IMG/VR virus record: IMGVR_UViG_3300043436_004687
Span: 1 to 64,000 of that record
Length of the DNA stretch: 64,000 bases
Direction: 5' to 3' (one strand)
From: a virus
Of the stretch, positions 1-64,000 are shown one piece after another. The notes under the pieces were generated by a model. That model saw only the letters and a program-made list of their open reading frames with translations. It did no database searches and was not told the origin of the DNA. Made by a program: the position numbers and the translations under genes. Numbering within the stretch: the stretch's first letter is position 1; each line of letters begins with the position of its first letter.

Positions 1-123
1 TAAAATAAACATTGCAATAAACACACGTCTTTCTTTAGTTTGATCATTTAATAAGTCAATTATCACACAAGATAGGATAAACCCTATCAATAAAACATAT
101 GTTGTTAAAAAAAATCTATCCAT
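1..123 (-). CDS. Small membrane protein (C-terminus outside window)
   Basis: An open frame starts with ATG at 123 and runs off the left edge. The 41 visible residues begin MDRFFLTTYVLLIGFIL, a hydrophobic segment, followed by a charged loop (NDQTKERR) and the start of a second hydrophobic stretch. This suggests a small integral membrane protein with two helices. It lies 20 nt downstream of the next gene and is probably in the same operon. Function unknown. Confidence 0.55.
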   Translation of the reverse strand, partial: MDRFFLTTYVLLIGFILSCVIIDLLNDQTKERRVFIAMFIL

Positions 124-143
124 AATTTATTTATTTATTTTAA

Positions 144-560
144 TTAATGCCAATACCACCAAGAGCCGTAAGTTTGTTTTAAAGAATTTATTTTTACTTT
201 AACACGTTCTACCACCAATGGATGTTCTTTAGCTAATTTTAATTCTTTGGTGATTCTTTTAGTGATTTCTCTAACCCTCTTACCATATTTAGTAATATTA
301 GATTTTTCACCATTTCTTTGAATGTCTGAAAGCATCTTTCTATACTTAGGAATTTTAATTACTTCCTCTTCAGATAATTTACTTTCAGACATAATTTGTC
401 TTAAAAGTTTAGCTTCATCTTTATTACGAATATGTTTAGTTTCCTTACCAATCATATCATTGTAATTAATCAACCTTTCTTTTTTACTTAATGTAAAATC
501 TATTTTAGGTTCGTAGAATCCTGGAATTTTACTTGCATCTGGTTTAATATGTTGTAACAT
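144..560 (-). CDS. Basic hypothetical phage protein
   Basis: 138 residues, rich in Lys, Arg and Glu and predicted mostly helical, with a C-terminus ending in an aromatic patch (YGSWWYWH). No family was recognised. It is the first gene behind a clear -7 box (588-595), so it probably heads the operon that continues off the left edge. The Lys-rich make-up would suit a nucleic-acid-associated role, but that is a guess. Confidence 0.75.
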   Translation of the reverse strand: MLQHIKPDASKIPGFYEPKIDFTLSKKERLINYNDMIGKETKHIRNKDEAKLLRQIMSESKLSEEEVIKIPKYRKMLSDIQRNGEKSNITKYGKRVREITKRITKELKLAKEHPLVVERVKVKINSLKQTYGSWWYWH

Positions 561-587
561 AAAAATGGTTTTTAAAAATTAACATTA

Positions 588-595
588 CAAAGATA
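588..595 (-). promoter_or_regulatory. Bacteroidota-type -7 promoter box
   Basis: Reads TATCTTTG on the minus strand, matching TAnnTTTG, 28 nt upstream of the ATG at 560 and in a non-coding gap. The same box recurs before most minus-strand operons here. Confidence 0.6.
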
Positions 596-639
596 TAACA
601 TTAATTTCTAAAAACCAAATTTATTTATTAAAAAATGTA

Positions 640-1032
640 TTAAGAGTTTAAGAATGTTTTATATTCTTGTAACTTAACTACCTCAGCTTTATATGTTTCA
701 ATTTGACTCGATACTTTACCACTTTCTAATTTATTTTGATGTAATTTCTTTTCAACTTCTCTAACAGAACTTAACCAAGTTTGAACATCGAGATTATTTG
801 GAACTGAAAATTTTGCATTATTCAATTCTTTATTCAAATTAGTTTCTTCAGAGGTTAATTTTTTTAATTCCAATTCCAGCAATGGAATAAGATTAGTTTC
901 CCTAGTAACGATTTGAGTCTCTAGTTCAATACTTGCTCTTTCCACAAATTCATCAACCCTTTCAGAAAATAAGTCTTCTGGTGATTTTTTTGAATTTTTA
1001 ATTACCGTTTTTTTAAATTTTGATACATTCAT
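640..1032 (-). CDS. Coiled-coil hypothetical protein
   Basis: 130 residues. From about residue 30 on it is heptad-like, with long Glu/Lys/Leu runs (LELELKKLTSEETNLNKELNN and a second run near 85-125), so two antiparallel or dimeric coiled coils are likely. Its start overlaps the end of the upstream gene by 20 nt, indicating co-transcription. No enzymatic motif was seen and the function is unknown. Confidence 0.75.
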   Translation of the reverse strand: MNVSKFKKTVIKNSKKSPEDLFSERVDEFVERASIELETQIVTRETNLIPLLELELKKLTSEETNLNKELNNAKFSVPNNLDVQTWLSSVREVEKKLHQNKLESGKVSSQIETYKAEVVKLQEYKTFLNS

Positions 1033-2014
1033 TTTTATAAAATTTTAAATTAATATTAGTTTCTTTTATTGTTTGTTCTATTTTTGGGATGAAAATCTCG
1101 AACAATTTGTTTTCATTACTTTCCCCACCATCAAATTCATTATCAATTAGAGAATAGTAACCACAATCACTACAATCTTGTTTACAACCTTCCCGATATT
1201 CGTTTAAACCATAACCATTTGTATTGGTACATTCAAAATCATTATCATCAAATGATGGAATATATTGAATTAAATCATTTAACTCAAATTCAAAAACGTG
1301 TTTTCTTTGGATATTTAATTCCTCTACATTAATAAACCACATTCTTCCTTCATTCCATAAAACCCCAATTGAATTACTATTATAAGAACCAATTTCTTTA
1401 AAATTTTCTTGTAAATAATTTATTAATTTTTTATTTAAAGATAAACAATAACCACTAGTTGGAAATTGATTATCCTTTGATGGAAAGACTTTTTCTTGTA
1501 TAGAATCTAAAGATATAGAATACCCTCTGTTAGATACTATAGTTTCTTTTGGTTGACATATGAATTTTTCTAATTGTTTAATATCAAAATTCGGTTTACT
1601 AGAATTGTTATGTTCCAATACAAACCAAAAAGTTTTATAATTCCAAGCGATAGTTTTTGCTTTACCCTTATTTTCTAAACTACTATATTCCCTATGATTT
1701 TTTAGGTAAGTAATTAGTTCTGGTGTATGATAACATTTACCTTCATTAGGAAAGACATTTAAATTTCTATACTCTTTAAATAATTCAATATCTAAAAAAT
1801 TATCATCTTGTAATGGAGTTTCTGTTTCTTCTAAATTATCAACATATAAAGAGTATTCACTTTTATAAAATTTAAACATTACTAAGCAATTACATTTAGA
1901 AGTAAATTTATTAATAACAGAACTCCATTTTGAATTTTTGACTAATCTACTATTTCTTAATAGATCAAATTCTTCTTCATTTTTAACCCAAATTTTTTTA
2001 TTTAGTAAATCCAT
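1013..2014 (-). CDS. Hypothetical protein with C-terminal Cys cluster
   Basis: 333 residues. The protein contains two similar segments, each starting near a Phe-Pro followed by an aromatic/Cys motif and a hydrophobic helix (around residues 85-140 and 175-245), which suggests an internal repeat. Near residues 275-290 it has CKQDCSDCGYY, a possible metal-binding cluster. It overlaps the upstream ATG by 1 nt (ATAATG-type coupling) and the downstream gene by 20 nt. No family recognised. Confidence 0.75.
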   Translation of the reverse strand: MDLLNKKIWVKNEEEFDLLRNSRLVKNSKWSSVINKFTSKCNCLVMFKFYKSEYSLYVDNLEETETPLQDDNFLDIELFKEYRNLNVFPNEGKCYHTPELITYLKNHREYSSLENKGKAKTIAWNYKTFWFVLEHNNSSKPNFDIKQLEKFICQPKETIVSNRGYSISLDSIQEKVFPSKDNQFPTSGYCLSLNKKLINYLQENFKEIGSYNSNSIGVLWNEGRMWFINVEELNIQRKHVFEFELNDLIQYIPSFDDNDFECTNTNGYGLNEYREGCKQDCSDCGYYSLIDNEFDGGESNENKLFEIFIPKIEQTIKETNINLKFYKNECIKI

Positions 2015-2547
2015 TATTTTTGAAGTTTAAATTGTTCAAACCAATATTTTTTTGCTACTTCTGATTTAACACAATATTTAAAAACAGACTCTATCCAAGT
2101 TCTATTATAATCTTTTACAGCACCACTTTTAATTAATTCATTACCATATTTTACAGATTCATCTTCAACAAATTCATTGTTAAGTTTTATTTCTAAATCA
2201 CTATGAATACTTTGCGATATTGAAAAATTAATATTTAATCTTAATAATATATTAGCAAAATAATTTAAAAAGATTTCGCTACAATTTTCTAATTTAATGG
2301 TTTTTAACCACCATTCACTATGGGATTTAAAATCATCAGTATGAACAATCTTATCGTTTACGATGTAACCATTTGGAAATTCCATTTCTATTTTATTAAC
2401 CTTATCAATAAAATTCCAAATCTCTTTTTCAATGAGAAGTTTTTTAACTTCATCTTCTGAAACTGATTTACCATCGAAATATTTTTCATCTGAATTATTA
2501 CTAATTACTTTATAACCTCGATTGTTTTTTGTTATTTCTAGTCCCAT
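2014..2547 (-). CDS. Hypothetical protein
   Basis: 177 residues, with no signal peptide or membrane segment. The N-terminus (GLEITKNNRGYKVISNNSDEKYFDG) looks like a small beta-rich fold; the rest is helical and acidic. It overlaps the next gene by 1 nt, so translation is probably coupled. Not recognised. Confidence 0.75.
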   Translation of the reverse strand: MGLEITKNNRGYKVISNNSDEKYFDGKSVSEDEVKKLLIEKEIWNFIDKVNKIEMEFPNGYIVNDKIVHTDDFKSHSEWWLKTIKLENCSEIFLNYFANILLRLNINFSISQSIHSDLEIKLNNEFVEDESVKYGNELIKSGAVKDYNRTWIESVFKYCVKSEVAKKYWFEQFKLQK

Positions 2548-2550
2548 AAT

Positions 2551-2946
2551 TTAATTTAAACCATTTTTTAAGATTCGAAGTTTCTCTTCCAATTCCTTAA
2601 TTTCTTTCTCTTTTTCCGCTTTGATTTTTTTCTCTTTATCCTCAAAATCAATAATTTCATTTGAATTGGATTTTTCTATTTTAAAAGCGTATAAATCTAA
2701 TTCATTATGGTCACAATGCCAATCACAAATCACATAATTCCCACCAATTTTTTTAAACTCTTCTAATTTTGATATTAAAGAATCTATTTTTATTGTACCA
2801 GAATCATAATTATTATGGTTATTATTACCCAAAATTTGAAATGTTCTGAAAGTATTGCCATAATCAAAACCAAAATCTTCTAACACCATAGAATCTATAT
2901 ATTCCTTTGCAACTAAATTTGATGTAATATATAATGTTTTTTTCAT
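2551..2946 (-). CDS. Hypothetical protein, coiled-coil tail
   Basis: 131 residues. The first two thirds look globular, with a notable CDWHCDH motif around residues 73-79 that could bind metal. The last 30 residues are a Lys/Glu coiled coil. It sits 3 nt after the stop of the upstream gene at 2948. Function unknown. Confidence 0.7.
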   Translation of the reverse strand: MKKTLYITSNLVAKEYIDSMVLEDFGFDYGNTFRTFQILGNNNHNNYDSGTIKIDSLISKLEEFKKIGGNYVICDWHCDHNELDLYAFKIEKSNSNEIIDFEDKEKKIKAEKEKEIKELEEKLRILKNGLN

Positions 2947-2947
2947 A

Positions 2948-3247
2948 TTATTTTATTTTAAAATGAATATCATACATATAGTTAAAACCTTCACATTCAC
3001 GAAAATGTTGATTATCGACTAAAGTTATTTTAAATATTTTCTCAATTTCAATTGTTTTGAATTTAAATAAATATTTTCTCAATAAATTTTCATTTAATTT
3101 TTTATTAACCATTAAATGAATTGTTTTATTAAATGGATTATTACTATCAAACCATTTATACCAAAACTCATCTAAGTCTAAATTAAATAAATCATAACCC
3201 AATTGGATGATTTCTAATTCTATTTCTGGTTTAGCTATATGTTTCAT
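2948..3247 (-). CDS. Hypothetical protein, operon head
   Basis: 99 residues, acidic at the N-terminus and aromatic-rich, with no membrane segment. It is the first gene after the promoter box at 3268-3275 and is followed with almost no gap by five further genes. No family was recognised. Confidence 0.7.
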   Translation of the reverse strand: MKHIAKPEIELEIIQLGYDLFNLDLDEFWYKWFDSNNPFNKTIHLMVNKKLNENLLRKYLFKFKTIEIEKIFKITLVDNQHFRECEGFNYMYDIHFKIK

Positions 3248-3267
3248 GTTATCTTAAATTAATTATA

Positions 3268-3275
3268 CAAAGATA
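3268..3275 (-). promoter_or_regulatory. -7 promoter box
   Basis: TATCTTTG on the minus strand, 21 nt upstream of the ATG at 3247, in the gap after the endonuclease gene. It likely drives the operon from 3247 down to 640. Confidence 0.6.
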
Positions 3276-3299
3276 AGACTTTATTTTAAATAAAAAAAA

Positions 3300-4268
3300 T
3301 TATTTATTAATTTCTTTTTTAATTATTTCACTAAAATCATCATTTAATATTTCATTAATTTCATTAAGATCTATTTTTAAACATTCAGTATAACCATTAA
3401 AAATGGTTAAAGGAATATACTTATTATTTATAAATTTATTTAAGTAATATCTTTCCAAATAAATAGAATTATATAATGATGTTTTATATTCCAATAATAT
3501 TTTCACATTATATGGAAATTGTTTCCCAGAAAACCTATATTTAGTTTCTTCTTTTTTAGTAATACCTATTTTATAAAATAATTCATTATTATTACTACAT
3601 TCCACTAAATAAAATTTTGCATTTATTTTATTCCATAATAACTTATTTCTTTTGGCTAAAGTTATTGTATAACCACCAGTTAAATTTTCAAATGAACATT
3701 TAGGACACCCATTACTTTGTAAATGAAATCTTGGGGATATAGAGAATTCCCCATGTTTTTTACATGTAATATTTATTTTGCTATACCAATCAACAAAAGA
3801 ATCTGAATTATAAACATAAAGATTATTAAATTTCTTATTGGCTTTTAAACAAAAACTTTTAAAATCATTTTTATAATTTCTATTAATAACACTACATTTT
3901 TTACAACCTTGACCATTTATATGATTACGTACATTTTGATTGAAATCACCATGAATTTTACAAGTAATTATAACTTTATCAATCATTTTTTTATACTTAA
4001 ATTTATCATAAGTATAAAAGTTATTATGGATTTTATTAAAAATTTTTATAAAATATTCTTCTTTATTAATTGCTGACCCAATTCCTATTTTCGTATTATT
4101 TAACAATAGATTTGGTCTAACTTTACATAAACCAAATTTATTTTTAACTATTATTTTAATATTACTTTTTACATAATTACTTTCCACAGTAAATAATTTA
4201 TTTTTATAATCACCATTTTTTATTAATAACAATTTAATAAATTCCGAATGCGTAAGTTTTTTATTCAT
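3300..4268 (-). CDS. Putative homing endonuclease (Zn-ribbon repeats, GIY-YIG/T5orf172-like end)
   Basis: 322 residues. Two repeats of the form C-x2-HG-x-F-x(6)-H-x(4)-GC-x2-C lie around residues 105-125 and 168-190, the pattern of phage endonucleases with repeated zinc-ribbon DNA-binding modules. The last third (FYLVECSNNNELFYKIGIT, then ETKYRFSG) resembles a GIY-YIG/T5orf172 nuclease core. The gene sits 5 nt after thyA on the same strand, and thyA is a common target of phage homing elements. No split of thyA was seen. The nuclease assignment is inference from the motifs. Confidence 0.6.
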   Translation of the reverse strand: MNKKLTHSEFIKLLLIKNGDYKNKLFTVESNYVKSNIKIIVKNKFGLCKVRPNLLLNNTKIGIGSAINKEEYFIKIFNKIHNNFYTYDKFKYKKMIDKVIITCKIHGDFNQNVRNHINGQGCKKCSVINRNYKNDFKSFCLKANKKFNNLYVYNSDSFVDWYSKINITCKKHGEFSISPRFHLQSNGCPKCSFENLTGGYTITLAKRNKLLWNKINAKFYLVECSNNNELFYKIGITKKEETKYRFSGKQFPYNVKILLEYKTSLYNSIYLERYYLNKFINNKYIPLTIFNGYTECLKIDLNEINEILNDDFSEIIKKEINK

Positions 4269-4273
4269 TAAAA

Positions 4274-5602
4274 TTAATTTGATAAGGGAGTTTTTATAGC
4301 AGAATGAGATTGATAATTTTCTAATTTAAAATCACTAGGGGTACAAGATTCTAATAACTCATCAATAGTTCCATCAAACTTTATATTATCATTAAATCTT
4401 AATGTTGGTAGAGGAAATGGTTGTCTATGAGTTCTTAGTTTAATAATTTGTTTATCTCTAATTTGACCCGCCTTTTTATAATCCTTATCTTTAAGTAATT
4501 TATTTTTTTCTTCTTCTAATTCTAAATCAATTCCTAAATGTTCATTTACTGCATCAATTTGATTATCATAAATATGACAATCACCTATATTACCAATCAA
4601 GTCTTCTGGAATCATATTACACATCTTACCTAAGATGCATAATAAGGCACCATAAGATGCTATATTGAAGGGAATGCCAAGTGGGAAATCTGCTGATCTT
4701 TGATTCCATAATAATGAGATTGTTCGTTTAGGGACATTAATATCCTTTTCATTCATTAAATCTTCAAAGAATAAATCACCATCAGATAATTTATAGCCAT
4801 TTTCACTAACGGTGTCATTATCATAATGAGGGTGATGGTATTTTTCAGAATTATCAAAATAAAATTCTCTTCTTTCTTCCAAACTTAACTCTCTTGTATA
4901 AATTTGAAAATCAGTATGACATGGTGGTAATATAGCATCATCAATTTCACTAGGATTCCAAGCTGTTACCTTAAGCCTCCTTGAATCTGGGTTTGCTTTA
5001 ATTTCGTTGATTAAATCTTGAATTTGATCTATTGGGTATTGTTCTATTATTTGAGAAACATCATTTTCATAATTATATTTCCTCCAACCTCTCCATTGAG
5101 CACCATATATCCTACCAAGATTTCCCCATTTATTAGAAAATTCATCATCAGTTTTTATTTTGTTGATAAATTCTTCTTCTGTATAAGGTCTAAATTCACC
5201 TTTAGAAATAGTTCCACTAACAGTTCCATAAATATCTATTGATTTTGAATCAAATCCTTTAATAGTTATTACTCCATTCCCTCTACATTGAAAATTGTCA
5301 AAAGATAAATCTTTGGTTTGATTAAAATACTTCTTATAAGCATCCCCCACCCAAATAAAACAATTGTTATCAACCAAATATTTTAAATCAGTTCTACCAC
5401 TTAAAAACCAATGTAATTCGGTCATAATAGTCTTGAAACCCATTTTTTTTGTGGTTAAAATTGGAAATTTACCATCTTTAAATTTATATCTAATAGTTCT
5501 ACCAAATAAACTTCTTACACCACCATTTCTAGTTTCTTTCTTATGACCATTATCTAAAATATCTCTTAATATTTCTAAATAATCTTTATCTAATTTATTC
5601 AT
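4274..5602 (-). CDS. thyA: Thymidylate synthase
   Basis: Makes dTMP from dUMP using methylene-tetrahydrofolate. 442 residues, longer than the usual 260-320, with insertions between conserved blocks. Visible motifs: an N-terminal substrate-loop Arg (FGRTIRYKF, about 34), GRIYGAQWRGW (about 163-173), NPDSRRL (204-210), the catalytic ILPPCHTDFQ with Cys228, and SADFPLGIPFNIASYG. A DHFR gene at 46647-47165 would regenerate the folate cofactor. It is followed closely by an endonuclease gene and preceded without a gap by the ATP-grasp gene at 5603. Confidence 0.93.
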   Translation of the reverse strand: MNKLDKDYLEILRDILDNGHKKETRNGGVRSLFGRTIRYKFKDGKFPILTTKKMGFKTIMTELHWFLSGRTDLKYLVDNNCFIWVGDAYKKYFNQTKDLSFDNFQCRGNGVITIKGFDSKSIDIYGTVSGTISKGEFRPYTEEEFINKIKTDDEFSNKWGNLGRIYGAQWRGWRKYNYENDVSQIIEQYPIDQIQDLINEIKANPDSRRLKVTAWNPSEIDDAILPPCHTDFQIYTRELSLEERREFYFDNSEKYHHPHYDNDTVSENGYKLSDGDLFFEDLMNEKDINVPKRTISLLWNQRSADFPLGIPFNIASYGALLCILGKMCNMIPEDLIGNIGDCHIYDNQIDAVNEHLGIDLELEEEKNKLLKDKDYKKAGQIRDKQIIKLRTHRQPFPLPTLRFNDNIKFDGTIDELLESCTPSDFKLENYQSHSAIKTPLSN

Positions 5603-6721
5603 TTATTCTATTATATGAGGTAAAAACCTACTTGTATTATTTGTTATATATTCTGAACTTTCTCTAAAACCAATTCCAACTGATTCTTGACCAATTACCC
5701 AACTACCTATCAATACCTTATTACCATCAAATTCAGGCAACTTAAATAACTCTTGATATATAAAACCCTCTTCACCATATTCACCATCAGTAGACTCTAC
5801 CAACATATCATTTTCAAACAACTCAACATTAGCACCCTCTCTAGATAAAAAAGGTTTCTTAACATAATTTCTTAAATTACGTTTTTCAAAATAACATTCT
5901 AATAAGCTTTCGTGATTTGGAAACAATTCCCATAAAATTGGTAATATCGCTTTATTGCTTAATATCATTTTCCAAGAGGGTTCAATCCAAAGTGTATCTG
6001 TTTTGATTATATTTTTACCAAACTCTTCATTAACAATCCATTCCCAAGGATATAATTTAAATATATTTTTAATTGGGTTTTCATCTATATCGGTGAATTC
6101 ATTTCCATTCCAACCTATTTCATCGATATATATTAATTTGGTTTCAATTCCACCTTGAATAGCACAATCTCTCATATATTCAACTGTGGTTAAATCTTCT
6201 AATGATTCTCTAACACAAGTAAAATATAAAACACCATCATTAAGATATTCTTTTAAAACACCCCAATATTCAACAAGACGTTCATGCACAGAACTAAATT
6301 GATCTTTATTAGGGAATAAATCATTCATCCAATTCCATTGAACAACACCACATTCAAACAACGAAGTTGGTGTATCTGCATTGAATTCCAATAATTTTAA
6401 TTTACCATCCTTCATTACAAAATCAAATCTACCATAAATTGATGGTACATCGTTTTCCCAACTATCAATTATATGTTGATGCATATAATCTGGAATTCCA
6501 AAGCTACTTAATAAATTATTATCAATAACATGTTGAACGGCTTCTAAAGACATTGACCATAATTCATTGGTTGCTTTATATATTTGCTCACTTTCCTCTT
6601 TGGAAATTGAATAATAAGCACTCTCATCCCAATATGGTGTATCTGTAGAATGGAAACCAAAACCAATTTCTTCTAGTTTTGATTCCCAATCTTTTCTTTT
6701 ATTTATCTTTATTCTTTTCAT
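5603..6721 (-). CDS. Glutathionylspermidine-synthase-like ATP-grasp protein (YgiC type)
   Basis: 372 residues. It matches the GSP_synth/YgiC group: YGRFDFVMKDGKLKLLEFNADTP (ATP-grasp substrate block, about 95-117), WIEPSWKMILSNKA (about 246-259), and FLSREGANVELF (about 291-302) near the C-terminus. These enzymes form amide bonds with ATP; the bacterial YgiC branch has no settled substrate. It ends exactly where thyA begins, and its start follows directly on a YgiB-like lipoprotein gene (6722-7075), reproducing the ygiB-ygiC neighbourhood of bacteria. A role at the envelope is inference. Confidence 0.8.
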   Translation of the reverse strand: MKRIKINKRKDWESKLEEIGFGFHSTDTPYWDESAYYSISKEESEQIYKATNELWSMSLEAVQHVIDNNLLSSFGIPDYMHQHIIDSWENDVPSIYGRFDFVMKDGKLKLLEFNADTPTSLFECGVVQWNWMNDLFPNKDQFSSVHERLVEYWGVLKEYLNDGVLYFTCVRESLEDLTTVEYMRDCAIQGGIETKLIYIDEIGWNGNEFTDIDENPIKNIFKLYPWEWIVNEEFGKNIIKTDTLWIEPSWKMILSNKAILPILWELFPNHESLLECYFEKRNLRNYVKKPFLSREGANVELFENDMLVESTDGEYGEEGFIYQELFKLPEFDGNKVLIGSWVIGQESVGIGFRESSEYITNNTSRFLPHIIE

Positions 6722-7075
6722 TTAAGATGCTGAAGAAGAATGAGAACTACTACCAAACCCACCTCTTGATGAAACAACACTTCTTGAAGAAGAAATAGAA
6801 GTTTTATGAGAATTAGTCCCTATATTTGAATTGTGTGAAATAGAGGGACTATACATTCCACCATAATGATAAGAACCACCATAATATCCACCATAAGGTC
6901 TAAATGCAAGATACCACAATAAAAGATTGTTACTATGATGAGTTTGTTCATAAGAAGCCGTATTATCGCCTCTCATGTAAACTTTTTGTTCATCTTCATT
7001 CCATTCTTTTTCTTTATGACATGAAGCTAATAATGCTGTAATTAGCACCAACGAAACTATTTTTGACTTTCTCAT
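6722..7075 (-). CDS. Putative lipoprotein, YgiB/DUF1190-like
   Basis: 117 residues with a lipoprotein signal (basic start, hydrophobic core, LLASC lipobox at about residue 19). The mature part is low-complexity, with Gly/Tyr-rich (GGYYGGSYHYGGMY) and Ser-rich segments ending RGGFGSSSHSSS, as in YgiB/DUF1190 proteins. The next gene encodes the YgiC-like partner with no intergenic space. Expected to be exported and membrane-anchored in the infected host. Confidence 0.7.
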   Translation of the reverse strand: MRKSKIVSLVLITALLASCHKEKEWNEDEQKVYMRGDNTASYEQTHHSNNLLLWYLAFRPYGGYYGGSYHYGGMYSPSISHNSNIGTNSHKTSISSSRSVVSSRGGFGSSSHSSSAS

Positions 7076-7077
7076 AA

Positions 7078-7389
7078 TTATTGAACAGTTACAAATATTG
7101 GAAATTTAGCTTCATGATTGATTACTTTCATTTCACCATTCTCATCTTCAATAGTGTCATTTACATTTGGTAAATTGGGTGTTTTAGTGGTAAAAGTTTC
7201 TTGCATTAATACATTATTCACCCAAAACTTTTGGGTAATAATATGCAATGTTGAATCTTTTTGTACTACACAAGAAAGTAATACTTCTCGGCTACCTTTT
7301 TTATCAGGTTTAGCAGTTTCTTGCTCTGTTGTTTCTTTACAAGAAACAAGGGTAATTGTCAAAGCAATTACAAATAATAATTTTTTCAT
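7078..7389 (-). CDS. Small lipoprotein
   Basis: I place the start at 7389 (MKKLLFVIALTITLVSC), not at the earlier in-frame ATG at 7443, because the promoter box at 7413-7420 lies between them and a lipoprotein signal begins exactly here. About 103 residues, with the lipobox Cys near residue 17. The mature part is Thr/Lys-rich and beta-like. Function unknown; it is first in the ygiB-ygiC-thyA transcript. Confidence 0.7.
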   Translation of the reverse strand: MKKLLFVIALTITLVSCKETTEQETAKPDKKGSREVLLSCVVQKDSTLHIITQKFWVNNVLMQETFTTKTPNLPNVNDTIEDENGEMKVINHEAKFPIFVTVQ

Positions 7390-7412
7390 ATTTATATAAA
7401 ATTTAATTAGTG

Positions 7413-7420
7413 CAAATATA
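7413..7420 (-). promoter_or_regulatory. -7 promoter box
   Basis: TATATTTG on the minus strand, 24 nt before the lipoprotein ATG at 7389. It likely drives the lipoprotein, ygiB-like, ygiC-like and thyA genes. Confidence 0.6.
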
Positions 7421-7447
7421 ATAATTAATATTATATCTTGCAAGTTT

Positions 7448-7612
7448 TTAGATTACTTTTAAAAAACCAAATTCAATCCAACGAAATATAAAATCTGTTG
7501 AATATTCATTCAAATCAGTAATAATAGAACCTTTAACTCTATCATTAGAAGCTTTTATAATTGTTTCAGTTCTACTTTTAAATTCTAATTTATCACCTTT
7601 CTTTAGTTTCAT
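7448..7612 (-). CDS. Small hypothetical protein (54 aa)
   Basis: The frame runs from ATG at 7612, overlapping the upstream TAA by 1 nt, to TAA at 7448. It begins MKLKKGDKLEFKSRTETII, a small beta-barrel-like start. The tight coupling to the upstream gene and the length of the open frame support a real gene. Function unknown. Confidence 0.55.
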   Translation of the reverse strand: MKLKKGDKLEFKSRTETIIKASNDRVKGSIITDLNEYSTDFIFRWIEFGFLKVI

Positions 7613-7845
7613 TATAATCTTTTTAAAATTAATTCAAGTGCTTCCACATATTCAAATTTATCTTGAGTTATTTCTTCCTTTCTATCATATGAATGACAGC
7701 CAGCACTTTCTTCGAATCCACGATAAAATTTACCATCTTCTTCAAAAACCCAATTTTTCCAACCAATTTCTTTTTCAATTAATTTCTTAATAACGTCCTT
7801 TGGTTCTATTTGAACCTTTTGACTAAAATTTCCATATACTTGCAT
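7612..7845 (-). CDS. Hypothetical protein (77 aa)
   Basis: A small soluble protein with an amphipathic helix and a CHSYDRKEEIT segment. It is coupled to the 54-residue gene downstream by a TAATG overlap. Not recognised. Confidence 0.65.
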   Translation of the reverse strand: MQVYGNFSQKVQIEPKDVIKKLIEKEIGWKNWVFEEDGKFYRGFEESAGCHSYDRKEEITQDKFEYVEALELILKRL

Positions 7846-7856
7846 ATTTATTATTT

Positions 7857-8099
7857 TTATTCGTTATACCCTCTTCCATTCCAACCTTGACCATTAGCAA
7901 TTACTCTAGCTGATGGATCAACATAAATTCCACCATATTCACATAATTCACCATTTACTGTAATGGTTGCCGCCCCAGATATGATTACGTTATGTGCAGT
8001 TAAATAAGTATAAATTGCCATTGCAACTTCAGAACCAGTTAAATCTATTTGAACCCCTGGACCATATTCTGTTTTTCCCTTTCCAAATGATATTTCCAT
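7857..8099 (-). CDS. Conserved phage protein (80 aa), Gly-rich
   Basis: Contains FGKGKTEYGPGVQIDLTG followed by an alternating hydrophobic beta pattern (ITVNGELCEYGGIYVDPSARV) and a Gly-rich tail. I recall similar short proteins from many large phages, without assigned function. It sits in a minus-strand run with gaps under 12 nt. Confidence 0.7.
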   Translation of the reverse strand: MEISFGKGKTEYGPGVQIDLTGSEVAMAIYTYLTAHNVIISGAATITVNGELCEYGGIYVDPSARVIANGQGWNGRGYNE

Positions 8100-8103
8100 A
8101 ATT

Positions 8104-8529
8104 TTATTTTTTAGTTGCTTCTCTTAATATATTCAGAATTGATTCCTTATTTTGTTTATATAGACCAATATTTCTTTTAGATGGGTGAATTAATTCAAAT
8201 ATTTCAGTGTTGCATGAATATGTTTTATCTTTACTATAAAAATAATCTCTAGCAACATTACCCAATAAAATGATTTTATCAGCCAATTGGACTTTAAATT
8301 CTAATGAGCGTTCCCAATATTCATCCATTTGAAATCTACTTGGTTTTAGATGTCCACCATTTTCATCAAAACCTGGGAACTTATCATAAACCGCATCAAA
8401 GGTAAATAAATTCTGAGCTTCTTCTTTAGAAATACCTATTTCACTTAACCAATCATATAATTGAGTAGTGTCATAAGGATAAGTTTGCTTTTGATTTGCT
8501 GGCGCTTGACCAATAATTAGTGTTTTCAT
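8104..8529 (-). CDS. Uracil-DNA-glycosylase-superfamily-like protein
   Basis: 141 residues. It starts KTLIIGQAPA, the first motif of the UDG superfamily (family 4/5-like GxAPG variants), has ILLGNVARDYF in the middle strand, and ends with ELIHPSKRN, which matches the HPS-x-RN motif. Members excise uracil from DNA or bind damaged bases. No Fe-S cysteine set is evident. The substrate could differ, since many phage members are uncharacterised. Confidence 0.65.
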   Translation of the reverse strand: MKTLIIGQAPANQKQTYPYDTTQLYDWLSEIGISKEEAQNLFTFDAVYDKFPGFDENGGHLKPSRFQMDEYWERSLEFKVQLADKIILLGNVARDYFYSKDKTYSCNTEIFELIHPSKRNIGLYKQNKESILNILREATKK

Positions 8530-8859
8530 TTATTCTAAATTAAATTGTGGAATTGTTGATTGATTTTTAGACCAAACATTTATAATATCATTTCTGAATT
8601 CGGAAAATTCATTATAAAAAAATTTAAATGTATCAAGTTCAGTGTATCTACAATTTATGTCCGCTATATTCATTTCAAATCTTCGTTTAATTCTAATTTT
8701 TCTCTCTGGGCCATTTAAAAATAAAATAGTAAAGGCGAAATCAAATTCCACTTCAGTTATTGGTTCAAATTTATGAACGTAACCATCTGTATGGAAAATA
8801 TCACTAATACTATAAATTTTAGTTACATCAACTAAATCACCATTTATCGCTATAATCAT
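8530..8859 (-). CDS. Hypothetical protein (109 aa)
   Basis: Beta-rich N-terminus (MIIAINGDLVDVTKIYSIS) and a helical C-terminus. Its ATG overlaps the stop of the 31-residue membrane peptide upstream (ATGA). The next gene begins with no gap. Not recognised. Confidence 0.7.
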   Translation of the reverse strand: MIIAINGDLVDVTKIYSISDIFHTDGYVHKFEPITEVEFDFAFTILFLNGPERKIRIKRRFEMNIADINCRYTELDTFKFFYNEFSEFRNDIINVWSKNQSTIPQFNLE

Positions 8860-8951
8860 CTTTTTAATTTTATAATTAATATTTTAATTGAATAATACAA
8901 CAAAAATATTGGAATTAGTATTATTTTTAATAAACGTTTTATAAATAACAT
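8856..8951 (-). CDS. Single-span membrane micropeptide (31 aa)
   Basis: ATG at 8951, TGA at 8856. The sequence is almost entirely Leu/Ile/Phe with flanking Lys/Arg (starts MLFIKRLLKIILIPIFLLYY), one clear transmembrane helix. The upstream gene ends 4 nt before its start and its TGA overlaps the next ATG, the spacing of a translated gene. Function unknown. Confidence 0.5.
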   Translation of the reverse strand: MLFIKRLLKIILIPIFLLYYSIKILIIKLKR

Positions 8952-8955
8952 ACCT

Positions 8956-9210
8956 CTAATGTTCCTTTATTAATTCTTCCTTGTATTTTGACTCACCTAC
9001 CTTAACTGAATGTGTTCTCCAAGAAGTAACATTCTCTGGTTTAACTGGTAACACCAAAATTTTAATTGGGTTACCACCACCCTTTTCTTTTACTTCTTTA
9101 TATAATTCCTCTAATTGGTTAAGAGTTAATTGTAAACCAACTCTACCACTGGGTAAATCTAATAGATTACCATAACCTATATATCTTTCAGTATTTTTAT
9201 AATCACCCAT
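8956..9210 (-). CDS. Hypothetical protein (84 aa)
   Basis: I prefer the ATG at 9210 (MGDYKNTERYIGYG), 2 nt after the upstream stop at 9213. The ATG at 9234 would overlap that gene by 22 nt. Contains a helix QLEELYKEVKEKGGG followed by a beta strand. Function unknown. Confidence 0.65.
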   Translation of the reverse strand: MGDYKNTERYIGYGNLLDLPSGRVGLQLTLNQLEELYKEVKEKGGGNPIKILVLPVKPENVTSWRTHSVKVGESKYKEELIKEH

Positions 9211-9212
9211 AT

Positions 9213-9698
9213 TTATTCTTCTAATTTTATCCAACCTTTATTTATTAAATCTTCCACTGAATAATCCATATAAGGAACTGCATAACCCCTTGAACGTAGA
9301 AAATCGATTATCTTAACAACATTAACAATTTTTTCCTTTTCATTTGTAGCTCTTGATAAACAAAATAAGCTAATATCGTAAAAATTACTAAAATTAATCA
9401 TATAATCTTGACGATCACCACAAAAATCTTGATGTTTGAAAGAAATTCCAAAATCTCTTTTAACATAATTTGTTATTTTTGGTTTTAAATCATAGATAGT
9501 TGAATTACCAAAACCTAATTTAGCAACTTCTATCGCATCTTCGTCTGTAATTTTAGACAATGATTTCAATTTAAGATAATCTATAGAGCAAGATATATAT
9601 TCATCATTAACTTCATATAAAGATTGATTAACAATACAATAACCAATTTTTTGATTCCAATATTGTACATAGAATTTATGTCTATTTAATTCTTTCAT
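9213..9698 (-). CDS. Conserved phage protein (161 aa)
   Basis: Soluble, mixed alpha/beta. Ends RGYAVPYMDYSVEDLINKGWIKLEE, a C-terminal pattern I recall from unannotated large-phage proteins. Contains FGISFKHQDFCGDRQDYM around the middle. No catalytic motif is obvious. Confidence 0.7.
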   Translation of the reverse strand: MKELNRHKFYVQYWNQKIGYCIVNQSLYEVNDEYISCSIDYLKLKSLSKITDEDAIEVAKLGFGNSTIYDLKPKITNYVKRDFGISFKHQDFCGDRQDYMINFSNFYDISLFCLSRATNEKEKIVNVVKIIDFLRSRGYAVPYMDYSVEDLINKGWIKLEE

Positions 9699-9702
9699 AA
9701 TA

Positions 9703-9975
9703 TTATTTTTTTATTACTTCTTCTATTAATAAAACCCACTTTTCATCCATTTCATCAGCTGACCAATCTTTACATTCTATTTGATCTCGCATCCAATTTC
9801 TTATAGACATACCCTCTCTAAAATGAATAGGGTGAATTGGAATACCCTTTCTTTTAACATTTAAATTTAATACTGGTGAAACTTCACCCGTTAAACCTTT
9901 TAAATGAGAAAAGAAACTAATTCCTTCTGTCCCTAACCAAACTTTGGCTTTATCAATTAATCTTGTATTAATCAT
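9703..9975 (-). CDS. Conserved phage protein (90 aa)
   Basis: Small protein with the core HPIHFREGMSIRNWMRD and a C-terminal DEKWVLLIEEVI helix, a pattern I recall from uncharacterised large-phage proteins. Its start overlaps the TGA of the frameshifted gene upstream (ATGA). Confidence 0.7.
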   Translation of the reverse strand: MINTRLIDKAKVWLGTEGISFFSHLKGLTGEVSPVLNLNVKRKGIPIHPIHFREGMSIRNWMRDQIECKDWSADEMDEKWVLLIEEVIKK

Positions 9976-10231
9976 AATTTAAATTTATTTTTTTCAAACC
10001 ATTCATCTAAAGTAAAAACATATTTATCAATATTTTCAAAATAATCTTCTTTGTATATATGTCCCTCATCCACTTGAAATTGATGAACTGTAATACCTAT
10101 TTGATTAAGTAACATGGGGGTTTCTAAAACATCAAGTATAAACTTTCTCTTGACTCGTATTCAAATGGAATATTCCATTCCCAACATTCGGGTTCGGAAC
10201 AATATGTATAATCAAACACTAGTTTTTTCAT
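9972..10231 (-). pseudogene. Frameshifted small gene
   Basis: Reading from ATG at 10231 gives MKKLVFDYTYCSEPECWEW and then stops after about 35 codons. Shifting frame at a GAGAAAG stretch near 10150 restores an open frame (KFILDVLETPMLLNQIG and on) that ends at 9972, overlapping the next ATG. The two halves together look like one protein of about 85 residues. This may be a pseudogene, a programmed frameshift or a sequencing error. The start overlaps the end of the upstream gene by 20 nt. Confidence 0.5.
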
Positions 10232-10772
10232 AAATTTGATTTTTATAAGTTGTTTTTGCAGCTTCTTCAATTGTTGGTTTATACCCTAGAATTTTTTTTG
10301 TTCTCTTGAAACAATTATCCCAGATTACATCCAACGTATTTTCTTTTAAATGTTCAATGGAAGCATGGGCAAGATGTAAAACACCCTTAAAACCGACTTT
10401 ATAGTAATATCTTTTTGGTAGTTTAACGCAAAATAACAATTCAGCTATTGGTGCTTGTCTTGTTTTTACATGTGAATCTGGTCCAAAATATTGTACCCAA
10501 GAAACTCCATTTTTACCTTTATATCTTAATCCAGTGGTATTTTTAGATGTAATATCTAAATACATACCTTGATTCAAAGCCCAATCTAAAACTTCTTCTT
10601 TTGTTTTATCTTCAAAAATAAAAGAAACAATTTGCGACTCTTCTTTATAAGATAAGTCAATTGGATTGGTAATACGTTCCCAATTTGATTTAATAATATC
10701 CCTTGATAAAATAGTTGCAAAGACACAACCAGTTTTACCTTGCCTAATAAAATGTAGATTTTTATCTATCAT
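10212..10772 (-). CDS. Conserved hypothetical protein (186 aa)
   Basis: Mixed alpha/beta protein with GVSWVQYFGPDSHVKTRQAP around residues 90-110, a conserved-looking core, and HLAHASIEHL near the end. It is coupled to a 52-residue membrane protein upstream (ATGA). Family not assigned with confidence. Confidence 0.7.
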   Translation of the reverse strand: MIDKNLHFIRQGKTGCVFATILSRDIIKSNWERITNPIDLSYKEESQIVSFIFEDKTKEEVLDWALNQGMYLDITSKNTTGLRYKGKNGVSWVQYFGPDSHVKTRQAPIAELLFCVKLPKRYYYKVGFKGVLHLAHASIEHLKENTLDVIWDNCFKRTKKILGYKPTIEEAAKTTYKNQIYEKTSV

Positions 10773-10927
10773 TTTCTTTTATTTATAGTTGTTATTGAAA
10801 ATAACATAATTAATATAAAGCAAATGACAATAAACCCTAATGATATCAATGAAAATAAAAATTTCATTATAGATAACATTATTATTAGTATAATAATCCA
10901 AGTTAAAGGTTTTGTATATTTTTCCAT
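10769..10927 (-). CDS. Small membrane protein (52 aa)
   Basis: ATG at 10927, TGA at 10769. After a short MEKYTKPLTW start, two hydrophobic helices (IIILIIMLSIM and LGFIVICFILIMLFS) and a basic tail follow. The TGA overlaps the next ATG, supporting translation. Function unknown. Confidence 0.5.
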   Translation of the reverse strand: MEKYTKPLTWIIILIIMLSIMKFLFSLISLGFIVICFILIMLFSITTINKRK

Positions 10928-11002
10928 TATAATTTATATTTTAAACAAAATTAAACATTATTTTCCATTAAAACAAATAAAATGAGCATTATTTTCCATT
11001 AA
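10928..11002 (-). repeat. Short direct repeat in intergenic gap
   Basis: The string CATTATTTTCCATTAA occurs twice about 27 nt apart (from about 10957 and 10985) in the gap between 10927 and 11003. The second copy touches the stop of the gene at 11003. Role unknown; it may be a local duplication. Confidence 0.4.
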
Positions 11003-11803
11003 TTAAGAAATTAGATCTATATAATTATTAACTGTATTTTCACTCAACCCCAATAAATCAAACCAATTTAAAAAATATTGTTCTAAAATATCACTTTTAG
11101 CATGTATTCCTTTATGATGAACCATAAAATCTTTATAATTTTGTATTTTATCAGCTATAAGCATCAATTTAATGTCAATGTTAGTAAATCCAACAAAATT
11201 ATTAATGTCCATATAAGATAAATAACTATTAGCTACTCTACGATATTCACAAGCTAAGATAATTGATTCACTTGAAATATTATTATAATCTAAGGATTTA
11301 TTTTTATTGAATTCATCATCTGATTGCAATAATGGATGTAAATAATAAGCATCTTTAACATTATTAGAAGCTTTCAAATGATTTAAAATAGTACCACCCT
11401 CATCAATGTGGTAAATAAATGGGACTTTACTTCTCTGACTTTTTAAATCGCCATAATAATTTTGTATCAATTTATAGGCTTGACTATGTTTTAATTCTAA
11501 ATGATTACATTTTATTTTTTTCAAATAAGAAGTTATCCCACATTCTTCTAAAGTTAAAATTGCAATTTGATATTGTTGAACTCTTTTAATGAAAACTTGA
11601 TTACCTCTATATTGTTTTAAAACATAAACCGAACCATAATGTGGATAAGTTGGGTAATTGTATAAAGTTACGATAGAATCACCACAATCTATTTCTTTGA
11701 TAACAGAAACCCCAAATTTTTTTAATTGCTTATATCTATATTTTAAATATTTTTTAGCATCCTCAATAGTTTCAGCGTCATAATTGATTTCAAATTCAGT
11801 CAT
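11003..11803 (-). CDS. Conserved phage protein, possibly HD-like
   Basis: 266 residues. An N-terminal half with mixed strands is followed by YHIDEGGTILNHL, AYYLHPLLQSDDEF and SIILACEYRRVANSYLS (about 150-220). These patterns recall phage proteins related to HD/MazG-type nucleotide hydrolases, although a canonical HD pair is not evident. Placed 1 nt after the upstream gene's stop. The function call is tentative. Confidence 0.65.
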   Translation of the reverse strand: MTEFEINYDAETIEDAKKYLKYRYKQLKKFGVSVIKEIDCGDSIVTLYNYPTYPHYGSVYVLKQYRGNQVFIKRVQQYQIAILTLEECGITSYLKKIKCNHLELKHSQAYKLIQNYYGDLKSQRSKVPFIYHIDEGGTILNHLKASNNVKDAYYLHPLLQSDDEFNKNKSLDYNNISSESIILACEYRRVANSYLSYMDINNFVGFTNIDIKLMLIADKIQNYKDFMVHHKGIHAKSDILEQYFLNWFDLLGLSENTVNNYIDLIS

Positions 11804-11804
11804 C

Positions 11805-12314
11805 TTAAATTATTTTTTTACGTTCAATATTGAATATTGGTGCACAATTCTTTAATTTAGCCCACCTAACTATTTCTAAGGTTTTAGGGTTTATTAATTG
11901 ACCTTGAGGATAACCACTATAACTTATTGTATGATAATAAACTCTACCCCAATGATAAACTAAAATAAGATTTCCAAGATATTCTTTACCCTCTATTTTA
12001 TGATATGGAATATCTTTACCTAATATGTAATTATCCGAAATAGAACTATTTTTAGCTTCAAAATTAGGTAATTTTTTAAAATTATTATAATCAAATTGCC
12101 ATTGATGTTTGGGCAAATCTCTGAAGTATTCATTCATTAATTGACTAAATTTATCTCTCTTTATTTCAATTGTATTTAAATTATTGAAATCTTCTTGAGA
12201 TATTCTAGTATCAATTTTTTCAATGTTGTTTCTTAATTTATAAATTTTTGTTTCTAAATTAAATTGAATTAATTTATTATCACCCGATTTATAATACTTA
12301 CAATTACTTTTCAT
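11805..12314 (-). CDS. Hypothetical protein (169 aa)
   Basis: Basic, Asn/Lys/Tyr-rich. The middle has a Trp/Phe cluster (HQWQFDYNNFKKLPNF) and the C-terminal half is beta-rich. No signal peptide. Not recognised; it sits between two other unknowns in one transcription unit. Confidence 0.65.
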   Translation of the reverse strand: MKSNCKYYKSGDNKLIQFNLETKIYKLRNNIEKIDTRISQEDFNNLNTIEIKRDKFSQLMNEYFRDLPKHQWQFDYNNFKKLPNFEAKNSSISDNYILGKDIPYHKIEGKEYLGNLILVYHWGRVYYHTISYSGYPQGQLINPKTLEIVRWAKLKNCAPIFNIERKKII

Positions 12315-12317
12315 AAA

Positions 12318-12548
12318 TTACTTATATTTTAAATTAATAAAACCACCCATAGTAGTACCCTTTATAAAACCATTATCAAATACCTCATAAAAGCCAAAAG
12401 GATAATCATTTACCCGTTCAATAAGATTGCCTTCAATTATTTCTTTAATCTTCTCACATTTAATGTAATTATAATAGTAATAACCCATCCAAGTAAAAAC
12501 CTTAACTTTTTTATTTTTATAATATTTAATTGCTTCTTCTTCAGTCAT
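12318..12548 (-). CDS. Hypothetical protein (76 aa)
   Basis: I place the start at 12548 (MTEEEAIKYYKNKK), after the upstream stop at 12565. The longer frame to 12686 would overlap the upstream gene by more than 120 nt. Beta-rich with a Tyr run (MGYYYYNY). Not recognised. Confidence 0.6.
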   Translation of the reverse strand: MTEEEAIKYYKNKKVKVFTWMGYYYYNYIKCEKIKEIIEGNLIERVNDYPFGFYEVFDNGFIKGTTMGGFINLKYK

Positions 12549-12564
12549 CTTTTTATAATTTAAA

Positions 12565-12906
12565 TTAATCCCATTTTCTGTAGAAATCCTCTGTTGGTTT
12601 TTCCAAATACTTAGGTGTATGTGGGTATTGATGTTCATTAAAATCATCATCAGATGTGATTTTTTTATCTGAAAATAAATAACCATATGCTTTAATTAAA
12701 AGCATAATTAAAATAGAAACAAGGATAACAAAAATATTTATAATATTCCCTATAATACCAAATAATTCAAAAAATGAAATAGTATTTGCAGTTGAATTCT
12801 GAGCTGAATTTAAAGCACGAATCCAATGAGCTGCTTCCAAATCATAAGAAAGTATTGTTTTTGATGAATTATCAATTGGTCTAAAATTCATTTTATTTGA
12901 TTCCAT
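12565..12906 (-). CDS. Membrane protein (113 aa)
   Basis: One long hydrophobic region (about residues 44-78, possibly two helices: FELFGIIGNIINIFVILVSI then LIMLLIKAYGYLF) between an N-terminal soluble part and an acidic, His/Pro-containing tail. First gene after the promoter at 12946-12953. Function unknown. Confidence 0.7.
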   Translation of the reverse strand: MESNKMNFRPIDNSSKTILSYDLEAAHWIRALNSAQNSTANTISFFELFGIIGNIINIFVILVSILIMLLIKAYGYLFSDKKITSDDDFNEHQYPHTPKYLEKPTEDFYRKWD

Positions 12907-12945
12907 ATCAATATATTGTTATTGTTCTTTTTAAAATTTATATTA

Positions 12946-12953
12946 CAAAGATA
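12946..12953 (-). promoter_or_regulatory. -7 promoter box
   Basis: TATCTTTG on the minus strand, 40 nt before the ATG at 12906. It likely starts the operon 12906 to 7448, just outside the TnpB element. Confidence 0.55.
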
Positions 12954-13004
12954 AGACAATTAATTTAAATAACCAAATTTTATTTATCTTTTATTAAATT
13001 TAGC

Positions 13005-13034
13005 TATATTTATAATGAAGTAGTCTATTAGACT
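13005..13034 (+). promoter_or_regulatory. TATATTTATA box and start-proximal hairpin of tnpB
   Basis: TATATTTATA (13005-13014) followed by a 5-bp hairpin AGTCT-ATT-AGACT (13022-13034), 7 nt before the tnpB ATG. The same box precedes most other mobile genes in this window. Confidence 0.5.
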
Positions 13035-13041
13035 TAAATAT

Positions 13042-14250
13042 ATGCAATTAGTTGAATCACATATAATCAAACAAAATAACCCATTTTATTCTGAATGTAA
13101 TTCACTATGTTTTAACTCTAAAAACCTATATAATAGTTGTTTATATAAAGTAAGGCAAGCATATATAAATGATAATGTAAACATATTATATGATTTACAC
13201 CATCTTATGAAAGATACTGAACAATATAAAGCATTACCAGCTAAAGTGTCTTCTACTGTTCTACTAATGGTACAGAAAAATTTTAAATCATACTTTAAAG
13301 CAAATAGTGACTATTATAAAACACCATCTAAATATAAAGGCAAACCCAAATTACCTAAATATTTAAACACAACTAATGGTAAATTTTTTGTTTCTTATAC
13401 CAATCAAGCAATATCTAAAAAAGTATTCAAGAAAACAAATAAAATTAAATTATCTGGAAATAATATAGAATTTAAAACAAAAATAACCGATTTTAATCAA
13501 ATTAATTGTATTAGAATTATACCCAAATTAGGGTATAATGTAATTGAAGTTGTTTATACAATATCAGATGTGACTAAATTAGAAAATAATGATAAGTATT
13601 GTAGTATTGATTTAGGTGTTAATAATTTAGCTACCATAGGTAGTAATACTATTACACCATTTATAATAAATGGTAAACCTTTAAAAAGTATAAATCAATA
13701 CTATAATAAAAAATATGCTTATTATAAAAGCATATTAGAAAAGAGAAATAATAAAAAAACAAGTAACTATTTACATAAATTAAATTTAAAAAGAAAAAAT
13801 AAAATAGATAATTATTTACATAAAGGAAGCAAAGAAATTGTTAATATATGTAAAATAAATAATATTAATACACTTGTAATAGGTAAAAATGATGGATGGA
13901 AACAAGATATTAATATAGGAAAACAAAATAATCAAAATTTTGTTAATATACCTCATAGTAGATTTATAGATATGTTAAACTATAAATGCGAAAGAGAAGG
14001 TATAAATGTTATACTACAAGAGGAAAGTTATACTAGTAAATGTAGTTTTTTAGATGATGAGAGTATTAAAAAACATGATGTTTATAAGGGTAGCAGAATA
14101 AAAAGAGGATTATTTAAGAGTGCCAAAGGCACACTTATAAATGCTGATTTAAATGGTAGTTATAACATACTAAAAAAAGCAATCCCGAACGCTTTCGCTA
14201 ACGGGATAGAGGGTGTAGGAGTACATCCAAAGGTAATTACTTTAAAGTAA
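13042..14250 (+). CDS. tnpB: TnpB-family RNA-guided endonuclease (rearranged catalytic site type)
   Basis: 402 residues, on the opposite strand to its neighbours. RuvC-like motifs: SIDLGVNN with Asp190, QEESYTSKCSFLD (about 326-338) and NADLNGSYN with Asp370. The usual Glu of the VIE motif is replaced (VIGKNDGWK, about 279-287), so the acid probably comes from QEESYTSK, as in the TnpB branch with a rearranged active site. TnpB proteins cut DNA guided by a right-end RNA and keep IS200/IS605-type elements in place. No TnpA gene is nearby. The element lies between the operon promoter at 12946 and the gene at 14302. Confidence 0.85.
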   Translation: MQLVESHIIKQNNPFYSECNSLCFNSKNLYNSCLYKVRQAYINDNVNILYDLHHLMKDTEQYKALPAKVSSTVLLMVQKNFKSYFKANSDYYKTPSKYKGKPKLPKYLNTTNGKFFVSYTNQAISKKVFKKTNKIKLSGNNIEFKTKITDFNQINCIRIIPKLGYNVIEVVYTISDVTKLENNDKYCSIDLGVNNLATIGSNTITPFIINGKPLKSINQYYNKKYAYYKSILEKRNNKKTSNYLHKLNLKRKNKIDNYLHKGSKEIVNICKINNINTLVIGKNDGWKQDINIGKQNNQNFVNIPHSRFIDMLNYKCEREGINVILQEESYTSKCSFLDDESIKKHDVYKGSRIKRGLFKSAKGTLINADLNGSYNILKKAIPNAFANGIEGVGVHPKVITLK

Positions 14251-14275
14251 GGTATATATTTCTATATTTTATGTA
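14100..14275 (+). ncRNA. Candidate right-end guide RNA (omega/reRNA) of tnpB
   Basis: The 3' end of tnpB and the bases after it hold a GTGCC-AAA-GGCAC hairpin (about 14121-14133), a GC-rich CCCG...CGGG hairpin and GGTGTAGGAGTACATCC. This is unusual in such AT-rich DNA and typical of the scaffold that overlaps the tnpB end. Exact ends and guide were not determined. Confidence 0.45.
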
Positions 14276-14301
14276 ACTCTAAATCCCATTTTATTTTATT
14301 C

Positions 14302-14769
14302 TTATAAAGAAATCACACCGTTTTCAATCCTATACCCATAAGATTTGGTTGCATCATCAAAGAGTTTTTCTGAGTCTAAATTATTATCATGCATGAACAT
14401 TTCTTCTTCGTTATCTGTGATAAATTTTGTTTGAAATGTTAAAACTAATTCGTTCATAATTTCCCCCAAACTATTTTGCCCATATTTAGATAAACCATCA
14501 ACAACATTCTTTTTACCTTTATCAAACCTAATTAATCCTTTATTACCATCTTTCGATATATAAGTTTTCCCATTTTCTTCTATTATTTCAAAACCTTCTT
14601 TTTTTAAATTGTTAAGTTCTTCTTGGGTTTTAACATAAGATTTAATTAGGATTGATGAGTTATTTTTAACCATCCAGTATTCCCCATCTTTTTCTTCAAT
14701 TTGTATTGATGTTTTATTTTCAACATCTTCAATTGTAAACTCTTTTTGAAATGTAATTTCTAATGACAT
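14302..14769 (-). CDS. Hypothetical acidic protein next to CRISPR array
   Basis: 155 residues, acidic, beta-rich in the first half (EITFQKEFTIEDVENKTSIQ). The C-terminal half is helical with NEEEMFMHDNNLDSE. It has its own promoter box (14798-14805), so it need not be part of the CRISPR transcript. No known Cas or anti-CRISPR family was recognised. Confidence 0.65.
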   Translation of the reverse strand: MSLEITFQKEFTIEDVENKTSIQIEEKDGEYWMVKNNSSILIKSYVKTQEELNNLKKEGFEIIEENGKTYISKDGNKGLIRFDKGKKNVVDGLSKYGQNSLGEIMNELVLTFQTKFITDNEEEMFMHDNNLDSEKLFDDATKSYGYRIENGVISL

Positions 14770-14797
14770 ATTATTTATTGTTATTTAATTTATATTG

Positions 14798-14805
14798 CAA
14801 ATATA
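14798..14805 (-). promoter_or_regulatory. -7 promoter box
   Basis: TATATTTG on the minus strand, 29 nt before the ATG at 14769 and 38 nt beyond the outermost CRISPR repeat. Confidence 0.6.
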
Positions 14806-14842
14806 ACAATAAATTCTATTAAAACCCATTTATTTTAAATAA

Positions 14843-15601
14843 ATTATTATTCCTTTACGGATTAAAATAAATACTACAATAGAATTTTATCAACGTGTTG
14901 ATACTGTATTGTGATTCCCTTACGGATTAATATAAATACTAACTATAGTTTTTGGACAATCAGCAACTGATGCATTGTGATTCCATTTCAGATTAGGATA
15001 AATACTACAGTCAAAGTTTATTATGGGTCAAATAAAACATTGTGATTCCATTACGGATTAAGATAAATACCAATTGTATTAGCGAACGTTTCTCAAATGG
15101 AACGGTTGTGATTCCCTCACGGATTAGGATAAATACCAATTTATATGCTTCATATTGTTCCAACCTATCGGTTGTGATTCCCTCACGGATTAGGATAAAT
15201 ACCAATTCAAAAATGGTCCCAAAGAAAGATTGGTAGGTTGTGATTCCCTCACGGATTAGGATAAATACCAATAACTGAAACTGAATCAATGCTTTGTACT
15301 TAGTTGTGATTCCCTCACGGATTAGGATAAATACCAATATTAATATTTATGATATTACTTATTGGTTTGTTGTGATTCCCTCACGGATTAGGATAAATAC
15401 CAATGTATTCCCAACTATATTTAAAGAGATTAGGTTGTGATTCCCTCACGGATTAGGATAAATACCAATTATAATAATTTCAGATATGCAAGTTAATGTG
15501 TTGTGATTCCCTCACGGATTAGGATAAATACCAATTTATGAAGCTTTATAACAAGCTGTATGATAGTTGTGATTCCCTCACGGATTAGGATAAATACCAA
15601 T
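14843..15601 (-). CRISPR. CRISPR array, 12 repeats and 11 spacers
   Basis: Eight identical 36-nt repeats begin at 15105, 15171, 15237, 15303, 15369, 15434, 15500 and 15566. Four degenerate copies begin at 14843, 14908, 14974 and 15039. On the plus strand the repeat starts GTTGTGATTCCCTCACGG and ends AGGATAAATACCAAT. On the cas strand it starts ATTGGTATTTATCC and ends GGGAATCACAAC. Spacers are 29-30 nt. Decay at the low-coordinate end marks it as the trailer, so the leader faces cas6. The array is on the same strand as the cas genes and 113 nt after cas6. Confidence 0.98.
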
Positions 15602-15714
15602 TGCTCTTTGTAAACTCCAATAATCATTGGAGAAAATTACCAATTTTACTAATGGGAAATGAGTATTTTTAAATCTATTTAATATAATTAGCCTCATTTT
15701 TTTAATCCTAGTGT
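15602..15714 (-). promoter_or_regulatory. AT-rich CRISPR leader
   Basis: 113 nt of AT-rich DNA between the cas6 stop and the first perfect repeat, on the leader side as judged from repeat decay. It contains runs of T and no ORF. No clear TAnnTTTG box was found, so the array may be read through from the cas operon. Confidence 0.55.
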
Positions 15715-16410
15715 TTAACGATAAATTGATTTATTTTCACTTTTATATATTGTACCAAAACCAGAACCTGTTGATTGACCAATTCCTATATTATATAATA
15801 ACTCAGCAATTTTCTTATTGGTATAAATATTAATATGACATGAATTGGCGATATTAAGAACATTTTTAACCATAACCTTGCTAGTTTTATGGTTAACATG
15901 CTTAGGTATTTTAACATCAAAATTACTCAAATCTAAAGATGGGTTAATCTTACTTATCTTATTAATCAAATAATTCTTCAATGTAATTTGAAATTCTATG
16001 TCCTTCAAAGTATGAAAACTATAGTCTTTTTTAGATGAATATTTTTTAATGATAAATGGGGATAAAGTAACAAAATGGTTCCACCCATTATAAAATTTCT
16101 CATCAACAAACTCAATACCAATAACCTTTATATCACCATAAAAAGGTGTCGAATATAATCTAATTAAAATCTTATTGATGAATTTTTCATCTAAGCTTGA
16201 TATTGTTATATAACCTCCATTTTTAAATGATATGTTTTTAGTACCTTTTATCCAAGTACCACCTTGTAAAGATGAAATAGAATAATCATTCTTAGCGTCA
16301 TGGAATTCATTATCACTACCTAACACTCTATGTATAAATGAATTAACCAAATCTTGATGATTTATTCTTAATTCATCATTTGTTCCAGATAACAATATTT
16401 TTAGTCTCAT
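15715..16410 (-). CDS. cas6: Cas6 crRNA endonuclease
   Basis: 231 residues. Cas6 cuts the repeat RNA to release crRNAs. The C-terminal glycine-rich RNA-binding loop GIGQSTGSGFGTIYK (about 209-223) is diagnostic of Cas6. A two-ferredoxin-fold layout fits the length, and a His in LVNSFIHRVLG (about 28) is a candidate catalytic residue. It is the last gene of the cas operon and lies next to the array leader. Confidence 0.88.
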   Translation of the reverse strand: MRLKILLSGTNDELRINHQDLVNSFIHRVLGSDNEFHDAKNDYSISSLQGGTWIKGTKNISFKNGGYITISSLDEKFINKILIRLYSTPFYGDIKVIGIEFVDEKFYNGWNHFVTLSPFIIKKYSSKKDYSFHTLKDIEFQITLKNYLINKISKINPSLDLSNFDVKIPKHVNHKTSKVMVKNVLNIANSCHINIYTNKKIAELLYNIGIGQSTGSGFGTIYKSENKSIYR

Positions 16411-16429
16411 TTTTATATTTTTTTAATTA

Positions 16430-17302
16430 TTAATATTTTTCTTCGGAAATTTCTGACATGAGAACAAAATTTTCAGTGTCATTTAATTCGTCTTCATAAA
16501 AGATGCCTTCAATTTTAACATAACCACCATCTAAAATATTGGTTGAGTTTTTCGATAATTTATCGACAAACCATTGTTCATAAGGTACTAAAATTTCACC
16601 ATTAAAAATATTGATGTAATCAACACCAGAAATAATTGTTTCACCTAGTAAACCATTTTTTGTTATTTCTGACCTATCTGGAGCTTCTTTGGTTAGAAAA
16701 TTAACTATTGGTGTTTTATTTTTTTCTAATAAATATTTAACAACACCATCTAACTTTGTACCTTCAATTCTATAAATATTTAACAATAATTCAAAAGGTT
16801 TTTCGGTTACATCATAACCTAATGATCCATTAATGATTTGAATAAATTCATCGTAATATTCACCCATGTATCTTTTAATCTTAAACCATTGAATGCTTGG
16901 AGCTTTGGTCCATGAATCCGATGCTGATTTATTTACCTTTGTAAATTCATCAATATACGATTCAAAAATCTCATTTTTTCTAGTTTTATTAACTTTAGGT
17001 GAATTAATTTTTAAATATGATTTATTTGCTAAATTAAAAATTAACTCATTTTTATCATAAAAAGTTTTTCTAAAGCTTGGGGCTGGTCTTTCACCAATAA
17101 GTGTATGTAACATATTGGATATTTGATGTACTGTGATTGGTTCTTTAAATGAGGTTATTTCATTTAAAGATCTACTAGACCTATTGAAATATAAATTACC
17201 TTTAGAATTAACACCAATGACAGTAACAAAATCCTTAGTTTTAACATTTTTGGGGAAAAGCTTAGCATTTTTAAAACTAAGCTTTATATATTTATTACTC
17301 AT
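16430..17302 (-). CDS. Cas5-like subunit of a compact type I effector
   Basis: 290 residues between cas7 and cas6, where a Cas5 or large subunit is expected. It starts with a beta strand (NKYIKLSFKNAKLFPKN). The middle (about 75-200) is largely helical (FESYIDEFTKVNKS, YYDEFIQIINGS, PFELLLNIYRIEGTKLDGVVKYLLEK) and the end returns to strands. A Cas5 fold with a helical insertion that stands in for the missing Cas8 is known in the I-F2/Fv subtype, and I infer the same here. No nuclease motif was seen. The family match is by position and architecture, not by a clear signature. Confidence 0.6.
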   Translation of the reverse strand: MSNKYIKLSFKNAKLFPKNVKTKDFVTVIGVNSKGNLYFNRSSRSLNEITSFKEPITVHQISNMLHTLIGERPAPSFRKTFYDKNELIFNLANKSYLKINSPKVNKTRKNEIFESYIDEFTKVNKSASDSWTKAPSIQWFKIKRYMGEYYDEFIQIINGSLGYDVTEKPFELLLNIYRIEGTKLDGVVKYLLEKNKTPIVNFLTKEAPDRSEITKNGLLGETIISGVDYINIFNGEILVPYEQWFVDKLSKNSTNILDGGYVKIEGIFYEDELNDTENFVLMSEISEEKY

Positions 17303-17349
17303 AATTATTAATTCTAAATGGTTTCATCTGTTGTTTCTTCACCATATTT

Positions 17350-18390
17350 TTAGCTGGTTTTTTTTAGTTTTTTTGCATCAGCAGTTTTTTTTGTTTCTTC
17401 TTTAAGAGCTTTTTCGATAATCGCTCTTTGTTCTTTAGCATTAGATTCATCAGCCAAAACATAACTTTCTTCAACATCAAAATTTAAATTATCGATATCT
17501 TCATTAGAATTAATATCAACCCAAATATTCTTTTTTGAATCCAATGGGTCCATAACTAATTCAACTGTTAACGACTTAATTTTAGCATATGCTGTTGCTC
17601 TATCAATACGAATTTGTAACATTCGTTTAAGTGTTTCTTTAATAAGAAATACAATTTGTTCATTGGTAAGTTTTAACCCATATTCAGCAACATCAATCAC
17701 TGAAGTTTTTAATGTATAATAACCCAACTCACCATCAAAATTTGGTAGGGTATGTATCAAAAACGTTTTTAATATTTCATAATCATCGGAATTAAATGAA
17801 TATCTATCAAAAATTGGATCACCACTTAAAAATTCTAATGATTGGAGATTAATAAAACCTTCAGCGATGTATGTAATATCACCAATAGTTTCCTTATTGA
17901 ATATGGTGGTATCTGATTTATCAGAATCATCACCAACTTTTTTCCCACCACTTCTAGAATAAAATTCCATATATGATTCACTATTATTTGTTTGAATAGC
18001 TGATGTAATTGTCAATGGACTTTTTCGTTTAAGTGTTTCTTTTTTTCCAGCAAACATGTATCCTCTAACAAGACCCATTGTACTTCCAATAAATGAATTT
18101 AAAAGAGATTTGTGGTGAGTTATTGATGGATTAGTAGCAATCGCATCTCCTTTAAAAATAGCATTTCTAAGAGCATCAGATGATATTTTAATTTTATAAC
18201 CCAAAACCCCATCTTCTCTTCTAAAATAATACTTCTTAGCATACATATTATTGTTATCACCAGAAGTAAATTTATTTTTATTCCCTTCTTTACTTTCTCT
18301 ATTCCAAAGATATTTTTGATCACCTGAATCATAATTTACAATTCCATTACCTTCTAATTCAATTTTAAAATTTACATGTTTTACTTTCAT
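17350..18390 (-). CDS. cas7: Cas7 backbone protein
   Basis: 346 residues. Cas7 polymerises along the crRNA spacer. Segments KISSDALRNAIF, GLVRGYMFAGKKETLKRKSPLTITSAIQ and KETIGDITYIAEGFINLQSL fit Cas7-family proteins, and from memory they most resemble Cas7fv of the compact I-F2 subtype. The C-terminus is a Lys/Ala/Glu-rich helical tail. It is the first gene behind the promoter at 18419-18426, with cas5-like and cas6 following on the same strand. Confidence 0.8.
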   Translation of the reverse strand: MKVKHVNFKIELEGNGIVNYDSGDQKYLWNRESKEGNKNKFTSGDNNNMYAKKYYFRREDGVLGYKIKISSDALRNAIFKGDAIATNPSITHHKSLLNSFIGSTMGLVRGYMFAGKKETLKRKSPLTITSAIQTNNSESYMEFYSRSGGKKVGDDSDKSDTTIFNKETIGDITYIAEGFINLQSLEFLSGDPIFDRYSFNSDDYEILKTFLIHTLPNFDGELGYYTLKTSVIDVAEYGLKLTNEQIVFLIKETLKRMLQIRIDRATAYAKIKSLTVELVMDPLDSKKNIWVDINSNEDIDNLNFDVEESYVLADESNAKEQRAIIEKALKEETKKTADAKKLKKTS

Positions 18391-18418
18391 TTTTTATTTA
18401 TTAAGTTATTTATTGGTG

Positions 18419-18455
18419 CAAATATATGTTTTAATTCTTTTAATATACAAAGATA
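18419..18455 (-). promoter_or_regulatory. Promoter of the cas7-cas5-cas6-array unit
   Basis: TATATTTG (18419-18426) lies 29 nt before the cas7 ATG. TATCTTTG (18448-18455) lies about 21 nt further up, touching the cas3 stop; its TTTG can serve as the -33 element or as a second start. The interference complex and array can therefore be transcribed independently of cas3. Confidence 0.6.
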
Positions 18456-18457
18456 AT

Positions 18458-20698
18458 TTAATTATTTTTTACAACACCTAATTCATCATCATAATATCTA
18501 TCATAAACAATATATGGGGTATTCGATTTTTTAGCCATTTTTCTAATGGTATCAATAGTTTTATACTTCTTATCATCAATAATGTCATTATATTCAAAAA
18601 GTTGATTATTTGAATTTCTAATTTTTTCCATAGTTTTAAACATTCTATTTAATGTTTTTGAGTTCTCATTAAATTCTACATCAAAACCATTTAATATTTG
18701 TTTATTAAATGGACCAACCCAATCTTTACCATTTTTATGTTGAACAATATAAAATATTTCATTATTAATACTTCTTAATTTATTTGAACCAGCTGTTAAG
18801 ACATTTTTATTTCTCTTGTTATTAAATTTTATTGGGTAAATATTTGATAATCTAATTTTACTTATATCAAAACTAGTAGTAACAAATTGTTTAATTGCTT
18901 TATCATTTAATTTATTGAAATTGTTATAAATAACATAGATTTCATTTAATGTTAATTTTTTATTATTATAGGGTAATAAAAATTCAAACCAACTATCAGA
19001 TAAATTTCTTGTGTATAATAAATTTTTTATCGTTGACTGTGAACTAATATATTTTTTATTGATATCACCATTAGGTATTTCTTTTATTATTGTAATTTCC
19101 GAGTCTCCAATACTATTACCAAATCTATCACATCTACCTATTCTTTGTAGTGTTGACTGTGGGGAGAGTACATCTTCAAATAAATTTTTAAAACTTATAT
19201 CTAACGAAGCTTGTAAAATATGAGTACCAATTATATTAGGTTTAATTTCAGAAATTAATGACTTTTTCCCATACATTTCAACTAATTGATTAAAATCCTC
19301 ATCTTTTTTTTCTTTGATAAACTCATTATGTAATAATAAATCATATTTACCTTTTAATTTTTCTTCTTGTGCTGAAGAAATTGTGTTTTTAACTACTAAT
19401 GAATTACTATTAAATTTTATGTTTGGTCTTTTATTAAGTAGTTTAATTAAATATTTTTTATCATGAATTGCATTATAATGTGATTCATGATTTGGTAATA
19501 TAGTTGTTTGATTATTTAAAGAATCCCACAAAAATTCACAACTAATTTGAGTTGCCGATAATAACAATGTTTTACTTTTTGTTAATCTATGCCTTACTCT
19601 CATTATATTAACAAATAGTGACATAAAAGCAGCTTCACTTATTAATTCATGATATTCATCAAAAACTACATTACAACCAAAAATTAAACTGGACGAATCC
19701 ATAATTTCATTTTTAAATGATGGTGCTAAAAAATTATCAATATTTGTTATAATAATATCAGAATCAAATATCTTTCTTGAATCAGCATTTGTTTTCTCAA
19801 TATCACCACCAAGAATTAATTGAACCGAAGGAGAAATAGATAAACTTTCTATTTCTTCTAATACTGAATTAAAAACTGATTCTGCTACTGCATTTCTAGG
19901 GGTTACCCAAACCAATTTTTTATTATTTTTTAAACCCCATAATAAACCCATTATAGTTTTACCAAAACCAGCGGGTGCTTTTATTATTGTAGTTTTATCT
20001 GTCTGTTTTATTATATTTTTCTGTTCCTCATATCTAACTGTATTATCATATTTACAATTAGTAATTATATGTTTATTTTGCGTTGACATATATTGCTCAA
20101 TTAAAGTAGGAGAAACTTCTGTTAACTCATTTAAATTTGAAGAGATTCTATCAGCAGTAATCACTATTGATCTTAAAAAAATTAAATATTCTAATGATTT
20201 ATCATTCTTAGGATAAAATAATGGTGTTGTAACTGAATCAAAATATTCTATATTTTCATTTACATTTTCAACACCAACTATTTCAATTAAAAAATTTAAC
20301 ATATTATTTATTGAGATATCATCTAATAAATTTAAAATTTCAATATCAGTATGTTTTTCAATTTGGTTTGAAATTCCATGATGCCAATAAACAATATTTA
20401 AAATCATTGATTTATTTGGAAATTCATCTTTTAAATATTTAGATAAAAAAGCCCACCCTATTTCATTATGTCTAAATTTTAAATTTGGTTTTTTGTTACT
20501 GTTTAAAAGTTCTTGAAATTTAGTGGTTCCTTTACCTATGTCATGTAATAAAGATGAAAACTTTATTATTTCATTAAATCTATTAACAATATCACCATTA
20601 CTCATTTTATCAAATAATAATTGAGCCGTTTTAGATACTATTAATGAATGAGTCATTAAAATTAACCCATTACTTTTAGCTATTATTTTCATCACCAT
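18458..20698 (-). CDS. cas3: Cas3 HD nuclease-helicase
   Basis: 746 residues. It unwinds and degrades target DNA after Cascade binding. HD domain: MTHSLIVSKTA (His17), SSLLHDIGKG (His52-Asp53), then HN (about 77) and HH (about 106). Helicase: Walker A APAGFGKT (241-248), DEYH box (347-350), SAT (381-383) and QRIGRCDR (516-523). HD and helicase are in one chain, with no fused Cas2. An alternative ATG at 20692 overlaps the upstream TGA (TGATG), suggesting translational coupling to a membrane protein gene. Confidence 0.93.
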   Translation of the reverse strand: MVMKIIAKSNGLILMTHSLIVSKTAQLLFDKMSNGDIVNRFNEIIKFSSLLHDIGKGTTKFQELLNSNKKPNLKFRHNEIGWAFLSKYLKDEFPNKSMILNIVYWHHGISNQIEKHTDIEILNLLDDISINNMLNFLIEIVGVENVNENIEYFDSVTTPLFYPKNDKSLEYLIFLRSIVITADRISSNLNELTEVSPTLIEQYMSTQNKHIITNCKYDNTVRYEEQKNIIKQTDKTTIIKAPAGFGKTIMGLLWGLKNNKKLVWVTPRNAVAESVFNSVLEEIESLSISPSVQLILGGDIEKTNADSRKIFDSDIIITNIDNFLAPSFKNEIMDSSSLIFGCNVVFDEYHELISEAAFMSLFVNIMRVRHRLTKSKTLLLSATQISCEFLWDSLNNQTTILPNHESHYNAIHDKKYLIKLLNKRPNIKFNSNSLVVKNTISSAQEEKLKGKYDLLLHNEFIKEKKDEDFNQLVEMYGKKSLISEIKPNIIGTHILQASLDISFKNLFEDVLSPQSTLQRIGRCDRFGNSIGDSEITIIKEIPNGDINKKYISSQSTIKNLLYTRNLSDSWFEFLLPYNNKKLTLNEIYVIYNNFNKLNDKAIKQFVTTSFDISKIRLSNIYPIKFNNKRNKNVLTAGSNKLRSINNEIFYIVQHKNGKDWVGPFNKQILNGFDVEFNENSKTLNRMFKTMEKIRNSNNQLFEYNDIIDDKKYKTIDTIRKMAKKSNTPYIVYDRYYDDELGVVKNN

Positions 20699-20901
20699 TT
20701 AATTTTTAAATTAATAAAAGGCAAGTTAAATATATCTGAAACATTGAAGTCAATTATCACAAACATAATTAACCAAATTAATGAAAACCAAAAAGATAAA
20801 TATATTGAAAAGAATATATCTGTTTCTTTATACCCATAGATTTTAAAAATTAATAAAACACCAATAACCCAAAACAATAAATCTAATAAATGAAATTCCA
20901 T
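20692..20901 (-). CDS. Small membrane protein in the cas3 operon
   Basis: 69 residues with two hydrophobic helices (LLDLLFWVIGVLLIFKIYG and FFSIYLSFWFSLIWLIMFVII). Its TGA overlaps the start of cas3, so the two are translationally coupled. No family recognised. Whether it belongs functionally to the CRISPR system is unknown. Confidence 0.65.
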   Translation of the reverse strand: MEFHLLDLLFWVIGVLLIFKIYGYKETDIFFSIYLSFWFSLIWLIMFVIIDFNVSDIFNLPFINLKIKW

Positions 20902-20905
20902 AATT

Positions 20906-21325
20906 TTATAAATTAATTAATAAATAATAAGTTAAAAATAACTGAGCATAATGAAGTACTTGATCAAATCCAACCATACTGAAAAAACCAAAAACTGGTA
21001 TTCTACTTCCAAAATTACCATTTTCATACATTTTACTAGTAATCTTAGATGTATAATAATCCGTTATAGTATGAAAAATAAAAGTAATCGGTGGAAATAA
21101 AAATATTAAATTAATACATTGTGTATTAGTAAAATATGCCGTATCAACATCGGAAGATGTAATTCTACAAATTAAACCTATTGAGACAAACCAAACAAAA
21201 GTATACATTGTTGTATGTGCTAATAATGGTTTCACACTTTTACTCTTATTTACGGCCCAATCACCATCTTGAAAGATAAAATCTGCAATATAGTGAATAA
21301 CAATAATAATAAATGCTTCTAACAT
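20906..21325 (-). CDS. DUF3307-like membrane protein
   Basis: 139 residues, four to five hydrophobic segments. It begins LEAFIIIVIHYIADFIFQDGDWAVNKSKS and has LLAHTTMYT, matching the start of DUF3307 proteins (metal-dependent-hydrolase-like membrane family), often seen in phages. It leads the cas3 operon behind the box at 21352-21359. A link to CRISPR function is only positional. Confidence 0.65.
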   Translation of the reverse strand: MLEAFIIIVIHYIADFIFQDGDWAVNKSKSVKPLLAHTTMYTFVWFVSIGLICRITSSDVDTAYFTNTQCINLIFLFPPITFIFHTITDYYTSKITSKMYENGNFGSRIPVFGFFSMVGFDQVLHYAQLFLTYYLLINL

Positions 21326-21351
21326 ATTTTTATTTTTTTAAATTTATATTG

Positions 21352-21359
21352 CAAATGTA
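21352..21359 (-). promoter_or_regulatory. -7 promoter box of the cas3 operon
   Basis: TACATTTG on the minus strand, 27 nt before the ATG at 21325 and directly downstream of a terminator (21381-21412). It defines the cas3 operon start. Confidence 0.55.
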
Positions 21360-21380
21360 CAAAACTTATTTTAATAAAAC

Positions 21381-21412
21381 AAAAAAAACTTAAATATTTC
21401 TATTTAAGTTTT
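21381..21412 (-). terminator. Intrinsic terminator
   Basis: A 12-bp stem AAAACTTAAATA/TATTTAAGTTTT with a 4-nt loop, followed on the minus strand by a T run. It ends the upstream operon (ART-like, sigma factor genes) before the cas3 operon promoter. Confidence 0.7.
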
Positions 21413-22121
21413 AAAATTTTTTATAATCTTTTATTAAATTAGGTGGGATGTTGTTTAAAACATATATCCCATTAATTGGTAGGTTAGGATCAACATAGAA
21501 TTTAAACTTATCTTTTATTTGAGAAATATCAATTGATAATAATATTGGATTTTCTATATCGAAATTAATATTATCTACTAAACCATTAGCATCATCAGTA
21601 TTTTTTAAAAGATATATTCTTTCTGGATGGTAACTAATTTTATTTTTATGTGTTGGTTTTAACCCTATTGATTTTATACCATTTAAATATTTCTCGTCAG
21701 TTACATGATAAAGTATATCAGGTAAATTTTCTGAACTTATTTCCTCACCAAATTTAGGTTCAAATATCAATTTACTTATCATATCATCTTCATCCCACCC
21801 ATTAGATTCAATAGTTTCTAAGTTAAAGGATAAATCATTTTTAAATTCATCCACATTACTATTGATTGGCTCATGAAAATCTTCTTGATAACCAGCTAAA
21901 TACCAACCAAATATAGTCTCCATTTTCTTTATCATTGGAATTACTATATCTTTATATTTAAGTTTTAACTCGAAATTTATTTTACCATCATTATAATAAA
22001 TATCATCTGGGGAAATATTCAAACTTTCCAATTTTTGAATTAATTTTTCACCATTAATACTTTGGGTTAAACCCTCTAAAATTATATTTAATTCTTCTCT
22101 GAGTTTATATTTGATGTTCAT
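21411..22121 (-). CDS. Protein with C-terminal ADP-ribosyltransferase-like fold
   Basis: 236 residues. The N-terminal 110 residues are acidic with helices. The C-terminal part reads LPDILYHVTDEKYLNGIKSIGLKP, then YHPERIYLL and later ILLSIDISQ, followed by a strand-rich end (INGIYVLNNIPPNLI). This H-x-T...GL.P...YL pattern is the one seen in Tpt1/KptA, PARP-like and DUF4433-like NAD+-using transferases. Activity and target are unknown. It is the last gene of the sigma-factor operon. Confidence 0.55.
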   Translation of the reverse strand: MNIKYKLREELNIILEGLTQSINGEKLIQKLESLNISPDDIYYNDGKINFELKLKYKDIVIPMIKKMETIFGWYLAGYQEDFHEPINSNVDEFKNDLSFNLETIESNGWDEDDMISKLIFEPKFGEEISSENLPDILYHVTDEKYLNGIKSIGLKPTHKNKISYHPERIYLLKNTDDANGLVDNINFDIENPILLSIDISQIKDKFKFYVDPNLPINGIYVLNNIPPNLIKDYKKF

Positions 22122-22124
22122 AGT

Positions 22125-22451
22125 TTATTTTTTCTTACCAATAGATTTTCTAATTTGACTTGAAAAATTCATCAAAGCATTGCTGATTTTAGTTAATTCT
22201 TCATCACTAAAACTATAAACACTACCACTATCGTTAGGTTCTCTTTCTAATTTTTTTCTAAATAAACTTCTATTTGAAGCTTCTTTATCACCTAAAACTA
22301 TTTCACAAATAGCTGCGGTGTTAATAATATCATTTTTTAAGATAGCAGCTATTTTATCATAATTAGAACCACCTACTTCATTATTTGGTTTATCCGTTTC
22401 TAGCTCATTTAAACTCTTGTTTAACAATTCACTAATTAACAATTTATTCAT
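22125..22451 (-). CDS. Hypothetical protein (108 aa)
   Basis: Soluble and helical. It contains NYDKIAAILKNDIINTAAICEIVLG and SLFRKKLEREPND, ending in a basic helix. Between the sigma factor and ART-like genes with gaps under 15 nt. Not recognised. Confidence 0.7.
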   Translation of the reverse strand: MNKLLISELLNKSLNELETDKPNNEVGGSNYDKIAAILKNDIINTAAICEIVLGDKEASNRSLFRKKLEREPNDSGSVYSFSDEELTKISNALMNFSSQIRKSIGKKK

Positions 22452-22463
22452 AGAATTTGTTTA

Positions 22464-23348
22464 CTAATAAATAGTCATTATTTTTTTTAATTTGATTAAA
22501 TTTTTTTGCTTTATCTGTCTAACACCCTCCTTGGATAAATTCATTTTTTCAGCAACTTCTCTTATGGAATGAACTTTATTACCATTCAATCCAAACAAAT
22601 AAATGAAAACTTCTTTATTTCTATCATCTTTAATATTAGATAATAGTTTATCAACCAAAGCAATGGTATCTTCATTATTTATATTATCATCAGCCCTACC
22701 ATAAACATTATCTTCTAATAATTCAATTCTAGAATATGAATTATTTTCATTATCACTTATTTGTTTATCTAAAGAATATGAATTTTCAGTTTCGTGTTCA
22801 AAATAAAATTCAATTTGTTCTTTGGTATATTCACCCCCACAATATTCCATTAGCTCATTTATGTTTGGTTGTCTCTCCAAAATTTGTTCCATTAGACAAG
22901 CCTTTTGCCTAATTTTACTAATCATAGATAACTTATTAATTGGTAATTTTACAGACCTAGCATTTTTAGCTATAAAAGATAACATATCCGCCCTAATCCA
23001 CCAAACAGCAAAAGTAATGAATCTGAAACCCTTTGTGGGATCAAATTTTCTGGCAGCTCTTATTAAACCGTGATTACCCTCGTTAATCAAATCTTCCAAT
23101 GAATTTTCAACAGAAACATATTGCTTAGCTACACTAATAACAAATCTTAGATTTTTATTAACTAAAATCATCAACGCTTCTTCACGCTCTAATTCTGATA
23201 AATTAGGGTTGGTAGCCTTTAAAGCAATTTCAAATTCCTCATCTGGACTTAAGACTTCGGTGCTTCTAACCTCATCTAAATATCTATTAAAAGAATTAGA
23301 AACTAAAAGCCGATTATTCATTTTTTGGTGAAGCCTAAAATTTTTCAT
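22464..23348 (-). CDS. RNA polymerase sigma-70 family factor
   Basis: 294 residues. Layout of a Bacteroidota primary-like sigma factor: region 1.2 (SFNRYLDEVRSTEVLSPDEE), region 2 (NLRFVISVAKQY, DLINEGNHGLIRAARKFD, GFRFITFAVWWIRADM), region 3, and region 4 with a helix-turn-helix (HSIREVAEKMNLSKEGVRQIKQK). It should direct host RNA polymerase to promoters of the TAnnTTTG type, which are abundant here. In a phage it would favour transcription of phage operons. Confidence 0.92.
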   Translation of the reverse strand: MKNFRLHQKMNNRLLVSNSFNRYLDEVRSTEVLSPDEEFEIALKATNPNLSELEREEALMILVNKNLRFVISVAKQYVSVENSLEDLINEGNHGLIRAARKFDPTKGFRFITFAVWWIRADMLSFIAKNARSVKLPINKLSMISKIRQKACLMEQILERQPNINELMEYCGGEYTKEQIEFYFEHETENSYSLDKQISDNENNSYSRIELLEDNVYGRADDNINNEDTIALVDKLLSNIKDDRNKEVFIYLFGLNGNKVHSIREVAEKMNLSKEGVRQIKQKNLIKLKKIMTIY

Positions 23349-23373
23349 TAATTTTTTTTGTGTGGGTTAAAAA

Positions 23374-23547
23374 TTATTTTTTTGGAAATGTGAAAGAAAT
23401 ACATAATATTTGAATAAATACCACATAATAAGTATGCTGTATTGCTAGTGGTAAAGCCCAATCATCTACACTCCAATTAATCTCAATACCATTATTGAAA
23501 CGAACGAAGCCGTTAGAGAAGCAAATATATTTCTTTTTAATTTTCAT
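23374..23547 (-). CDS. Small hypothetical protein (57 aa)
   Basis: ATG at 23547 directly abuts the upstream stop (23548). It reads MKIKKKYICFSNGFVRFNNG and ends with a hydrophobic stretch (YYVVFIQILCISFTF). The head-to-tail junction supports a real gene. Unknown function. Confidence 0.5.
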   Translation of the reverse strand: MKIKKKYICFSNGFVRFNNGIEINWSVDDWALPLAIQHTYYVVFIQILCISFTFPKK

Positions 23548-23898
23548 CTACTCTCCAATTAATTCAACATTATGGGAAAAAAAAGCTTTAATTATTGAAT
23601 ACATTGATTCCGTTTTTTCAAGCTTTTGTTGATATCTGAAGTTAAATTTAACAATTATATAATTTTCCCCAGTTTCATAAATATTGCACCAATTATCATT
23701 TTGACCACTAACCAATTGATAACGTTTATTACCACCAGTTTCTTCATAATGCCACCATCTCCCACTCATTAATGGATTTTCCATTTCATGTTTATGTGGA
23801 ATAGAACCACGAAGACAAATAAGAGTTGCTACATTTAAAATGTCTTCTAAAGCAGTATTAAATTGGTGTTTAGTTTCTCCGAAAATTTTAAGTTTCAT
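23548..23898 (-). CDS. Hypothetical protein (116 aa)
   Basis: Starts MKLKIFGETKHQFNTALEDIL and has a Trp/Gly-rich middle (SGRWWHYEETGGNKRY). Likely a small alpha/beta protein. It is followed without a gap by the 57-residue gene. Not recognised. Confidence 0.7.
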   Translation of the reverse strand: MKLKIFGETKHQFNTALEDILNVATLICLRGSIPHKHEMENPLMSGRWWHYEETGGNKRYQLVSGQNDNWCNIYETGENYIIVKFNFRYQQKLEKTESMYSIIKAFFSHNVELIGE

Positions 23899-23913
23899 AA
23901 TTTTATTAATTGA

Positions 23914-24264
23914 TTAATTGATTAAACTTTTTTCTAATAATGCAGATATGAAATCTAAAGTTTTACCGCTTTTAAAACTTATTTGAACTTTATATTCAAA
24001 AACTTCAACTACACGACCTTTACCAAATTTAGGGTGATTAATTTCTTCATTAACTATAAATTCTCTTTTTGATTTAATTTGTTTAACTACTTTTGGTCTT
24101 CTAGTCTTTTTTAAAAGTGTTAACGGAAAAGCGCCATATTTTCCAAATGCGTGAGGTACACTTGCAACATTTTTCATTTCCTCAATTTCAAATTGCATTT
24201 GAATCGCAAATGGAGATGAATAACAAGTCGTGACATAATCACCTAACGTTAAATTTTTACCCAT
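23914..24264 (-). CDS. Hypothetical protein with Tudor-like tail
   Basis: 116 residues. The C-terminal half has EINHPKFGKGRVVEVFEYKVQISF, which matches the HPKFG-x-G-x-V motif of the Tudor-like module found at the end of UvrD-type helicases. The N-terminal half is unassigned. The helicase part is absent, so it is a stand-alone adaptor at most. Confidence 0.65.
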   Translation of the reverse strand: MGKNLTLGDYVTTCYSSPFAIQMQFEIEEMKNVASVPHAFGKYGAFPLTLLKKTRRPKVVKQIKSKREFIVNEEINHPKFGKGRVVEVFEYKVQISFKSGKTLDFISALLEKSLIN

Positions 24265-24286
24265 AATTTTTATTATTTTAAATTAG

Positions 24287-24360
24287 TGCCCCCAAAAGGA
24301 TTTGAACCCTTAACAACCCCTCCGTAAGGGGCCATTTTATCCAGTTAAACTACAGAGGCA
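24287..24360 (-). tRNA. tRNA-Arg (ACG)
   Basis: Acceptor stem TGCCTCT/GGGGGCA with G-T pairs, anticodon stem GCCCC/GGGGT, loop TTACGGA giving anticodon ACG, and T-arm AAGGG-TTCAAAT-CCTTT. The A34 implies host deaminase use for CGN codons. Confidence 0.85.
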
Positions 24361-24400
24361 AAAATTTCTGTTGGCGTACTATTTATTCTTTCGACTTTAA

Positions 24401-24424
24401 AATTAGGCGTTGCCCCTCCTAATT
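24401..24424 (-). terminator. Hairpin after HNH gene
   Basis: AATTAGG/CCTAATT stem (7 bp) with a GC-rich loop, followed on the minus strand by TTTTAAAG. A weak intrinsic terminator or processing hairpin between the HNH gene and tRNA-Arg. Confidence 0.4.
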
Positions 24425-24435
24425 ACCATTAAGAA

Positions 24436-24867
24436 TTATTTGTGAGAATAAATACCACCACATTTTCTACTACAACAGATTTTTTTATTTAAATGTAATG
24501 CTTTATAAGAATTTTTTTTACTCCTATTAAAAACTTTTTTACATATAGGACATTCAAATTCAATTAAAATTTCTGTCAAATTATAAAAAGCATTTTTTTT
24601 AATGTTATTATCTTTTGATGATAAAATTTGTAAATTTTCTATAACATCATTTAATTTATTATTATCTATATGATCAACATGTTCTTCAAGTTTTAAATAT
24701 CTATTTAAATGAACAGCCATTATATATCTAGCATATGCTGTTGAAGTTTTAGTCCCATCATTCCTGATTAATAATAAAGTTCTACGAGGTTCTTTATTTA
24801 TATTTAAATAACCTATTTTAAAATCTTTATTATATGGTGATTTTAATTCTATTTTTGTATTATTCAT
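24436..24867 (-). CDS. HNH homing endonuclease
   Basis: 143 residues. I use the ATG at 24867 (MNNTKIELKSPYN), because the longer frame would run back through the tRNA at 24870-24946. HNH core: EEHVDHIDNNKLNDVIENLQILSS (about 76-99), with a zinc pair CPICKK and CCSRKC in the C-terminal half. It is a free-standing intronless endonuclease between two tRNA genes. Confidence 0.82.
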   Translation of the reverse strand: MNNTKIELKSPYNKDFKIGYLNINKEPRRTLLLIRNDGTKTSTAYARYIMAVHLNRYLKLEEHVDHIDNNKLNDVIENLQILSSKDNNIKKNAFYNLTEILIEFECPICKKVFNRSKKNSYKALHLNKKICCSRKCGGIYSHK

Positions 24868-24869
24868 AG

Positions 24870-24946
24870 TGGTCTTGGACAGAATCGAACTGACATGTGA
24901 CCAATTACCCTTTCTACGCATTATGAGTGCGAGGAGATACAAGACC
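24870..24946 (-). tRNA. Met-type (CAT) tRNA-like gene with aberrant D region
   Basis: The 7-bp acceptor GGTCTTG/CAAGACC is perfect. The loop CTCATAA with stem CGCA/TGCG gives anticodon CAT. The T-arm GTCAG-TTCGATT-CTGTC has one mismatch. However, only about 10 nt separate the acceptor from the anticodon stem, while about 20 nt with a D-loop-like AATTGGTCA sit between the anticodon and T arms. See findings. Confidence 0.6.
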
Positions 24947-25025
24947 ATTTGATTACCTTAAAACTCAGTTGCAATACACCCAAGAAAACTAATAATCCGA
25001 AGTTTATTTAACAATCTAAAAAAAA

Positions 25026-25400
25026 TTATTTCTTTAACATTTTTAATAATTCCTCATCAGAAACAGTTGTAATTTTTTCTTCTTTTCTTCTAGCAATTTC
25101 AGCAAGAATTTTTTCATTGTGTTCTTTAACACTCTTAGCATTTTTCAATACTTCATTCTCCTCAACTTTAGTGGTAAGAATATCAACCACAATATCAAAT
25201 CTTAATTTTGTAGTTTTATCTTTTTCAGATTTTTTAACTAAGAAAGATTTTTTTCCAGAATCTTTATATTCCGTTTCTAATTTTACAGCTAATTCATCTA
25301 ATTCAGGTAAATCTAATTCCCATAATTGTTCAGTTGATAACAAACCTCTATTAGTTTGAAATCTTAATTTTTGTCTTAATGCCTCTTTAAAATCGCTCAT
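25026..25400 (-). CDS. Conserved large-phage protein (124 aa)
   Basis: Starts MSDFKEALRQKLRFQTNRGLLSTEQLWELDLPELDELAVKLE in two blocks, followed by KSFLVKKSEKDKTTKLRFDIVVDIL and a helical tail. The pattern is one I recall in many jumbo and T4-like phage genomes without known function. It sits after a non-coding stretch and before the tRNA/HNH group. Confidence 0.75.
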   Translation of the reverse strand: MSDFKEALRQKLRFQTNRGLLSTEQLWELDLPELDELAVKLETEYKDSGKKSFLVKKSEKDKTTKLRFDIVVDILTTKVEENEVLKNAKSVKEHNEKILAEIARRKEEKITTVSDEELLKMLKK

Positions 25401-25439
25401 AATTCTTATTTATTTTAATTGTTATTATTCTTTATTTAA

Positions 25440-25810
25440 AAATGGATTACTTTATAATTCTTATTTATCTCCCGTAATGTAGCATATTCGACTCACTCGC
25501 TTCGTCTTATATAAAGCCCCTCACGATTGGGTTTACCCATTTAAATTTACTCATCTTTAAGCCTCTCAGTTTTCGTTCTGTTAGAGTTGAGGCAATTAAA
25601 TAACTAGGCGACCAAGCACAATGTATTTGTGGGGAAAAAGGAGACTCGACTTCCCTTACCTATCCCTACAAGATACTTATTAAAGTTACTCATAGTACAT
25701 TCTTCCCATTTTAAATTAGGGGGGGCAATTTTGCTTACTATTATTCCACAATTATTAAACATCACTAACTATATTATAGAAATTATTTAACATCCCCCAT
25801 TTTATTTATG
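25440..25810 (-). ncRNA. Candidate structured non-coding RNA
   Basis: About 370 nt with no ORF, preceded by a promoter box (25811-25818) and containing GC-rich blocks rare elsewhere: GGGGG near the 5' end opposite CCCCCCC, a TGGG-TAAA-CCCA tetraloop hairpin, and GCCTC...GAGGC arms. Two short strings recall RNase P RNA conserved regions, but the essential P4 pairing was not found (see rejected items). Family unknown. Confidence 0.45.
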
Positions 25811-25818
25811 CAAATATA
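25811..25818 (-). promoter_or_regulatory. -7 promoter box
   Basis: TATATTTG on the minus strand. The first downstream ORF start is more than 400 nt away (25400), so it probably starts the non-coding RNA. Confidence 0.55.
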
Positions 25819-25848
25819 AAGTAAAAATCTTATATTAACAAACTTATT

Positions 25849-27978
25849 TTAATTAAAATTAACTTTTATTGTTCTTTTAAAATTACCACCCAATTTTAGT
25901 ATTACAGAATCTTTAACCGTACTATTAAAACCTAACCCCGATAATTGTTTATCAGTAGTTTCAATCATATTAGTATTACCTAACACTTCCATAACTCTTT
26001 TATGTTGGATAAGTTCATCATTTAAATTCTCATTATGAAAACTTCTAATACTTGTAGGTGCTTTACAACCCTCTAACATGAAGAAAAAATGTTTATTCCC
26101 AATATTATTATCACCCCAATGATTTGGTGAAAGACTGATAAGATTTACCTTATGGAACTGATTAGTTTCAAGAGAATAAATTTCTTTATTCACACCCACA
26201 CCCTCAGTAGCTGGGATTAAGTGTTTTATTGAAAATTCACCATCTTTAAGGGTAACCTCAGCAATATGTAAATCTCTGGTTACATAGTTACAATAATCAT
26301 ATGTATAAATTTGATTATTAAATTCAACCTCAGCTTTAAAACCTTGATTATTACCACCGTCATAATTTCTGATGAAGAATTTATAAACACCATCTTTCAT
26401 TTTAGATTGATCATCCCAAACAATATTTTCAACACCTAATTTACCAGGTCTAATCATATCAACATCTAAATTACCTGACATACTAGTTTTATTACCTTTT
26501 CCTTTATAAGAACCATAATATATTTCTGTTCTGTTTGGTTCAATTGTATGAGCATCAAAATCTAAAATATCCCTTCCATCCTCATTCCAAGTAATTGAAA
26601 ATCTCAATACACCATCAATCTTACCACCAGCAGTTTTAACAGCTTCTTTTATTTGAGACTTACCAGCTAAATTACCATTAAATGTCCATGAAAAATTATT
26701 TTTCCATTTAAAAATAGGTTTACTATCTGGGATGTTAGCAGTAGTTAATGAAACAAAATTACCTTCATGTCTATTTTCTAAATAAGCTTCTACAGAAGTA
26801 CAACTTGGTAATATATCTTTCATGAATTTATCAATTGAGACTTCTTCAACACCTTCAAACTCGTTCTTTTTGTGTTGGCTTTTTGTTGCTTTTACACCAT
26901 CAAATATTGAAACTGTTTTAATGCCATCTTTACCAATATTACTATGTAGAATTTCAGATACTTTTATATCATTCATTGTTGCAAATCTTCTATCAAAAGA
27001 TTCAACATAACCATTATCTTCAACAAATTTTCTAGCCTCTTCAATTTGTTTTGTTGTAATAGGTGCTGTAACTTTCATATAATTTCTTGGGTCTACTCTT
27101 TTGTTCCAATCTTGGCACGCTTTATTTATTTCTAACCCTAGTGATAAATCTGAACATAAAACACCAATTAATTCATTTTTAAATTTAGCAAAAGGTAAAT
27201 TGTATGAATTAATCCAACACCAATTATCTCTTTCTTTAGCAGACAAAGCATCATATTGTGTTTTAAGTGGAATAAATTGTTCAACCTTATATAAATGAGT
27301 TTGACCATCTAACAACGAACCTTGATTGATTAAATCTCTAACCAAATTTAAAGTATCTAACGAAATTTCTTCCATAGCTCTTTGAAATACATTTTTAGCG
27401 TCTCTATAACCACCCATTAATGATTCAACTGATTTTCCACTTACATCAACAAAATTTTTATTTAAGAAAACATGGAAATGATTGAAGACATAAATATCTT
27501 TAGTATTCACCACACCAAATTTATCAACTTCTTCTTGCGTATATTGTTTGTGATTCTTCTCATGACCTAATTGAAATTTAGTTTGTGTTTTAGAACACTT
27601 TTCATAAGGTAGTGAATTTAATTCATCAAATGTCTCAAAAAAAACTTCACTTACTTTAGATTGAGAAATTAACAATTGAACATTTTTGATGGCATCCTCA
27701 TAAGTAGTACCTTCCACATCAATATCAAACATAGAAATGATTTTAGATTCTGGAGTAATAGCCACAACATTACCATATCTTCTAATGAAGTTTTTATCAT
27801 TGTTACAATTAGCTTCAGATGAAGCTGGGTCTCTAAATATAGGGTTTTGACCAGGTTTAAAACCACCTAAATAAGCATCCCAGATTTGTTGACCAGTAGC
27901 TTCTAATCTAAACAATTTGTATTGTTGCATAACATCAAATTGTTTCTGTATTCTTAAATTTAATTCTTTAAAATTCAT
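25849..27978 (-). CDS. Large conserved phage protein with DUF2135-like domain
   Basis: 709 residues. The C-terminal half has a beta-sandwich signature: LRFSITWNEDGRDILDFDAHT, EIYYGSYKGKG, SGNLDVDMIRPGKLGVENIVW, as in DUF2135/YfaP-type domains that appear to bind sugars or calcium. The N-terminal 400 residues hold NFIRRYG and EVFFETFDEL but no enzyme motif. Large phages often carry this protein next to the 124-residue protein at 25026. No signal peptide, so intracellular or virion roles are both possible. Confidence 0.75.
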   Translation of the reverse strand: MNFKELNLRIQKQFDVMQQYKLFRLEATGQQIWDAYLGGFKPGQNPIFRDPASSEANCNNDKNFIRRYGNVVAITPESKIISMFDIDVEGTTYEDAIKNVQLLISQSKVSEVFFETFDELNSLPYEKCSKTQTKFQLGHEKNHKQYTQEEVDKFGVVNTKDIYVFNHFHVFLNKNFVDVSGKSVESLMGGYRDAKNVFQRAMEEISLDTLNLVRDLINQGSLLDGQTHLYKVEQFIPLKTQYDALSAKERDNWCWINSYNLPFAKFKNELIGVLCSDLSLGLEINKACQDWNKRVDPRNYMKVTAPITTKQIEEARKFVEDNGYVESFDRRFATMNDIKVSEILHSNIGKDGIKTVSIFDGVKATKSQHKKNEFEGVEEVSIDKFMKDILPSCTSVEAYLENRHEGNFVSLTTANIPDSKPIFKWKNNFSWTFNGNLAGKSQIKEAVKTAGGKIDGVLRFSITWNEDGRDILDFDAHTIEPNRTEIYYGSYKGKGNKTSMSGNLDVDMIRPGKLGVENIVWDDQSKMKDGVYKFFIRNYDGGNNQGFKAEVEFNNQIYTYDYCNYVTRDLHIAEVTLKDGEFSIKHLIPATEGVGVNKEIYSLETNQFHKVNLISLSPNHWGDNNIGNKHFFFMLEGCKAPTSIRSFHNENLNDELIQHKRVMEVLGNTNMIETTDKQLSGLGFNSTVKDSVILKLGGNFKRTIKVNFN

Positions 27979-27984
27979 ATTTTT

Positions 27985-28482
27985 TTATTTTAATTTATTT
28001 GGATTTATTCTTACTATTTCTTTATTTTTACTTTCAGCATATTTAACACAATTACCAGTTCCACCAGGGGTTCCATCCCATACTGCTATAACTAAATCAG
28101 ACTTATCGCACATCCACTCATTTCTAACTTGCATTAAATACGGTTGATATTCTTCATCACTTACTAAAACCACTTCATCACTATTATCACAAATATATTG
28201 CCACTCATTTTTACTTGCTTGTGGCCATCTATTTGGATGATTTCTACAAGGAATTGCTGAAATAAGTTTTATATGTGGGTATTTTTCTTTTAGTTTTATA
28301 ACTATCTTAGCAGACCACATATCAACCCCTAAAGCCAAACCATTAATAAAGGTGGTCACACCCCTATTTTCTATTAAATTTACAACTTCATTGTGAATAC
28401 CCCAAAGTAATTTTTTATTATCTTTGGCATTATAACCATTTAATTTATTTGGGCGATGTCCTGTGAAACAAGCTGTTAACAT
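27985..28482 (-). CDS. SLOG-superfamily protein (YpsA/DUF1273-like)
   Basis: 165 residues. CFTGHRPNKLNGYN at the start, FINGLALGVDMWSA (about 45-58), SAIPCRNHPNRWP and AVWDGTPGGTGNCVKYA (about 133-149) define the Rossmann-like SLOG fold that binds nucleotide-derived ligands, including NAD/ADP-ribose-type signals. Ends 6 nt before the 709-residue gene. A sensor or modifier of a nucleotide is likely; the exact ligand is unknown. Confidence 0.8.
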   Translation of the reverse strand: MLTACFTGHRPNKLNGYNAKDNKKLLWGIHNEVVNLIENRGVTTFINGLALGVDMWSAKIVIKLKEKYPHIKLISAIPCRNHPNRWPQASKNEWQYICDNSDEVVLVSDEEYQPYLMQVRNEWMCDKSDLVIAVWDGTPGGTGNCVKYAESKNKEIVRINPNKLK

Positions 28483-28760
28483 ATTAATTTTATTAAAACT
28501 AATTTTAATGAGCAGAAAAATTAGTAAAACAGCAAAAGCCTACGTTCTTTTATACGAGTGTAAACATATAGTGACACTAACCCTGTTGTTTGTTAACCTC
28601 CCTACAACTCAGACTTTATCAAAAACATTTTTAATATATTAAAATATTGGTATTTAAGTAAAATTTGGTGATGATTAATTCATTCTTACACCAAAAATCG
28701 TTTTTCGTCCAACATCGAGTATTAACCTTTCAATGGTAAATTATTCCACTTCGATATATT
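28483..28760 (-). other. 278-nt non-coding stretch
   Basis: No ORF was found. It contains a TAGTG-T-CACTA palindrome, a TTAATATATTAA palindrome and a GGGAGGTT/AACAAAC segment richer in G+C than its surroundings. It lies 5' of the SLOG gene and could be a structured leader, but no known riboswitch was recognised. Confidence 0.35.
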
Positions 28761-29087
28761 TTAATATAAATCTTCACTAAATAATCTTTCTCCCCTACAA
28801 TTATTTAAATCCAATATTTGATTTTCTCTTTTAGCTATTTCAAAAGCTTCATATCTATCAACAAATCTGTTTTTAGATGTTAAAAACCCTTCAACTTCCT
28901 TATCTTGTAATTCCCTACCTTCATTAGTATATGGAAACCCAACTATTTGACTGAATGTAAAAATGCAATTGTGATGACGATGACCAGTAACAACAAAACC
29001 AGTTTTTATATTTTTACAATTATGAACATATGTTTTACCATCATCATAATAATTTGCCGCACATAAAATTCTCTCATTAGTTTTCAT
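28761..29087 (-). CDS. Conserved phage protein (108 aa)
   Basis: I choose the ATG at 29087 (MKTNERILCAANYYDDGK), since the upstream in-frame ATG lies inside the preceding micropeptide gene. The motif GFVVTGHRHHNC may bind metal. The protein resembles unannotated phage proteins that start RILCAA-x-Y-DDGK. Function unknown. Confidence 0.7.
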   Translation of the reverse strand: MKTNERILCAANYYDDGKTYVHNCKNIKTGFVVTGHRHHNCIFTFSQIVGFPYTNEGRELQDKEVEGFLTSKNRFVDRYEAFEIAKRENQILDLNNCRGERLFSEDLY

Positions 29088-29088
29088 A

Positions 29089-29178
29089 TTATCCGAAAAT
29101 AAAATCAATAGTACAAACAAAACCTATTATTGCAAATACAATAATCACTAACTCCATTAATTCATTATCATCATTCAT
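29089..29178 (-). CDS. Membrane micropeptide (29 aa)
   Basis: ATG at 29178, TAA at 29089, 1 nt before the next start. Acidic N-terminus (MNDDNELMELV) then one hydrophobic helix (IIVFAIIGFVCTIDFIF). The packing between two genes supports it. Unknown function. Confidence 0.42.
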   Translation of the reverse strand: MNDDNELMELVIIVFAIIGFVCTIDFIFG

Positions 29179-29192
29179 ATAGCTTATTTTTT

Positions 29193-29381
29193 TTAAATTT
29201 CTTTTAACCAATGAGTTACTATTTGATTAGACACATTAAAATGTACTTTACCATTTGTAATGGAAACTGAACATTGTAATTCATGTTTATTATTATACTT
29301 TGTTAAAGTTTTAACAATATATTTACCCTCTTTAGTTGGTAACTCATCTTTAACATCTACAAATTTGAATAGATTATTCAT
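29193..29381 (-). CDS. DUF551-like small protein
   Basis: 62 residues: VDVKDELPTKEGKYIVKT at the start and IVTHWLKEI at the end, the W-x-V-x-D-x-LP...VTHW layout of DUF551. These are frequent in phages with no established role. It overlaps the operon of 29384-29794. Confidence 0.65.
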   Translation of the reverse strand: MNNLFKFVDVKDELPTKEGKYIVKTLTKYNNKHELQCSVSITNGKVHFNVSNQIVTHWLKEI

Positions 29382-29383
29382 AA

Positions 29384-29794
29384 TTATTTTAATTTTAATC
29401 TAGCTTTAAATGAACTAGCTTTAACTTTTTCTTTTACTTCTAATATTAAATTTCTATTATTGGAAAGTATTTCTTGTTTGTATAACTGCCTTATTTTTGA
29501 TAATTCAGTGCTGACCTTATCAATAATTTTATTCACTACTTCAGTTTCTAAATCACCTAAATTAGGAAAATCATGGTTAGTTACAATTACTTTAGTTTTA
29601 GTAATCACGATATGATAACCCAACTCATCTAATTCGATAATCATATCACTTGTTTTCAAATCACAAAACAACTTGCTATTTGGGTGATGAAGAGTTAATA
29701 AAACTATTTTATATATTTCTATTGATTCTTTTGAAATAGGTTTTTTAAATTTATTAAAAACTCTATAACCAATTTTCTTAAATATTTTAAGCAT
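29384..29794 (-). CDS. Hypothetical basic protein (136 aa)
   Basis: Basic N-terminus (MLKIFKKIGYRVFNKFKK), a central alpha/beta part with DELGYHIVITKTKVIVTNHD, and a helical Lys-rich end. First gene after the box at 29818-29825. Not recognised. Confidence 0.65.
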   Translation of the reverse strand: MLKIFKKIGYRVFNKFKKPISKESIEIYKIVLLTLHHPNSKLFCDLKTSDMIIELDELGYHIVITKTKVIVTNHDFPNLGDLETEVVNKIIDKVSTELSKIRQLYKQEILSNNRNLILEVKEKVKASSFKARLKLK

Positions 29795-29817
29795 CTTTTA
29801 ATTTATTAATTATTCAA

Positions 29818-29825
29818 CAAAGATA
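29818..29825 (-). promoter_or_regulatory. -7 promoter box
   Basis: TATCTTTG on the minus strand, 24 nt upstream of the ATG at 29794, in the gap after the 67-residue gene. Confidence 0.55.
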
Positions 29826-29835
29826 AAATAAAATT

Positions 29836-30039
29836 TTAACTTAACCAAGAAAAACACCAATTTTTTAACAAAAAATATTTTCTTTTTCCAATTCTTTGTG
29901 AAAATGTTAAACTATACTTATTTAAGTTTTTAATAGATAAGCCTTTACCAAATATTCTAAACCAACCCGAACCATTTGAATAATAAAAACATAGGATTAA
30001 AGAACTATAAGAATAGAATTTATCTTGCAAATATTTCAT
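29836..30039 (-). CDS. Conserved small phage protein (67 aa)
   Basis: Contains GWFRIFGKGLSIKN, LTFSQRIGKRKY and a C-terminal WCFSWL, a pattern I recall from short phage proteins of unknown function. Its start overlaps the 3' end of the HAD gene by 20 nt. Confidence 0.65.
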   Translation of the reverse strand: MKYLQDKFYSYSSLILCFYYSNGSGWFRIFGKGLSIKNLNKYSLTFSQRIGKRKYFLLKNWCFSWLS

Positions 30040-30562
30040 TACTCCCTTGTTTTATGTGATTAACTTTTACTTCTGCACCAATTATTTTACCCCAAGATTC
30101 AAACATTTCAACATGTTCTGGTCTATCTTCAAATAGTTCAACTTCTTCCACATGTGGGAATTCTTCTAACAATTTATCTAACGTTTTGATTTTACAAGAA
30201 AATGTCTCACCACCAGTATTGTAGTAATATCTATGAAATTTTAAATTATGTTTTTCAAGTATCAATTCAACTTCTTTAGATAATACAGTTCTTCTGCCAG
30301 TCATCATAATACAAAGAGTATTTTCTCTTTGGAATTCTCTTTTATAAAAATTAAAAGTTTCTTCAATAAGTTCATTATCAAATATATTGACATCCAAAGA
30401 TTCTGGCTTACCCCACCAGCCAATATGTGGCCAATCTAATCCAGTTTTTTCTTTATATTTAATTTTACCAGTTTCGGGTAATTCAGTTGAAATTAAAGTG
30501 CCATCAAAGTCAAAAACACTTATTTTAATTATTTTTTCATTTATATTTCCAGACATATCCAT
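30020..30562 (-). CDS. HAD-superfamily protein, Swiss-Army-Knife RNA-repair type
   Basis: 180 residues. HAD motif I ISVFDFDGTLIST (about 13-25), WPHIGWWGKPESL (about 39-51, characteristic of HAD_SAK proteins), motif II Thr in MMTGRR, and the acidic motif IV in VELFEDRPEHVE. Such domains occur in RNA-repair proteins and may act as phosphatases on nucleic-acid ends. Start candidates at 30562 or 30556 lie inside the end of the GIY-YIG gene. A truncated copy of its start lies on the other side of that gene (31266-31322). Confidence 0.75.
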   Translation of the reverse strand: MDMSGNINEKIIKISVFDFDGTLISTELPETGKIKYKEKTGLDWPHIGWWGKPESLDVNIFDNELIEETFNFYKREFQRENTLCIMMTGRRTVLSKEVELILEKHNLKFHRYYYNTGGETFSCKIKTLDKLLEEFPHVEEVELFEDRPEHVEMFESWGKIIGAEVKVNHIKQGSNEIFAR

Positions 30563-31220
30563 ATGCTTGTTTTGTTTTATTTCTTAAATTAGCACTAATG
30601 TTTTTTCTACTTAACCCTATTTCAATTTCAACATCTTTAGCACTCTTCCATTCTTTGATGAAATTACCTTCTTTATCATATTGTAAAATAGGTTTTTTAA
30701 CACTTTCAGCATTATTTCTCACCCACTCTTCCGATTTATTTATTTTACGTCCTTTTAATTTATCAATTGCTATTTGATGTGCTAAAGTTTTACCAGTTTT
30801 TTTTCGGCTTTCTGAAATTAATTTTTTAGTTTCTTCGCTATGTTTTTCACGTACCCTATTTCTATTAAAATTTCTTATTTTTTCTTTATGCTCCTCACTA
30901 ATTTTTCTACCAAAACCACCATCGCCTCCAAGAGTTAAATTCATTCCATTTTTATTATTTAAATAAAATGAATTAAAAAAACCAATAAGGTATATTTCTA
31001 TCTCGTTTAATTCTTTTAAGTTATTTTCACCCTCATAAATAATATCAATCGTGTGAGCACTAAAACCATATTTTAATAATGAATTATAAATTAATGGTTG
31101 TTTTTTACAATTTAATCCTTTATAATTACTAATCCTTTTATTTATATTACTACTTTTCCCAATATAAATTTTACCTGTAGGAGAGGTGATTTTATAAATG
31201 TATGAGTATTTCTTTTCCAT
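30537..31220 (-). CDS. GIY-YIG homing endonuclease with NUMOD modules
   Basis: 227 residues. GIY-YIG core: YIYKITSPTGKIYIGKSSNINKR (about 7-29) and catalytic Glu region LNEIEIYLIGFF. Then NUMOD3-like Ser/Lys-rich repeats (ISEEHKEKIRNFNR, HSEETKKLISESRK) and NUMOD1 (PILQYDKEGNFIKEWKSAKD). It lies between a truncated start of the HAD gene and the full HAD gene, overlapping the latter by 26 nt. Confidence 0.88.
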   Translation of the reverse strand: MEKKYSYIYKITSPTGKIYIGKSSNINKRISNYKGLNCKKQPLIYNSLLKYGFSAHTIDIIYEGENNLKELNEIEIYLIGFFNSFYLNNKNGMNLTLGGDGGFGRKISEEHKEKIRNFNRNRVREKHSEETKKLISESRKKTGKTLAHQIAIDKLKGRKINKSEEWVRNNAESVKKPILQYDKEGNFIKEWKSAKDVEIEIGLSRKNISANLRNKTKQAYGYVWKYK

Positions 31221-31249
31221 AAGTGAGTTTAACTATAAATAGCTCACTT
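31221..31249 (-). promoter_or_regulatory. Hairpin enclosing TATTTATA box before the GIY-YIG ATG
   Basis: AAGTGAG/CTCACTT arms (31221-31227, 31243-31249) enclose TATTTATA (31234-31241) immediately upstream of the ATG at 31220. It could be the promoter and, in longer transcripts, a hairpin that limits translation. Confidence 0.45.
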
Positions 31250-31265
31250 TTTATCGAAATCAAAA

Positions 31266-31322
31266 TTATTTTAAAGTACCATCTAAATCAAAAACTGATA
31301 TTTTAGTTATTTTTTTATTCAT
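31266..31322 (-). pseudogene. Truncated duplicate of the HAD gene start
   Basis: An 18-codon ORF starting MNKKITKISVFDLDGTL and then a stop. It nearly repeats residues 9-23 of the HAD protein (INEKIIKISVFDFDGTL). It lies on the far side of the GIY-YIG gene and appears to be the displaced original 5' end. Confidence 0.7.
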
Positions 31323-31333
31323 GATTTTTATTT

Positions 31334-32020
31334 TTACCACCCATAAAAAACCATTTGATTTCTTTTCCAATCAAATGTTTTATAGATATTTACTAATTCA
31401 AATACAGCATATTCATATTTCCAACTTGTAGTTACTTCAGTTCCACCATTTAAAGAATAAGGTCTTTTATTTGGGAAACATGAACTATTCCATTCATCAT
31501 TCATGGATTTTACATGTTTAAACATCTTTATTATTTGTACATTTTGATCTTCTGTTAAATCACTGAAATTCCCAATTGTTTCATATTCATAATCTTCTTT
31601 AGAATATCTATGTTTTGTATCTTTAAATAATGTACTTGTATCTCTATCATCTTCATCAAAAAATGGTTCTAACATATTTGAATAAATTTTTCTAACCTTA
31701 TTAGAATAATATTCAATCAAATATTCTAAATATTCTTTGGTAACAATTTCAAAATCATATTCCTCATAATATTCTTTCATAACACATTTCTTAAAAAATG
31801 GTTTATGAGATTTTTTTGGTGGTTCAAAATCAGTATATTTACCAAAATTATATAAGCTTTCAACTATCTTATAATTACTAATTTTATCATGATTATCATC
31901 AAAATCTTCATGATCCTCATCAACTAAATTAAAATATTCTTTAAATTGTTTCACATCTAAAGATTTAATTTTATTATATTCTCTTTTCGTAATAAAACCA
32001 ATATAAGTTCTATAACCCAT
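31334..32020 (-). CDS. Hypothetical phage protein (228 aa)
   Basis: Begins MGYRTYIGFITKREYNKIKS and is strongly acidic in the middle (DEDHEDFDDNHD). The C-terminal part GGTEVTTSWKYEYAVFELVNIYKTFDW looks like a conserved globular end. Overlaps prs by 1 nt. Not recognised. Confidence 0.7.
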   Translation of the reverse strand: MGYRTYIGFITKREYNKIKSLDVKQFKEYFNLVDEDHEDFDDNHDKISNYKIVESLYNFGKYTDFEPPKKSHKPFFKKCVMKEYYEEYDFEIVTKEYLEYLIEYYSNKVRKIYSNMLEPFFDEDDRDTSTLFKDTKHRYSKEDYEYETIGNFSDLTEDQNVQIIKMFKHVKSMNDEWNSSCFPNKRPYSLNGGTEVTTSWKYEYAVFELVNIYKTFDWKRNQMVFYGW

Positions 32021-33006
32021 TATTTTAAATTATTTAAATTTTCAATACTTAAACCTTTATCAATTGCTATTATACCCTTTGATATTTGTTTGTAAAGTGA
32101 TATTATTTTAATTTTATTACCTTCTATTACATTAAGACTATTCGAACAAAGAAAAGCTTCTAATTTAGAATTATTGATAGTATCATATGCGTTACCCGAT
32201 AAGACACCATGAGTTACAATTGCTTTAACTGATTTTGCTTTACCTTCATCAAGCAATACACCAGCACCCTTGCAAATAGTACCACAAGTATCAGCTAAGT
32301 CATCAATTATGATAACATCTTTACCTTCAACATCACCAATTATAATCATCTTGTCAACAACATTAGCTTGACTTCGAGTCTTATCCATGAATACTATTGG
32401 TAATTCTATATTATATTTTAATTTAATTAAATCTCTATAATGTTTCACTCTTTTTCCACCACCCGCATCAGGAGCTGCTAACACAAGATTATTTAAACCA
32501 CATTCTTTAATGTATGATTCAAATAAATATTTACCATGCATATGAATAACTGGAATTTGAAAAAACCCTTCTATTTGTTCTGCATGTAAATCAAATGTTA
32601 TTACAGATGTTGCACCTAAAAATTCTAATTTAGAAGCAATTACTTTGGCTGAAATAGAACCACGAGGATAATCCTTTTTATCACTTCTAGCATAAGCAAA
32701 ATAAGTAATTATTGGTATTATTTCTTTAGCACCAGCTCTACGTGAAGCATCAATAGCAAATTCCAACTCAAGAATTTTATCTGAATTAGACAAATTAGTT
32801 AATAAAAATACTTTTTTACCCCTAACTGATGTTTCAAGATCTACTGAAATTTCACCATCTGAAAATTTTTGATAGTTAGTTGTTCCAAAATTATTATGTA
32901 AATTATAAGAATGGAATTCATTTAAATGTTTTTTCACTTCATTATAAAGAATTTCAGTACCACTTAGACCAAAAATTATGCTATTATTTTTCATGTTGTT
33001 AAGCAT
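32020..33006 (-). CDS. prs: Ribose-phosphate pyrophosphokinase (PRPP synthetase)-like
   Basis: 328 residues. Family motifs: FSDGEISVDLETSVRG, FAYARSDKK, VITFDLHAEQIEGFF (about 132-146), LAAPDAGGGKR, the flexible loop DKTRSQAN, and the PRPP-binding loop VIIIDDLADTCGT. Normal Prs has DTGGT; here a Gly is Cys. It makes PRPP from ribose-5-phosphate and ATP, needed by the NAMPT at 41424. Some phage Prs-like enzymes instead pyrophosphorylate ADP-ribose for NAD+ rebuilding; the sequence alone does not decide. Followed by a 1-nt overlap. Confidence 0.85.
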   Translation of the reverse strand: MLNNMKNNSIIFGLSGTEILYNEVKKHLNEFHSYNLHNNFGTTNYQKFSDGEISVDLETSVRGKKVFLLTNLSNSDKILELEFAIDASRRAGAKEIIPIITYFAYARSDKKDYPRGSISAKVIASKLEFLGATSVITFDLHAEQIEGFFQIPVIHMHGKYLFESYIKECGLNNLVLAAPDAGGGKRVKHYRDLIKLKYNIELPIVFMDKTRSQANVVDKMIIIGDVEGKDVIIIDDLADTCGTICKGAGVLLDEGKAKSVKAIVTHGVLSGNAYDTINNSKLEAFLCSNSLNVIEGNKIKIISLYKQISKGIIAIDKGLSIENLNNLK

Positions 33007-33011
33007 TTAAA

Positions 33012-33431
33012 TTACCAATTTAAAGGTTTAATTATGTTAGGTGGTAAATCTAATTGAAAATAAGGGATCATTTCTTCTTCCGTAAATCCAGCAATACCAC
33101 AACCAACTTTAGTTAATAAAAATACCTTAGTTGGGTTTTCTAATGCACATTCAATTAAATTATCAACATAATCTTCTAAATCAAACCAGCCAATTCTTTC
33201 CATTTCTTTATCTAAAGTAGGGAATGCGTATGATTGTCCTTGTAAACCTTCTCCTTGGCCCATAATAGCTCCAAATTTAAGTAATGCTAACTTTGCCGCA
33301 CCACCAAAATGATTACCCCTTAAATTACTCCCAAATACAAATACTTCATATGGCTCAAGCTCAGTTATTTCATCTGGCGTAAATGGATATGCTTTTTTTA
33401 TTAAAGCATTGATTAATTTTTGTTTTTTCAT
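33012..33431 (-). CDS. A1S_2505-type phage protein, macro-domain-like
   Basis: 139 residues. VFVFGSNLRGNHFGGAAKLAL, FGAIMGQGEGLQGQSYAFPT and FLLTKVGCGIAGFTEEE match the A1S_2505 family of phage non-structural proteins. The Gly-rich loops resemble those that bind ADP-ribose in macro domains; that link is my inference. It lies 5 nt upstream of prs and two genes downstream of sir2, which supports an ADP-ribose theme. Confidence 0.7.
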   Translation of the reverse strand: MKKQKLINALIKKAYPFTPDEITELEPYEVFVFGSNLRGNHFGGAAKLALLKFGAIMGQGEGLQGQSYAFPTLDKEMERIGWFDLEDYVDNLIECALENPTKVFLLTKVGCGIAGFTEEEMIPYFQLDLPPNIIKPLNW

Positions 33432-33658
33432 AAATTTATTTTTTTTAATATTAGATGAAAATTATTTTCTTCTGTAATACATTTATCAATGTAAGGATAA
33501 TCAATTGCTATATCCATACAATCTTTCATACAATTAAAAGTATTTTCAGCTTTAGAAGAAAACCCATCACTTATTTTAAATTCAAAAGTCTCTTCTTTTT
33601 GTTCAGCTATTAATAAATTTCCGTATTTTTTAAGGTTTTCTATACATTTAAGTTTCAT
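33428..33658 (-). CDS. Hypothetical protein (76 aa)
   Basis: Small soluble protein, MKLKCIENLKKYGNLLIAEQ followed by an acidic/Cys segment (NCMKDCMDIAIDY). Overlaps the macro-like gene by 4 nt (ATGA). First gene after the box at 33663-33670. Not recognised. Confidence 0.65.
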   Translation of the reverse strand: MKLKCIENLKKYGNLLIAEQKEETFEFKISDGFSSKAENTFNCMKDCMDIAIDYPYIDKCITEENNFHLILKKINL

Positions 33659-33662
33659 AATA

Positions 33663-33670
33663 CAAAGATA
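33663..33670 (-). promoter_or_regulatory. -7 promoter box
   Basis: TATCTTTG on the minus strand, close to the ATG at 33658, so the transcript would be nearly leaderless. It could serve the macro-like and prs genes. Confidence 0.45.
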
Positions 33671-33674
33671 TAAC

Positions 33675-34019
33675 TTATTCTTCTAATTTCCAAATTTTAT
33701 TTTTAAATTTTCTTTTATATTTACCAGGTTGAAACTTTTCAACACAAGTAACAATTTCTAAAGCAGTTGGAAGCTCCTCATAAAAAATAATGGCGTTGGA
33801 AACTTGTTCATTGGTGTATAAAATAGAATCTTCCATAGGGTTGAAAGGTTTATCAGGTTTACCGTAGATAATAGAACCTAAATCTTCAACAAGATTTGTC
33901 CCACCAAATGGACTTTCATTAGTATCCATCTCAAACAAATATTTTATGTTTTCATTCCAAACTAAAGCTTTGATTAACATCAAATGTTCTTTTTTAAGCT
34001 CAAATCTAACTATACTCAT
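33675..34019 (-). CDS. Conserved phage protein (114 aa)
   Basis: Starts MSIVRFELKKEHLMLIKALVWNEN, then FGGTNLVEDLGSIIYGKPDKP and a helical end. The pattern (LKKEH-x2-L) recalls unannotated phage proteins of similar size. One nt after the Sir2 gene. Function unknown. Confidence 0.7.
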   Translation of the reverse strand: MSIVRFELKKEHLMLIKALVWNENIKYLFEMDTNESPFGGTNLVEDLGSIIYGKPDKPFNPMEDSILYTNEQVSNAIIFYEELPTALEIVTCVEKFQPGKYKRKFKNKIWKLEE

Positions 34020-34020
34020 A

Positions 34021-34743
34021 TTATAATTCTTTAATTAATTCTAAAAATTTTTTCATCCCTTCAGTAGCAGTTTTTCTAATATAAATTGGGTTTAAATCAT
34101 CTAAATCCATTGCTGGATTAGGATCTATATAATAGACTTTAGTATCTTTTTTTATTTTTCTTAATAAATCATGCGTATAACCTATTGGTAGGCTAGTGCC
34201 GATAATTAATAATACATCACAATCTTTTAAAGCATTTATAGAAGAATTAACATTAAAGGGATATTCACCAAATAAAACTGTATGGGGTCTTAAACTCACA
34301 CCATTTTCATTTTTATCACCCCAATTTAAATCACCCAAACAATCATATAATTTAACACTTTTATCTGAAATGTCAGCAAAAACATTTAATTCTTTATTTT
34401 CCCTAGATTTATATATTTCCCCATGTAAATGTAGTATATTTTTACTACCAGCCAATTCACTTAAATTGTCAACATTTTGAGTTATAATAACAACATCATG
34501 CTCTTTTTCCAATTCTACTAAAGCAAAGTGTGCTGAATTTGGCTTTTTATCCTTACATTTTTCCCTAAGCATATTATGGAAGTCCATAACTAACTGAGGA
34601 TTTTTTTTCCAACCTGAATGTGTTGCCACTTTATCAACCTCATAATTATACCAAAACCCATCTTTTATATCCCTAAAAGTGTGAATTTCACTTTCAGCAC
34701 TTAACCCAGCGCCACAAAATACAACAATTTTACTTTTCACCAT
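34021..34743 (-). CDS. Sir2-family NAD+-dependent deacylase/ADP-ribosyl enzyme
   Basis: 240 residues from the ATG at 34743 (MVKSKIVVFCGAGLSAESEI). The in-frame ATG at 34761 lies in the promoter region. Motifs: GAGLSAESEIHTFRD (NAD-binding), ITQNVDNLSELAGS, catalytic HLHGEIY, then PHTVLFGE and LIIGTSLPIGYTHDLL. The usual Zn Cys pairs are absent, as in short-chain variants. It removes acyl groups from lysine using NAD+, or hydrolyses NAD+. Single Sir2 proteins are also NAD-depleting defence effectors, but no partner gene is adjacent. Confidence 0.88.
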   Translation of the reverse strand: MVKSKIVVFCGAGLSAESEIHTFRDIKDGFWYNYEVDKVATHSGWKKNPQLVMDFHNMLREKCKDKKPNSAHFALVELEKEHDVVIITQNVDNLSELAGSKNILHLHGEIYKSRENKELNVFADISDKSVKLYDCLGDLNWGDKNENGVSLRPHTVLFGEYPFNVNSSINALKDCDVLLIIGTSLPIGYTHDLLRKIKKDTKVYYIDPNPAMDLDDLNPIYIRKTATEGMKKFLELIKEL

Positions 34744-34758
34744 AATTTTAATTTTCCA

Positions 34759-34766
34759 CAAATATA
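34759..34766 (-). promoter_or_regulatory. -7 promoter box of sir2
   Basis: TATATTTG on the minus strand, 16 nt before the chosen sir2 ATG. Confidence 0.6.
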
Positions 34767-34827
34767 TAATTTATTTTCTTATTAACCAATATTTTTAACA
34801 CATTAATTGTTTTTTTATTTTATTCAC

Positions 34828-34837
34828 TATATTTATA
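34828..34837 (+). promoter_or_regulatory. TATATTTATA box of plus-strand cassette
   Basis: TATATTTATA, 21 nt upstream of the RHH gene start at 34859; an AAGTAT...ATACACTT near-hairpin follows before the ATG. Confidence 0.45.
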
Positions 34838-34858
34838 AGTATATAAAATAATACACTT

Positions 34859-35035
34859 ATGAAAAAAACTAGAGAAAGATCATTAAACAATAAAAAAGAA
34901 AAGGTTGAAGTGATGATATTCCGTATAGAACCAGAATTAAAGGGACAATATTTAAATTATTGTGAAGAAAATGGGTTTTCTTATGGTAAAAGATTACGAT
35001 TATTGATTAAAAATGATTTAAATAATGGGAAATAA
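34859..35035 (+). CDS. Ribbon-helix-helix (Arc/CopG-like) DNA-binding protein
   Basis: 58 residues. A basic start (MKKTRERSLNNKKEK), a beta strand VEVMIFRIEPEL, then two helices around SYGKRLRLLIKN: the layout of RHH regulators. It overlaps the endonuclease gene that follows by 11 nt, so it is probably its regulator or partner. Not in the usual gene orientation here. Confidence 0.6.
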   Translation: MKKTRERSLNNKKEKVEVMIFRIEPELKGQYLNYCEENGFSYGKRLRLLIKNDLNNGK

Positions 35036-36119
35036 TTTTATAGAAAAAGCTAAAATAATGCATAAAGATAAATATGATTATTCATTAGTTAAATATGTAA
35101 ACGCTAAAACAAAGATAAAAATAATTTGTCTTATACATGGTGAGTTTATGATATCACCAGAAAAACATTTATCTGGTGGTCAATGTCAAAAATGTTCTGG
35201 TAAATATAGACCAACCACTAATGAATTTATTGAAAGAGTGAAGTTAATACATAAAGATAAATACAATTATTCTACAGTAGACTATATTAACTCAAAGACA
35301 AAAATAAATATAATATGTCCATTACATGGTAATTTTAAACAAACACCTAGTACACATATATTAGGTAAAGGTTGTAATAAATGTGGTATAGAATCAACTA
35401 TAAATTTATTAAAAAAAGATAAAATTAATTTTATTAGTGAATCTAATATTATACATAATAACAAATATGATTATTCATCAATAGAATACGTTAATAGTAA
35501 AACTAATATAAAAATTGTGTGCCCAATACATGGAGAATTTAACCAAAGACCAAATAATCATTTAAAGGGTAAAGGGTGTAAACAATGTGCTAGTGATAAA
35601 CAAGCTAATAAATTAAATATAGGGTTAAAAGAGTTCATTAAAAGAGCTAAAGTTTTACATGGTAAAAAATATGGTTATGATTTAGTTCTATCATATAAAA
35701 ATAATAGAACTAAATTAGAAATTAAATGTGAAAAACATGGAGTTTTTAAACAAACACCGCAAAAACATTTAAAGAATCAAGGTTGCCCTAAATGTAAAGA
35801 GTCAAAAGGTGAAAAGGAGATAACTAATTATTTAAATGAGAATAAAATAAATTTTATCCCCCAATATAAATTTTTGGAATGTAAAAACTTATTGCCATTA
35901 CCTTTTGATTTTTACCTACCAAATTATAATATTTGTATCGAGTATGATGGAGAACAACATTTCAATAAATTTAGATTTGAAAAAAATGAAATGGGATTAT
36001 TACGAAGACAGAATAATGATAAGATAAAAACGAATTATTGTTTAAATAATAACATATATTTATTAAGAATAAAATATAATGAATGTATTATAAAAGCATT
36101 AAAAACATTTTTTAATTAA
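35025..36119 (+). CDS. Putative homing endonuclease (Zn-ribbon repeats plus Vsr/PD-(D/E)XK-like nuclease)
   Basis: 364 residues. Four repeats of about 60 residues with the form K-x-KY-Y...V-Y...K-x-I...C-x2-HG-x-F...P-x2-H...GC-x2-C cover residues 1-265. The C-terminal part LPFDFYLPNYNICIEYDGEQHF (about 300-322) is a restriction-like nuclease core as in the EDxHD/Vsr type. The repeats are shared with the endonuclease at 3300. The plus orientation and RHH partner mark a mobile cassette between sir2 and the HAD-like gene. Confidence 0.72.
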   Translation: MGNNFIEKAKIMHKDKYDYSLVKYVNAKTKIKIICLIHGEFMISPEKHLSGGQCQKCSGKYRPTTNEFIERVKLIHKDKYNYSTVDYINSKTKINIICPLHGNFKQTPSTHILGKGCNKCGIESTINLLKKDKINFISESNIIHNNKYDYSSIEYVNSKTNIKIVCPIHGEFNQRPNNHLKGKGCKQCASDKQANKLNIGLKEFIKRAKVLHGKKYGYDLVLSYKNNRTKLEIKCEKHGVFKQTPQKHLKNQGCPKCKESKGEKEITNYLNENKINFIPQYKFLECKNLLPLPFDFYLPNYNICIEYDGEQHFNKFRFEKNEMGLLRRQNNDKIKTNYCLNNNIYLLRIKYNECIIKALKTFFN

Positions 36120-36156
36120 AAATGCAACTATTTTCATACTTTATAATTTTATAATG

Positions 36157-36164
36157 CAAATATA
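36157..36164 (-). promoter_or_regulatory. -7 promoter box facing the plus-strand cassette
   Basis: TATATTTG on the minus strand, between the terminator (36171-36205) and the inserted cassette. It points at sir2, more than 1.4 kb away. It may be a promoter stranded from its gene by the insertion, or give antisense RNA to the endonuclease. Confidence 0.4.
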
Positions 36165-36170
36165 GAATAA

Positions 36171-36205
36171 AAAAAATAACTTAACAAATAAATGTTAAGT
36201 TATTT
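36171..36205 (-). terminator. Intrinsic terminator
   Basis: A 13-bp stem AAATAACTTAACA/TGTTAAGTTATTT followed on the minus strand by a T run. It overlaps the last codons of the gene at 36195-36638. Confidence 0.7.
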
Positions 36206-36638
36206 CATAAATTTCTTTCAATAAGCCTAAAGTTGGTTCCCAATCCTCCTCAGCATCAAAACCAGCTTTATCATCAAATAAAACTGAAATGTATGGTTTA
36301 TCATCATAACAACCATAACCATTTTTATCTGTTTGTACTTCTGGATTTTTATTTACATATTGAAAATAAATATCATTTTTCCTAAAAAAATTAAGATATA
36401 AATCTATTTCTTTTGGGTGAGAACAAGTATATAAAATAAGTTTAATTCTAGGATTTAACTTACTCATATATTGTAGAGTTTCTTTTGCAAATGGATAAAA
36501 CTCAGTTGGGATTGATTTTGAGTCGTAATTTGATTTTACTATTGTTGAATGGATATCAACAAAATAATAACTTCTATCAAAATTTCTTTCTAAACACTTT
36601 TTTTGATCTTCTTTAATCGCTTTTAATATTCCTACCAT
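36195..36638 (-). CDS. HAD-like phosphatase
   Basis: 147 residues. YYFVDIHSTIVKSNY (motif I, with DxHxT in place of DxDxT), a central ILYTCSHPKE (motif II Thr) and SVLFDDKAGFDAEEDW (acidic motif IV). It resembles phage proteins of the HAD fold. The second acid of motif I is replaced by His, as in 5'-nucleotidase-like variants, so activity may differ. Ends at a terminator. Confidence 0.65.
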   Translation of the reverse strand: MVGILKAIKEDQKKCLERNFDRSYYFVDIHSTIVKSNYDSKSIPTEFYPFAKETLQYMSKLNPRIKLILYTCSHPKEIDLYLNFFRKNDIYFQYVNKNPEVQTDKNGYGCYDDKPYISVLFDDKAGFDAEEDWEPTLGLLKEIYEIT

Positions 36639-36723
36639 ATTTTTTTATTTTGAAATTTCTATAATATGTGAAATTGCACATTGATTTTCATTGTAAATAA
36701 TGAATTCATTATTTTTCAAATCA

Positions 36724-37617
36724 TTAAAAAGTCATTATATCGACCAATTCCAAATCTTTATATTTAGCATAAGAGTGTAAAGTACTAGGAACGTTAAACG
36801 AATTAGCCGCTTCAAAATCTAAACTAACTATTGTGTATTCATTATCATCAAATATTTTACACTCTTTTGGTTTAAAAGTTAGTGGATGTGAACAAACTTT
36901 TTCTGATTCTGAACAAATTTTATTAATAATTAACTTAATCTCTATTTCTGTCAACCCATGTTTTGTGTTGTAAAATTTTACAGGATTACCACCATAATCA
37001 ACTACATCTTTTAAACAATCAAACTTTATTTTCGTATCTTTAATAAAAACACCACCCTTTAGTTCTTTATACTTCTTATATAATTTTATGGCATCAAATT
37101 TTAGCGAAATTAAATCTTCTTTTTTACCACCATATTCAACAAATATAGATTTAGCATTTCTTAATTTATCAACAAAAACTTCATCATTTGATAGATATGT
37201 GTTGAAATAGGTAACATAATTATATTCGACATGTTTCTCACCCTCAAATACATATTTAACATCATCTATAACTAAATTAAATGGTTTAGCGGTCTTCTCA
37301 TATTCTTTTGATACTAAACCAATTTGAAGACAACTCATTCTCCATCCTTGTGTTGGTATTTCCAACCTTGTGTATTCACCATTCTTTTCAAAAAGTCGGA
37401 CAAGAGTATCAGGTTTTACATCATAAAACAAATTCATACTAACCTTTTCTCTATTATCACTATTTAAACATAAGTTAACAGCAATAATTGTGTCAGTATT
37501 TTCCTTTAAGTCAACATACGTATAAAAATTTTTATCTTTATATAAATCACTTAAATTTGTTTTCTTAGTACATGATATAACCAACATCGACAACACTAAA
37601 ATTAATAATTTTTTCAT
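36724..37617 (-). CDS. Lipoprotein (297 aa)
   Basis: Signal with lipobox: MKKLLILVLSMLVISC, Cys at residue 16. The mature part is beta/alpha with CSESEKVCSHPLTFKPKEC near the end; a similar C-SHPLTF/NPETF-x-PKE Cys segment appears in the lipoprotein at 53381, so the two may be related. Expected at the host outer membrane. Function unknown; in a three-gene exported cluster. Confidence 0.7.
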   Translation of the reverse strand: MKKLLILVLSMLVISCTKKTNLSDLYKDKNFYTYVDLKENTDTIIAVNLCLNSDNREKVSMNLFYDVKPDTLVRLFEKNGEYTRLEIPTQGWRMSCLQIGLVSKEYEKTAKPFNLVIDDVKYVFEGEKHVEYNYVTYFNTYLSNDEVFVDKLRNAKSIFVEYGGKKEDLISLKFDAIKLYKKYKELKGGVFIKDTKIKFDCLKDVVDYGGNPVKFYNTKHGLTEIEIKLIINKICSESEKVCSHPLTFKPKECKIFDDNEYTIVSLDFEAANSFNVPSTLHSYAKYKDLELVDIMTF

Positions 37618-37622
37618 TTTAT

Positions 37623-37970
37623 TTAATTATTTAATTTATTAAAACTTTTATTTGAAACATCATAGTATAACCATAACACACCAACCCCAATAACTGTTGT
37701 ACCATCAACATTAGAGTATTGTCTTTTAGCTATTGAAAATAAATAATAATTATCAGTAGTAACTGCAATATCAATTATTCGGTCAACACTAGTTTCTAAA
37801 ATGTTTTGAAAATACGTTGGTAAGTCGACACCAGATGTTGCGTTAGCTGAATAAGATTTTGCGTGTTCTTTAGCAGTTTTTTCAAATTTTTCTTGATTAG
37901 GATTTCCAACCAAGAAAAGCACTATCAATACACCTAAAGAAGTTAATATTTTTTTGTGAATAGTTTTCAT
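37623..37970 (-). CDS. DUF4359-like exported protein
   Basis: 115 residues with an N-terminal hydrophobic signal/anchor (ILTSLGVLIVLFLVGNP). The mature part has YFQNILETSVDRIIDIAVTTDNYYLFSI and a VIGVGVLWLYYD end, fitting DUF4359. Between two lipoprotein genes. Function unknown. Confidence 0.6.
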   Translation of the reverse strand: MKTIHKKILTSLGVLIVLFLVGNPNQEKFEKTAKEHAKSYSANATSGVDLPTYFQNILETSVDRIIDIAVTTDNYYLFSIAKRQYSNVDGTTVIGVGVLWLYYDVSNKSFNKLNN

Positions 37971-37971
37971 T

Positions 37972-38571
37972 TTATTTAATTTTATATTTATTTTTTTCTA
38001 ATTGAACCCAATCAACTTTTGTTGATATTGATTTATTATATGCTGACATAAACTCAGCAGCATCTTTTTGTATTTTTAACTCTTTTGGTTTTTCACCAAC
38101 TACTTGTAACGTTACTTTCTTAGCGTTTTTCATTTCATTAATTATATAGGCATCAAAACTACCACCTATATGTTTCATATAAGCTTTAGTATATTTTGGA
38201 AAAGAAGCAGATTTATTTCCAGTTATTGCATTTGAAGCATCTTTAAACCCAGAACCACTTCCATCATGATATTTTTCATAATATAGTTCTTTACCATCAA
38301 TGGTAAGTCTATAGTCTTTACCTAAAGGTACATTAAATTCCAACTTAGAAAACCAAGTATTATCAATCATTTTAGAAATATTGTATGAAAACACATAATC
38401 TTTTGTTACTAACTCATATTCGATTTCAGTAGAATATTCAAATAATGTATCATAAGTAATTTCTAAATATTCTTTTTCAACTATTTTTTCTTTTTTAGTA
38501 TTGACATCATTTTTACACGAGTTTAAGGTTAAGATAAAAATTAATGTTAACCCAATTAAATAATTTTTCAT
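37972..38571 (-). CDS. Lipoprotein (199 aa)
   Basis: I choose the ATG at 38571 (MKNYLIGLTLIFILTLNSC), a typical lipoprotein signal with Cys at about residue 19; the upstream in-frame ATG is at the edge of the promoter. The mature domain is mostly beta. First gene of the exported cluster behind the box at 38596-38603. Unknown function. Confidence 0.7.
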   Translation of the reverse strand: MKNYLIGLTLIFILTLNSCKNDVNTKKEKIVEKEYLEITYDTLFEYSTEIEYELVTKDYVFSYNISKMIDNTWFSKLEFNVPLGKDYRLTIDGKELYYEKYHDGSGSGFKDASNAITGNKSASFPKYTKAYMKHIGGSFDAYIINEMKNAKKVTLQVVGEKPKELKIQKDAAEFMSAYNKSISTKVDWVQLEKNKYKIK

Positions 38572-38595
38572 TTTTAATGTTTTTAAATTAGAGTA

Positions 38596-38603
38596 CAAAG
38601 ATA
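38596..38603 (-). promoter_or_regulatory. -7 promoter box
   Basis: TATCTTTG on the minus strand, 25 nt before the lipoprotein ATG at 38571. Confidence 0.6.
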
Positions 38604-38659
38604 CGCATTTATTTCAGTTCTCACAAACTTTTTGATATTTATTTTCAAATTATTTTACA

Positions 38660-38669
38660 TATATTTATA
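38660..38669 (+). promoter_or_regulatory. TATATTTATA box
   Basis: TATATTTATA, 13 nt before the RHH gene at 38682 on the plus strand. Confidence 0.45.
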
Positions 38670-38681
38670 ATAAAAGATATT

Positions 38682-38813
38682 ATGAGAAAAGAACAAAAAA
38701 TAATTAACGTTGTTATAACACCAGAAATGAAACAAAAATTAGAGGAAAGTGGATATAATAAATCAAAATTAGTTAACTCACTACTCGAAAAATATTTTAA
38801 AAAAAACTCTTAA
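38682..38813 (+). CDS. Ribbon-helix-helix protein (43 aa)
   Basis: MRKEQKIINVVITPEMKQKLEESG then NKSKLVNSLLEKYF: strand plus two helices of a minimal RHH DNA-binding protein. It is the first of two tandem RHH genes upstream of the GIY-YIG gene on the plus strand. Confidence 0.55.
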   Translation: MRKEQKIINVVITPEMKQKLEESGYNKSKLVNSLLEKYFKKNS

Positions 38814-38840
38814 ATTTAAGTCTTTTTTACTTTTTCTAGA

Positions 38841-38848
38841 TATTTATA
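38841..38848 (+). promoter_or_regulatory. TATTTATA box
   Basis: GATATTTATA upstream of the RHH gene at 38878. The box thus repeats before each of the two tandem RHH genes. Confidence 0.4.
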
Positions 38849-38877
38849 GATATAACAATTACTTAAATTCAAATATC

Positions 38878-39030
38878 ATGAGAAGAAAAACAAAAACAAT
38901 AGAAGAGAAAAAAAGTAAAATATCTTTTTCAATCACAAAAGACATGCACGATAAACTATCTGAGTCAAATATGAATAAATCACAATTAATCAATTGGTTA
39001 TTAGAACAGCATTTTAATTCTTTGAAATAA
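38878..39030 (+). CDS. Ribbon-helix-helix protein (50 aa)
   Basis: Basic start (MRRKTKTIEEKKSK), strand ISFSITKDM, then helices NKSQLINWLLEQHF. Its TAA overlaps the GIY-YIG ATG (TAATG), so the two are translationally coupled. A self-regulating partner of the endonuclease is likely. Confidence 0.58.
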   Translation: MRRKTKTIEEKKSKISFSITKDMHDKLSESNMNKSQLINWLLEQHFNSLK

Positions 39031-39932
39031 TGGATAATTTTACAATTTATAGTATTAGTAGTGAGGGTGAAATTTTTTATATTGGTAGGACTTGTGATTT
39101 AAAACGTAGAAAAAACGAACACATGTCTGAAAATAAAGGAAACACTTATAAGTCAAATAAAATAAAAAAGTTAAGAAGAGAAAATAAAGAAATTAATTTT
39201 AATATTTTACATGAAAATCTTACATATGAACAATCAATTGAATTAGAAATAAAGGAAATTAAAGAACATAAAGAAAAAGGTTATATACTAGCTAATTTAA
39301 CTGATGGTGGAGAAGGAACTTTTGGTCATAAACCTATATTTACTGATGAATGGAAAAATAATCTTAAAATGGCTAGAAAACTCTTATTTAATGATGGTTA
39401 TGAAGTTGCCAATAAAGGTAAAACATTAGAGGAATTAATTGGAAAAGAAAAAGCTAAAGAACAGAAAGAACGTATTGGTAAAAAGATTAGTGATGGAATA
39501 AAATCTGGATTAATAAAACATAATAAAGGAAAAAAGTTAGAAGAATTAGTAGGTATTGATAGAGCAACTGAACTAAAAGAAGAAATTAGGGTTAGAGCTA
39601 AAAATACCTTTACTGGGATAAAACAAAATAATAGCCACATTAATAAACGTATTAGTAAACAAATTGAAACTAAATCTAATTGGTCAATTGAAAAACGTGA
39701 AGAAATTAGACAGGCTAATAAATTAAATGGTGCTAAAGCACATAAAAATTATAACTTTATTGTTGATGGGTTTAATCATTATGGTACTTGGAAAAGTTTA
39801 TCTCCAGCACTAAGAGAAGAACAAGGAATAATAGTTAGTCCCGATTCATTAAGTCAATTTTATAGAGGAAAAATTAAAACCTTAAAATGTGGAATTAAAA
39901 CAATTAAAATTCAACCTCTATTAAATGACTAA
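39030..39932 (+). CDS. GIY-YIG homing endonuclease
   Basis: 300 residues. GIY-YIG core at the N-terminus: TIYSISSEGEIFYIGRTCDLKRRKNEH (in two blocks, about 4-31), then ILANLTDGGEGTFGHK. The middle holds two repeats around GKTLEELIGKEKAKEQKERI and GKKLEELVGIDRATELKEEI, likely DNA-binding modules. The 3' end overlaps the 3' end of the PARP gene on the other strand by 29 nt. Confidence 0.85.
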   Translation: MDNFTIYSISSEGEIFYIGRTCDLKRRKNEHMSENKGNTYKSNKIKKLRRENKEINFNILHENLTYEQSIELEIKEIKEHKEKGYILANLTDGGEGTFGHKPIFTDEWKNNLKMARKLLFNDGYEVANKGKTLEELIGKEKAKEQKERIGKKISDGIKSGLIKHNKGKKLEELVGIDRATELKEEIRVRAKNTFTGIKQNNSHINKRISKQIETKSNWSIEKREEIRQANKLNGAKAHKNYNFIVDGFNHYGTWKSLSPALREEQGIIVSPDSLSQFYRGKIKTLKCGIKTIKIQPLLND

Positions 39933-41175
39933 TAGTCGTTTGTTGTGATTTATATATAATATACTCATCTTTTCGTAAATCAATACCTTTATGAGCATGA
40001 ACACTATCATAACCACCAGCTTCAACTTCTTTACTAATTTTATAACATGACGAATCATGTTTATATTTATTTAATTGTTTACCAACATGAACATCAAATA
40101 ATCCCAAAAATACTTTATTATTTCTAGAACCACCTGCCCACCTACCACCATCAGTATAACCTAACGATTTATCTGAATCTGATGCAAAATAAATCCCATC
40201 ATCCCACATACTACCAGTATGAATTGCCCCAGAAGGTCTGATTAATAACCCAGTTTGTAAGATATTGAACCAATTTTGGTTTCTAGAACCATGCCAATAA
40301 AGTCTTCTTTTCTTAACTTTAGCTAATTCAAAATTATTATCAAATATTCTTTGTGTTTTCTTATTAATCACTTTGAATACTTTTCTAATTTGATGAGCAT
40401 TATGACCCATAAGTTTTTTAATTAAATCCAATTTTTCATTGTCAGTTTCAATCTCAACTTTTAAACCTAATTGATCTAATATGGTTAAATCTTGTTTTAT
40501 ATCTTCACTATTATTTGAATCTTCTTTTTGTTTTTTCAATAATTGAACTTGACCCGCCATTACATCTAGGGTTTCTTGCTCGCTATTAATAAATTCTTTA
40601 GCTTTTTCTAAATCTTGTTTATTATTAATAGGTTTTAATAAATAATCCTTTACATCTTTCATGTTTCTAGGGATTATTGTATATAATTTCAATAACAATT
40701 CATTTAAAACTTTAACATCTGATTTTAAATTTAAAGTACTAGAAATTTGATTTAATATTTCTTGAGCAGAATTAATTTGTAATTCAGTTACCGAACTTTG
40801 AGTTACCTTATAATTCTTTTGGATAGATTTATTAGCATAGGCCATTAAATCATCAATAAGTTGTTTAACTACTTTATCTTCAATTTCTTTTATGGTTGAA
40901 CTAGAAGCGTTGTCTATTTCAGTTTCAATGAACATTTCGGTAACATCGGTATAACCCTTAGTTTTAGAAATTTTTTGTTTATAAACAGAATTCCATTTTG
41001 AAATATCTTTATATTCTGTTGCTAAATTATTACCAACTCTACCATATTGACACTTAATTTTACCATCACTTTGTTCCTCCATAATGTAAACCTTATTGGA
41101 ATTTGACGTTAAACCATTGTCGATTGATACATGAATTAATTTAGCATAACGTAAACCATTCTCCTTTATAATCAT
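39904..41175 (-). CDS. Poly(ADP-ribose) polymerase-like protein (WGR + PARP)
   Basis: 423 residues. The WGR domain covers about residues 10-80: NKVYIMEEQSDGKIKCQYGRVG, W61, KTKGYTD. A PARP regulatory helical region spans about 90-260, and the catalytic domain about 270-423: YWHGSRNQNW (His295), DGIYFASDSDKSLGYT (Tyr329), and DLRKDEYIIYKSQQ (Glu404). The H-Y-E triad is complete, so polymer synthesis from NAD+ is possible, not only mono-ADP-ribosylation. WGR domains sense DNA or RNA ends. It consumes the NAD+ that the next genes can make. Confidence 0.9.
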   Translation of the reverse strand: MIIKENGLRYAKLIHVSIDNGLTSNSNKVYIMEEQSDGKIKCQYGRVGNNLATEYKDISKWNSVYKQKISKTKGYTDVTEMFIETEIDNASSSTIKEIEDKVVKQLIDDLMAYANKSIQKNYKVTQSSVTELQINSAQEILNQISSTLNLKSDVKVLNELLLKLYTIIPRNMKDVKDYLLKPINNKQDLEKAKEFINSEQETLDVMAGQVQLLKKQKEDSNNSEDIKQDLTILDQLGLKVEIETDNEKLDLIKKLMGHNAHQIRKVFKVINKKTQRIFDNNFELAKVKKRRLYWHGSRNQNWFNILQTGLLIRPSGAIHTGSMWDDGIYFASDSDKSLGYTDGGRWAGGSRNNKVFLGLFDVHVGKQLNKYKHDSSCYKISKEVEAGGYDSVHAHKGIDLRKDEYIIYKSQQTTISHLIEVEF

Positions 41176-41187
41176 TTTATTTTTTAA

Positions 41188-41424
41188 TTAATTTATGGTG
41201 AACTCAGTTATTTTTGTTTTTATCTCTGGTGATACAAGTTCACCTTTAATTATCATTATATCCCCTCCCCAATAATTAGTATCACTATCTTTTGGCAATT
41301 CATTCATGTAATTAGGAAATGAACCATAATGCTCATCATTAATTCTCTCTAATAACACTTCTTTAGTAACACACTCAACATGAGTATCACCATCACTATT
41401 TGTAATTATGAAATATTTGTCCAT
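41188..41424 (-). CDS. Hypothetical protein (78 aa)
   Basis: Starts MDKYFIITNSDGDTHVECVTKEVLLERIN, a compact alpha/beta protein. It overlaps the NAMPT stop region by 1 nt and is probably co-translated with it. Not recognised. Confidence 0.65.
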   Translation of the reverse strand: MDKYFIITNSDGDTHVECVTKEVLLERINDEHYGSFPNYMNELPKDSDTNYWGGDIMIIKGELVSPEIKTKITEFTIN

Positions 41425-42653
41425 TATTTATTTGGGGCGTATTTATGTAACAATTCTAATTTAACTGACATTATCTCATCACTAGCTGGATAATTATTAT
41501 TAGTTGAAGTTTCTAATGATAATGGCATGTATTTCATTTGATTGGTTTTTAATGCTTTAATATCTAAAAAATTATCATCTTGTGCAGAACCAAATGGTTC
41601 CCATATATTAGTACCATCAAAATAGGTTTCTAACATATCCTCACCATCTTCATGAGCAAACAAAATTGTTTTTTTATTTGACAACGCTTCTGATGTGCGC
41701 ACAACTTTAAATGGACCAGGTAAAGTTCCTTTACCAAGAGTTTCACTAAATTTAACAACTGGAATATCTTCTTCACCAACACTTGCTAATGCATATTTAG
41801 CAGAAAGATTATCTCGTTTTAGATTGTTTCTAAGTCCTCCACCTTGACCAAATAATCCCCAAGTATAAAAAGCATAGCCCTTGTCTAAAAGAGCATCCAT
41901 TTCATCAAGAATATCTTCAAATGATTTACCATCACCATCTAAAAAATGAAATAAAGTACCACATTTCCAAACACCAGTTTTAGTTGTAATCTCAGTAAAC
42001 AATCCATTTTCAACACTTAAATCACAAATTTCAATAATTTGATCTTTAGTTGTATAACCATCTTTTGAAGAATCTGGTCTAGCAACAACTACTTTACCAT
42101 TATTTTCATTTTTACTTCTTAACGCTAATGGTAAAAGATAATTTCTCACAGCATTTTTAGCATCATAACAATCATCCACCATACTTGCTATCTCATCATT
42201 TCCACAACTATTATAAATTGCTTCATAACAATCTTTTTCATTTTCATATGATTGTACATTTCTATGTGCCAAAGCATTTACACTAGAGAAAATACCCACC
42301 GATTCATCTGAATTTTTCCAAGCTTGATAAGCACCTGAAAACGTATCAGTCCCACCAAATGTATATAAATGAACCATCCCTAATTCTTCAGATTCTTGAC
42401 TACATATACCAGCTCTATCTCCAAAATCAGTAATCATTATACTTGCCCAGAAACTTAACATTTCTTCTGACATATCAGGATCTACACGTAAAATTCTTTT
42501 TTTAATTTCTTGTAAAAAATGCTCATCTTGTGTAACTCTTTCTGTAGTGGACCAAACTTGAAGTAATTTTGATTCAAACCAAGCACCTAATACGCCAAAA
42601 CCTTTTACATCAGATGTAATTTCAATAACTGGCTCATTTGGATAACAAATTGA
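41424..42653 (-). CDS. nadV: Nicotinamide phosphoribosyltransferase, exon 2
   Basis: 409 codons that continue the protein from exon 1 (43622-44026). Reading starts at TCA 42653 (SICYPNEPVIEI). NAMPT/NadV motifs: GDRAGICSQES, TFGGTDT, VVVARPDSS (PRPP/phosphate site), LDGDGKSFEDILDEM, FGQGGGLRNNLKRD, and KVVRTSEAL. It makes NMN from nicotinamide and PRPP; some phage members instead use a pyrophosphorylated ADP-ribose. The open frame in the middle (ATG at 42473) is internal to the protein. Joined length about 544 residues. Confidence 0.88.
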   Translation of the reverse strand, partial: SICYPNEPVIEITSDVKGFGVLGAWFESKLLQVWSTTERVTQDEHFLQEIKKRILRVDPDMSEEMLSFWASIMITDFGDRAGICSQESEELGMVHLYTFGGTDTFSGAYQAWKNSDESVGIFSSVNALAHRNVQSYENEKDCYEAIYNSCGNDEIASMVDDCYDAKNAVRNYLLPLALRSKNENNGKVVVARPDSSKDGYTTKDQIIEICDLSVENGLFTEITTKTGVWKCGTLFHFLDGDGKSFEDILDEMDALLDKGYAFYTWGLFGQGGGLRNNLKRDNLSAKYALASVGEEDIPVVKFSETLGKGTLPGPFKVVRTSEALSNKKTILFAHEDGEDMLETYFDGTNIWEPFGSAQDDNFLDIKALKTNQMKYMPLSLETSTNNNYPASDEIMSVKLELLHKYAPNK

Positions 42654-43621
42654 CGTTTATATTCCACTCAACTCGCAACTGTTGAATGCGTTCTCTAAGG
42701 AACTGCTTTATCTCTCAATAAAGACTAGACTATATCAAAACCCTATTTACTAGGGTCAAAACCATTTCCAGAACCATTAGCTTGTTCTGTACTCCCTTGC
42801 GGGATAGTCGTTGAACGTTTTTCTAAAATATTTTTATAAATATTATCAATTAAATTTAAAAAATCATCATGGTCTAGTGTCATTTTAGCGGTATTACATA
42901 GTCCACAACATGGGACAACATTTTCATTCGTATAACCAATAGAATTTATTAATCTATCAATACCGTTTCTTTTAAACTCTAAGCCACTTTTATTTACTAA
43001 TTCATCACTAGGATTATTTCTTGGTTCAGAACCACAATAATAACAATTAGAAAAAATTAATTCTCTGAATTTTTCTTCAGATATTAAAAATTCATATTTT
43101 CTGTTTTTTGCAGCTCTTTTATAATTTCTGAAAACTCTTTCAATAATAGTTGCGTTTTCTGGTCTTATTCTTTTTTCAGCATTTTTTTTTAAAACGCATT
43201 TTGGACACATAGTACGTTTACCGTTATTCAAATGATTAGTTCTGACAGTTGCGGTGTTTCCACAATCACAATCACAAATCCAACAATTTTCTTTATAGTT
43301 TTCATATTCCCTAGAAACAAATTCTTTAGCAACTAAGTTACCAAATCTTTTATTTTTTAAATCAATGAACAATGGTGATTCAACACCTTTTTTATAATTT
43401 CCCATATTAAAGCATTTATTAATAAATATCTAAAACTTTTAAAAAAGCTTTAATTAGGTAAAAATATTTTAGAAACTTCGCTGCTGATTTCCCAATCCTT
43501 TATCTTTTCAAACATTCACGCTTGATATTACTATCTACGTTGTAGTGTTAAAGGCTCTAAGGGGTTTCCAGCAATTAGATTTCTTTAGACATACTATTAC
43601 TAGTATGAATGGCTACTAATA
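42654..43621 (-). ncRNA. Group I intron in the NAMPT gene
   Basis: About 968 nt. The 5' part has a CATACTA-GTAA-TAGTATG hairpin, GCTGGAAACCCCTTAGAGCC and AAATCAGCAGCGAAG, characteristic of group I cores. The 3' part has GATATAGTCTAGTC. Exon GAAGGT can pair with intron GCCATT with a U-G wobble at the 5' splice site, and the intron ends in G. Both exons stay in frame and rejoin a continuous NAMPT sequence. The boundaries are my reading. It hosts an HNH gene. Confidence 0.87.
42743..43405 (-). CDS. HNH endonuclease inside the group I intron
   Basis: 220 residues. Two zinc-like clusters CDCDCGN and CPKCVLKK (about 48-75), then an HNH core with CYYCGSEP, GIDRLINSIGYTNENVVPCCGLCN (two blocks). Ends by reading into the intron 3' core (TTIPQGSTEQANGSGNG). 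It would cut NAMPT genes that lack the intron and drive intron homing. A TATTTATT box lies just upstream (43421-43428). Confidence 0.85.
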   Translation of the reverse strand: MGNYKKGVESPLFIDLKNKRFGNLVAKEFVSREYENYKENCWICDCDCGNTATVRTNHLNNGKRTMCPKCVLKKNAEKRIRPENATIIERVFRNYKRAAKNRKYEFLISEEKFRELIFSNCYYCGSEPRNNPSDELVNKSGLEFKRNGIDRLINSIGYTNENVVPCCGLCNTAKMTLDHDDFLNLIDNIYKNILEKRSTTIPQGSTEQANGSGNGFDPSK

Positions 43622-44026
43622 ACCTTCTCTAAAACCCCTAACTTTAATTGGTGGTCTACCATTGAATTCATCCACAACTCGTCTCCAAATTTCTTCTGGG
43701 AATTCATATTCAGCAAAACCTTTAGTAGTAACTTTAGCATGAGCTAAAAAACGTTTAGTTTCATCAATTTCTTCATGTGTAATAGGTTCATAGAATAATC
43801 TTTCTAAAATTCTTTGTAACCCTATGAAAACTATTCTATTATCTTCTTTAGAATAAATAGAATTATTTATCTCATGTAATCTACGTCTAAATGTAATATA
43901 ATAAACTGATTTTTCTTTAGCTTTTAAACTTTCAAATTTATTAGACCCTATTGTATAAGCATCACCTAACAATAAACGAGGTGTTTTATATATTTTACGT
44001 TTTGGTAGTTTTACTATCTTTTCCAT
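43622..44026 (-). CDS. nadV: Nicotinamide phosphoribosyltransferase, exon 1
   Basis: 135 codons from ATG 44026. It matches the NAMPT N-terminus: LLLGDAYTIGSNKFE, FIGLQRILERLF (cf. FYGLQYIL), VVDEFNGRPPIKVRGFREG (cf. YDGHLPIEI-x-AVPEG). The frame reads two residues beyond and stops in the intron at 43616. The protein resumes at 42653. It lies 2 nt downstream of the P-loop ATPase and in one operon with the NMNAT/Nudix gene. Confidence 0.87.
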
Positions 44027-44028
44027 GA

Positions 44029-44670
44029 TTATTTATATTTTATGTTATTATTTTTAAAATCAAAATAAAAATCAAATTGATTTATATTAGCGTATTTATT
44101 TTTAATTAGGTTGATAGTCCTATTAGGTTTATTTAACCAAAAACAAAAAAAGTATTTTGCTTTTTCTAAAAATGTAAATTTATCTTTTATAGTTAAATCA
44201 ATAAAAATGTCAGCTTTTTGCATTTTATTTAACGAAGTACCCACTAATTTAGTACCATTTAAATCTTTAACATGTTGATTGCTAATTAAAACGATAAATT
44301 TTTGTTTTAATTTCTCAACAAATTGAAAACTTTCTTTTTTTATTACATGTGAATCATCAAAAATAATTACATCAAAACCACTTTTTATAATTTCATCATA
44401 TAATTTATTATCTAAATTGTCATATTTTGTAATAGTTAAATAAGGTAATTTACCATAAAACAAAGGATCTAACTTCACCCTAGTTTTATCTCTAATAGTA
44501 TTTACAGAACATTCATTTGTTAAAAATAAAACCCTTTTACCTTCATTATGAAATTCAGCAGAAATAAAGCATAATAAATTGGTCTTACCAACACCGCATT
44601 TAGAATTTAAAACTGCTAATAATTTTGAACTAAAAGTTAACCCTAATTTATCAATTAATTTTTGTTTCAT
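44029..44670 (-). CDS. P-loop ATPase (RecA/DnaB-like fold)
   Basis: 213 residues. Walker A NSKCGVGKTNLLCF (about 22-35), Walker B VIIFDDSH (about 99-106), and a sensor-like FIVLISNQH. Size and order fit a RecA-fold ATPase that moves or loads on nucleic acid, or an AAA-like switch. No helicase extension is present. Between the NMNAT/Nudix and NAMPT genes, but a metabolic link is not evident. Confidence 0.65.
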   Translation of the reverse strand: MKQKLIDKLGLTFSSKLLAVLNSKCGVGKTNLLCFISAEFHNEGKRVLFLTNECSVNTIRDKTRVKLDPLFYGKLPYLTITKYDNLDNKLYDEIIKSGFDVIIFDDSHVIKKESFQFVEKLKQKFIVLISNQHVKDLNGTKLVGTSLNKMQKADIFIDLTIKDKFTFLEKAKYFFCFWLNKPNRTINLIKNKYANINQFDFYFDFKNNNIKYK

Positions 44671-44671
44671 A

Positions 44672-45607
44672 TTAATTAGTTTTGGTGGTTAGAAATTTTA
44701 TCAATTTTTTCATCATATCTCTATGTTCTTCAACGATATTTAATACAATAAACCCATCATTAAATTTTTCAATATCAAAATACTTCAACTCTTCAATATC
44801 ATCACTTGCTATTGGTCTACCCATTTGATCCCAATCATAAGTTAAAAACAAGGTAGTTAAGATACCACTTTCTTGACCTCTATATCTCCAATCTTCAACT
44901 TTTTGACTCAACACATAGTGCATAGTTAAAGCACTCAATTTACTTTCCTCATATAATTCTCTACGAGCAGCCATTTCTAAGCTTTCATCACTTCTATCAA
45001 CAAACCCACCAATAAATCTAAATTGTTCTTCATTAGGTTTTCTAGCTAGTAATATTTTATTACCACTAACCACAACCACATCAACAGTTGGGTAAGTAAC
45101 TGCTCTATTTTTATATGTTTGAAAAATGACACCATTCCTAAAATCTTTAGAATTAATTTCATTCTTGGCAATTTCATTTCTTAAATCAGATGCGTTAAAA
45201 TATTCATTTTCACTTTCTAACTCAATGGTTTTAAAAATTCCATTATAACTAGGGATAAAAGAATCTCTACAACCATATAAAACAACACTTTTATTATCGC
45301 TAACACTTAATATTGATTTATCTAAATCATTAGACCAGATAGAATCAAATCTTTGATCTAAAAGTGGTAAAATAATGATATTAGGGTATAATTCTTGAAT
45401 CATATTCTTCCTCATTGAAAATGATAAAGGATTCTTTTTAGTGTTTTGTATTTTAGCAACGCCTATAAATAAAATTACTTTTTTATGCTTTGAGGAAACA
45501 TAATCTATTAACCCTAAATGACCTTCATGTAATTCATTTATTTGAAATCTTCCAATGATAACACCAGTTTCAAATAGATTAGAATCTAAATTAGTTTTAT
45601 TCTTCAT
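44672..45607 (-). CDS. Bifunctional NMN adenylyltransferase/Nudix hydrolase
   Basis: 311 residues. The N-terminal nucleotidyltransferase has GRFQINELHEGH (19-30), the GRFQ-P-x-HxGH signature, and joins NMN and ATP to NAD+. The C-terminal Nudix box GGFVDRSDESLEMAARRELYEES (two blocks, about 200-222) is complete and would hydrolyse ADP-ribose or similar nucleotides. The layout matches NatV of phage KVP40 and bacterial NadM-Nudix fusions. With NAMPT it forms a two-step nicotinamide-to-NAD+ route. Confidence 0.92.
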   Translation of the reverse strand: MKNKTNLDSNLFETGVIIGRFQINELHEGHLGLIDYVSSKHKKVILFIGVAKIQNTKKNPLSFSMRKNMIQELYPNIIILPLLDQRFDSIWSNDLDKSILSVSDNKSVVLYGCRDSFIPSYNGIFKTIELESENEYFNASDLRNEIAKNEINSKDFRNGVIFQTYKNRAVTYPTVDVVVVSGNKILLARKPNEEQFRFIGGFVDRSDESLEMAARRELYEESKLSALTMHYVLSQKVEDWRYRGQESGILTTLFLTYDWDQMGRPIASDDIEELKYFDIEKFNDGFIVLNIVEEHRDMMKKLIKFLTTKTN

Positions 45608-45612
45608 ATTTT

Positions 45613-46011
45613 TTAATTTAAAATTTCTTTTACAATATTACTCAATGATTTACCATCATACAAACCATCATAATTTGTTTTAAAATGGGCCATTATTTTA
45701 CCCATATCTTTTGGTGAATTCCAACCTTCAGTATCTTTAACTAAATTAATAGCTATCTTCATTTCATTATCTGACATTTGTTTTGGAATATACTTTTCTA
45801 AAACTTTAATTTCAAATTCATTATTGGTAGTTTCTACAACACCCTCAATTAATTTTTTAACTAATTTTACAATATCAGCATCAGTCAATTCCACCTTACC
45901 TTTATTTCTTTCGATTTCACCCTTTAACACTTTAAGAATATCTCTAGTAATATAATCTTTTGCAATAATTGCTTTTGTAATATCGTAATTTATTAATTCT
46001 GTTAAGTTCAT
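45613..46011 (-). CDS. YqeY/GatB-domain protein
   Basis: 132 residues. LINYDITKAIIAKDYITRDILKVLKGEI, VLEKYIPKQMSDNEMKIAI and KDMGKIMAHFKTNYDG are the YqeY family's blocks. The fold is shared with the tRNA-binding tail of GatB. It may act on aminoacyl-tRNA, which would suit a phage with many tRNA genes. First gene after the box at 46037-46044. Confidence 0.8.
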   Translation of the reverse strand: MNLTELINYDITKAIIAKDYITRDILKVLKGEIERNKGKVELTDADIVKLVKKLIEGVVETTNNEFEIKVLEKYIPKQMSDNEMKIAINLVKDTEGWNSPKDMGKIMAHFKTNYDGLYDGKSLSNIVKEILN

Positions 46012-46036
46012 ATGTTTATTATTTTTAATTATTGAG

Positions 46037-46044
46037 CAAATTTA
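46037..46044 (-). promoter_or_regulatory. -7 promoter box
   Basis: TAAATTTG on the minus strand, 26 nt before the yqeY-like ATG at 46011. It probably drives yqeY, NMNAT/Nudix, ATPase and NAMPT. Confidence 0.5.
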
Positions 46045-46068
46045 TTAAAAATATTTCAAATATCCTAA

Positions 46069-46389
46069 TTATAATTTAAAATAATAGTGAAAATTTTTAT
46101 TTTCTTCTGTATCAAAGGCTAAATAAGCCCATTGTATTTTCTTTTCTTGAATTAACTTAGAAAGTTTATTATATTCCTCAAGGGATTCATCTTCCGCAAT
46201 TCTAATATAAGTTTTATCTAATAAATTTTTTGTTTTTGCTGGTCCTATTCTAGATGAAACTGGTAATAATTTAACAGAAGATTTAATTCGTTTAATAACA
46301 TTCTTTTTAATTATCTTATTGCTAATTTTAGATGTGGTAACAGAAGCAGTTTTACTTGGAGCTTTATTTAAACCTATTTTCTTTTTCAC
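46069..46389 (-). CDS. Hypothetical basic protein (106 aa)
   Basis: The first 60 residues are Lys/Ser/Thr-rich and probably disordered (APSKTASVTTSKISNKIIKK). The last 45 form an alpha/beta piece. It overlaps the upstream gene by 26 nt. Not recognised. Confidence 0.65.
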   Translation of the reverse strand: MKKKIGLNKAPSKTASVTTSKISNKIIKKNVIKRIKSSVKLLPVSSRIGPAKTKNLLDKTYIRIAEDESLEEYNKLSKLIQEKKIQWAYLAFDTEENKNFHYYFKL

Positions 46390-46654
46390 TAATTTCCAAT
46401 TTAATTAAATCTTCTCTTAATCTATTTTTTAAACTTTCTTCCCCATCATCACCACCAAAAAATTTATATAATCTATTGGAATAAATTTCAGCTATTTTTA
46501 ATATTTTAGAAGCTTCGTTTAAAATTTCAATTGTTTCACTAGAATAAATTTCATTAAATTCTTTATTCTGAATACCCTCAATTTCTTTTCCTTGATTATC
46601 TATATTTTCTTGAATATTTTCATAAAGCTCTTTAATAATATAACTCTTATTCAT
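46364..46654 (-). CDS. Hypothetical helical protein (96 aa)
   Basis: Acidic and helical (KELYENIQENIDNQGKEIEG). Its start overlaps the end of the DHFR gene by 8 nt. Possibly a small regulator; no evidence for a function. Confidence 0.65.
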   Translation of the reverse strand: MNKSYIIKELYENIQENIDNQGKEIEGIQNKEFNEIYSSETIEILNEASKILKIAEIYSNRLYKFFGGDDGEESLKNRLREDLIKLEISEKENRFK

Positions 46655-47165
46655 TTTTTAATTTTAAATAATCGTTAAACCTTTCTTTTGAAGCATATTC
46701 TTCAAACCTATAATCTAAATTATCTTCATTATAAGGTCCATCAAACTTCAATAAAACCCAATTTTCATTTATCAAACCATCAACAAAAATATCACCATCA
46801 ACTTCATTAAGAATGTTGGTTAAATATAGTTTATCAGCTAAATTAAATGATTGTTTATATATTTCCGCACCCCCAATAATGAATAATTCCTCACCAACTT
46901 TATCAAATTCTTTAATTGCTTCAATTAAATTATTTCTAATCTCACAACCCTCTGCTTTAAATTCAGTATTTCTTGTTATAACAACATTTATTCTGTTGGG
47001 TAAAGGTCTGTATGGCAATGAATCCCAAGTATTTCGCCCCATAATGATTGTTTTACCTGAAGTTACTTTCTTAAAGTTTTTTAAATCGGTTGGTAAGTTC
47101 CAAGGTAAATCATTTTTTTTACCAATAACACCATTTTTAGACATCGCTAATATAATACTTATCAT
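46647..47165 (-). CDS. folA: Dihydrofolate reductase
   Basis: 172 residues. MISIILAMSKNGVIGKKNDLPW, DLKNFKKVTSGKTIIMGRNTW, LPNRINVVITRN, FIIGGAEIYKQSF are the DHFR signature blocks. It regenerates tetrahydrofolate used by ThyA (4274-5602). The genes are far apart, unlike the usual thyA-folA pair. It is followed 2 nt later by a 2H phosphoesterase gene. Confidence 0.95.
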   Translation of the reverse strand: MISIILAMSKNGVIGKKNDLPWNLPTDLKNFKKVTSGKTIIMGRNTWDSLPYRPLPNRINVVITRNTEFKAEGCEIRNNLIEAIKEFDKVGEELFIIGGAEIYKQSFNLADKLYLTNILNEVDGDIFVDGLINENWVLLKFDGPYNEDNLDYRFEEYASKERFNDYLKLKNE

Positions 47166-47167
47166 CC

Positions 47168-47725
47168 TTATTTGTTTTTAAAATTATAATATTTTTCAGA
47201 ACCATCTGCTTTCGAATAAATTATCCTAGTAGCAGTTAATTTTATAGGATTATCTAAGTTTCTAATATAATCTTTACCTTTACCTCCCTTTACAAAAGCT
47301 ATGGTTGCATGGGCCTCATACTTAGGAAAATCACTCTTAAAAGGCAATTCTTTTAGTTTTTTATTCATATCCTTTAATGATTTATCGTTGATGTTGAATT
47401 TAACTACATCAATATCATCATTTTCAAATATATCTATTTTATCAAAGGTAATTTCTGGAGCTACAAATTCACAAACAATTTTTTTAAGTTCACTATCTTT
47501 AATACTAGGTAATAACCCATAAAGTAAAGTAATGTGAAAATTAGTTTCCCTACCTGATTTCCCATCAATATCAGAAACATCTTCATCCTTAATAGCATCT
47601 TGTAATTCTTTCATTTTATCTTTGGGTAAGTTAAAATCAAGCATCACACAACCATATTTATACTTTACCCCAGCTATTTCATTAAGCCTCATTCTTAACG
47701 ATTCTCTAATCAATTCCTTTCTCAT
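47168..47725 (-). CDS. 2H phosphoesterase (LigT/2'-5' RNA ligase superfamily)
   Basis: 185 residues. Two HxT motifs: NFHITLLYG (about 62-70) and EAHATIAFV (about 142-150), the catalytic pair of 2H phosphoesterases. They open cyclic phosphates or cut 2'-5' linkages in RNA or cyclic oligonucleotides. T4 Acb1, an anti-CBASS enzyme, has the same fold, so a role against cyclic-nucleotide signalling is possible. It overlaps the PPP phosphatase gene by 20 nt. Confidence 0.78.
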   Translation of the reverse strand: MRKELIRESLRMRLNEIAGVKYKYGCVMLDFNLPKDKMKELQDAIKDEDVSDIDGKSGRETNFHITLLYGLLPSIKDSELKKIVCEFVAPEITFDKIDIFENDDIDVVKFNINDKSLKDMNKKLKELPFKSDFPKYEAHATIAFVKGGKGKDYIRNLDNPIKLTATRIIYSKADGSEKYYNFKNK

Positions 47726-48488
47726 TCTTACAATATATTAAATGTTCGTCATTATTATATAAATCAGTTAACAAATCACTTTGCCAATATTCTTTGGTGT
47801 CTACATCCATTATGGTTAACCTACCGTTAGAACCACCACCAGTATCTAAATTCCAAAGATTATAAAAATTAAGTGGTTGGTCTGTTGCAAACATAAGTGT
47901 GGGTGTATGACCTATAAAAATTTCTTTATAATTATTCAATCTTTTAGGTCTATACCTAATTAAATCCTCTATATTATCTTTATGCTGATGACTAACCGTA
48001 TAGGCTGCATCTAAAAGACTTCTATCCCAATATAATGTAGATAATTGGAACTCATCTCTGACTCCTTTAGGTGCCTTAAAACCACCATGTACGAATAATC
48101 TATTTTTATTATCAATGTAGTAATAATCTAACTGATCAATAAATTTTCTATGTTCATTTAAATCATATGTTGTTTTCCTATATGAATTTAATGTGGAATG
48201 CCCACCATTATTTAACCAATTAAAATTTACTACACCAAATACTAAGTATTCCCTTAACCATGCATCATGATTACCAAGTATAAAGATGGGTTTAAAATCA
48301 CATTCATTTTTTAACTTTATTAAATAATCTATAGTTTCAACAGCTGTTGCAAAACCATCTACATAATCCCCCAAGAAAATTAATTGATCTTCTTTTTTAT
48401 TAAAATTACATCTTTCCAAAACTTGTACTAATGCTAAATAACCATTATGTATATCTCCTATTACAAGCGTTCTTTTAATTTTAATCAT
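47706..48488 (-). CDS. PPP-family metallophosphatase (lambda-PP-like)
   Basis: 260 residues. GDIHNGYLALVQVLE (GDxH), LGDYVDGFATAVE (GDxVDxG variant), FILGNHDAWLRE (GNHD), and FIGHTPT with WNLDTGGGSNGRL near the end. These form the dinuclear metal site of calcineurin-like serine/threonine phosphatases, which phages use on proteins or RNA ends. A GIY-YIG gene lies directly upstream, and a truncated copy of this gene's start lies beyond it. Confidence 0.88.
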   Translation of the reverse strand: MIKIKRTLVIGDIHNGYLALVQVLERCNFNKKEDQLIFLGDYVDGFATAVETIDYLIKLKNECDFKPIFILGNHDAWLREYLVFGVVNFNWLNNGGHSTLNSYRKTTYDLNEHRKFIDQLDYYYIDNKNRLFVHGGFKAPKGVRDEFQLSTLYWDRSLLDAAYTVSHQHKDNIEDLIRYRPKRLNNYKEIFIGHTPTLMFATDQPLNFYNLWNLDTGGGSNGRLTIMDVDTKEYWQSDLLTDLYNNDEHLIYCKNEKGID

Positions 48489-49169
48489 TTATTTAAATTT
48501 AAATTTATAACCATGTGTATGTTTTCTTTCTTCTTTACAAACCCTAGAAATCATTTTATAACTAATACCAGTTTCATTTGATGCTATTCTACCCGAAGAA
48601 AATTCTTTAATGAAATTATCATTTAAATCTAATTGAATAACTGGTTTTTCACCATTACAACTAATTAATTTATAAGGAAATTTTTCAAATTTTTCAAATA
48701 GCCATAAAAAACCACCAGCCGAATTAATTCCATTTTCATTACTTTTTTTACATGCTCTTAAAATATTACTATCTGGAATTTTAAATTCAATACCTGCATG
48801 ATTAGAATTTTCAAATGTTTTAATAAACTCACCATTTAAAGAATATTGATGGACTAACTTACCAACTTTTACTAAACCTAAACAATTATCCCAAGAATTT
48901 GTTAAATTATAACGTTTCATTAATTTTCTCATAAAAGTTTTTTCAATTTTTATTGATTCATCAATAGTACATACTTCATGATAAATTACATCTAATATTG
49001 GGTCACATTTTAAACTTCTAATCCAATTACATTTATGACTTTTACAATCACCTTTAGATTCTTTAATATGACATCTTAATCTATTTTTTGGGTTTAAAGT
49101 TCTACCAAAATATTTAATTTCATTTGTGTTTGGATTGCGTAATACATAAAAGTAACATTCTCGTTTCAT
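48489..49169 (-). CDS. GIY-YIG homing endonuclease
   Basis: 226 residues. N-terminal core FYVLRNPNTNEIKYFGRTLNPKNR (two blocks, about 7-30), a YFG variant of YIG, then EKTFMRKLMKRYNLTN. The C-terminal two thirds carry NUMOD1-like repeats (LVHQYSLNGEFIKTFENSNHA, VIQLDLNDNFIKEFSSGRIA). It ends exactly where the phosphatase gene starts. See findings for the duplicated start. Confidence 0.85.
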   Translation of the reverse strand: MKRECYFYVLRNPNTNEIKYFGRTLNPKNRLRCHIKESKGDCKSHKCNWIRSLKCDPILDVIYHEVCTIDESIKIEKTFMRKLMKRYNLTNSWDNCLGLVKVGKLVHQYSLNGEFIKTFENSNHAGIEFKIPDSNILRACKKSNENGINSAGGFLWLFEKFEKFPYKLISCNGEKPVIQLDLNDNFIKEFSSGRIASNETGISYKMISRVCKEERKHTHGYKFKFK

Positions 49170-49214
49170 CTTTTTATTTTAAGATAAACATGAAATATTA
49201 TTTTTAAATATTAT

Positions 49215-49262
49215 TTAATCAATATAATCACCTATAACAAGCGTTCTATTTGGGTTTAACAT
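49215..49262 (-). pseudogene. Truncated duplicate of the phosphatase start
   Basis: A 15-codon ORF MLNPNRTLVIGDYID followed by a stop. NRTLVIGD mirrors residues 5-12 (KRTLVIGD) of the phosphatase at 48488. It begins right after the kptA stop and before the GIY-YIG gene, so it marks the original 5' end displaced by the insertion. Confidence 0.7.
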
Positions 49263-49796
49263 TTATTCTTTAATTTTAATATATTTTGATGGTACTTCTT
49301 CAGTTAACCAAACATTATTTTTAGACTTATAAAATTTATAACCATCTTTAAGCATTGATTTAGAATCAACTATCAATATAATTGGGTTACCTCTTCTGGA
49401 ACCTACATTGGTAGCAGTATTCAGATTATCACTTAAATGAACATGATTTCTATTCATTGGTTTTAACCCCTCTTTAAGAATTGGTTTTATGAATTTTTCA
49501 ACTGTTCCATGATACAATGTGATTGGTGGGATAGAAATTTTTAAATCAAGATCAACATTTATAGAATGGCCTTGATTTGCTCTAATTTTAGATTTATCTT
49601 CATTAAATGTAAATCGTTGTTTATCATTAGAAAAAACAATTTCATCTAATTCTTTTTTGGTAATATGATAATCTTTTAATGAACATTTTTCCAATAATTC
49701 ATCAACGCCAACCCAACCATTTTTATCTAATTTGATATTTATTGTTTCTGGTTTATGTCTTAAGATAAGACTAAGAAATTTACTATTATTTTTCAT
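49263..49796 (-). CDS. kptA: RNA 2'-phosphotransferase (Tpt1/KptA family)
   Basis: 177 residues. SKFLSLILRHKPETI, DKNGWVGVDELL, KIRANQGHS, LYHGT, GLKPMNRNHVHLS, VGSRRGNPIILIVDS and NVWLTEEVP are the family's blocks in order. It transfers an RNA 2'-phosphate to NAD+, producing ADP-ribose-1'',2''-cyclic phosphate; family members can also ADP-ribosylate RNA or DNA ends. The neighbours are a 2H phosphoesterase and a phosphatase, which together look like RNA-repair enzymes. Confidence 0.93.
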   Translation of the reverse strand: MKNNSKFLSLILRHKPETINIKLDKNGWVGVDELLEKCSLKDYHITKKELDEIVFSNDKQRFTFNEDKSKIRANQGHSINVDLDLKISIPPITLYHGTVEKFIKPILKEGLKPMNRNHVHLSDNLNTATNVGSRRGNPIILIVDSKSMLKDGYKFYKSKNNVWLTEEVPSKYIKIKE

Positions 49797-49806
49797 TTTA
49801 TATATT

Positions 49807-49995
49807 TTAACACCAACGCATCATTTTATTACAATTAGGGCATTTTAAGTAATGATAAGTATCAGTACCCCCACCATAAGGTTCATTTTCCACTTTTTTG
49901 TCTACTTCATTCTCAAAATATTCTATTACTGCACCACAAGATGAATGAGTTCTTTGTTTAGCTTTTGATTTATCAATTTTTAAAACTTTTGCCAT
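49807..49995 (-). CDS. Small zinc-ribbon protein (62 aa)
   Basis: SCGAVIEYFEN in the middle and KCPNCNKMMRWC at the C-terminus give a likely Cys4 zinc ribbon. Basic start. First gene behind the box at 50019-50026 and 10 nt upstream of kptA. Function unknown. Confidence 0.7.
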   Translation of the reverse strand: MAKVLKIDKSKAKQRTHSSCGAVIEYFENEVDKKVENEPYGGGTDTYHYLKCPNCNKMMRWC

Positions 49996-50018
49996 AATAC
50001 TTTGTTTTTAATTTATTG

Positions 50019-50026
50019 CAAATATA
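50019..50026 (-). promoter_or_regulatory. -7 promoter box
   Basis: TATATTTG on the minus strand, 24 nt before the zinc-ribbon ATG at 49995. It likely drives zinc-ribbon, kptA and possibly the genes beyond. Confidence 0.6.
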
Positions 50027-50124
50027 AGATTTTATATGCAAACTTCCAAATTATATTTTATTTATCTGAACCATAAATTAAAAGTTTATTGCATCACCTT
50101 AATGCTTTAGGGTTAATTACACAC

Positions 50125-50150
50125 CAACCCCTTAGCCATTTAAGGGGTTG
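50125..50150 (-). terminator. Strong hairpin after tRNA-Pro
   Basis: A perfect 10-bp stem CAACCCCTTA/TAAGGGGTTG with a 6-nt loop. The T run is weak (GTGTGTAATT), so this may be a processing or stability hairpin at the 3' end of the tRNA transcript. Confidence 0.55.
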
Positions 50151-50208
50151 CTACCACTTCTTTATTTTTAATTTATTTATCATTTTATTTATTTTATTTG
50201 TTTTATTG

Positions 50209-50284
50209 TCGGGATAGCAGGGATCGAACCTGCGTGAATGTCCTACTCCCAAAGTAGGCGACTTACCAATTAGTCCATATCCCG
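50209..50284 (-). tRNA. tRNA-Pro (TGG)
   Basis: Acceptor CGGGATA/TATCCCG, anticodon stem CCTAC/GTAGG, loop TTTGGGA with anticodon TGG, T-arm GCAGG-TTCGATC-CCTGC. A complete cloverleaf. Confidence 0.93.
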
Positions 50285-50292
50285 TGTTATTG

Positions 50293-50375
50293 TGGTGAGA
50301 TGAGGACTCGAACCTCTCCATTTTAATGACTAGATTTACAGTCTAGCTGCCATATCCAAATGACTTTATCGCACC
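50293..50375 (-). tRNA. tRNA-Tyr (GTA)
   Basis: Acceptor GGTGCGA/TCTCACC with one mismatch, anticodon stem CTAGA/TCTAG, loop CTGTAAA with anticodon GTA, long variable arm as expected for tRNA-Tyr, T-arm GAGGTTCGAGTCCTC. Confidence 0.93.
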
Positions 50376-50390
50376 AATTTAATATAATAA

Positions 50391-50428
50391 AAAAAACCCA
50401 GTTTAGATTTTTAATTCTAACTGGGTTT
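50391..50428 (-). terminator. Intrinsic terminator upstream of tRNA-Tyr
   Basis: Stem AAACCCAGTTTAGA/TCTAACTGGGTTT (one bulge) with a T run on the minus strand. It lies between a 30-residue ORF and the tRNA pair. Confidence 0.75.
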
Positions 50429-50465
50429 ATATTTTGTGGTTATAATTAACCAAAACTTAATATAT

Positions 50466-50558
50466 TTATGTGAAAATTTTTCCCATACCCAGTTTACCAT
50501 AAGGTCTATAACCTTTAGGTGTTTGCTGTTTTTGTTGATATGTGAAATTTGTATTCAT
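50466..50558 (-). CDS. Small leader-like ORF (30 aa)
   Basis: ATG 50558, TAA 50466. It begins MNTNFTYQQKQQTPKGY and ends YGKLGMGKIFT. It lies between a strong promoter and a terminator and upstream of tRNA genes, like the ORFs at 61111 and 63671. Its C-terminal YGKLxM-x-F resembles the 61111 peptide (FGKLSMEFS). Confidence 0.45.
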   Translation of the reverse strand: MNTNFTYQQKQQTPKGYRPYGKLGMGKIFT

Positions 50559-50648
50559 AGTTTTTATTTTTAATAAAATTTAGCGTGGTTTATTCAAAAC
50601 TCAAGGTTTATTGTATTTAACTCACAAATTTATAATCTCCTAATTTTA

Positions 50649-50755
50649 TTGTTATTAATATATATATTGCAAATATAAGACAAAGTTTTATAATATACAA
50701 GCTTTTTTTAATTTATTTTTAAATTATTTTATAACTAATTGATAATCAAGTTAAT
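50649..50755 (-). repeat. Duplicated promoter module, copy A
   Basis: About 107 nt nearly identical to 61205-61312: a TATATTTG -7 box (50670-50677), a TTG about 20 nt further upstream (-33), and an AT-rich upstream part ending near the stop of the gene at 50751. It drives the leader ORF/tRNA-Tyr-Pro unit. Confidence 0.75.
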
Positions 50756-51110
50756 TAATTTTTCTTTTCCTTAAAATTTTTTCAGTAATTTTACCACCAT
50801 TTAAAATTTTCATCTTGGTGATTAATAAATTATTCAGATGTTGATATAAGGTGTCTTCTAATTCTAATTTTTCTTTTAATGAAATTAAACGATTTTTAGA
50901 TTCTAAATAGAGTAAATTAGATATGTGTTTTTTAAATTCACTATCTTCAACATTTTCCAATTTTTTAATAAGATTTGAATATGAAAAAATTAATTTAGAG
51001 ATTGGTTTAATTAAACTTTTATTTTCATTTAATTTATCCACAATATAAGGAAGCATAGAAAGAGTATTTCTATCTCCAAAGGTACCAGTTTCAATTAATT
51101 TAATTTTCAT
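50751..51110 (-). CDS. Hypothetical helical protein (119 aa)
   Basis: Starts MKIKLIETGTFGDRNTLSMLP, then long helices rich in Lys, Leu and Glu with a basic end (EKILRKRKIN). Situated between a tRNA-like gene and the tRNA promoter. Its end overlaps the duplicated promoter module. Not recognised. Confidence 0.6.
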   Translation of the reverse strand: MKIKLIETGTFGDRNTLSMLPYIVDKLNENKSLIKPISKLIFSYSNLIKKLENVEDSEFKKHISNLLYLESKNRLISLKEKLELEDTLYQHLNNLLITKMKILNGGKITEKILRKRKIN

Positions 51111-51126
51111 CTTAATATTATATTAG

Positions 51127-51196
51127 TATAGATTAAGGGATTCGAACCCTTGGTTATCAAAGTATTGGTTCAGCAAAACCACTCTGCCAAACCCAT
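51127..51196 (-). tRNA. Degenerate tRNA-like sequence (loop suggests TTG, Gln)
   Basis: Acceptor ATGGGTT/AATCTAT (with G-T pairs), D-like arm GCAGAGTGGTTTTGC and T-arm AAGGG-TTCGAAT-CCCTT are present. CTTTGAT resembles a Gln anticodon loop, but no anticodon stem can be formed around it. A decayed or unusual tRNA. Confidence 0.5.
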
Positions 51197-51910
51197 GTCC
51201 TTTACTTTGAATTTAATGCTTAATCAAAGTTTCTTATAACTCATTATATCTAGTTGATCAAACCAATAAAAAGTTAAGTTCAATTTTATATTTCAAGTCA
51301 AAATTGTAAAAACATAGAGTATTTTATAATAAAATACTAAATCAATTGTTATTTTAAGTTCACCAATAAAGAACTGCATTTAGCACCCTCTTGTCTTATA
51401 ATAGCACTTTCGACAATTTGTCAGCTAACAAGAGTAGGGTCAGTAGTTAATCAAGACATTTTATAATATGCTACCACGTATTTCTTTGGTTCACTTATTA
51501 ACTATTTTGCTGAGAACTTCTCATGGTTTATAGATACATATCTCATACATTATCATCCATGGATTACATTACTATAATCTTCTAATTAAAGTTGGTAGAT
51601 TTCAACTTATTTTAAATAAACACATCCATCAAGATTGGGAGAACTATACCCGAATTTTACTGGGACGATTTTACTCACTGACTACGGCAAATCCCAAATT
51701 TCTCATACTCCACAAACATAACACTTCTTGATAATGTTGTAATAAAACTCAGCTTACTTCTACCTTAGCTTTTGATAAGTAACTGATTCTCACAGTTTTT
51801 AATTTTAATTACTTGTTTGTCTTTCTATGTGCTTATTTTTAAATTAAAGGAGAAGAGGCTTTACAAACGCACTTTAAACTATTTTGTTACGTTCTCCTTT
51901 AATTTCTTTG
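51197..51910 (-). ncRNA. Candidate large structured RNA (about 700 nt)
   Basis: No ORF over 700 nt. It starts after the promoter at 51911-51918 with a perfect 14-bp hairpin (51841-51905, stem AAATTAAAGGAGAA). Further stems: CTCTTGT/ACAAGAG with inner GACAA/TTGTC, AAGTTG/CAACTT, GTATTTTA/TAAAATAC, GTTC/GAAC, GGGA/TCCC. It runs into a tRNA-like gene. Position and size recall the giant ornate RNAs (GOLLD, ROOL) of phages; identity is unproven. Confidence 0.55.
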
Positions 51911-51918
51911 CAAATATA
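51911..51918 (-). promoter_or_regulatory. -7 promoter box of the large RNA
   Basis: TATATTTG on the minus strand, directly before the 14-bp hairpin. There is no ORF start within 700 nt downstream, so the product is probably RNA. Confidence 0.6.
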
Positions 51919-51942
51919 AATTAAAAATTCAATACTTGCAAA

Positions 51943-52392
51943 TTATTTTTTAATTAATTTAAAACTTTCTAAAAGTCCCTTTTCTAAAGCCTCTTCATAA
52001 GTTTTGTATTCATTATTATCACCAAAACTATAAGTACCATCCTCAATGAAATCATTTAAAACATCTCTTTTATTAGGATCCCCCATATATTTTTCAGATA
52101 AATTAAATTTTAACGCTTGTACACACCAATTAGTCCCGTTTAAATAATGCTCTGCCCAAACTTTAATTTCAATATTGTGAACCTCTCTAAACCATTTCTG
52201 AAGGAAAGATTGAGTTGGTGCAGAAATGTATCCATCGTTCAAACCAGAACCCATAAACCCATAATTTGCATAATAACAATATTTACCAACATTGCTATAT
52301 AAAGAAGCTTCATGTCCATATCTTTGGATGATAGAGAACCCATAATTTTTAGCTAATTGAGCAACTTCAAAGCTTACTAATTGTTCTACCAT
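51943..52392 (-). CDS. Conserved phage protein with SAPTQSFLQKW motif
   Basis: 149 residues. Contains GYISAPTQSFLQKWFREVHNIEI (two blocks), a motif I recall from many phage proteins of unknown role, after an N-terminal YGFSIIQRYG segment. Ends with an acidic helical tail. No catalytic motif. Confidence 0.7.
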   Translation of the reverse strand: MVEQLVSFEVAQLAKNYGFSIIQRYGHEASLYSNVGKYCYYANYGFMGSGLNDGYISAPTQSFLQKWFREVHNIEIKVWAEHYLNGTNWCVQALKFNLSEKYMGDPNKRDVLNDFIEDGTYSFGDNNEYKTYEEALEKGLLESFKLIKK

Positions 52393-52395
52393 AAA

Positions 52396-52653
52396 TTATA
52401 AAAAATTTAAAAATAAAAATTTCCCAATATAAAACCAAGATATTGCACAAAAAGCAAATACAAATGGTTCAGCGGCATTAAATAATTTTTCCAATTTTGC
52501 TTCTAACTCTGGATTAATAAAATTATCCTTATCTGCCATTGCTAAATCTTCAATATTTGAATTTATAAGTATTAATATAGTTATAATAATCCAAAATATA
52601 AACATAATTGGTTTAATAGGAAGAATGAATATGTTAAAAACCAACTGTTTCAT
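52396..52653 (-). CDS. Membrane protein (85 aa)
   Basis: Two hydrophobic helices (IFILPIKPIMFIFWIIITIL and FVFAFCAISWFYIGKFLFL) linked by an acidic loop. Its ATG overlaps the stop of the outer-membrane-like gene upstream by 1 nt. Function unknown. Confidence 0.6.
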   Translation of the reverse strand: MKQLVFNIFILPIKPIMFIFWIIITILILINSNIEDLAMADKDNFINPELEAKLEKLFNAAEPFVFAFCAISWFYIGKFLFLNFL

Positions 52654-53303
52654 TAGAAACCAATAGTAACATTAGGTGTAATGTAATCTATCCCGTCCCA
52701 ATTTGTATAACAAACGCCATAAGTAATTTTACCCACCGAATAACTAATTCCAGAACCATATTCAATGAAACCATTACCAACTTGGTTGTTAAAATAACTA
52801 CCAGCACCAAATATAATATTAGCATTAACAGCACCCAGAGGGAATGATGGGACTACTTTTACTTCCCAGTAGTAATTACCTATAGAGTCAGATGTATATA
52901 TTTTATCACCATTTTTATAATCATAAGGACATGCTGTGGTTTCATCCAGTACTTGTTCATAATTACCAGAAAAATATTTTCTACTACCTAAACCTCTAAG
53001 ATTTCCACGCCCTAAAACAAAACCTAATGATAGGTTATCACGAGAAACACCAAATTCTAAACTAGGGTATGCAGCATCTCTAAATTCATATGAATTTGAG
53101 TTGTCACCATAATCATTACCATTTGAAATCGATAAATTTAAAGCAACATATTTAGACCATTTTGGTTTGTCTGTTTTAACAGAATCCACTGAAGTAGAAT
53201 CAACATTTACGGAAACCGCTTTTGTGTGATGTACACCAGCATGTCTTTTTTGACTAAAAGAAAGAATAGTAAATAATAATGTAATAAATAATAATTTTTT
53301 CAT
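52653..53303 (-). CDS. Exported beta-barrel-like protein
   Basis: 216 residues with a Sec signal (MKKLLFITLLFTILSFSQ). The mature part alternates strands with aromatic girdles and ends NVTIGF, typical of small outer-membrane barrels ending in Phe. Segments LSLGFVLGRGNLRGLG and NIIFGAGSYFNNQVGNGF fit barrel strands. A host-surface change by the phage is plausible. Promoter at 53335-53342. Confidence 0.6.
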   Translation of the reverse strand: MKKLLFITLLFTILSFSQKRHAGVHHTKAVSVNVDSTSVDSVKTDKPKWSKYVALNLSISNGNDYGDNSNSYEFRDAAYPSLEFGVSRDNLSLGFVLGRGNLRGLGSRKYFSGNYEQVLDETTACPYDYKNGDKIYTSDSIGNYYWEVKVVPSFPLGAVNANIIFGAGSYFNNQVGNGFIEYGSGISYSVGKITYGVCYTNWDGIDYITPNVTIGF

Positions 53304-53334
53304 AATTTTATATTTTTAGTTAATAATTAAAGTA

Positions 53335-53342
53335 CAAAAATA
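53335..53342 (-). promoter_or_regulatory. -7 promoter box
   Basis: TATTTTTG on the minus strand, 32 nt before the ATG at 53303. Confidence 0.5.
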
Positions 53343-53380
53343 TAACAAAAATTTATACTTTCCAAATTTATTTTAAGATT

Positions 53381-53875
53381 TTAATAAATAAATTTATCTT
53401 TAAGTTTAAATGATTTACTATCATATGTAAAAGAACCATGTAATTCACCTGGAACACCATAACTATTAGACGCATTAAAATATATCGACATATAAAAATC
53501 TTTTTTGTCACCAAATTTTGGATAAATCGAAATTGATTTTGGGTTAAATGTTTCTGGGTTATTACATGAATATTTACATTCGATTAAAGCAGAATTAATA
53601 AGTGATTTTAATTTTCCACTATTTGGTAAAGTAGATAGTTCATTTTTTTGAATAGGAAGAATATCAATTGTAGTGCTATCCGAATCTTTATTATAATCTA
53701 ATTTAATTTTTTTATTTAAACCCCATAAAGTGTCTTTAGTTTTTTTAAAGTCTGAGACTATTTTCCAATCTTCTTTATGGAAATAACCTGAACATTCATA
53801 ATTTAATTCTGGTTGACAGCTTACAAAAGCCAATGTGCTCAATAGTAGTAGAGTTCCTAATAACAATTTTTTCAT
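53381..53875 (-). CDS. Lipoprotein (164 aa)
   Basis: Start placed at 53875 (MKKLLLGTLLLLSTLAFVSC, Cys at 20); the longer frame extends into the promoter. The mature part is beta-rich and contains CKYSCNNPETFNPK, similar to a segment in the lipoprotein at 36724. Signal almost identical to that of the gene at 53987. Confidence 0.7.
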   Translation of the reverse strand: MKKLLLGTLLLLSTLAFVSCQPELNYECSGYFHKEDWKIVSDFKKTKDTLWGLNKKIKLDYNKDSDSTTIDILPIQKNELSTLPNSGKLKSLINSALIECKYSCNNPETFNPKSISIYPKFGDKKDFYMSIYFNASNSYGVPGELHGSFTYDSKSFKLKDKFIY

Positions 53876-53899
53876 TTTTAATGTTTTTAAATTAGAGTA

Positions 53900-53921
53900 C
53901 AAATATATAACAAATATTTGT
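53900..53921 (-). promoter_or_regulatory. -7 box with adjacent palindrome
   Basis: TATATTTG (53900-53907) with the palindrome ACAAATATTTGT (53910-53921) just upstream, inside the -7/-33 spacer. A longer form of the palindrome is at 54932. A candidate operator shared by two lipoprotein/secreted-protein promoters. Confidence 0.45.
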
Positions 53922-53986
53922 ATTATCAAAATTTATTTTAAGATTTTAATAAAATTTCTTTTATTTCTTTGGTTTATAAATTACTA

Positions 53987-54424
53987 TTATTTTAACAATG
54001 TAATATTATTTTGAAGTACAATTGATAGTTTAATCGCATTTGCCTTAGAAATTAAGATATATGCACCATCTAAATCCTCAAGATAAATATTATTAGAGAA
54101 ATCGTATAGATTAATATTAAAACCATCCCCATGGTCTCTTATATTAGATTTAGGTGGGATTTTACTAAAAACTTTTAATTTATCAATTAACATTTGTAAA
54201 CCTTCTTTATTACCAATAAAAATAGTACCAACATCATAAATATAATTATATTTACCATTTTTAAATTGAAAAATGAAATATGTTGTTTCAACCCCATTTT
54301 CAACATCTTTTTGTATCTTCCAATTATATTCCACACCTTTTGCTAGTGTTGTTGTAATTATTTGTTGACTAAATGTTGTAAATGCGCTCAATAATAGTAG
54401 AGTTCCTAATAATAATTTTTTCAT
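53987..54424 (-). CDS. Exported protein (145 aa)
   Basis: Sec signal MKKLLLGTLLLLSAFTTFSQ with probable signal-peptidase I cleavage after Ser/Gln. The signal is nearly identical to that at 53381, evidence of a duplicated 5' end. Mature part beta-rich (YFIFQFKNGKYNYIYDVGT). Function unknown. Confidence 0.65.
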   Translation of the reverse strand: MKKLLLGTLLLLSAFTTFSQQIITTTLAKGVEYNWKIQKDVENGVETTYFIFQFKNGKYNYIYDVGTIFIGNKEGLQMLIDKLKVFSKIPPKSNIRDHGDGFNINLYDFSNNIYLEDLDGAYILISKANAIKLSIVLQNNITLLK

Positions 54425-54431
54425 TTTATTT

Positions 54432-54902
54432 TTATTTAGAAATTGCCATTATAATTGCAGCACCAACCCATAATCCAATTATTGAAAGAATTATTATACC
54501 TATTGTCTTCAATATTTTACCACCTTGTTTTTGTTCTGCTTCTCTTTTTGCACCCCTATCTTTAAAATCATCATTTGGATTTTGAATAATGTGACTAATA
54601 GCTTCAAAAATTGATTGTAATCTGCTATTAGATGCACTTATTTCACTAGGTTCATCGATAGCACCAATTTGTTTCTGAATTTCAACTGTTATTTTAGTTT
54701 TACCGCTATCACCTTCAATTACATCAATAATTATTCGATACATACCTGCAAATAACCCAGTTGTAAATTTGAATTGACCTAATAATTCATCATATGATTC
54801 TAACGTATATGATGGTTCATAATTGTTAAGTTTTTTAATTGCTAACACAACTTCAAAAATCGATTTAGATACTTGAATATCCCTTTTAATAATTTGATTC
54901 AT
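54432..54902 (-). CDS. Tail-anchored membrane protein (156 aa)
   Basis: Start placed at 54902 (MNQIIKRDIQVSKS). A soluble alpha/beta domain (about 1-115, VSKSIFEVVLAIKKL) is followed by a C-terminal hydrophobic helix (IIGIIILSIIGLWVGAAIIMAI). The longer frame would run through the promoter. Next to secreted-protein genes. Function unknown. Confidence 0.65.
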   Translation of the reverse strand: MNQIIKRDIQVSKSIFEVVLAIKKLNNYEPSYTLESYDELLGQFKFTTGLFAGMYRIIIDVIEGDSGKTKITVEIQKQIGAIDEPSEISASNSRLQSIFEAISHIIQNPNDDFKDRGAKREAEQKQGGKILKTIGIIILSIIGLWVGAAIIMAISK

Positions 54903-54926
54903 TTTATTTATTTTTAAATTAGAATA

Positions 54927-54953
54927 CAAAGATAATACAAATATTTGTATTAT
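54927..54953 (-). promoter_or_regulatory. -7 box with a 22-nt perfect palindrome
   Basis: TATCTTTG (54927-54934) and ATAATACAAAT-ATTTGTATTAT (54932-54953), a perfect palindrome between -7 and -33. A flanking stretch of about 50 nt (54937-54992) repeats 53909-53961 almost exactly. Confidence 0.5.
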
Positions 54954-55017
54954 CAAAATTTATTTTAAGATTTTAATAAAATTTCTTTTATTAAGTAAGT
55001 AATGTTTTTTAATTTTA

Positions 55018-55641
55018 CTATTTAATAAATTTCATTAATTCCTTTTTAATATTTTCATATTCTTCTTGAGTAATTACACCCAAGTCTAGTTTTATTTTTG
55101 TTTTCTGTAATTCAGCTAGTGCTTGGTCGCTTGTTATTGATGCTTTTGGGTTTATTAATTCCCCATATTGTAGTGCAAGGTCTAAATTTAAAACAGTAAT
55201 ATCCATTCCAGGATTATCAAATATAACCATTACACCTGCGTTTGTTGCTTTCTTTCCATTTTTGACAAACTTTATATCCTCAATTTCTACTTCACTTCCT
55301 TTAAACGCATCGGGTAAATAAGTTATACCACTTAATATCGCACTTCCCATTCTGCCCAACATTAAATAACTAAAAATATTTACATTTTGGTTCGACGAAC
55401 CAAAAATTCCTGGTGTTTGTTGATTTGATGTATTAGTTCCACTTGGTTTCCCTAACAACATTTTATCACCAATTTGTAAAGTCGAACCATCTACAAAATT
55501 TAAATATTTAAATTTTGTAGAATTCGAAATTGATTTTACCCATTCTGTGTCATTTAATTTTGATATGAATAATGTATCGGCTAATTGGGCTGATGTTGAA
55601 ATACTAAACCCTAAAAAGAGTAATAAAATCGTTTTCTTCAT
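55018..55641 (-). CDS. Exported protein with C-terminal SHOCT motif
   Basis: 207 residues with a Sec signal (MKKTILLLFLGFSISTSAQ). The C-terminal 33 residues, ALAELQKTKIKLDLGVITQEEYE, match the short SHOCT oligomerisation module. The centre is beta-like. In the exported island; function unknown. Confidence 0.7.
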   Translation of the reverse strand: MKKTILLLFLGFSISTSAQLADTLFISKLNDTEWVKSISNSTKFKYLNFVDGSTLQIGDKMLLGKPSGTNTSNQQTPGIFGSSNQNVNIFSYLMLGRMGSAILSGITYLPDAFKGSEVEIEDIKFVKNGKKATNAGVMVIFDNPGMDITVLNLDLALQYGELINPKASITSDQALAELQKTKIKLDLGVITQEEYENIKKELMKFIK

Positions 55642-55698
55642 TTTATTTGTTTTTGATTAAGATAAGAAGTTAAATATTATATTTGAACCAATAGAATA

Positions 55699-55974
55699 TT
55701 AATATTCTATTGAGTTTCCTACAACTAGATTAACTGGTTGGAATAATACATTCATTCCATTAATTAAAGTAATTGTAACATTTTTAGTATTACCAGAACA
55801 GACATCTACCAATGTTAAATTTGTTTTTGTAATAGTTTGGTTGCTAGAACTAATACTAGTCACAGTTTCACCAATACTAGTTATCTTACCTATTAAACAA
55901 TCATTAGGCTCATTCTCACAACTTGTTAATGTTAGCATTAGCATTAACACTAATAATGTAATATTTTTTTTCAT
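55699..55974 (-). CDS. Small lipoprotein (91 aa)
   Basis: Signal MKKNITLLVLMLMLTLTSC with Cys at residue 19. The mature part has two Cys (CLIGK, DVCSG) and is Thr/Val/Ile-rich, a small beta domain. First gene after the box at 55998-56005. Unknown function. Confidence 0.7.
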   Translation of the reverse strand: MKKNITLLVLMLMLTLTSCENEPNDCLIGKITSIGETVTSISSSNQTITKTNLTLVDVCSGNTKNVTITLINGMNVLFQPVNLVVGNSIEY

Positions 55975-55997
55975 CCTTAATATTTTAAATTAGAGTA

Positions 55998-56005
55998 CAA
56001 ATATA
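55998..56005 (-). promoter_or_regulatory. -7 promoter box
   Basis: TATATTTG on the minus strand, 24 nt before the ATG at 55974. Confidence 0.55.
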
Positions 56006-56098
56006 CTATTTTATTTTTACATAACAAATAAAATACCAAAATTTATTCCGTTAAATAATACTAAACTAATGAAACCCAACCTATCTTCAATATTAATT

Positions 56099-56836
56099 TT
56101 ATATTTTTTCATCAATCTTTTTTTTTAAATCTTCTTTAATTTCATTTAATTGTTTTGATAATTCTTCAATAGTATCAATACTAGCATTATTATTTCTTTC
56201 TTTATCGGTGAAAAAATTAGAAACATATCCAACTAAAGCACCAAATAAACCGATTCCAGAAATCATAAGTAAAATAGAAACTATTCTACCACCCTCAGTA
56301 ATAGGAAATTTATCACCATAACCAACTGTTGTAATTGTACAAACAGCCCACCACATTGCATCGTATGCGTTTTTTATATTACATTCTGGTAAAACTTCAA
56401 ATTGCATTATTGAAATTGTTGCAAATGTGACTAATAACACCCCAAATACTAACATTGATTTAAACGCTGAATTTATGCTTTCTAGCACAAACTCTATTGT
56501 CGTTTTAACACATCTAATTGTCACACCAACAGTTAACCAAGATAACGAATAAAATGGTAAACAAAGAAATATATCAACCCAACTGATTTTTAAAAATTTT
56601 ATTTTGTTCTTAGATAAATAAAATCTATAACCAAAATCAGCTAAGAAAAAATAACAGACAACATGTAACATTTCATTCAACTTAGGACCAGATAATATTG
56701 TGTCAACTAATAAAATTAGCAAACATAATATTGAAAATGTAATCCTAACATAATGATATCGACCTTCAACAACCTCATCATTTAAATATTCTTTAAATGG
56801 GGATGTTAAATTTTCTTCTTTTCTTTGTACAAACAT
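56099..56836 (-). CDS. Voltage-gated-type K+ channel
   Basis: 245 residues. The selectivity filter TTVGYGD is at 169-175, preceded by the pore helix ([13 protein letters not shown]) and followed by an S6 helix ([25 protein letters not shown]). Four hydrophobic segments precede the pore. An Arg-spaced S4 is weak, so voltage sensing is uncertain. A coiled coil ([19 protein letters not shown]) ends the protein. The ATG overlaps the stop of the Ser-rich lipoprotein gene. It would change host membrane potential or K+ flow. Confidence 0.9.
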
Positions 56837-57201
56837 TATCTTCTACTTGACGAACTTTTACTACTTGAACTACCAAAAGAGGATTTACTTCTATTAGAAG
56901 ATGAATTACTAGTTGTAGTATTTTTATTACCACCAAAACCAGTTGTTTTAGGTTTTGAGTTAGATGGTGTTGTTTTGGTAAATGATTTTTGACTTTTTGT
57001 TGGTTTTGAAATTTCCTTAGCTCTACTTGTTACTGCTGATGATACCTTATTAGAGTTAGGTGATTTGATATTACTTTTCACACTAGCTTTAGAATTTACA
57101 ACAATTTCAGGTTGATTAACTTGGATGTTTGAACTAGTTTGTTGACTATCTTTACAAGAAAATAGTGCGAATAACAAACTAAAAATTATTAATTTTTTCA
57201 T
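56836..57201 (-). CDS. Ser/Thr/Lys-rich lipoprotein
   Basis: 121 residues with a lipobox ([16 protein letters not shown]). The mature part is low-complexity, Ser/Thr/Lys-rich, ending [17 protein letters not shown]. The GFGGNK and FGSSSS segments resemble the 6722 lipoprotein. Translationally coupled to the K+ channel. Probably extended at the cell surface. Confidence 0.65.
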
Positions 57202-57231
57202 AATTTGTGTTTTTAATTGTTAATATTGAGG

Positions 57232-57239
57232 CAAATATA
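57232..57239 (-). promoter_or_regulatory. -7 promoter box
   Basis: TATATTTG on the minus strand, 31 nt before the ATG at 57201; starts the lipoprotein/K+ channel pair. Confidence 0.6.
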
Positions 57240-57264
57240 TAACAAATAATTTTAATAACCTAAT

Positions 57265-58338
57265 TTATTTTAAATTATTTTTATAATTATTAATCTCACT
57301 AATTAAATTTTCTTTTATTTCAAGTGGAGCTTTCTTTTTATTACCCTTAGTCTGAAATTGTAATAACCTATAATTACCACCATCAATACCTAATTCAAAT
57401 GTGCCCCTAATTTTTAATTCTAAATTATGATATTTATAAATTAAACTTTGCCCATATTTACATTTTTCCCAATAACCAGACCCACCAACACAATGTCTCA
57501 TTTCTTGCCCCTCATAAACCAACCCAAATTTTGAAGTTAATAATGTAGAATGATTAAATGTTGGATAATCCACGTTCGGATCTAAAAATTCATTTTCCTC
57601 AGATAAAAGCTTTTTTTCTCTAATTTGATGTGACCAATTATCGTGTTCTAACTTAATCCTTTTAAGACTCCATTTCATATTTACTTTATAACCTAAATTA
57701 GGTGCATCAATAAACATATCCACAAGATTCATTTTCTTTAATTTGTGAATATGTTTAAAAAACATTGTTTTATCTAAACAATGGTTTAGATAATAGTATA
57801 TTGGTTGGTAACGAGAAACTTTATTTTGCCAATGAATTACCTTAACACTAAGACAATTTTTGAAAGCAGACATTGGAAAATTTTCAAGTGGGACTTGGTT
57901 ATTTATTAAATTTAATTTTATAATATCTGTAGGTGTAGTATATTTTTTAAATACACAATCCAAAAATACTTTAAAATCTAATTTGATATAGTGATTAACA
58001 TCATTAATACATTCATCCAACAAAAATTCTAATCCTAAATAATTTAATAACTTAGAATCTTTCCAACAACCATAAAAATTAATAAAATTTGTTAATTTTT
58101 TATTAATCAAATCAACCTCAAACAAACCTAACGTTATAAAATTACTTTCAGAAAAATTATATAAAGAAAAATTTAATCTTCTATATTCAACATATATTCT
58201 AGTCTCATTTTTCTCAATATAATAAAAATAACAGCCACCAGTATCGTAATCACTATCATTTTTAAATTTTAACCTAATGCTTTTTAATTGATTTTTTTTA
58301 CTATAATTTTTAGCAAAAATTCTAAAACCTTTTTTCAT
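57265..58338 (-). CDS. PcfJ-like protein
   Basis: 357 residues. The C-terminal part FGLVYEGQEMRHCVGGSGYWEKCKYGQSLIY (in blocks, about 275-305) is the PcfJ-domain core (EG-x2-M-x-HCVG...C-x2-G-x-S-x-IY). The N-terminal two thirds are Asn/Lys/Tyr-rich with no known motif. PcfJ proteins occur in conjugative elements and phages; role unclear. The start overlaps the ATP-grasp gene by 17 nt. Confidence 0.75.
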   Translation of the reverse strand: MKKGFRIFAKNYSKKNQLKSIRLKFKNDSDYDTGGCYFYYIEKNETRIYVEYRRLNFSLYNFSESNFITLGLFEVDLINKKLTNFINFYGCWKDSKLLNYLGLEFLLDECINDVNHYIKLDFKVFLDCVFKKYTTPTDIIKLNLINNQVPLENFPMSAFKNCLSVKVIHWQNKVSRYQPIYYYLNHCLDKTMFFKHIHKLKKMNLVDMFIDAPNLGYKVNMKWSLKRIKLEHDNWSHQIREKKLLSEENEFLDPNVDYPTFNHSTLLTSKFGLVYEGQEMRHCVGGSGYWEKCKYGQSLIYKYHNLELKIRGTFELGIDGGNYRLLQFQTKGNKKKAPLEIKENLISEINNYKNNLK

Positions 58339-59122
58339 TAATTTCTATTAAAGGGTTATACAAATTTTCTAAAGCTATTACTAATTTTTGTAAGTCTCCC
58401 TTATAAAATCCACTACAATTAATACAATTTATTTCAACCATTTTCCAACCATCTGGTGTTAAGCAAATATCCATCACAAAACATTCAGCTACTTGGTATA
58501 AGTCAACCATTTTTTGAGCAAATTCTAAACCCTCTGGTTCAACATTTTCTTCATAAGCAACATATTGGCCAAATCTATAATATGAACTAGTGACTATCTT
58601 ACCACCAACAATCCAAATTCTAGCTTCCTTATATATTGTTTTAGGTTTACCAATTTGAATTAACTGAGGTTCTACTAATTTAGTATAATTAACATTTAAT
58701 TTACGTTGTTCAATTAAATCATCCCATTTAGTTTTGGTAAATAATTGACCATTAAATAACTTAGAATCTTTACAAGGTCTTATGAATTTAGTTTCATTGT
58801 AATCCCATTCTATAGGGTCAAGAAATTCTTTAATCTCACTATCATAATTTAAAAGATTTTCTTTATAAAATTTAGAATAAATTGAATAATCATGATTCCC
58901 ACCAAAGAATGAACCAGGATACCAATCTTTTTCAGCAGCTAATTTTGCCATTCTAATTGAACCGAATGTGAATACATCTTTACGTTTAGTTTTTACTTGA
59001 AAATCATCGGAATTAGGTAAACAAGTGATAACCTCAAACTCCAAATTTAATTTAGTTAAAGTGTCAAATATAAGATTATAATTTACTTCCCTGAAAACAT
59101 TTTCTTGGATTACGTAGTACAT
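58322..59122 (-). CDS. ATP-grasp protein (DUF4343-like)
   Basis: 266 residues. FIRPCKDSKLFNGQLFTKTKWDD, EARIWIVGGKIVTSSYYRFG and MVEINCINCSGFY are the ATP-grasp blocks of the DUF4343 family, which ligate amino-acid-like groups. The acceptor is unknown. It overlaps neighbours on both sides, so it is co-expressed with the PcfJ-like protein. This is the second ATP-grasp gene in the window, with the YgiC type at 5603. Confidence 0.8.
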   Translation of the reverse strand: MYYVIQENVFREVNYNLIFDTLTKLNLEFEVITCLPNSDDFQVKTKRKDVFTFGSIRMAKLAAEKDWYPGSFFGGNHDYSIYSKFYKENLLNYDSEIKEFLDPIEWDYNETKFIRPCKDSKLFNGQLFTKTKWDDLIEQRKLNVNYTKLVEPQLIQIGKPKTIYKEARIWIVGGKIVTSSYYRFGQYVAYEENVEPEGLEFAQKMVDLYQVAECFVMDICLTPDGWKMVEINCINCSGFYKGDLQKLVIALENLYNPLIEINEKRF

Positions 59123-59460
59123 ACTTTATAAGTTGAGTTTGTTTTTTTAATTTTATTTATTTCTTCAGTTTCATCTAAAATATATTCCTCAAATTCATTA
59201 TGATTTAGTAAAAGTTTTTCATTTTCTTCCAACTCAAACATTTTTATTAAATTTTCATAATGGCGTGAATTATCTATAGGTTCGACCAAATCTAAATGAA
59301 TTTTAATACTTCCAGTAAACAAATCATCCAGTTGTTGACGAAGTTGCTTATCAGCCTCTATCTTATAGAGTTTAACTGCTTCTTGATACTCATCCTTATG
59401 TTTTTGATAATTCTCTTTTATTTTTGAAATTATATTTTCTTTGCTAATTGTAGTTTTCAT
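59110..59460 (-). CDS. Hypothetical acidic coiled-coil protein (116 aa)
   Basis: Long helices rich in Lys, Glu and Gln (KENYQKHKDEYQEAVKLYKIEAD), then an acidic half. First gene of the ATP-grasp/PcfJ operon, behind the box at 59481-59488. No family recognised. Confidence 0.7.
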   Translation of the reverse strand: MKTTISKENIISKIKENYQKHKDEYQEAVKLYKIEADKQLRQQLDDLFTGSIKIHLDLVEPIDNSRHYENLIKMFELEENEKLLLNHNEFEEYILDETEEINKIKKTNSTYKVCTT

Positions 59461-59480
59461 AATTAATCATTTATTTAGTG

Positions 59481-59488
59481 CAAAGATA
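59481..59488 (-). promoter_or_regulatory. -7 promoter box
   Basis: TATCTTTG on the minus strand, 21 nt before the ATG at 59460. Confidence 0.6.
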
Positions 59489-59513
59489 GTAATTAAAAAT
59501 TAATTGAACAAAT

Positions 59514-59663
59514 TTATTTTTCTAAAAGTTCAATTATTTTTTTCTTGAAGTCTAAAATAACTTCATTGGCACTTTCCTCATCAAAAGTCGAAGTTATTAA
59601 TGAAATTAATTCTGAATCATCAAATATAAACTGTAGTTCTAGTAATTTTTTTTCTAATGTCAT
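59514..59663 (-). CDS. Small acidic protein (49 aa)
   Basis: ATG 59663, TAA 59514: MTLEKKLLELQFIFDDSEL, then a Glu-rich middle and a helical LDFKKKIIELLEK end. It stands between tRNA-Glu and the next promoter. Possible helical adaptor; no family recognised. Confidence 0.45.
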   Translation of the reverse strand: MTLEKKLLELQFIFDDSELISLITSTFDEESANEVILDFKKKIIELLEK

Positions 59664-59685
59664 TTTAAATTAATTTATTTATTTG

Positions 59686-59757
59686 TACTCCCGAAGGGAA
59701 TCGAACCCTCCTTCCCAGGCTGAAAACCTGATGTCCTAACCGATAGACGACAGGAGC
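59686..59757 (-). tRNA. tRNA-Glu (TTC)
   Basis: Acceptor GCTCCTG/CGGGAGT (G-T ends), anticodon stem TCAGG/CCTGG, loop TTTTCAG with anticodon TTC, T-arm GAGGG-TTCGATT-CCCTT. A complete cloverleaf. Confidence 0.92.
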
Positions 59758-59762
59758 ATAAA

Positions 59763-59884
59763 AATTAATCAAAAAGTCTTCGTCTCTCCTAGCTGGCCCA
59801 CTTGAGGATAAATCCTCGTGCCCGACTCGAACGGGAATGCTAGCGACTCAATCCAGCTTGCCATTTTCATGGTTTTGATTAATT
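59763..59884 (-). ncRNA. Closed structured element with a T-arm-like hairpin
   Basis: Perfect 12-nt inverted ends AATTAATCAAAA (59763-59774) and TTTTGATTAATT (59873-59884) enclose GC-rich stems: GCTGG/CCAGC, CCCG-TTCGAGT-CGGG and GAGGA-TTTA-TCCTC. The middle hairpin looks like a tRNA T-arm, but no anticodon arm is present. It lies between tRNA-Asp and tRNA-Glu. It could be an unusual tRNA-like RNA or a small ribozyme. Confidence 0.5.
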
Positions 59885-59889
59885 TATGG

Positions 59890-59961
59890 CGGTCCTAGAG
59901 GGAATCGAACCCTCATCATGCCCGTGACAGGGGCGTATCCTAGCCATTGAACGATAGGACC
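59890..59961 (-). tRNA. tRNA-Asp (GTC)
   Basis: Acceptor GGTCCTA/TAGGACC, anticodon stem CGCCC/GGGCA, loop CTGTCAC with anticodon GTC, T-arm GAGGG-TTCGATT-CCCTC. Complete. Confidence 0.95.
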
Positions 59962-59963
59962 TT

Positions 59964-60797
59964 TTATTTTAACCATTTTCTTATAGCATTATCACTAACA
60001 CCATATTTCCTACCAGTTGCAGAATAACCTAATTGATCAACTTCTTTTAATAAAATCTCTTTACTAGGTCTATCTTTAACTTTTCTTAATTTAGTTGAAC
60101 TTTCGATTTGTTTATTAGTCCTCGCATTATTAATTAATTTTTCAGAATTTAATAATATTTTATCTTCATTTAATTTTTCAATCTTAACATATTTTATTTT
60201 TAATCTATTATGACCAATACAATGAGTTTTTGTTTGACTATGACAATTTGGGCATAAATATCTTAAATTTTCCAACCTATTATCACTATTATCACCATTA
60301 ATATGATCAATTTCTAATTTAATTTTATTTCCACACCAAATATCTATTATGCTACAATTTATATTACTACATTTATAAGATAATAATTTATCTTGAATAA
60401 TTCTTTTCTTTACTACATTTTTACTAACACTAGAATTTAAAATAAATATTTCATTATTAGTTAATATTCTACTGTATTTATTACCTCTATTATATTTATA
60501 TTTTAATATTGAAACATCAATTCCATATAACAAACAATATTTATCTAATGTTTGAAAATTCCCAGATTTTAATGTTATATTTAAATTTCTTAATACATCC
60601 GATTTACATTCTGATTTAGATATTGCATTAAGTAAATTTTCTTTAGTCCAATTATGTGTTCTTTTATAACCACTAGTATTTAAACCAAATTTTGTTAAAT
60701 TATATCTTATTTTACCCTCACTAACCTCAAAAAAGTTACTTAATTTTTTAATTGTATAACCCTCTTTAATTTTTTCTTTTAAAATTTCTATATCCAT
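59964..60797 (-). CDS. HNH endonuclease with helix-turn-helix regions
   Basis: 277 residues. The N-terminal region has GYTIKKLSNFFEVSEGKIRYNL, an HTH. The HNH core is LEIDHINGDNSDNRLENLRYLCPNCHSQT (two blocks, about 165-195). The C-terminus ends with a second HTH-like EVDQLGYSATGRKYGVSDNAIRKWLK. It lies between tRNA-Asp and tRNA-Phe. A TATATTTATA box sits 10 nt upstream of the ATG. Probably a free-standing homing endonuclease. Confidence 0.85.
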   Translation of the reverse strand: MDIEILKEKIKEGYTIKKLSNFFEVSEGKIRYNLTKFGLNTSGYKRTHNWTKENLLNAISKSECKSDVLRNLNITLKSGNFQTLDKYCLLYGIDVSILKYKYNRGNKYSRILTNNEIFILNSSVSKNVVKKRIIQDKLLSYKCSNINCSIIDIWCGNKIKLEIDHINGDNSDNRLENLRYLCPNCHSQTKTHCIGHNRLKIKYVKIEKLNEDKILLNSEKLINNARTNKQIESSTKLRKVKDRPSKEILLKEVDQLGYSATGRKYGVSDNAIRKWLK

Positions 60798-60806
60798 ATC
60801 TTTTAT

Positions 60807-60816
60807 TATAAATATA
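60807..60816 (-). promoter_or_regulatory. TATATTTATA box of the HNH gene
   Basis: TATATTTATA on the minus strand, 10 nt before the ATG at 60797. Confidence 0.45.
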
Positions 60817-60890
60817 GAAACTTTAAAAAAAGTAAACTAAGTAAAGATAATAATTTAAATAACCCTATTATTACATAATTTACACTAAGT

Positions 60891-60961
60891 GAGTTCTATG
60901 GTATTCGAAACTATTCCCAATGCTCTTCAGGCATTTGTGCGCACCAGCTACACCAAAAACT
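60891..60961 (-). tRNA. tRNA-Phe (GAA)
   Basis: Anticodon stem AATGC/GCATT with loop CTGAAGA, anticodon GAA. Acceptor AGTTTTT/ATAGAACT with a mismatch, T-arm ATAGT-TTCGAAT-ACCAT with one mismatch, short D arm GTG/CAC. Somewhat degenerate but probably functional. Confidence 0.75.
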
Positions 60962-60968
60962 CTTTTTG

Positions 60969-61042
60969 TGGAGGATAACAAGATTCGAACTGTTGACCCC
61001 TTGCGTGCAAGGCAAGTGCTCTACCAACTAAGCTAATCCCCC
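60969..61042 (-). tRNA. tRNA-Ala (TGC)
   Basis: Acceptor GGGGGAT/ATCCTCC, D-arm AGCTTAGTTGGTAGAGC, anticodon stem CTTGC/GCAAG, loop CTTGCAC with anticodon TGC, T-arm ACAG-TTCGAAT-CTTGT with G-T pairs. Confidence 0.93.
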
Positions 61043-61051
61043 ATTTTATTC

Positions 61052-61090
61052 AAAAAAAAAAACTCAACCTAATTAAAAGTTGAGTTTTAT
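61052..61090 (-). terminator. Intrinsic terminator upstream of tRNA-Ala
   Basis: Stem AAAACTCAAC/GTTGAGTTTT followed on the minus strand by 10 or more T. It separates a 29-residue ORF from the tRNA-Ala/Phe group. Confidence 0.78.
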
Positions 61091-61110
61091 AATTTATAAA
61101 TGTTTTACAT

Positions 61111-61200
61111 TTAACTAAATTCCATACTCAACTTACCAAAGCCATAATCTTCAGCTATTGCTTCAAAAGCAAAATCAAATATGTTATTAAGTGTTTTCAT
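61111..61200 (-). CDS. Small leader-like ORF (29 aa)
   Basis: ATG 61200, TAA 61111: MKTLNNIFDFAFEAIAEDYG then FGKLSMEFS. It sits 28 nt downstream of the promoter copy B and immediately before a terminator. The same arrangement and a similar C-terminus are seen at 50466-50558. Confidence 0.5.
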   Translation of the reverse strand: MKTLNNIFDFAFEAIAEDYGFGKLSMEFS

Positions 61201-61204
61201 AGTT

Positions 61205-61312
61205 TTTATTGTTATTAATATATAGTGCAAATATAAGATAAAGTTTTATAATATGCAAGTTTTTTTTAATTTATTTTTTAAATTATTTTATAACTAATTG
61301 ATAACCAAGTTA
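61205..61312 (-). repeat. Duplicated promoter module, copy B
   Basis: Near-identical to 50649-50755, including the TATATTTG box (61228-61235), the -33 region and the AT-rich upstream part. It ends at the stop of the holin-like gene. Confidence 0.78.
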
Positions 61313-61525
61313 CTTTTTACGCATTTTAGCTTGAAAAGTTTCCAATTTTTTAATCATTTGACCATCTGTTTTATCAAATACTGACCAAATTCCAGAGACC
61401 ATTGCCATAAGGGCACCACTAAGAGTTAAAAATGTTGCGGAATCTAAAACACCATAAGTTGTTAAAAATACACCAAGTGCTGTAAGCACATATCTAATTA
61501 TCGATAAAATTTGTTCTTTGTTCAT
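61310..61525 (-). CDS. Putative holin (71 aa)
   Basis: Starts MNKEQILSIIRYVLTALGVFLTTYGVLDSATFL in blocks. Two hydrophobic helices separated by a short turn and a charged, basic C-terminus (KKLETFQAKMRKK) resemble Pam3_gp28-type phage holins, which form membrane lesions at lysis. No endolysin gene is next to it. Confidence 0.65.
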   Translation of the reverse strand: MNKEQILSIIRYVLTALGVFLTTYGVLDSATFLTLSGALMAMVSGIWSVFDKTDGQMIKKLETFQAKMRKK

Positions 61526-61581
61526 ATTTAAATAGTTTATTAATAAATATATTTAAAAAATTAAAAAATTATTTTATTTGG

Positions 61582-61644
61582 TAGTGAAGGTGGGATTCGA
61601 ACCCACAAACTCCCTGTTTCTAAGACAGAATACTCTACCGCTTC
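61582..61644 (-). tRNA. tRNA 3' half (loop CTTAGAA), interrupted gene
   Basis: GGTAGAG (D-loop side), anticodon stem TCTGT/ACAGG with loop CTTAGAA (TAG), T-arm GTGGG-TTCGAAT-CCCAC and acceptor strand CTTCACT are present. No matching 5' acceptor strand is adjacent; the nearest GGTGAAG lies at 63081-63087 beyond the tnpB gene. Confidence 0.55.
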
Positions 61645-61751
61645 TTAAATAATATACATTTCTGTACATAACTCAATTCCTAATTCAACAAATAAACTAA
61701 TGTTCATTCTCCAAAGGCTTATATTCCCCATTGCGGATGGGTATATTATTT

Positions 61752-62894
61752 TTATTTTAATCCTAATAACCTAATTCCTTCATTCTTTATATTGATAGCT
61801 GCATTCAAATCCCTATTAATACTCAAATTACATTCACTACAATTATATAACCTATGTTTCAATTCTAAATCTATTTTTTTATTCCCACAACAACTACATA
61901 ATTTACTACTAGCAAACCATCTATCAATATCAACTAAATCCCTACCATACCATTCAGATTTATATTTAAGTATATTCTTAAATCTATTTAAACTCAATTC
62001 TTGTATAGATTTAGCTAATTTATGATTCTTCATCATACCACTTACATTTAAATTTTCAATTACTATAACTTGGTTATCATTTAGTAATTTATTTGCTACT
62101 TCATGTAAATAATTTTCTTTTTTATTAGTTAATTTTTCATTAAATTTAGCTAATTTTATTCTAGCTTTTTCTTTATTTTTACTACCATTTTCTTTTTTAC
62201 TTAAATTCTTATGTAATTTAGCTAACTTGTTTTTGTTATTTCTAATTATTTTTAAGTTATCATATTCTACACCATTTGAATCAACTATAAATGTTTTTAT
62301 TCCTAAATCAATTCCTACTATATTATTTTTAGGCGTATCTAATTCTAATAATTCATTTGAATCAACTAATATACTTAAAAAATATTTGTTTGATTTAGTT
62401 TTAGATAGTGTAGCTGATTTAATTCCTTCTTTATATTTGTTAAGATAATTAACATACTTATCTGACGTTCTAAATTTAATATCTTTTAATTGACTTGTAA
62501 GTGTTAACTTATTTGATAAATAATTATTTTTCTTAGATATTGCTTCTAATGGAAATCTACAACTTTGTATATTATCATGTTTTGATTTAAAATTAGGAAA
62601 CCCACTTCCATTTATAAAAAATCGTTTATAGCTATCTAACAAATTAATTACAGATTGTTTCAATACTTTGGTATTATGATTAGTTAACCAAATATAATCT
62701 GAATTTTTAGTTAGAGTTTGATGAAAATAGTTACCCAATTCTTTCAACCCCAAATTGCTTTTATCTTTTAAATAAGATTCTTTTTTAAGGGATAAGCAAT
62801 TATTAAATACGAATCGATAGCTACCAAACAAATCATTTAAATATGATTGTTGTGTAGTATTAGGGTATATACGTATTTTAATTGATTTTAACAT
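61752..62894 (-). CDS. tnpB: TnpB RNA-guided endonuclease (canonical type)
   Basis: 380 residues. Full HTH/WED-like N-terminus (KSIKIRIYPNTTQQ). RuvC residues: Asp196 (VGIDLGIKTF), Glu280 (VIVIENLNVSGM) and Asp362 (SINRDLNAAINI). A zinc finger CSCCG (333-337) with CSEC (352-355) is intact. It ends NEGIRLLGLK just before the likely guide-RNA scaffold. It cuts DNA matching its right-end RNA guide, which favours retention or homing. It differs from the plus-strand TnpB at 13042 in catalytic layout. Confidence 0.92.
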   Translation of the reverse strand: MLKSIKIRIYPNTTQQSYLNDLFGSYRFVFNNCLSLKKESYLKDKSNLGLKELGNYFHQTLTKNSDYIWLTNHNTKVLKQSVINLLDSYKRFFINGSGFPNFKSKHDNIQSCRFPLEAISKKNNYLSNKLTLTSQLKDIKFRTSDKYVNYLNKYKEGIKSATLSKTKSNKYFLSILVDSNELLELDTPKNNIVGIDLGIKTFIVDSNGVEYDNLKIIRNNKNKLAKLHKNLSKKENGSKNKEKARIKLAKFNEKLTNKKENYLHEVANKLLNDNQVIVIENLNVSGMMKNHKLAKSIQELSLNRFKNILKYKSEWYGRDLVDIDRWFASSKLCSCCGNKKIDLELKHRLYNCSECNLSINRDLNAAINIKNEGIRLLGLK

Positions 62895-62904
62895 AAAATT
62901 TTAT

Positions 62905-62936
62905 GGGTATATTAATACCCTGTTATTATAAATATA
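62905..62936 (-). promoter_or_regulatory. TATATTTATA box and GGGTAT hairpin before tnpB
   Basis: TATATTTATA (62927-62936, minus strand) followed by the hairpin GGGTAT-ATTA-ATACCC (62905-62920), 10 nt before the ATG at 62894. Same layout as tnpB at 13042. Confidence 0.5.
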
Positions 62937-63071
62937 AGAATAAATTTAAAAAGTTCAATATTATTATGTTAAATTTAGTTAAAATTATACATTATGGTTT
63001 TAAATCTATTTAATTGTTTATGTTTGTATAAGATTGTTTAGATAATTAGTTTCTGTTACTAACCCTTCGTT

Positions 63072-63087
63072 TTAATAGCACTTCACC
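63072..63087 (-). tRNA. Possible tRNA 5' half
   Basis: GGTGAAG (63081-63087) can pair with the acceptor strand CTTCACT of the 3' half at 61583-61589. It starts 8 nt after the tRNA-Leu gene, as expected for the next tRNA. The D-stem pairing across the gap is poor, so this is a hypothesis. Confidence 0.35.
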
Positions 63088-63095
63088 ATATTTTG

Positions 63096-63179
63096 TAACC
63101 CTGACAAGATTCGAACTTGCAACCCATTGAGGGACAGCATTCTAAGTGCTGCGTGTATAGCCATTTCCACCACAGAGCC
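63096..63179 (-). tRNA. tRNA-Leu (TAG)
   Basis: Acceptor GGCTCTG/CAGGGTT (with G-T pairs), anticodon stem CAGCA/TGCTG, loop CTTAGAA with anticodon TAG, long variable arm TCCCTCAATGGG, T-arm GCAAG-TTCGAAT-CTTGT. Confidence 0.88.
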
Positions 63180-63185
63180 TTCCTT

Positions 63186-63485
63186 TTATTTTAACTTAAT
63201 AAAATCTTCTTTTTCAATTGCTTTAGTAATCCATCTTATGAGTTCACTTCCTTTAATTTCACTATGAAACTCAGTTAAACCCAAATCCTCACTTAAAACA
63301 AGTGTATTGAAAGTTTCGGTTTGAAATGAATTGGAAACTTTTTTATGTTCAACTGTTGATATAGGAAATTGGAATGTTCCGTTAGATAAATCTATATTAT
63401 AAAATAACTTTCCATTATAATAATGAGAAAATTTAGCTAATGTTTTTAATTTGTATAATTCTTTTTTTATTTCTGTTGCATTCAT
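63186..63485 (-). CDS. Hypothetical protein (99 aa)
   Basis: MNATEIKKELYKLKTLAKFSHYYNGKLFYNIDL: a helical start and beta-rich centre, then GLTEFHSEIKGSELIRWITKAIEKED. Between tRNA-Leu and the Cys/Ser-type tRNA. No family recognised. Confidence 0.65.
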   Translation of the reverse strand: MNATEIKKELYKLKTLAKFSHYYNGKLFYNIDLSNGTFQFPISTVEHKKVSNSFQTETFNTLVLSEDLGLTEFHSEIKGSELIRWITKAIEKEDFIKLK

Positions 63486-63515
63486 TTTTTTTTATGTATT
63501 TAATTTATTAATTAG

Positions 63516-63601
63516 AACTGGAAGTAGGATTCGAACCTACGGTGCACTTTTCAGTAATTAGGGTTGCAATCTAATGAATTCGACCACTTTTCTATTCCAG
63601 C
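63516..63601 (-). tRNA. Class II tRNA with GCA anticodon (Cys? Ser-like body)
   Basis: Acceptor GCTGGAA/TTCCAGT, D-arm GAA-AAGTGGTCGAA-TTC (as in tRNA-Ser), anticodon stem TTAGA/CCTAA (one mismatch) with loop TTGCAAC, long variable arm around ACT-GAAA-AGT, T-arm GTAGG-TTCGAAT-CCTAC. Anticodon GCA reads Cys codons, but the body is class II. Confidence 0.75.
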
Positions 63602-63616
63602 ATTTGTTTAAAATAA

Positions 63617-63648
63617 AAAATCCGATTAAGTTTTAATTAATCGGATTT
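63617..63648 (-). terminator. Intrinsic terminator upstream of the GCA tRNA
   Basis: A 12-bp stem AAATCCGATTAA/TTAATCGGATTT followed on the minus strand by TTTTTATTTTA. Confidence 0.75.
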
Positions 63649-63670
63649 AAAATTGTTTTATAATTATTTC

Positions 63671-63775
63671 TTAATGAAAATAATTTATTTCAAATTCCGA
63701 TTCTTCCAACCCTAATAGGATCAGTGAAGTTAAACATAAGTTAAGCGCCAATTTGAATTTATTTACTACTTTCAT
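63671..63775 (-). CDS. Small leader-like ORF (34 aa)
   Basis: ATG 63775, TAA 63671: MKVVNKFKLALNLCLTSL, then a Leu/Glu-rich and aromatic end (FEINYFH). It is the third small ORF placed just before a terminator and a tRNA. The 5' flank shares CTATATATTAATAA with the other two, though no clear -7 box is seen. Confidence 0.42.
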   Translation of the reverse strand: MKVVNKFKLALNLCLTSLILLGLEESEFEINYFH

Positions 63776-63830
63776 ATTTTTAATATTAGTTCTTTATTAA
63801 TATATAGTTTATTTTTCAAAAAAATAAATA

Positions 63831-64000
63831 TTATTTATTAATTTTATTTAAAATTTGTATTGAATTTGATATTGTTGCTTCATTGGTGCTGTTTTCTAAC
63901 AACCAATTAACATAATTTATTAAATCAAATTTATTTATCTCATCAATTTTTTTATAATTATATTTACCACTAATGACATAAAATGTGTTGTTAGCCTTTC
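63831..64000 (-). CDS. Hypothetical protein, C-terminal end only
   Basis: An open frame enters from the right edge and stops at 63831. The 55 visible residues include TFYVISGKYNYKKIDEI and VNWLLENSTNEATISNSIQIL. Asn-rich and helical. No family can be given from this fragment. Confidence 0.5.
   Translation of the reverse strand, partial: KANNTFYVISGKYNYKKIDEINKFDLINYVNWLLENSTNEATISNSIQILNKINK

Follow-up and report, generated by a model that had tools for sequence, protein, structure and literature searches.

A candidate Cas8-less relative of I-F2 CRISPR-Cas carried by huge phages of probable Bacteroidota hosts

The window, the 64,000-nucleotide stretch analysed here, belongs to a 339,635-bp IMG/VR record in which the first 127 bases are identical to the last 127 bases. 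With these terminal repeats, the system described below sits in a complete phage genome rather than on a host contig. Within this 339.6-kb genome, a four-gene cassette with the order cas3-cas7-cas5-cas6 is accompanied by a CRISPR array, all on the minus strand, and both the coordinates and the strand agree with the first-pass annotation. Shine-Dalgarno enrichment is absent from the genome and its start regions are A-rich, as in Bacteroidota, which suggests that the hosts of the phage are probably Bacteroidota.

Three of the four genes could be assigned by family matches, in keeping with their original annotation as cas3, cas7 and cas6. The product of cas3 (18458-20698, minus strand, 746 aa) combines an HD nuclease with a superfamily 2 helicase, as indicated by the Pfam domains HD, Cas3_HD, DEAD and Cas3-like_C_2, and its HD domain starts at approximately residue 12 with no Cas2 fused to it. 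Its best PADLOC family is Cas3fv (1.2e-50), and a profile search of the PDB returned chain 9g44_A of an I-F2 complex at 3e-69, with the runner-up at 5e-10. Residues of the HD, Walker A, DExH, SAT and motif VI elements are kept in an alignment across 10 phages. By sequence, then, the Cas3 HD nuclease-helicase that is the hallmark of type I systems is present. The gene cas7 (17350-18390, minus strand, 346 aa) encodes a Cas7fv-like backbone protein, which is recognised as Cas7fv by PADLOC (2e-23), matches 5o6u, 5o7h and 9g44 over residues 4-278 in a PDB profile search (E 3e-26) and yields a tblastn match to a plasmid cas7fv (1e-11). Its match to the NCBIfam Cas7fv model NF040577 (1e-26, 93.8 bits) falls under the curated equivalog cut-off of 200, which indicates a relative of I-F2 Cas7fv rather than a close member. 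The cas6 product (15715-16410, minus strand, 231 aa) scores above cut-off against both TIGR01877 cas_cas6 (69.7 bits, cut-off 58.65) and Pfam Cas_Cas6_C and gives no match to Csy4, and it is classed as a general Cas6 endoribonuclease, not Cas6f/Csy4. The Gly-rich loop noted earlier is seen as GIGQSTGSGFG, and His37 is invariant in an alignment of eight phages.

The array (14843-15601, minus strand) contains 12 repeats and 11 spacers of 29-30 nt each. Its 36-nt repeat unit, read on the minus strand, is ATTGGTATTTATCCTAATCCGTGAGGGAATCACAAC. Repeat-unit coordinates and mismatch counts confirmed the reported division into eight perfect and four decayed repeats. No mismatches occur at 15566-15601, 15500-15535, 15434-15469, 15369-15404, 15303-15338, 15237-15272, 15171-15206 and 15105-15140, and the decayed copies lie at 15039-15074 (4 mismatches), 14974-15009 (8), 14908-14943 (6) and 14843-14878 (10). 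The repeat is confined to the array, with no other copies in the genome, and a control pattern read backwards gave no matches. One compensatory C-G/U-A change was found in the repeat stem. The leader, placed at the end with intact repeats, occupies 15602-15714 (minus strand) between cas6 and the first repeat, and in most relatives it measures ~80-115 nt.

Relatives of the cassette were recovered with alignments; single proteins of the window used as queries retrieved few or none. The same four genes and an array occur at 11 distinct loci, including that of the window, and in two fragments. Of the ten other loci, one lies on a phage-like contig of a MAG and the rest on viral contigs, and the viral contigs bearing relatives reach 597 kb. 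In the bacterial genome collection, one cassette relative was found, on a 44-kb contig with a viral look (Thg1, small hypothetical genes), and the cassette was not found in 395 further Bacteroidota genomes. Pairwise identities among the four genes correlate (r 0.67-0.89), and dN/dS is ~0.11 for cas7, ~0.2 for cas3 and 0.26 for cas5 (partial). Because the same parts are carried by at least 12 other, mostly viral, sequences, the cassette looks like a virus-owned weapon.

The first-pass annotation had also reported that adaptation and large-subunit genes are lacking, and this held when the search was extended to the whole record. Cas1 was not found in the 339,635 bp, nor across ten phage records in all, and Cas2 and Cas8f/Csy1 were likewise not found in the same record, nor across six phage records in all. 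No fifth cas gene was recognised in the 11 loci. When 99 large proteins of the genome were compared with PADLOC and NCBIfam, no strong Cas8 or Cas10 match appeared among the best 25 families listed for each, a result that excludes only strong matches. No cas8 or cas10 gene came to light elsewhere in the genome, with Cas8 families other than Cas8f/Csy1 covered among the matches listed only, and 16430-17302 did not turn out to encode an ordinary Cas8 or an unrelated protein.

The only spacer matches that we found lie in the phages' own genomes. Spacer 7 of the window (15141-15170, minus strand) matches 30/30 nt inside the RNA-ligase gene of its own phage (G000:275118-275147), and spacers of the L017 phage match their own genome at 30/30 and 27/30 nt, both within ~3.4 kb of its cas genes. 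The 5' flanks of these self-protospacers are AAT, TTA and TTA and may not be functional; a perfect self-match would be lethal if the system were active and the PAM accepted. No foreign protospacer was found in reference phages for 38 chosen spacers, nor was any found across the other phage records. These self-matches, together with the lack of foreign targets found, would fit a complex that regulates or silences host or phage genes, the RNA ligase included, with the self-spacers as functional guides. However, CRISPR regulators normally lose the nuclease, whereas the HD and helicase motifs of Cas3 are kept in every phage, with purifying selection where measured. Only 3 of ~170 spacers match self, moreover, and the one directed at the RNA ligase is an older spacer, and we consider a regulatory role unlikely.

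The arrays also bear on how spacers are acquired. Two contigs, L008 and L012, are identical across 13,959 bp except for one SNP and the entire first spacer; the first spacers of L012 and of the window had no match in viral contigs beyond their own arrays. Repeat decay grows with distance from the leader in 11 of 11 arrays (p<0.05 in 10), and the leader-proximal repeats are intact in all of them. The memory thus looks as though it is still being updated, although we found in the virus no gene known to perform such updates. The earlier suggestion that spacers are gained through host adaptation proteins is consistent with this turnover at the leader end, with the polarity of the arrays and with the lack of Cas1 in ten phage records, but no host array to match was found. 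The Bacteroidetes MAG that includes locus L029 has a Cas1 contig of its own, but the repeat of its array is unrelated, and a search of 395 further Bacteroidota genomes with the repeat gave only scattered single matches, barely over the control. Apart from the phage-like contig itself, none of these 396 Bacteroidota genomes contained an array with a matching repeat. At somewhat short of even odds, we propose a phage-owned lineage of type I-F, a new variant, whose arrays gain spacers through host Cas1-Cas2 borrowed during infection or through an unrecognised phage-encoded integration route.

The remaining gene (16430-17302, minus strand, 290 aa) adjoins cas7 in the 11 complete loci. An AlphaFold model of its product (pLDDT 73) features beta-rich ends and a helical middle at residues ~139-215, in line with the helical middle claimed for this protein. 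A Foldseek search of 350,542 PDB chains with this model returned 5o6u_F, which is Cas5fv, as the sole match with E <0.001 (E 5.6e-4, prob 0.97, TM-scores 0.30/0.26), and an earlier model built from 5 sequences had weakly matched 9g44_B, a chain of the I-F2 complex, as its top hit (E 0.013). Nothing significant was found in a viral structure library. Comparisons at the sequence level gave no family match in Pfam, PADLOC, NCBIfam or PHROGs, no match to PDB profiles or, by hhalign, to Cas5fv, and real scores against Cas5fv lower than the best shuffles; sequence relatives were found within these phages and none outside. Of the HMM and structure search proposed at first pass, the fold comparison therefore points to Cas5fv and the sequence profiles give nothing. 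The Cas5 assignment is based on a model of moderate confidence and on genome position. The lack of a sequence-level match to Cas5fv could mean that the 290-aa protein is an unrelated subunit, or else a Cas8 that has diverged or been reduced, with an ordinary Cas5 or Cas8 coming from the host. Yet Foldseek singles out Cas5fv, the adjoining Cas7 and Cas3 are I-F2-like, and the protein is always present with no additional cas gene, which makes that reading quite improbable. We instead predict, from the modelled fold, a Cas5fv-like subunit for the crRNA 5' end and the PAM that replaces Cas8.

The locus might also be a passenger taken from a host that is now decaying and no longer active: the four repeats farthest from the leader are degenerate, and an inactive system would tolerate a self-matching spacer. 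We regard this as very unlikely, because the frames are open, catalytic motifs are kept and dN/dS is low among divergent phages, the leader-proximal repeats of every array are intact and two near-identical contigs differ in their first spacer.

Taken together, we put at roughly three in four the probability that the cassette is a complete Cas8-less type I effector of huge phages, whose host is probably Bacteroidota, that is related to I-F2/I-Fv and performs Cas3-dependent DNA interference with adaptation in trans. We infer that the array would be transcribed with the cas genes or after them, and that Cas6 would cleave the repeat at the base of a short UCC/GGA stem to leave the 8-nt tag AUCACAAC. 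Copies of Cas7 would then coat the 30-nt guide, and the Cas5fv-like protein would cap the 5' tag while its helical domain, taking the role of Cas8, would recognise the PAM and wedge the duplex. Cas3, once recruited, would degrade the target DNA. The infected cell would probably be protected, on behalf of the owner phage, against rival phages or other elements, and Cas1-Cas2 provided in trans would add new spacers next to the leader.

If it works in this way, the system is a four-protein DNA-targeting CRISPR without Cas8 that is repeated in huge phages and occurs in no sampled Bacteroidota chromosome, and the minimal I-F2 design then has a new, virus-owned branch in which another enzyme processes the crRNA. 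Two questions become testable: how a Cas5-type subunit on its own takes the place of the large subunit, and how arrays in phages acquire spacers when adaptation genes are lacking. For the second, the L008/L012 pair, differing in its first spacer and one SNP, offers a direct handle. If spacers are indeed gained without adaptation genes of their own, huge phages would possess an updatable weapon against competitors.

To our knowledge, I-F2/I-Fv is the smallest known DNA-cutting CRISPR type. It has been described from Shewanella putrefaciens CN-32 (PMC4605320, PMC6546366; PDB 5o6u, 5o7h, 9g44), where the crRNA is 60 nt long (PMC4605320). The phage system resembles it in having no recognised Cas8 or Cas11, in gene order, in its Cas7fv-like backbone, in a Cas3 most similar to I-F2 Cas3 and in a Cas5-position protein with a predicted helical middle and Cas5fv as its best fold match. 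The comparison with I-F2/Fv drawn at first pass is thus borne out by the Cas7 and Cas3 sequences and by the predicted fold at the Cas5 position. In contrast to the phage system, I-F2 employs Cas6f/Csy4 rather than a general Cas6, fuses Cas2 to Cas3 and carries cas1 in the locus (plasmid I-Fv loci carry cas1f), and it resides in proteobacterial chromosomes and plasmids rather than in Bacteroidota-type huge phages. The repeat of 36 nt and spacer of 30 nt are also unlike I-F2, and the predicted helical region of the phage Cas5-position protein is shorter than that of Cas5fv and is not picked up by the PF20158 helical-domain profile. The I-F2 PAM is GG. Because Cas6, the architecture of Cas3 and the repeat and spacer lengths differ from I-F2, the alternative wording of the first-pass annotation, a new variant, is also upheld. 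Huge phages also carry another type I variant (Al-Shayeb et al. 2020, PMC7162821), which likewise has short arrays and no Cas1 or Cas2, but it lacks Cas6, its Cas5 is nearest to Cas5d (I-C) and it uses a different helicase, not Cas3. The type I-F system of phage ICP1 (Seed et al. 2013; reviewed in PMC11656645) is phage-borne as well, but it has its own adaptation module and does not share the Cas8-less layout. The type IV-A systems of plasmids (reviewed in PMC11656645) are element-borne class 1 systems, have no adaptation genes and obtain spacers via host adaptation proteins, whereas their CasDinG, lack of a Cas3 nuclease and different effector proteins set them apart from the phage system.

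The virus record that supplies the window as its bases 1-64000 spans 339,635 bp (IMG/VR), and we treated it as complete because 127 bases are identical at its two ends. All parts of the cassette lie on the minus strand: cas3 (18458-20698), cas7 (17350-18390), a Cas5-position gene encoding 290 aa (16430-17302), cas6 (15715-16410), a 113-nt leader between cas6 and the array, and a CRISPR array that runs down to 14843, with 12 repeats separated by 11 spacers. The first-pass annotation had counted eight perfect and four decayed repeats, which we confirmed exactly. A search for the repeat elsewhere in the record found none, and a reversed control pattern gave 0 matches. A TnpB-type RNA-guided nuclease (13042-14250) adjoins the array, and 8 of the 99 large proteins of this phage match TnpB models; 21411-22121 weakly matches Tpt1/KptA RNA 2'-phosphotransferase.

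Cas3 contains HD, DEAD and Cas3 C-terminal domains, and its best PADLOC model is Cas3fv. When a profile built from six phage Cas3 proteins was compared with the PDB, it matched the I-F2 complex 9g44 at 3e-69, with the next entry at 5e-10. I-F systems carry a Cas2 domain fused to Cas3; in the phage protein the HD domain begins near residue 12, which therefore leaves no space for one. The proposed likeness of Cas7 to Cas7fv was borne out by profile search, with scores short of the curated cut-off; a Cas7 profile matched the PDB entries 5o6u, 5o7h and 9g44 at 3e-26, and Cas7fv was also the best match for the most diverged relatives. Cas6 scores over the curated cut-offs for ordinary Cas6, with His37 and the Gly-rich loop invariant, and we rejected its identity as Cas6f/Csy4.

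The Cas5-position protein has no family match, and an AlphaFold model built with 12 homologues (mean pLDDT 73) has strands towards either terminus, with residues 139-215 helical. A Foldseek search of this model against 350,542 PDB chains returned a single match below E 0.001, chain 5o6u_F, which is Cas5fv (E 5.6e-4, probability 0.97). At such low TM-scores (0.30/0.26), the match supports topology rather than close superposition. The suggested relation to Cas5fv emerged from the fold search and went undetected in sequence-profile comparisons. In S. putrefaciens, Cas5fv holds the 5' tag, recognises the PAM through a six-helix domain and occupies the large-subunit place in the complex (PMC6546366). 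By analogy, the phage protein would serve the same three roles.

Alignment-based scans located relatives on viral contigs (L002-L017, L033-L046) and one MAG contig (L029), which gave 13 distinct loci after duplicate removal, window included; 11 hold all four genes and an array, and two are fragments. Contig sizes reach 330, 362 and 597 kb. Among 396 Bacteroidota genomes, a Cas7 of this type occurred only on L029, which looks viral. The 339,635-bp phage shows no Shine-Dalgarno enrichment and has A-rich start regions, the established pattern of Bacteroidota. The commonest order is cas3-cas7-cas5-cas6-array; cas3 lies beyond the array in L004, L029 and L036, the array precedes cas3 in L006, and cas6 comes first in L017. 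Repeats are 36 nt in all arrays except for some 51-nt units of L017 (12122-12416), where the repeat end is duplicated (TAAGGTAATCACAAC) and spacers stay at ~30 nt; overall, spacers are ~30 nt, and exactly 30 in 129 of 159 counted. The 597-kb phage (L016, 12950-14880) has a second, diverged repeat set and an apparently duplicated array segment. In L004, ~12 tandem paralogous genes of 80-101 aa (5726-9593) stand directly upstream of cas7, and a DinG/XPD-like helicase (3886-5520; PF13307, DEAD_2) lies ~4.5 kb from the cas genes; DinG is likewise near the S. putrefaciens I-Fv locus (PMC4605320).

Several features speak for a functional system. In ten phages, Cas3 retains its HD, Walker A, DExH, SAT and motif VI residues. 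Comparison with L002 gives a dN/dS of ~0.11 for cas7 and ~0.2 for cas3, and comparison of the partial cas5 with L003 gives 0.26. The four genes also show correlated pairwise identities. Pairing in the 3-bp repeat stem (UCC/GGA) holds in 97% of cells; one pair is altered on both sides in two of 11 sequences, a weak signal that 31 of 500 shuffles equal. The stem ends where cutting would give an 8-nt tag (AUCACAAC), the usual crRNA tag length.

Only three of ~170 spacers match any sequence searched, all in their own genomes. Window spacer 7 matches its own phage 30/30 at 275118-275147 (L057 11118-11147), within a PF09414 RNA-ligase gene (275027-276337), and its protospacer is flanked by TTTTAAGAAT (5') and ATTAAAATCT (3'). 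Two L017 spacers match 27/30 (5934-5961) and 30/30 (7940-7969), a few kb upstream of the cas genes, both with the 5' flank TATTA. Exact self-matches by chance are negligible (~1e-10). The simplest account is that self-spacers are taken from the replicating phage's own DNA and tolerated where the PAM is wrong; alternatively, they could serve regulation. Because the only spacer matches found are to own genomes, use against rivals is a proposed role.

Cas1 was not found in ten phage records, nor Cas2 or Csy1 in six. Repeat decay rises with distance from the leader in 11 of 11 arrays (p<0.05 in 10), a gradient that is the trace of growth at the leader end. L008 and L012 come from different samples and share 13,959 bp in which one SNP and the entire first spacer (11030-11059) are the sole differences. 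A metagenome assembly artefact could explain the latter, but each first spacer sits exactly between intact repeats. The simplest source of spacers is host Cas1-Cas2 acting in trans, for which plasmid type IV-A systems offer precedent (PMC11656645); against it counts the search of 396 Bacteroidota genomes, which turned up no bacterial array whose repeat matched.

The first-pass annotation had proposed a compact system comparable to I-F2 or a new variant; the I-F2-like Cas7 and Cas3 bear out the comparison with I-F2. We predict that the cassette works like I-F2, yet do not class it as I-F2 because, unlike that subtype, it is without Cas6f, a Cas2-3 fusion and cas1, and its Cas7 scores below the curated cut-off. 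It is probably a new variant, possibly with earlier mention in the literature; Al-Shayeb et al., Cell 2022, may well have described systems of this kind. The phage cassette differs from the type I variant of huge phages in PMC7162821. The 2025 classification describes I-F4 with Cas8-HNH and refers to a variant intermediate between I-F1 and I-F2 (PMC12669027). We rejected I-F4, which has Cas8 and is typically without Cas3; the phage cassette may be the I-F1/I-F2 intermediate.

Follow-up and report, generated by a model that had tools for sequence, protein, structure and literature searches.

A group I intron predicted to interrupt the NAMPT gene of a phage, with nearly the same intron at the same site in a distant NAMPT family

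The NAMPT gene of a very large phage known from IMG/VR record IMGVR_UViG_3300043436_004687 is very probably interrupted by a mobile group I intron of IA type, predicted to splice and to home. The analyzed stretch, called the window here, covers the first 64,000 nucleotides of this 339,635-base record. The reading is based on the continuity of the gene, the limits of the intron, a conserved and covarying core, the presence of the same intron in a distantly related NAMPT family, and signs of selection in the HNH gene it carries, from which we infer splicing, cleavage, homing, and the direction of transfer. An HNH-bearing group I intron had been predicted in this gene, and half-models, the covarying core, and uninterrupted homologues support it; more informative are the homologous introns of distantly related NAMPT genes, which that original prediction did not include.

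Two separate minus-strand frames, previously proposed to form a continuous NAMPT, make a single protein of 544 amino acids when connected in frame (REG|SICYP), as both their coordinates and uninterrupted homologues across the junction confirm. The joined protein is 77% identical over 540 residues to the uninterrupted NAMPT of L003 (634-kb phage record LR745206.1), which reads KEGSVLYPNEP where the window has REG|SICYPNEP. Uninterrupted genes also occur at six more IMG/VR loci, L012-L017, of which three are near-identical to one another; their NAMPTs show 76-80% identity to that of the window and align with it end to end. The Pfam NAMPT_N match falls in exon 1 and the PHROGs NAMPT match in exon 2, and the joined protein matches PDB NAMPT structures (E down to 4e-26), with both N-terminal and catalytic domains present and the TDT, catalytic His, RPDS, and GDG motifs all kept. 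These motifs, together with nearby NMNAT and PRPP synthetase genes, suggest that the enzyme uses nicotinamide and PRPP. An assignment to Namat instead of NAMPT was rejected, the positions equivalent to the clamp residues F392/Y396 reading G and N, not aromatic residues (alignment by eye, after PMC12774641). Past the splice site, the exon-1 frame continues to a TAG, the second intron codon in that frame (136 amino acids, ending at 43616, while the exon itself stops at 43622), so that exon 1 alone would lack the catalytic residues.

The intron limits were set by the reading frame, the homologues, and family features, with U as the last exon base and G as the last intron base. The predicted spliced junction reads ...GAAGGT|TCAATTTGT in DNA and GAAGGU|UCAAUU in RNA. 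The expected terminal G is found at the 3' end (...AAACG|TCA), and the three core strings quoted earlier can be read on the minus strand near 43573, 43490, and 42736. The proposed P1-like pairing with a U-G at the 5' splice site also holds: exon GAAGGU|UA is predicted to pair with UAGCC-A-UUC at -4.0 kcal/mol, 9 of 200 shuffles being as good. The same U-G occurs in the related introns of L009 and L010 and, by inspection, L122, all described below. A P10 pairing is not claimed, as our own inspection gave one or two pairs only, without conservation. The coordinates of all features are collected in Table 1.

Table 1. Positions of the exons, intron parts, and neighboring genes in the window
Feature	Position	Strand	Remarks
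NAMPT exon 1	43622..44026	minus	135 codons, up to ...REG with U of GGU as final base; NAMPT_N 33.7 bits
NAMPT exon 2	41424..42653	minus	SICYP... to stop, 409 codons; phrog_448 E 6e-29
Group I intron, IA type	42654..43621	minus	968 nt, terminal G
P2 hairpin	43590..43607	minus	7 bp, GUAA loop
P3 5' strand, P4, P5, P5a, P6 5' strand	43478..43587	minus	model R2 match, 114 bits
P6a 5' arm UUUCUAAAAUAUUUUU	43460..43475	minus	pairs with 42835..42820
P6a 3' arm AAAAAUAUUUUAGAAA	42820..42835	minus	pairs with 43475..43460
P7, P7.1, P7.2, P3 3' strand, P8, P7', P9	42706..42814	minus	model R1 match, 60.6 bits, E 5.7e-13
Putative HNH endonuclease gene, in P6a loop	42743..43405	minus	220 aa; 3' end overlaps P6a, P6, P7, P7.1, P7.2, P3, P8; stop in P8 3' strand
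PARP-like protein	39904..41175	minus	Pfam PARP 78 bits, phrog_23333; closely follows NAMPT, same orientation
NMNAT-like + Nudix protein	44672..45607	minus	next NAD-salvage step; two genes upstream of NAMPT
PRPP synthetase	32020..33006	minus	makes NAMPT co-substrate
Sir2	34761..34021	minus	
Tpt1/KptA RNA 2'-phosphotransferase	49796..49263	minus	

A DNA search recovered pieces of the intron core from about 250 phage records, and 89 stretches of viral contigs contain an exact 25-base string of the core. The alignment of 21 sequences (18 ORF-less relatives and three NAMPT introns without their HNH stretch) gave a structure with P2, P3, P4, P5, P5a, P6, P6a, P7, P7.1, P7.2, P8, and P9. Standard pairs fill 86% of its cells (vs. 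68% when shuffled and at most 51% when slid), changes on both sides are seen in 44 of 69 pairs, and the covariation score is 0.425, compared with 0.139 shuffled and at most 0.141 slid; none of 500 shuffles reached any of the pairing, double-change, or covariation values. Because the window sequence served to draw the structure, the slid control is biased in the structure's favor, the half-models being the independent test. The P3 pseudoknot helix, whose two strands flank most of the HNH gene, is paired in 21/21 sequences, with covariation in five of its five pairs, and RNAalifold recovers it unaided. P7 is invariant, the P3/P7 pseudoknot core from P3 to P9 is present, and the two P6a arms of the window are perfectly complementary across 16 bases. 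P7.1 and P7.2, located between P7 and P3, are paired in 97% and 95% of cells, with double changes, and assign the intron to subgroup IA, IA1 and IA2 not being separated.

Half-models built solely from the introns of other phages (R2 for the 5' half and R1 for the 3' half) were run over the window and the NAMPT loci. Both match the intron (E 1e-27 and 6e-13), with one further window match only, at E 0.2. R2 finds one copy only in the whole record, where no second copy of the same intron was found; a 38-nt match at 207013 corresponds to the HNH gene end. The covariance-model check attached to the original prediction came out in two ways, the half-models matching while plain Rfam stays below its cut-off: cmscan of 40000-46000 returned no Intron_gpI match at E<=1, and a genome search with the same model returned two sub-threshold pieces (27.9 and 16.5 bits, for a gathering score of 50). 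Since ORF-less members of the same intron family pass (53-96 bits with Intron_gpI) and the half-models, which do not span the ORF, match strongly, the low score is most likely caused by the ~640-nt HNH insertion in P6a. The exact P1-P2 pattern was not found in bacterial and archaeal genomes, and a promoter and terminator scan gave no clear excess over shuffles.

The HNH ORF reported inside the intron is indeed present, and the PHROGs matches of its product range from E 9e-21 to 4e-8 (endonuclease VII, E 9e-21; HNH endonuclease, E 2e-13). With no Pfam or NCBIfam match and a marginal PDB match (PacI, E 0.1), it is a putative nuclease by PHROGs and may be catalytically competent. Its last ~30 codons double as P6a', P6', P7, P7.1, P7.2, P3', and P8; the final 25 residues of the protein do not differ among the three NAMPT introns. 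Over the full length, identity between the window and L009/L010 is 63-65% at the amino acid level, with dN/dS of about 0.41-0.44 (0.22 for L009 vs. L010), and the frame is open in all three copies; these values point to a gene under selection, constrained and not neutral. Folding revealed no significant stem hiding the HNH start region (z -0.58).

Two loci from other metagenomes, L009 and L010, have the same intron inserted at the homologous EG|S junction, although their NAMPT is only 25% identical to that of the window. The ribozyme parts of these introns are mostly 96-98% identical to those of the window (lowest 90%, overall ~96%), and only one NAMPT type is present in each of six records checked. 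Because nearly the same intron lies at the same codon junction of distantly related NAMPT genes, it has evidently jumped between phages, apparently across anciently diverged NAMPT genes. The intron is absent at this site from 7/7 close relatives of the window NAMPT and from 15/15 further close relatives of the L009 NAMPT. The flank of these 15 intron-less alleles is GG[A/G/C]|AC in 14 and GGA|AAT in L122, compared with GGT|TC in the two intron-bearing alleles. The latter flank could have been co-converted from a donor with GGT|TC, for which the window's family is an example, or selected as competent for splicing. Since the more distant L127 is natively GGT|TC and intron-less, the direction of transfer is a suggestion only. 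In L122 (1580-2498), a second NAMPT site ~34 codons downstream (TGGT|AC, within the QVWY codons) is occupied by a related group I intron whose HNH gene is different; NAMPT in large phages therefore has at least two intron sites and, on this sequence evidence, appears to be an intron target. Separately, L010 contains a second C-terminal NAMPT copy (4865-6534, 76% identity), behind a reverse-strand endonuclease-like ORF and downstream of the complete intron-bearing NAMPT, and several copies of same-family introns lie close together in one contig in L025 and in L086.

The intron could also be a fixed passenger of past homing, which still splices but is no longer mobile and whose HNH gene is decaying. 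Such a decay would agree with the 65% identity of the HNH proteins of the window and L009, against 96% for the ribozyme, and with the missing Pfam nuclease match, but the patchy presence of the intron in both families, the open HNH frame in all three copies, and dN/dS below 1 make it unlikely. The stop that ends the exon-1 frame might instead mark a NAMPT pseudogene split by an insertion, whose pieces would be unspliced remnants; this is highly improbable, as the junction is exactly in frame, the exons are intact and 76-80% identical to uninterrupted homologues, the catalytic motifs are kept, and the ribozyme is complete and covarying. That NAMPT and an unrelated intron were brought together by an assembly artefact, a concern since the window comes from a metagenomic virus record, is hardly credible given the same arrangement, with splice-competent flanks, in two independent contigs of other metagenomes (L009 and L010).

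NAMPT lies in a minus-strand cluster of NAD-linked genes (32020-49796), encoding PRPP synthetase, Sir2, the PARP-like protein, NAMPT, the NMNAT-Nudix protein, and Tpt1/KptA, and this neighborhood suggests a region of NAD salvage and NAD use. As an NAD-recovery gene, NAMPT is thought to counter NAD-depleting host defences, and by analogy with known phage NAD-reconstitution systems, the region may have an anti-defence use. The window also contains a 2H phosphoesterase-like protein (47168-47725, minus), whose match to the Pfam anti-CBASS Acb1 family lies exactly at the cut-off (27 bits), and three free-standing GIY-YIG endonuclease genes at 39030-39932 (plus), 30537-31220 (minus), and 48489-49169 (minus).

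For a mobile intron that splices and homes, the following sequence of events is proposed. The transcribed RNA would fold into the ribozyme, an external guanosine would cleave after GAAGGU at the U-G of P1, and the 5' exon would then attack after the terminal G, yielding a ligated mRNA for the intact 544-aa NAMPT. The HNH protein, translated from unspliced RNA or from the excised intron, would cut NAMPT alleles that lack the intron, close to the conserved Glu-Gly codons, as the intron distribution suggests, and the intron would thereby be copied into the cut alleles, along with a few bases of flanking exon. It is conceivable, albeit as a tentative extension, that the intron is an active homing element specialized on the NAMPT Glu-Gly codons, crossing lineages of 25% identity and possibly hindering co-infecting phages by cutting their NAD-recovery gene.

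These results add NAMPT to the genes targeted by phage introns; gene callers will give NAMPT as two unrelated frames, so that its role in NAD salvage stays hidden. Shared by two anciently separated NAMPT families at one codon junction, the intron offers a clean natural example of probable homing at a conserved site across deeply diverged genes, with a possible flank-conversion footprint. It also suggests that intron endonucleases and competition over an anti-defence gene are linked, which can be tested.

Among known systems, the IA introns of PBS1/AR9-type Bacillus, Staphylococcus, and other large phages share about 70-86% core identity over P3-P6 or P7-P9 and the same family layout with P7.1/P7.2. 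Where annotated, the matches listed lie in protease, RNA polymerase, topoisomerase, and ribonucleotide reductase genes, none being annotated as NAMPT. Nuclease-bearing group I introns in phage genes, like that of NAMPT, are described in the Jug huge phages (PMC12363816), where splicing is read-supported for 37/76, and in Bastillevirinae (PMC11878797); a term search for nicotin- genes in the texts of these two papers found no mention. In the literature searched, no previous description of a NAMPT gene with an intron was found. Bacillus phage Belinda has a NAMPT, but its split gene is the DNA polymerase. In the large phage PhiPA3 (PMC11620839), a role of an intron endonuclease in competition between co-infecting phages was shown; that intron sits in another host gene. 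Compared with the phage NAMPT/NMNAT NAD-reconstitution systems and Namat (PMC12774641), the window shares the NAMPT fold, the catalytic motifs, and a nearby NMNAT-Nudix gene, while its NAMPT differs from the usual phage enzyme in belonging to a divergent 544-aa family (about 25% identity) and in being interrupted by an intron. The kind of element is thus well known, NAMPT as its host gene appears unreported in the literature searched, and the noteworthy part is the apparent transfer of the intron across two NAMPT families.
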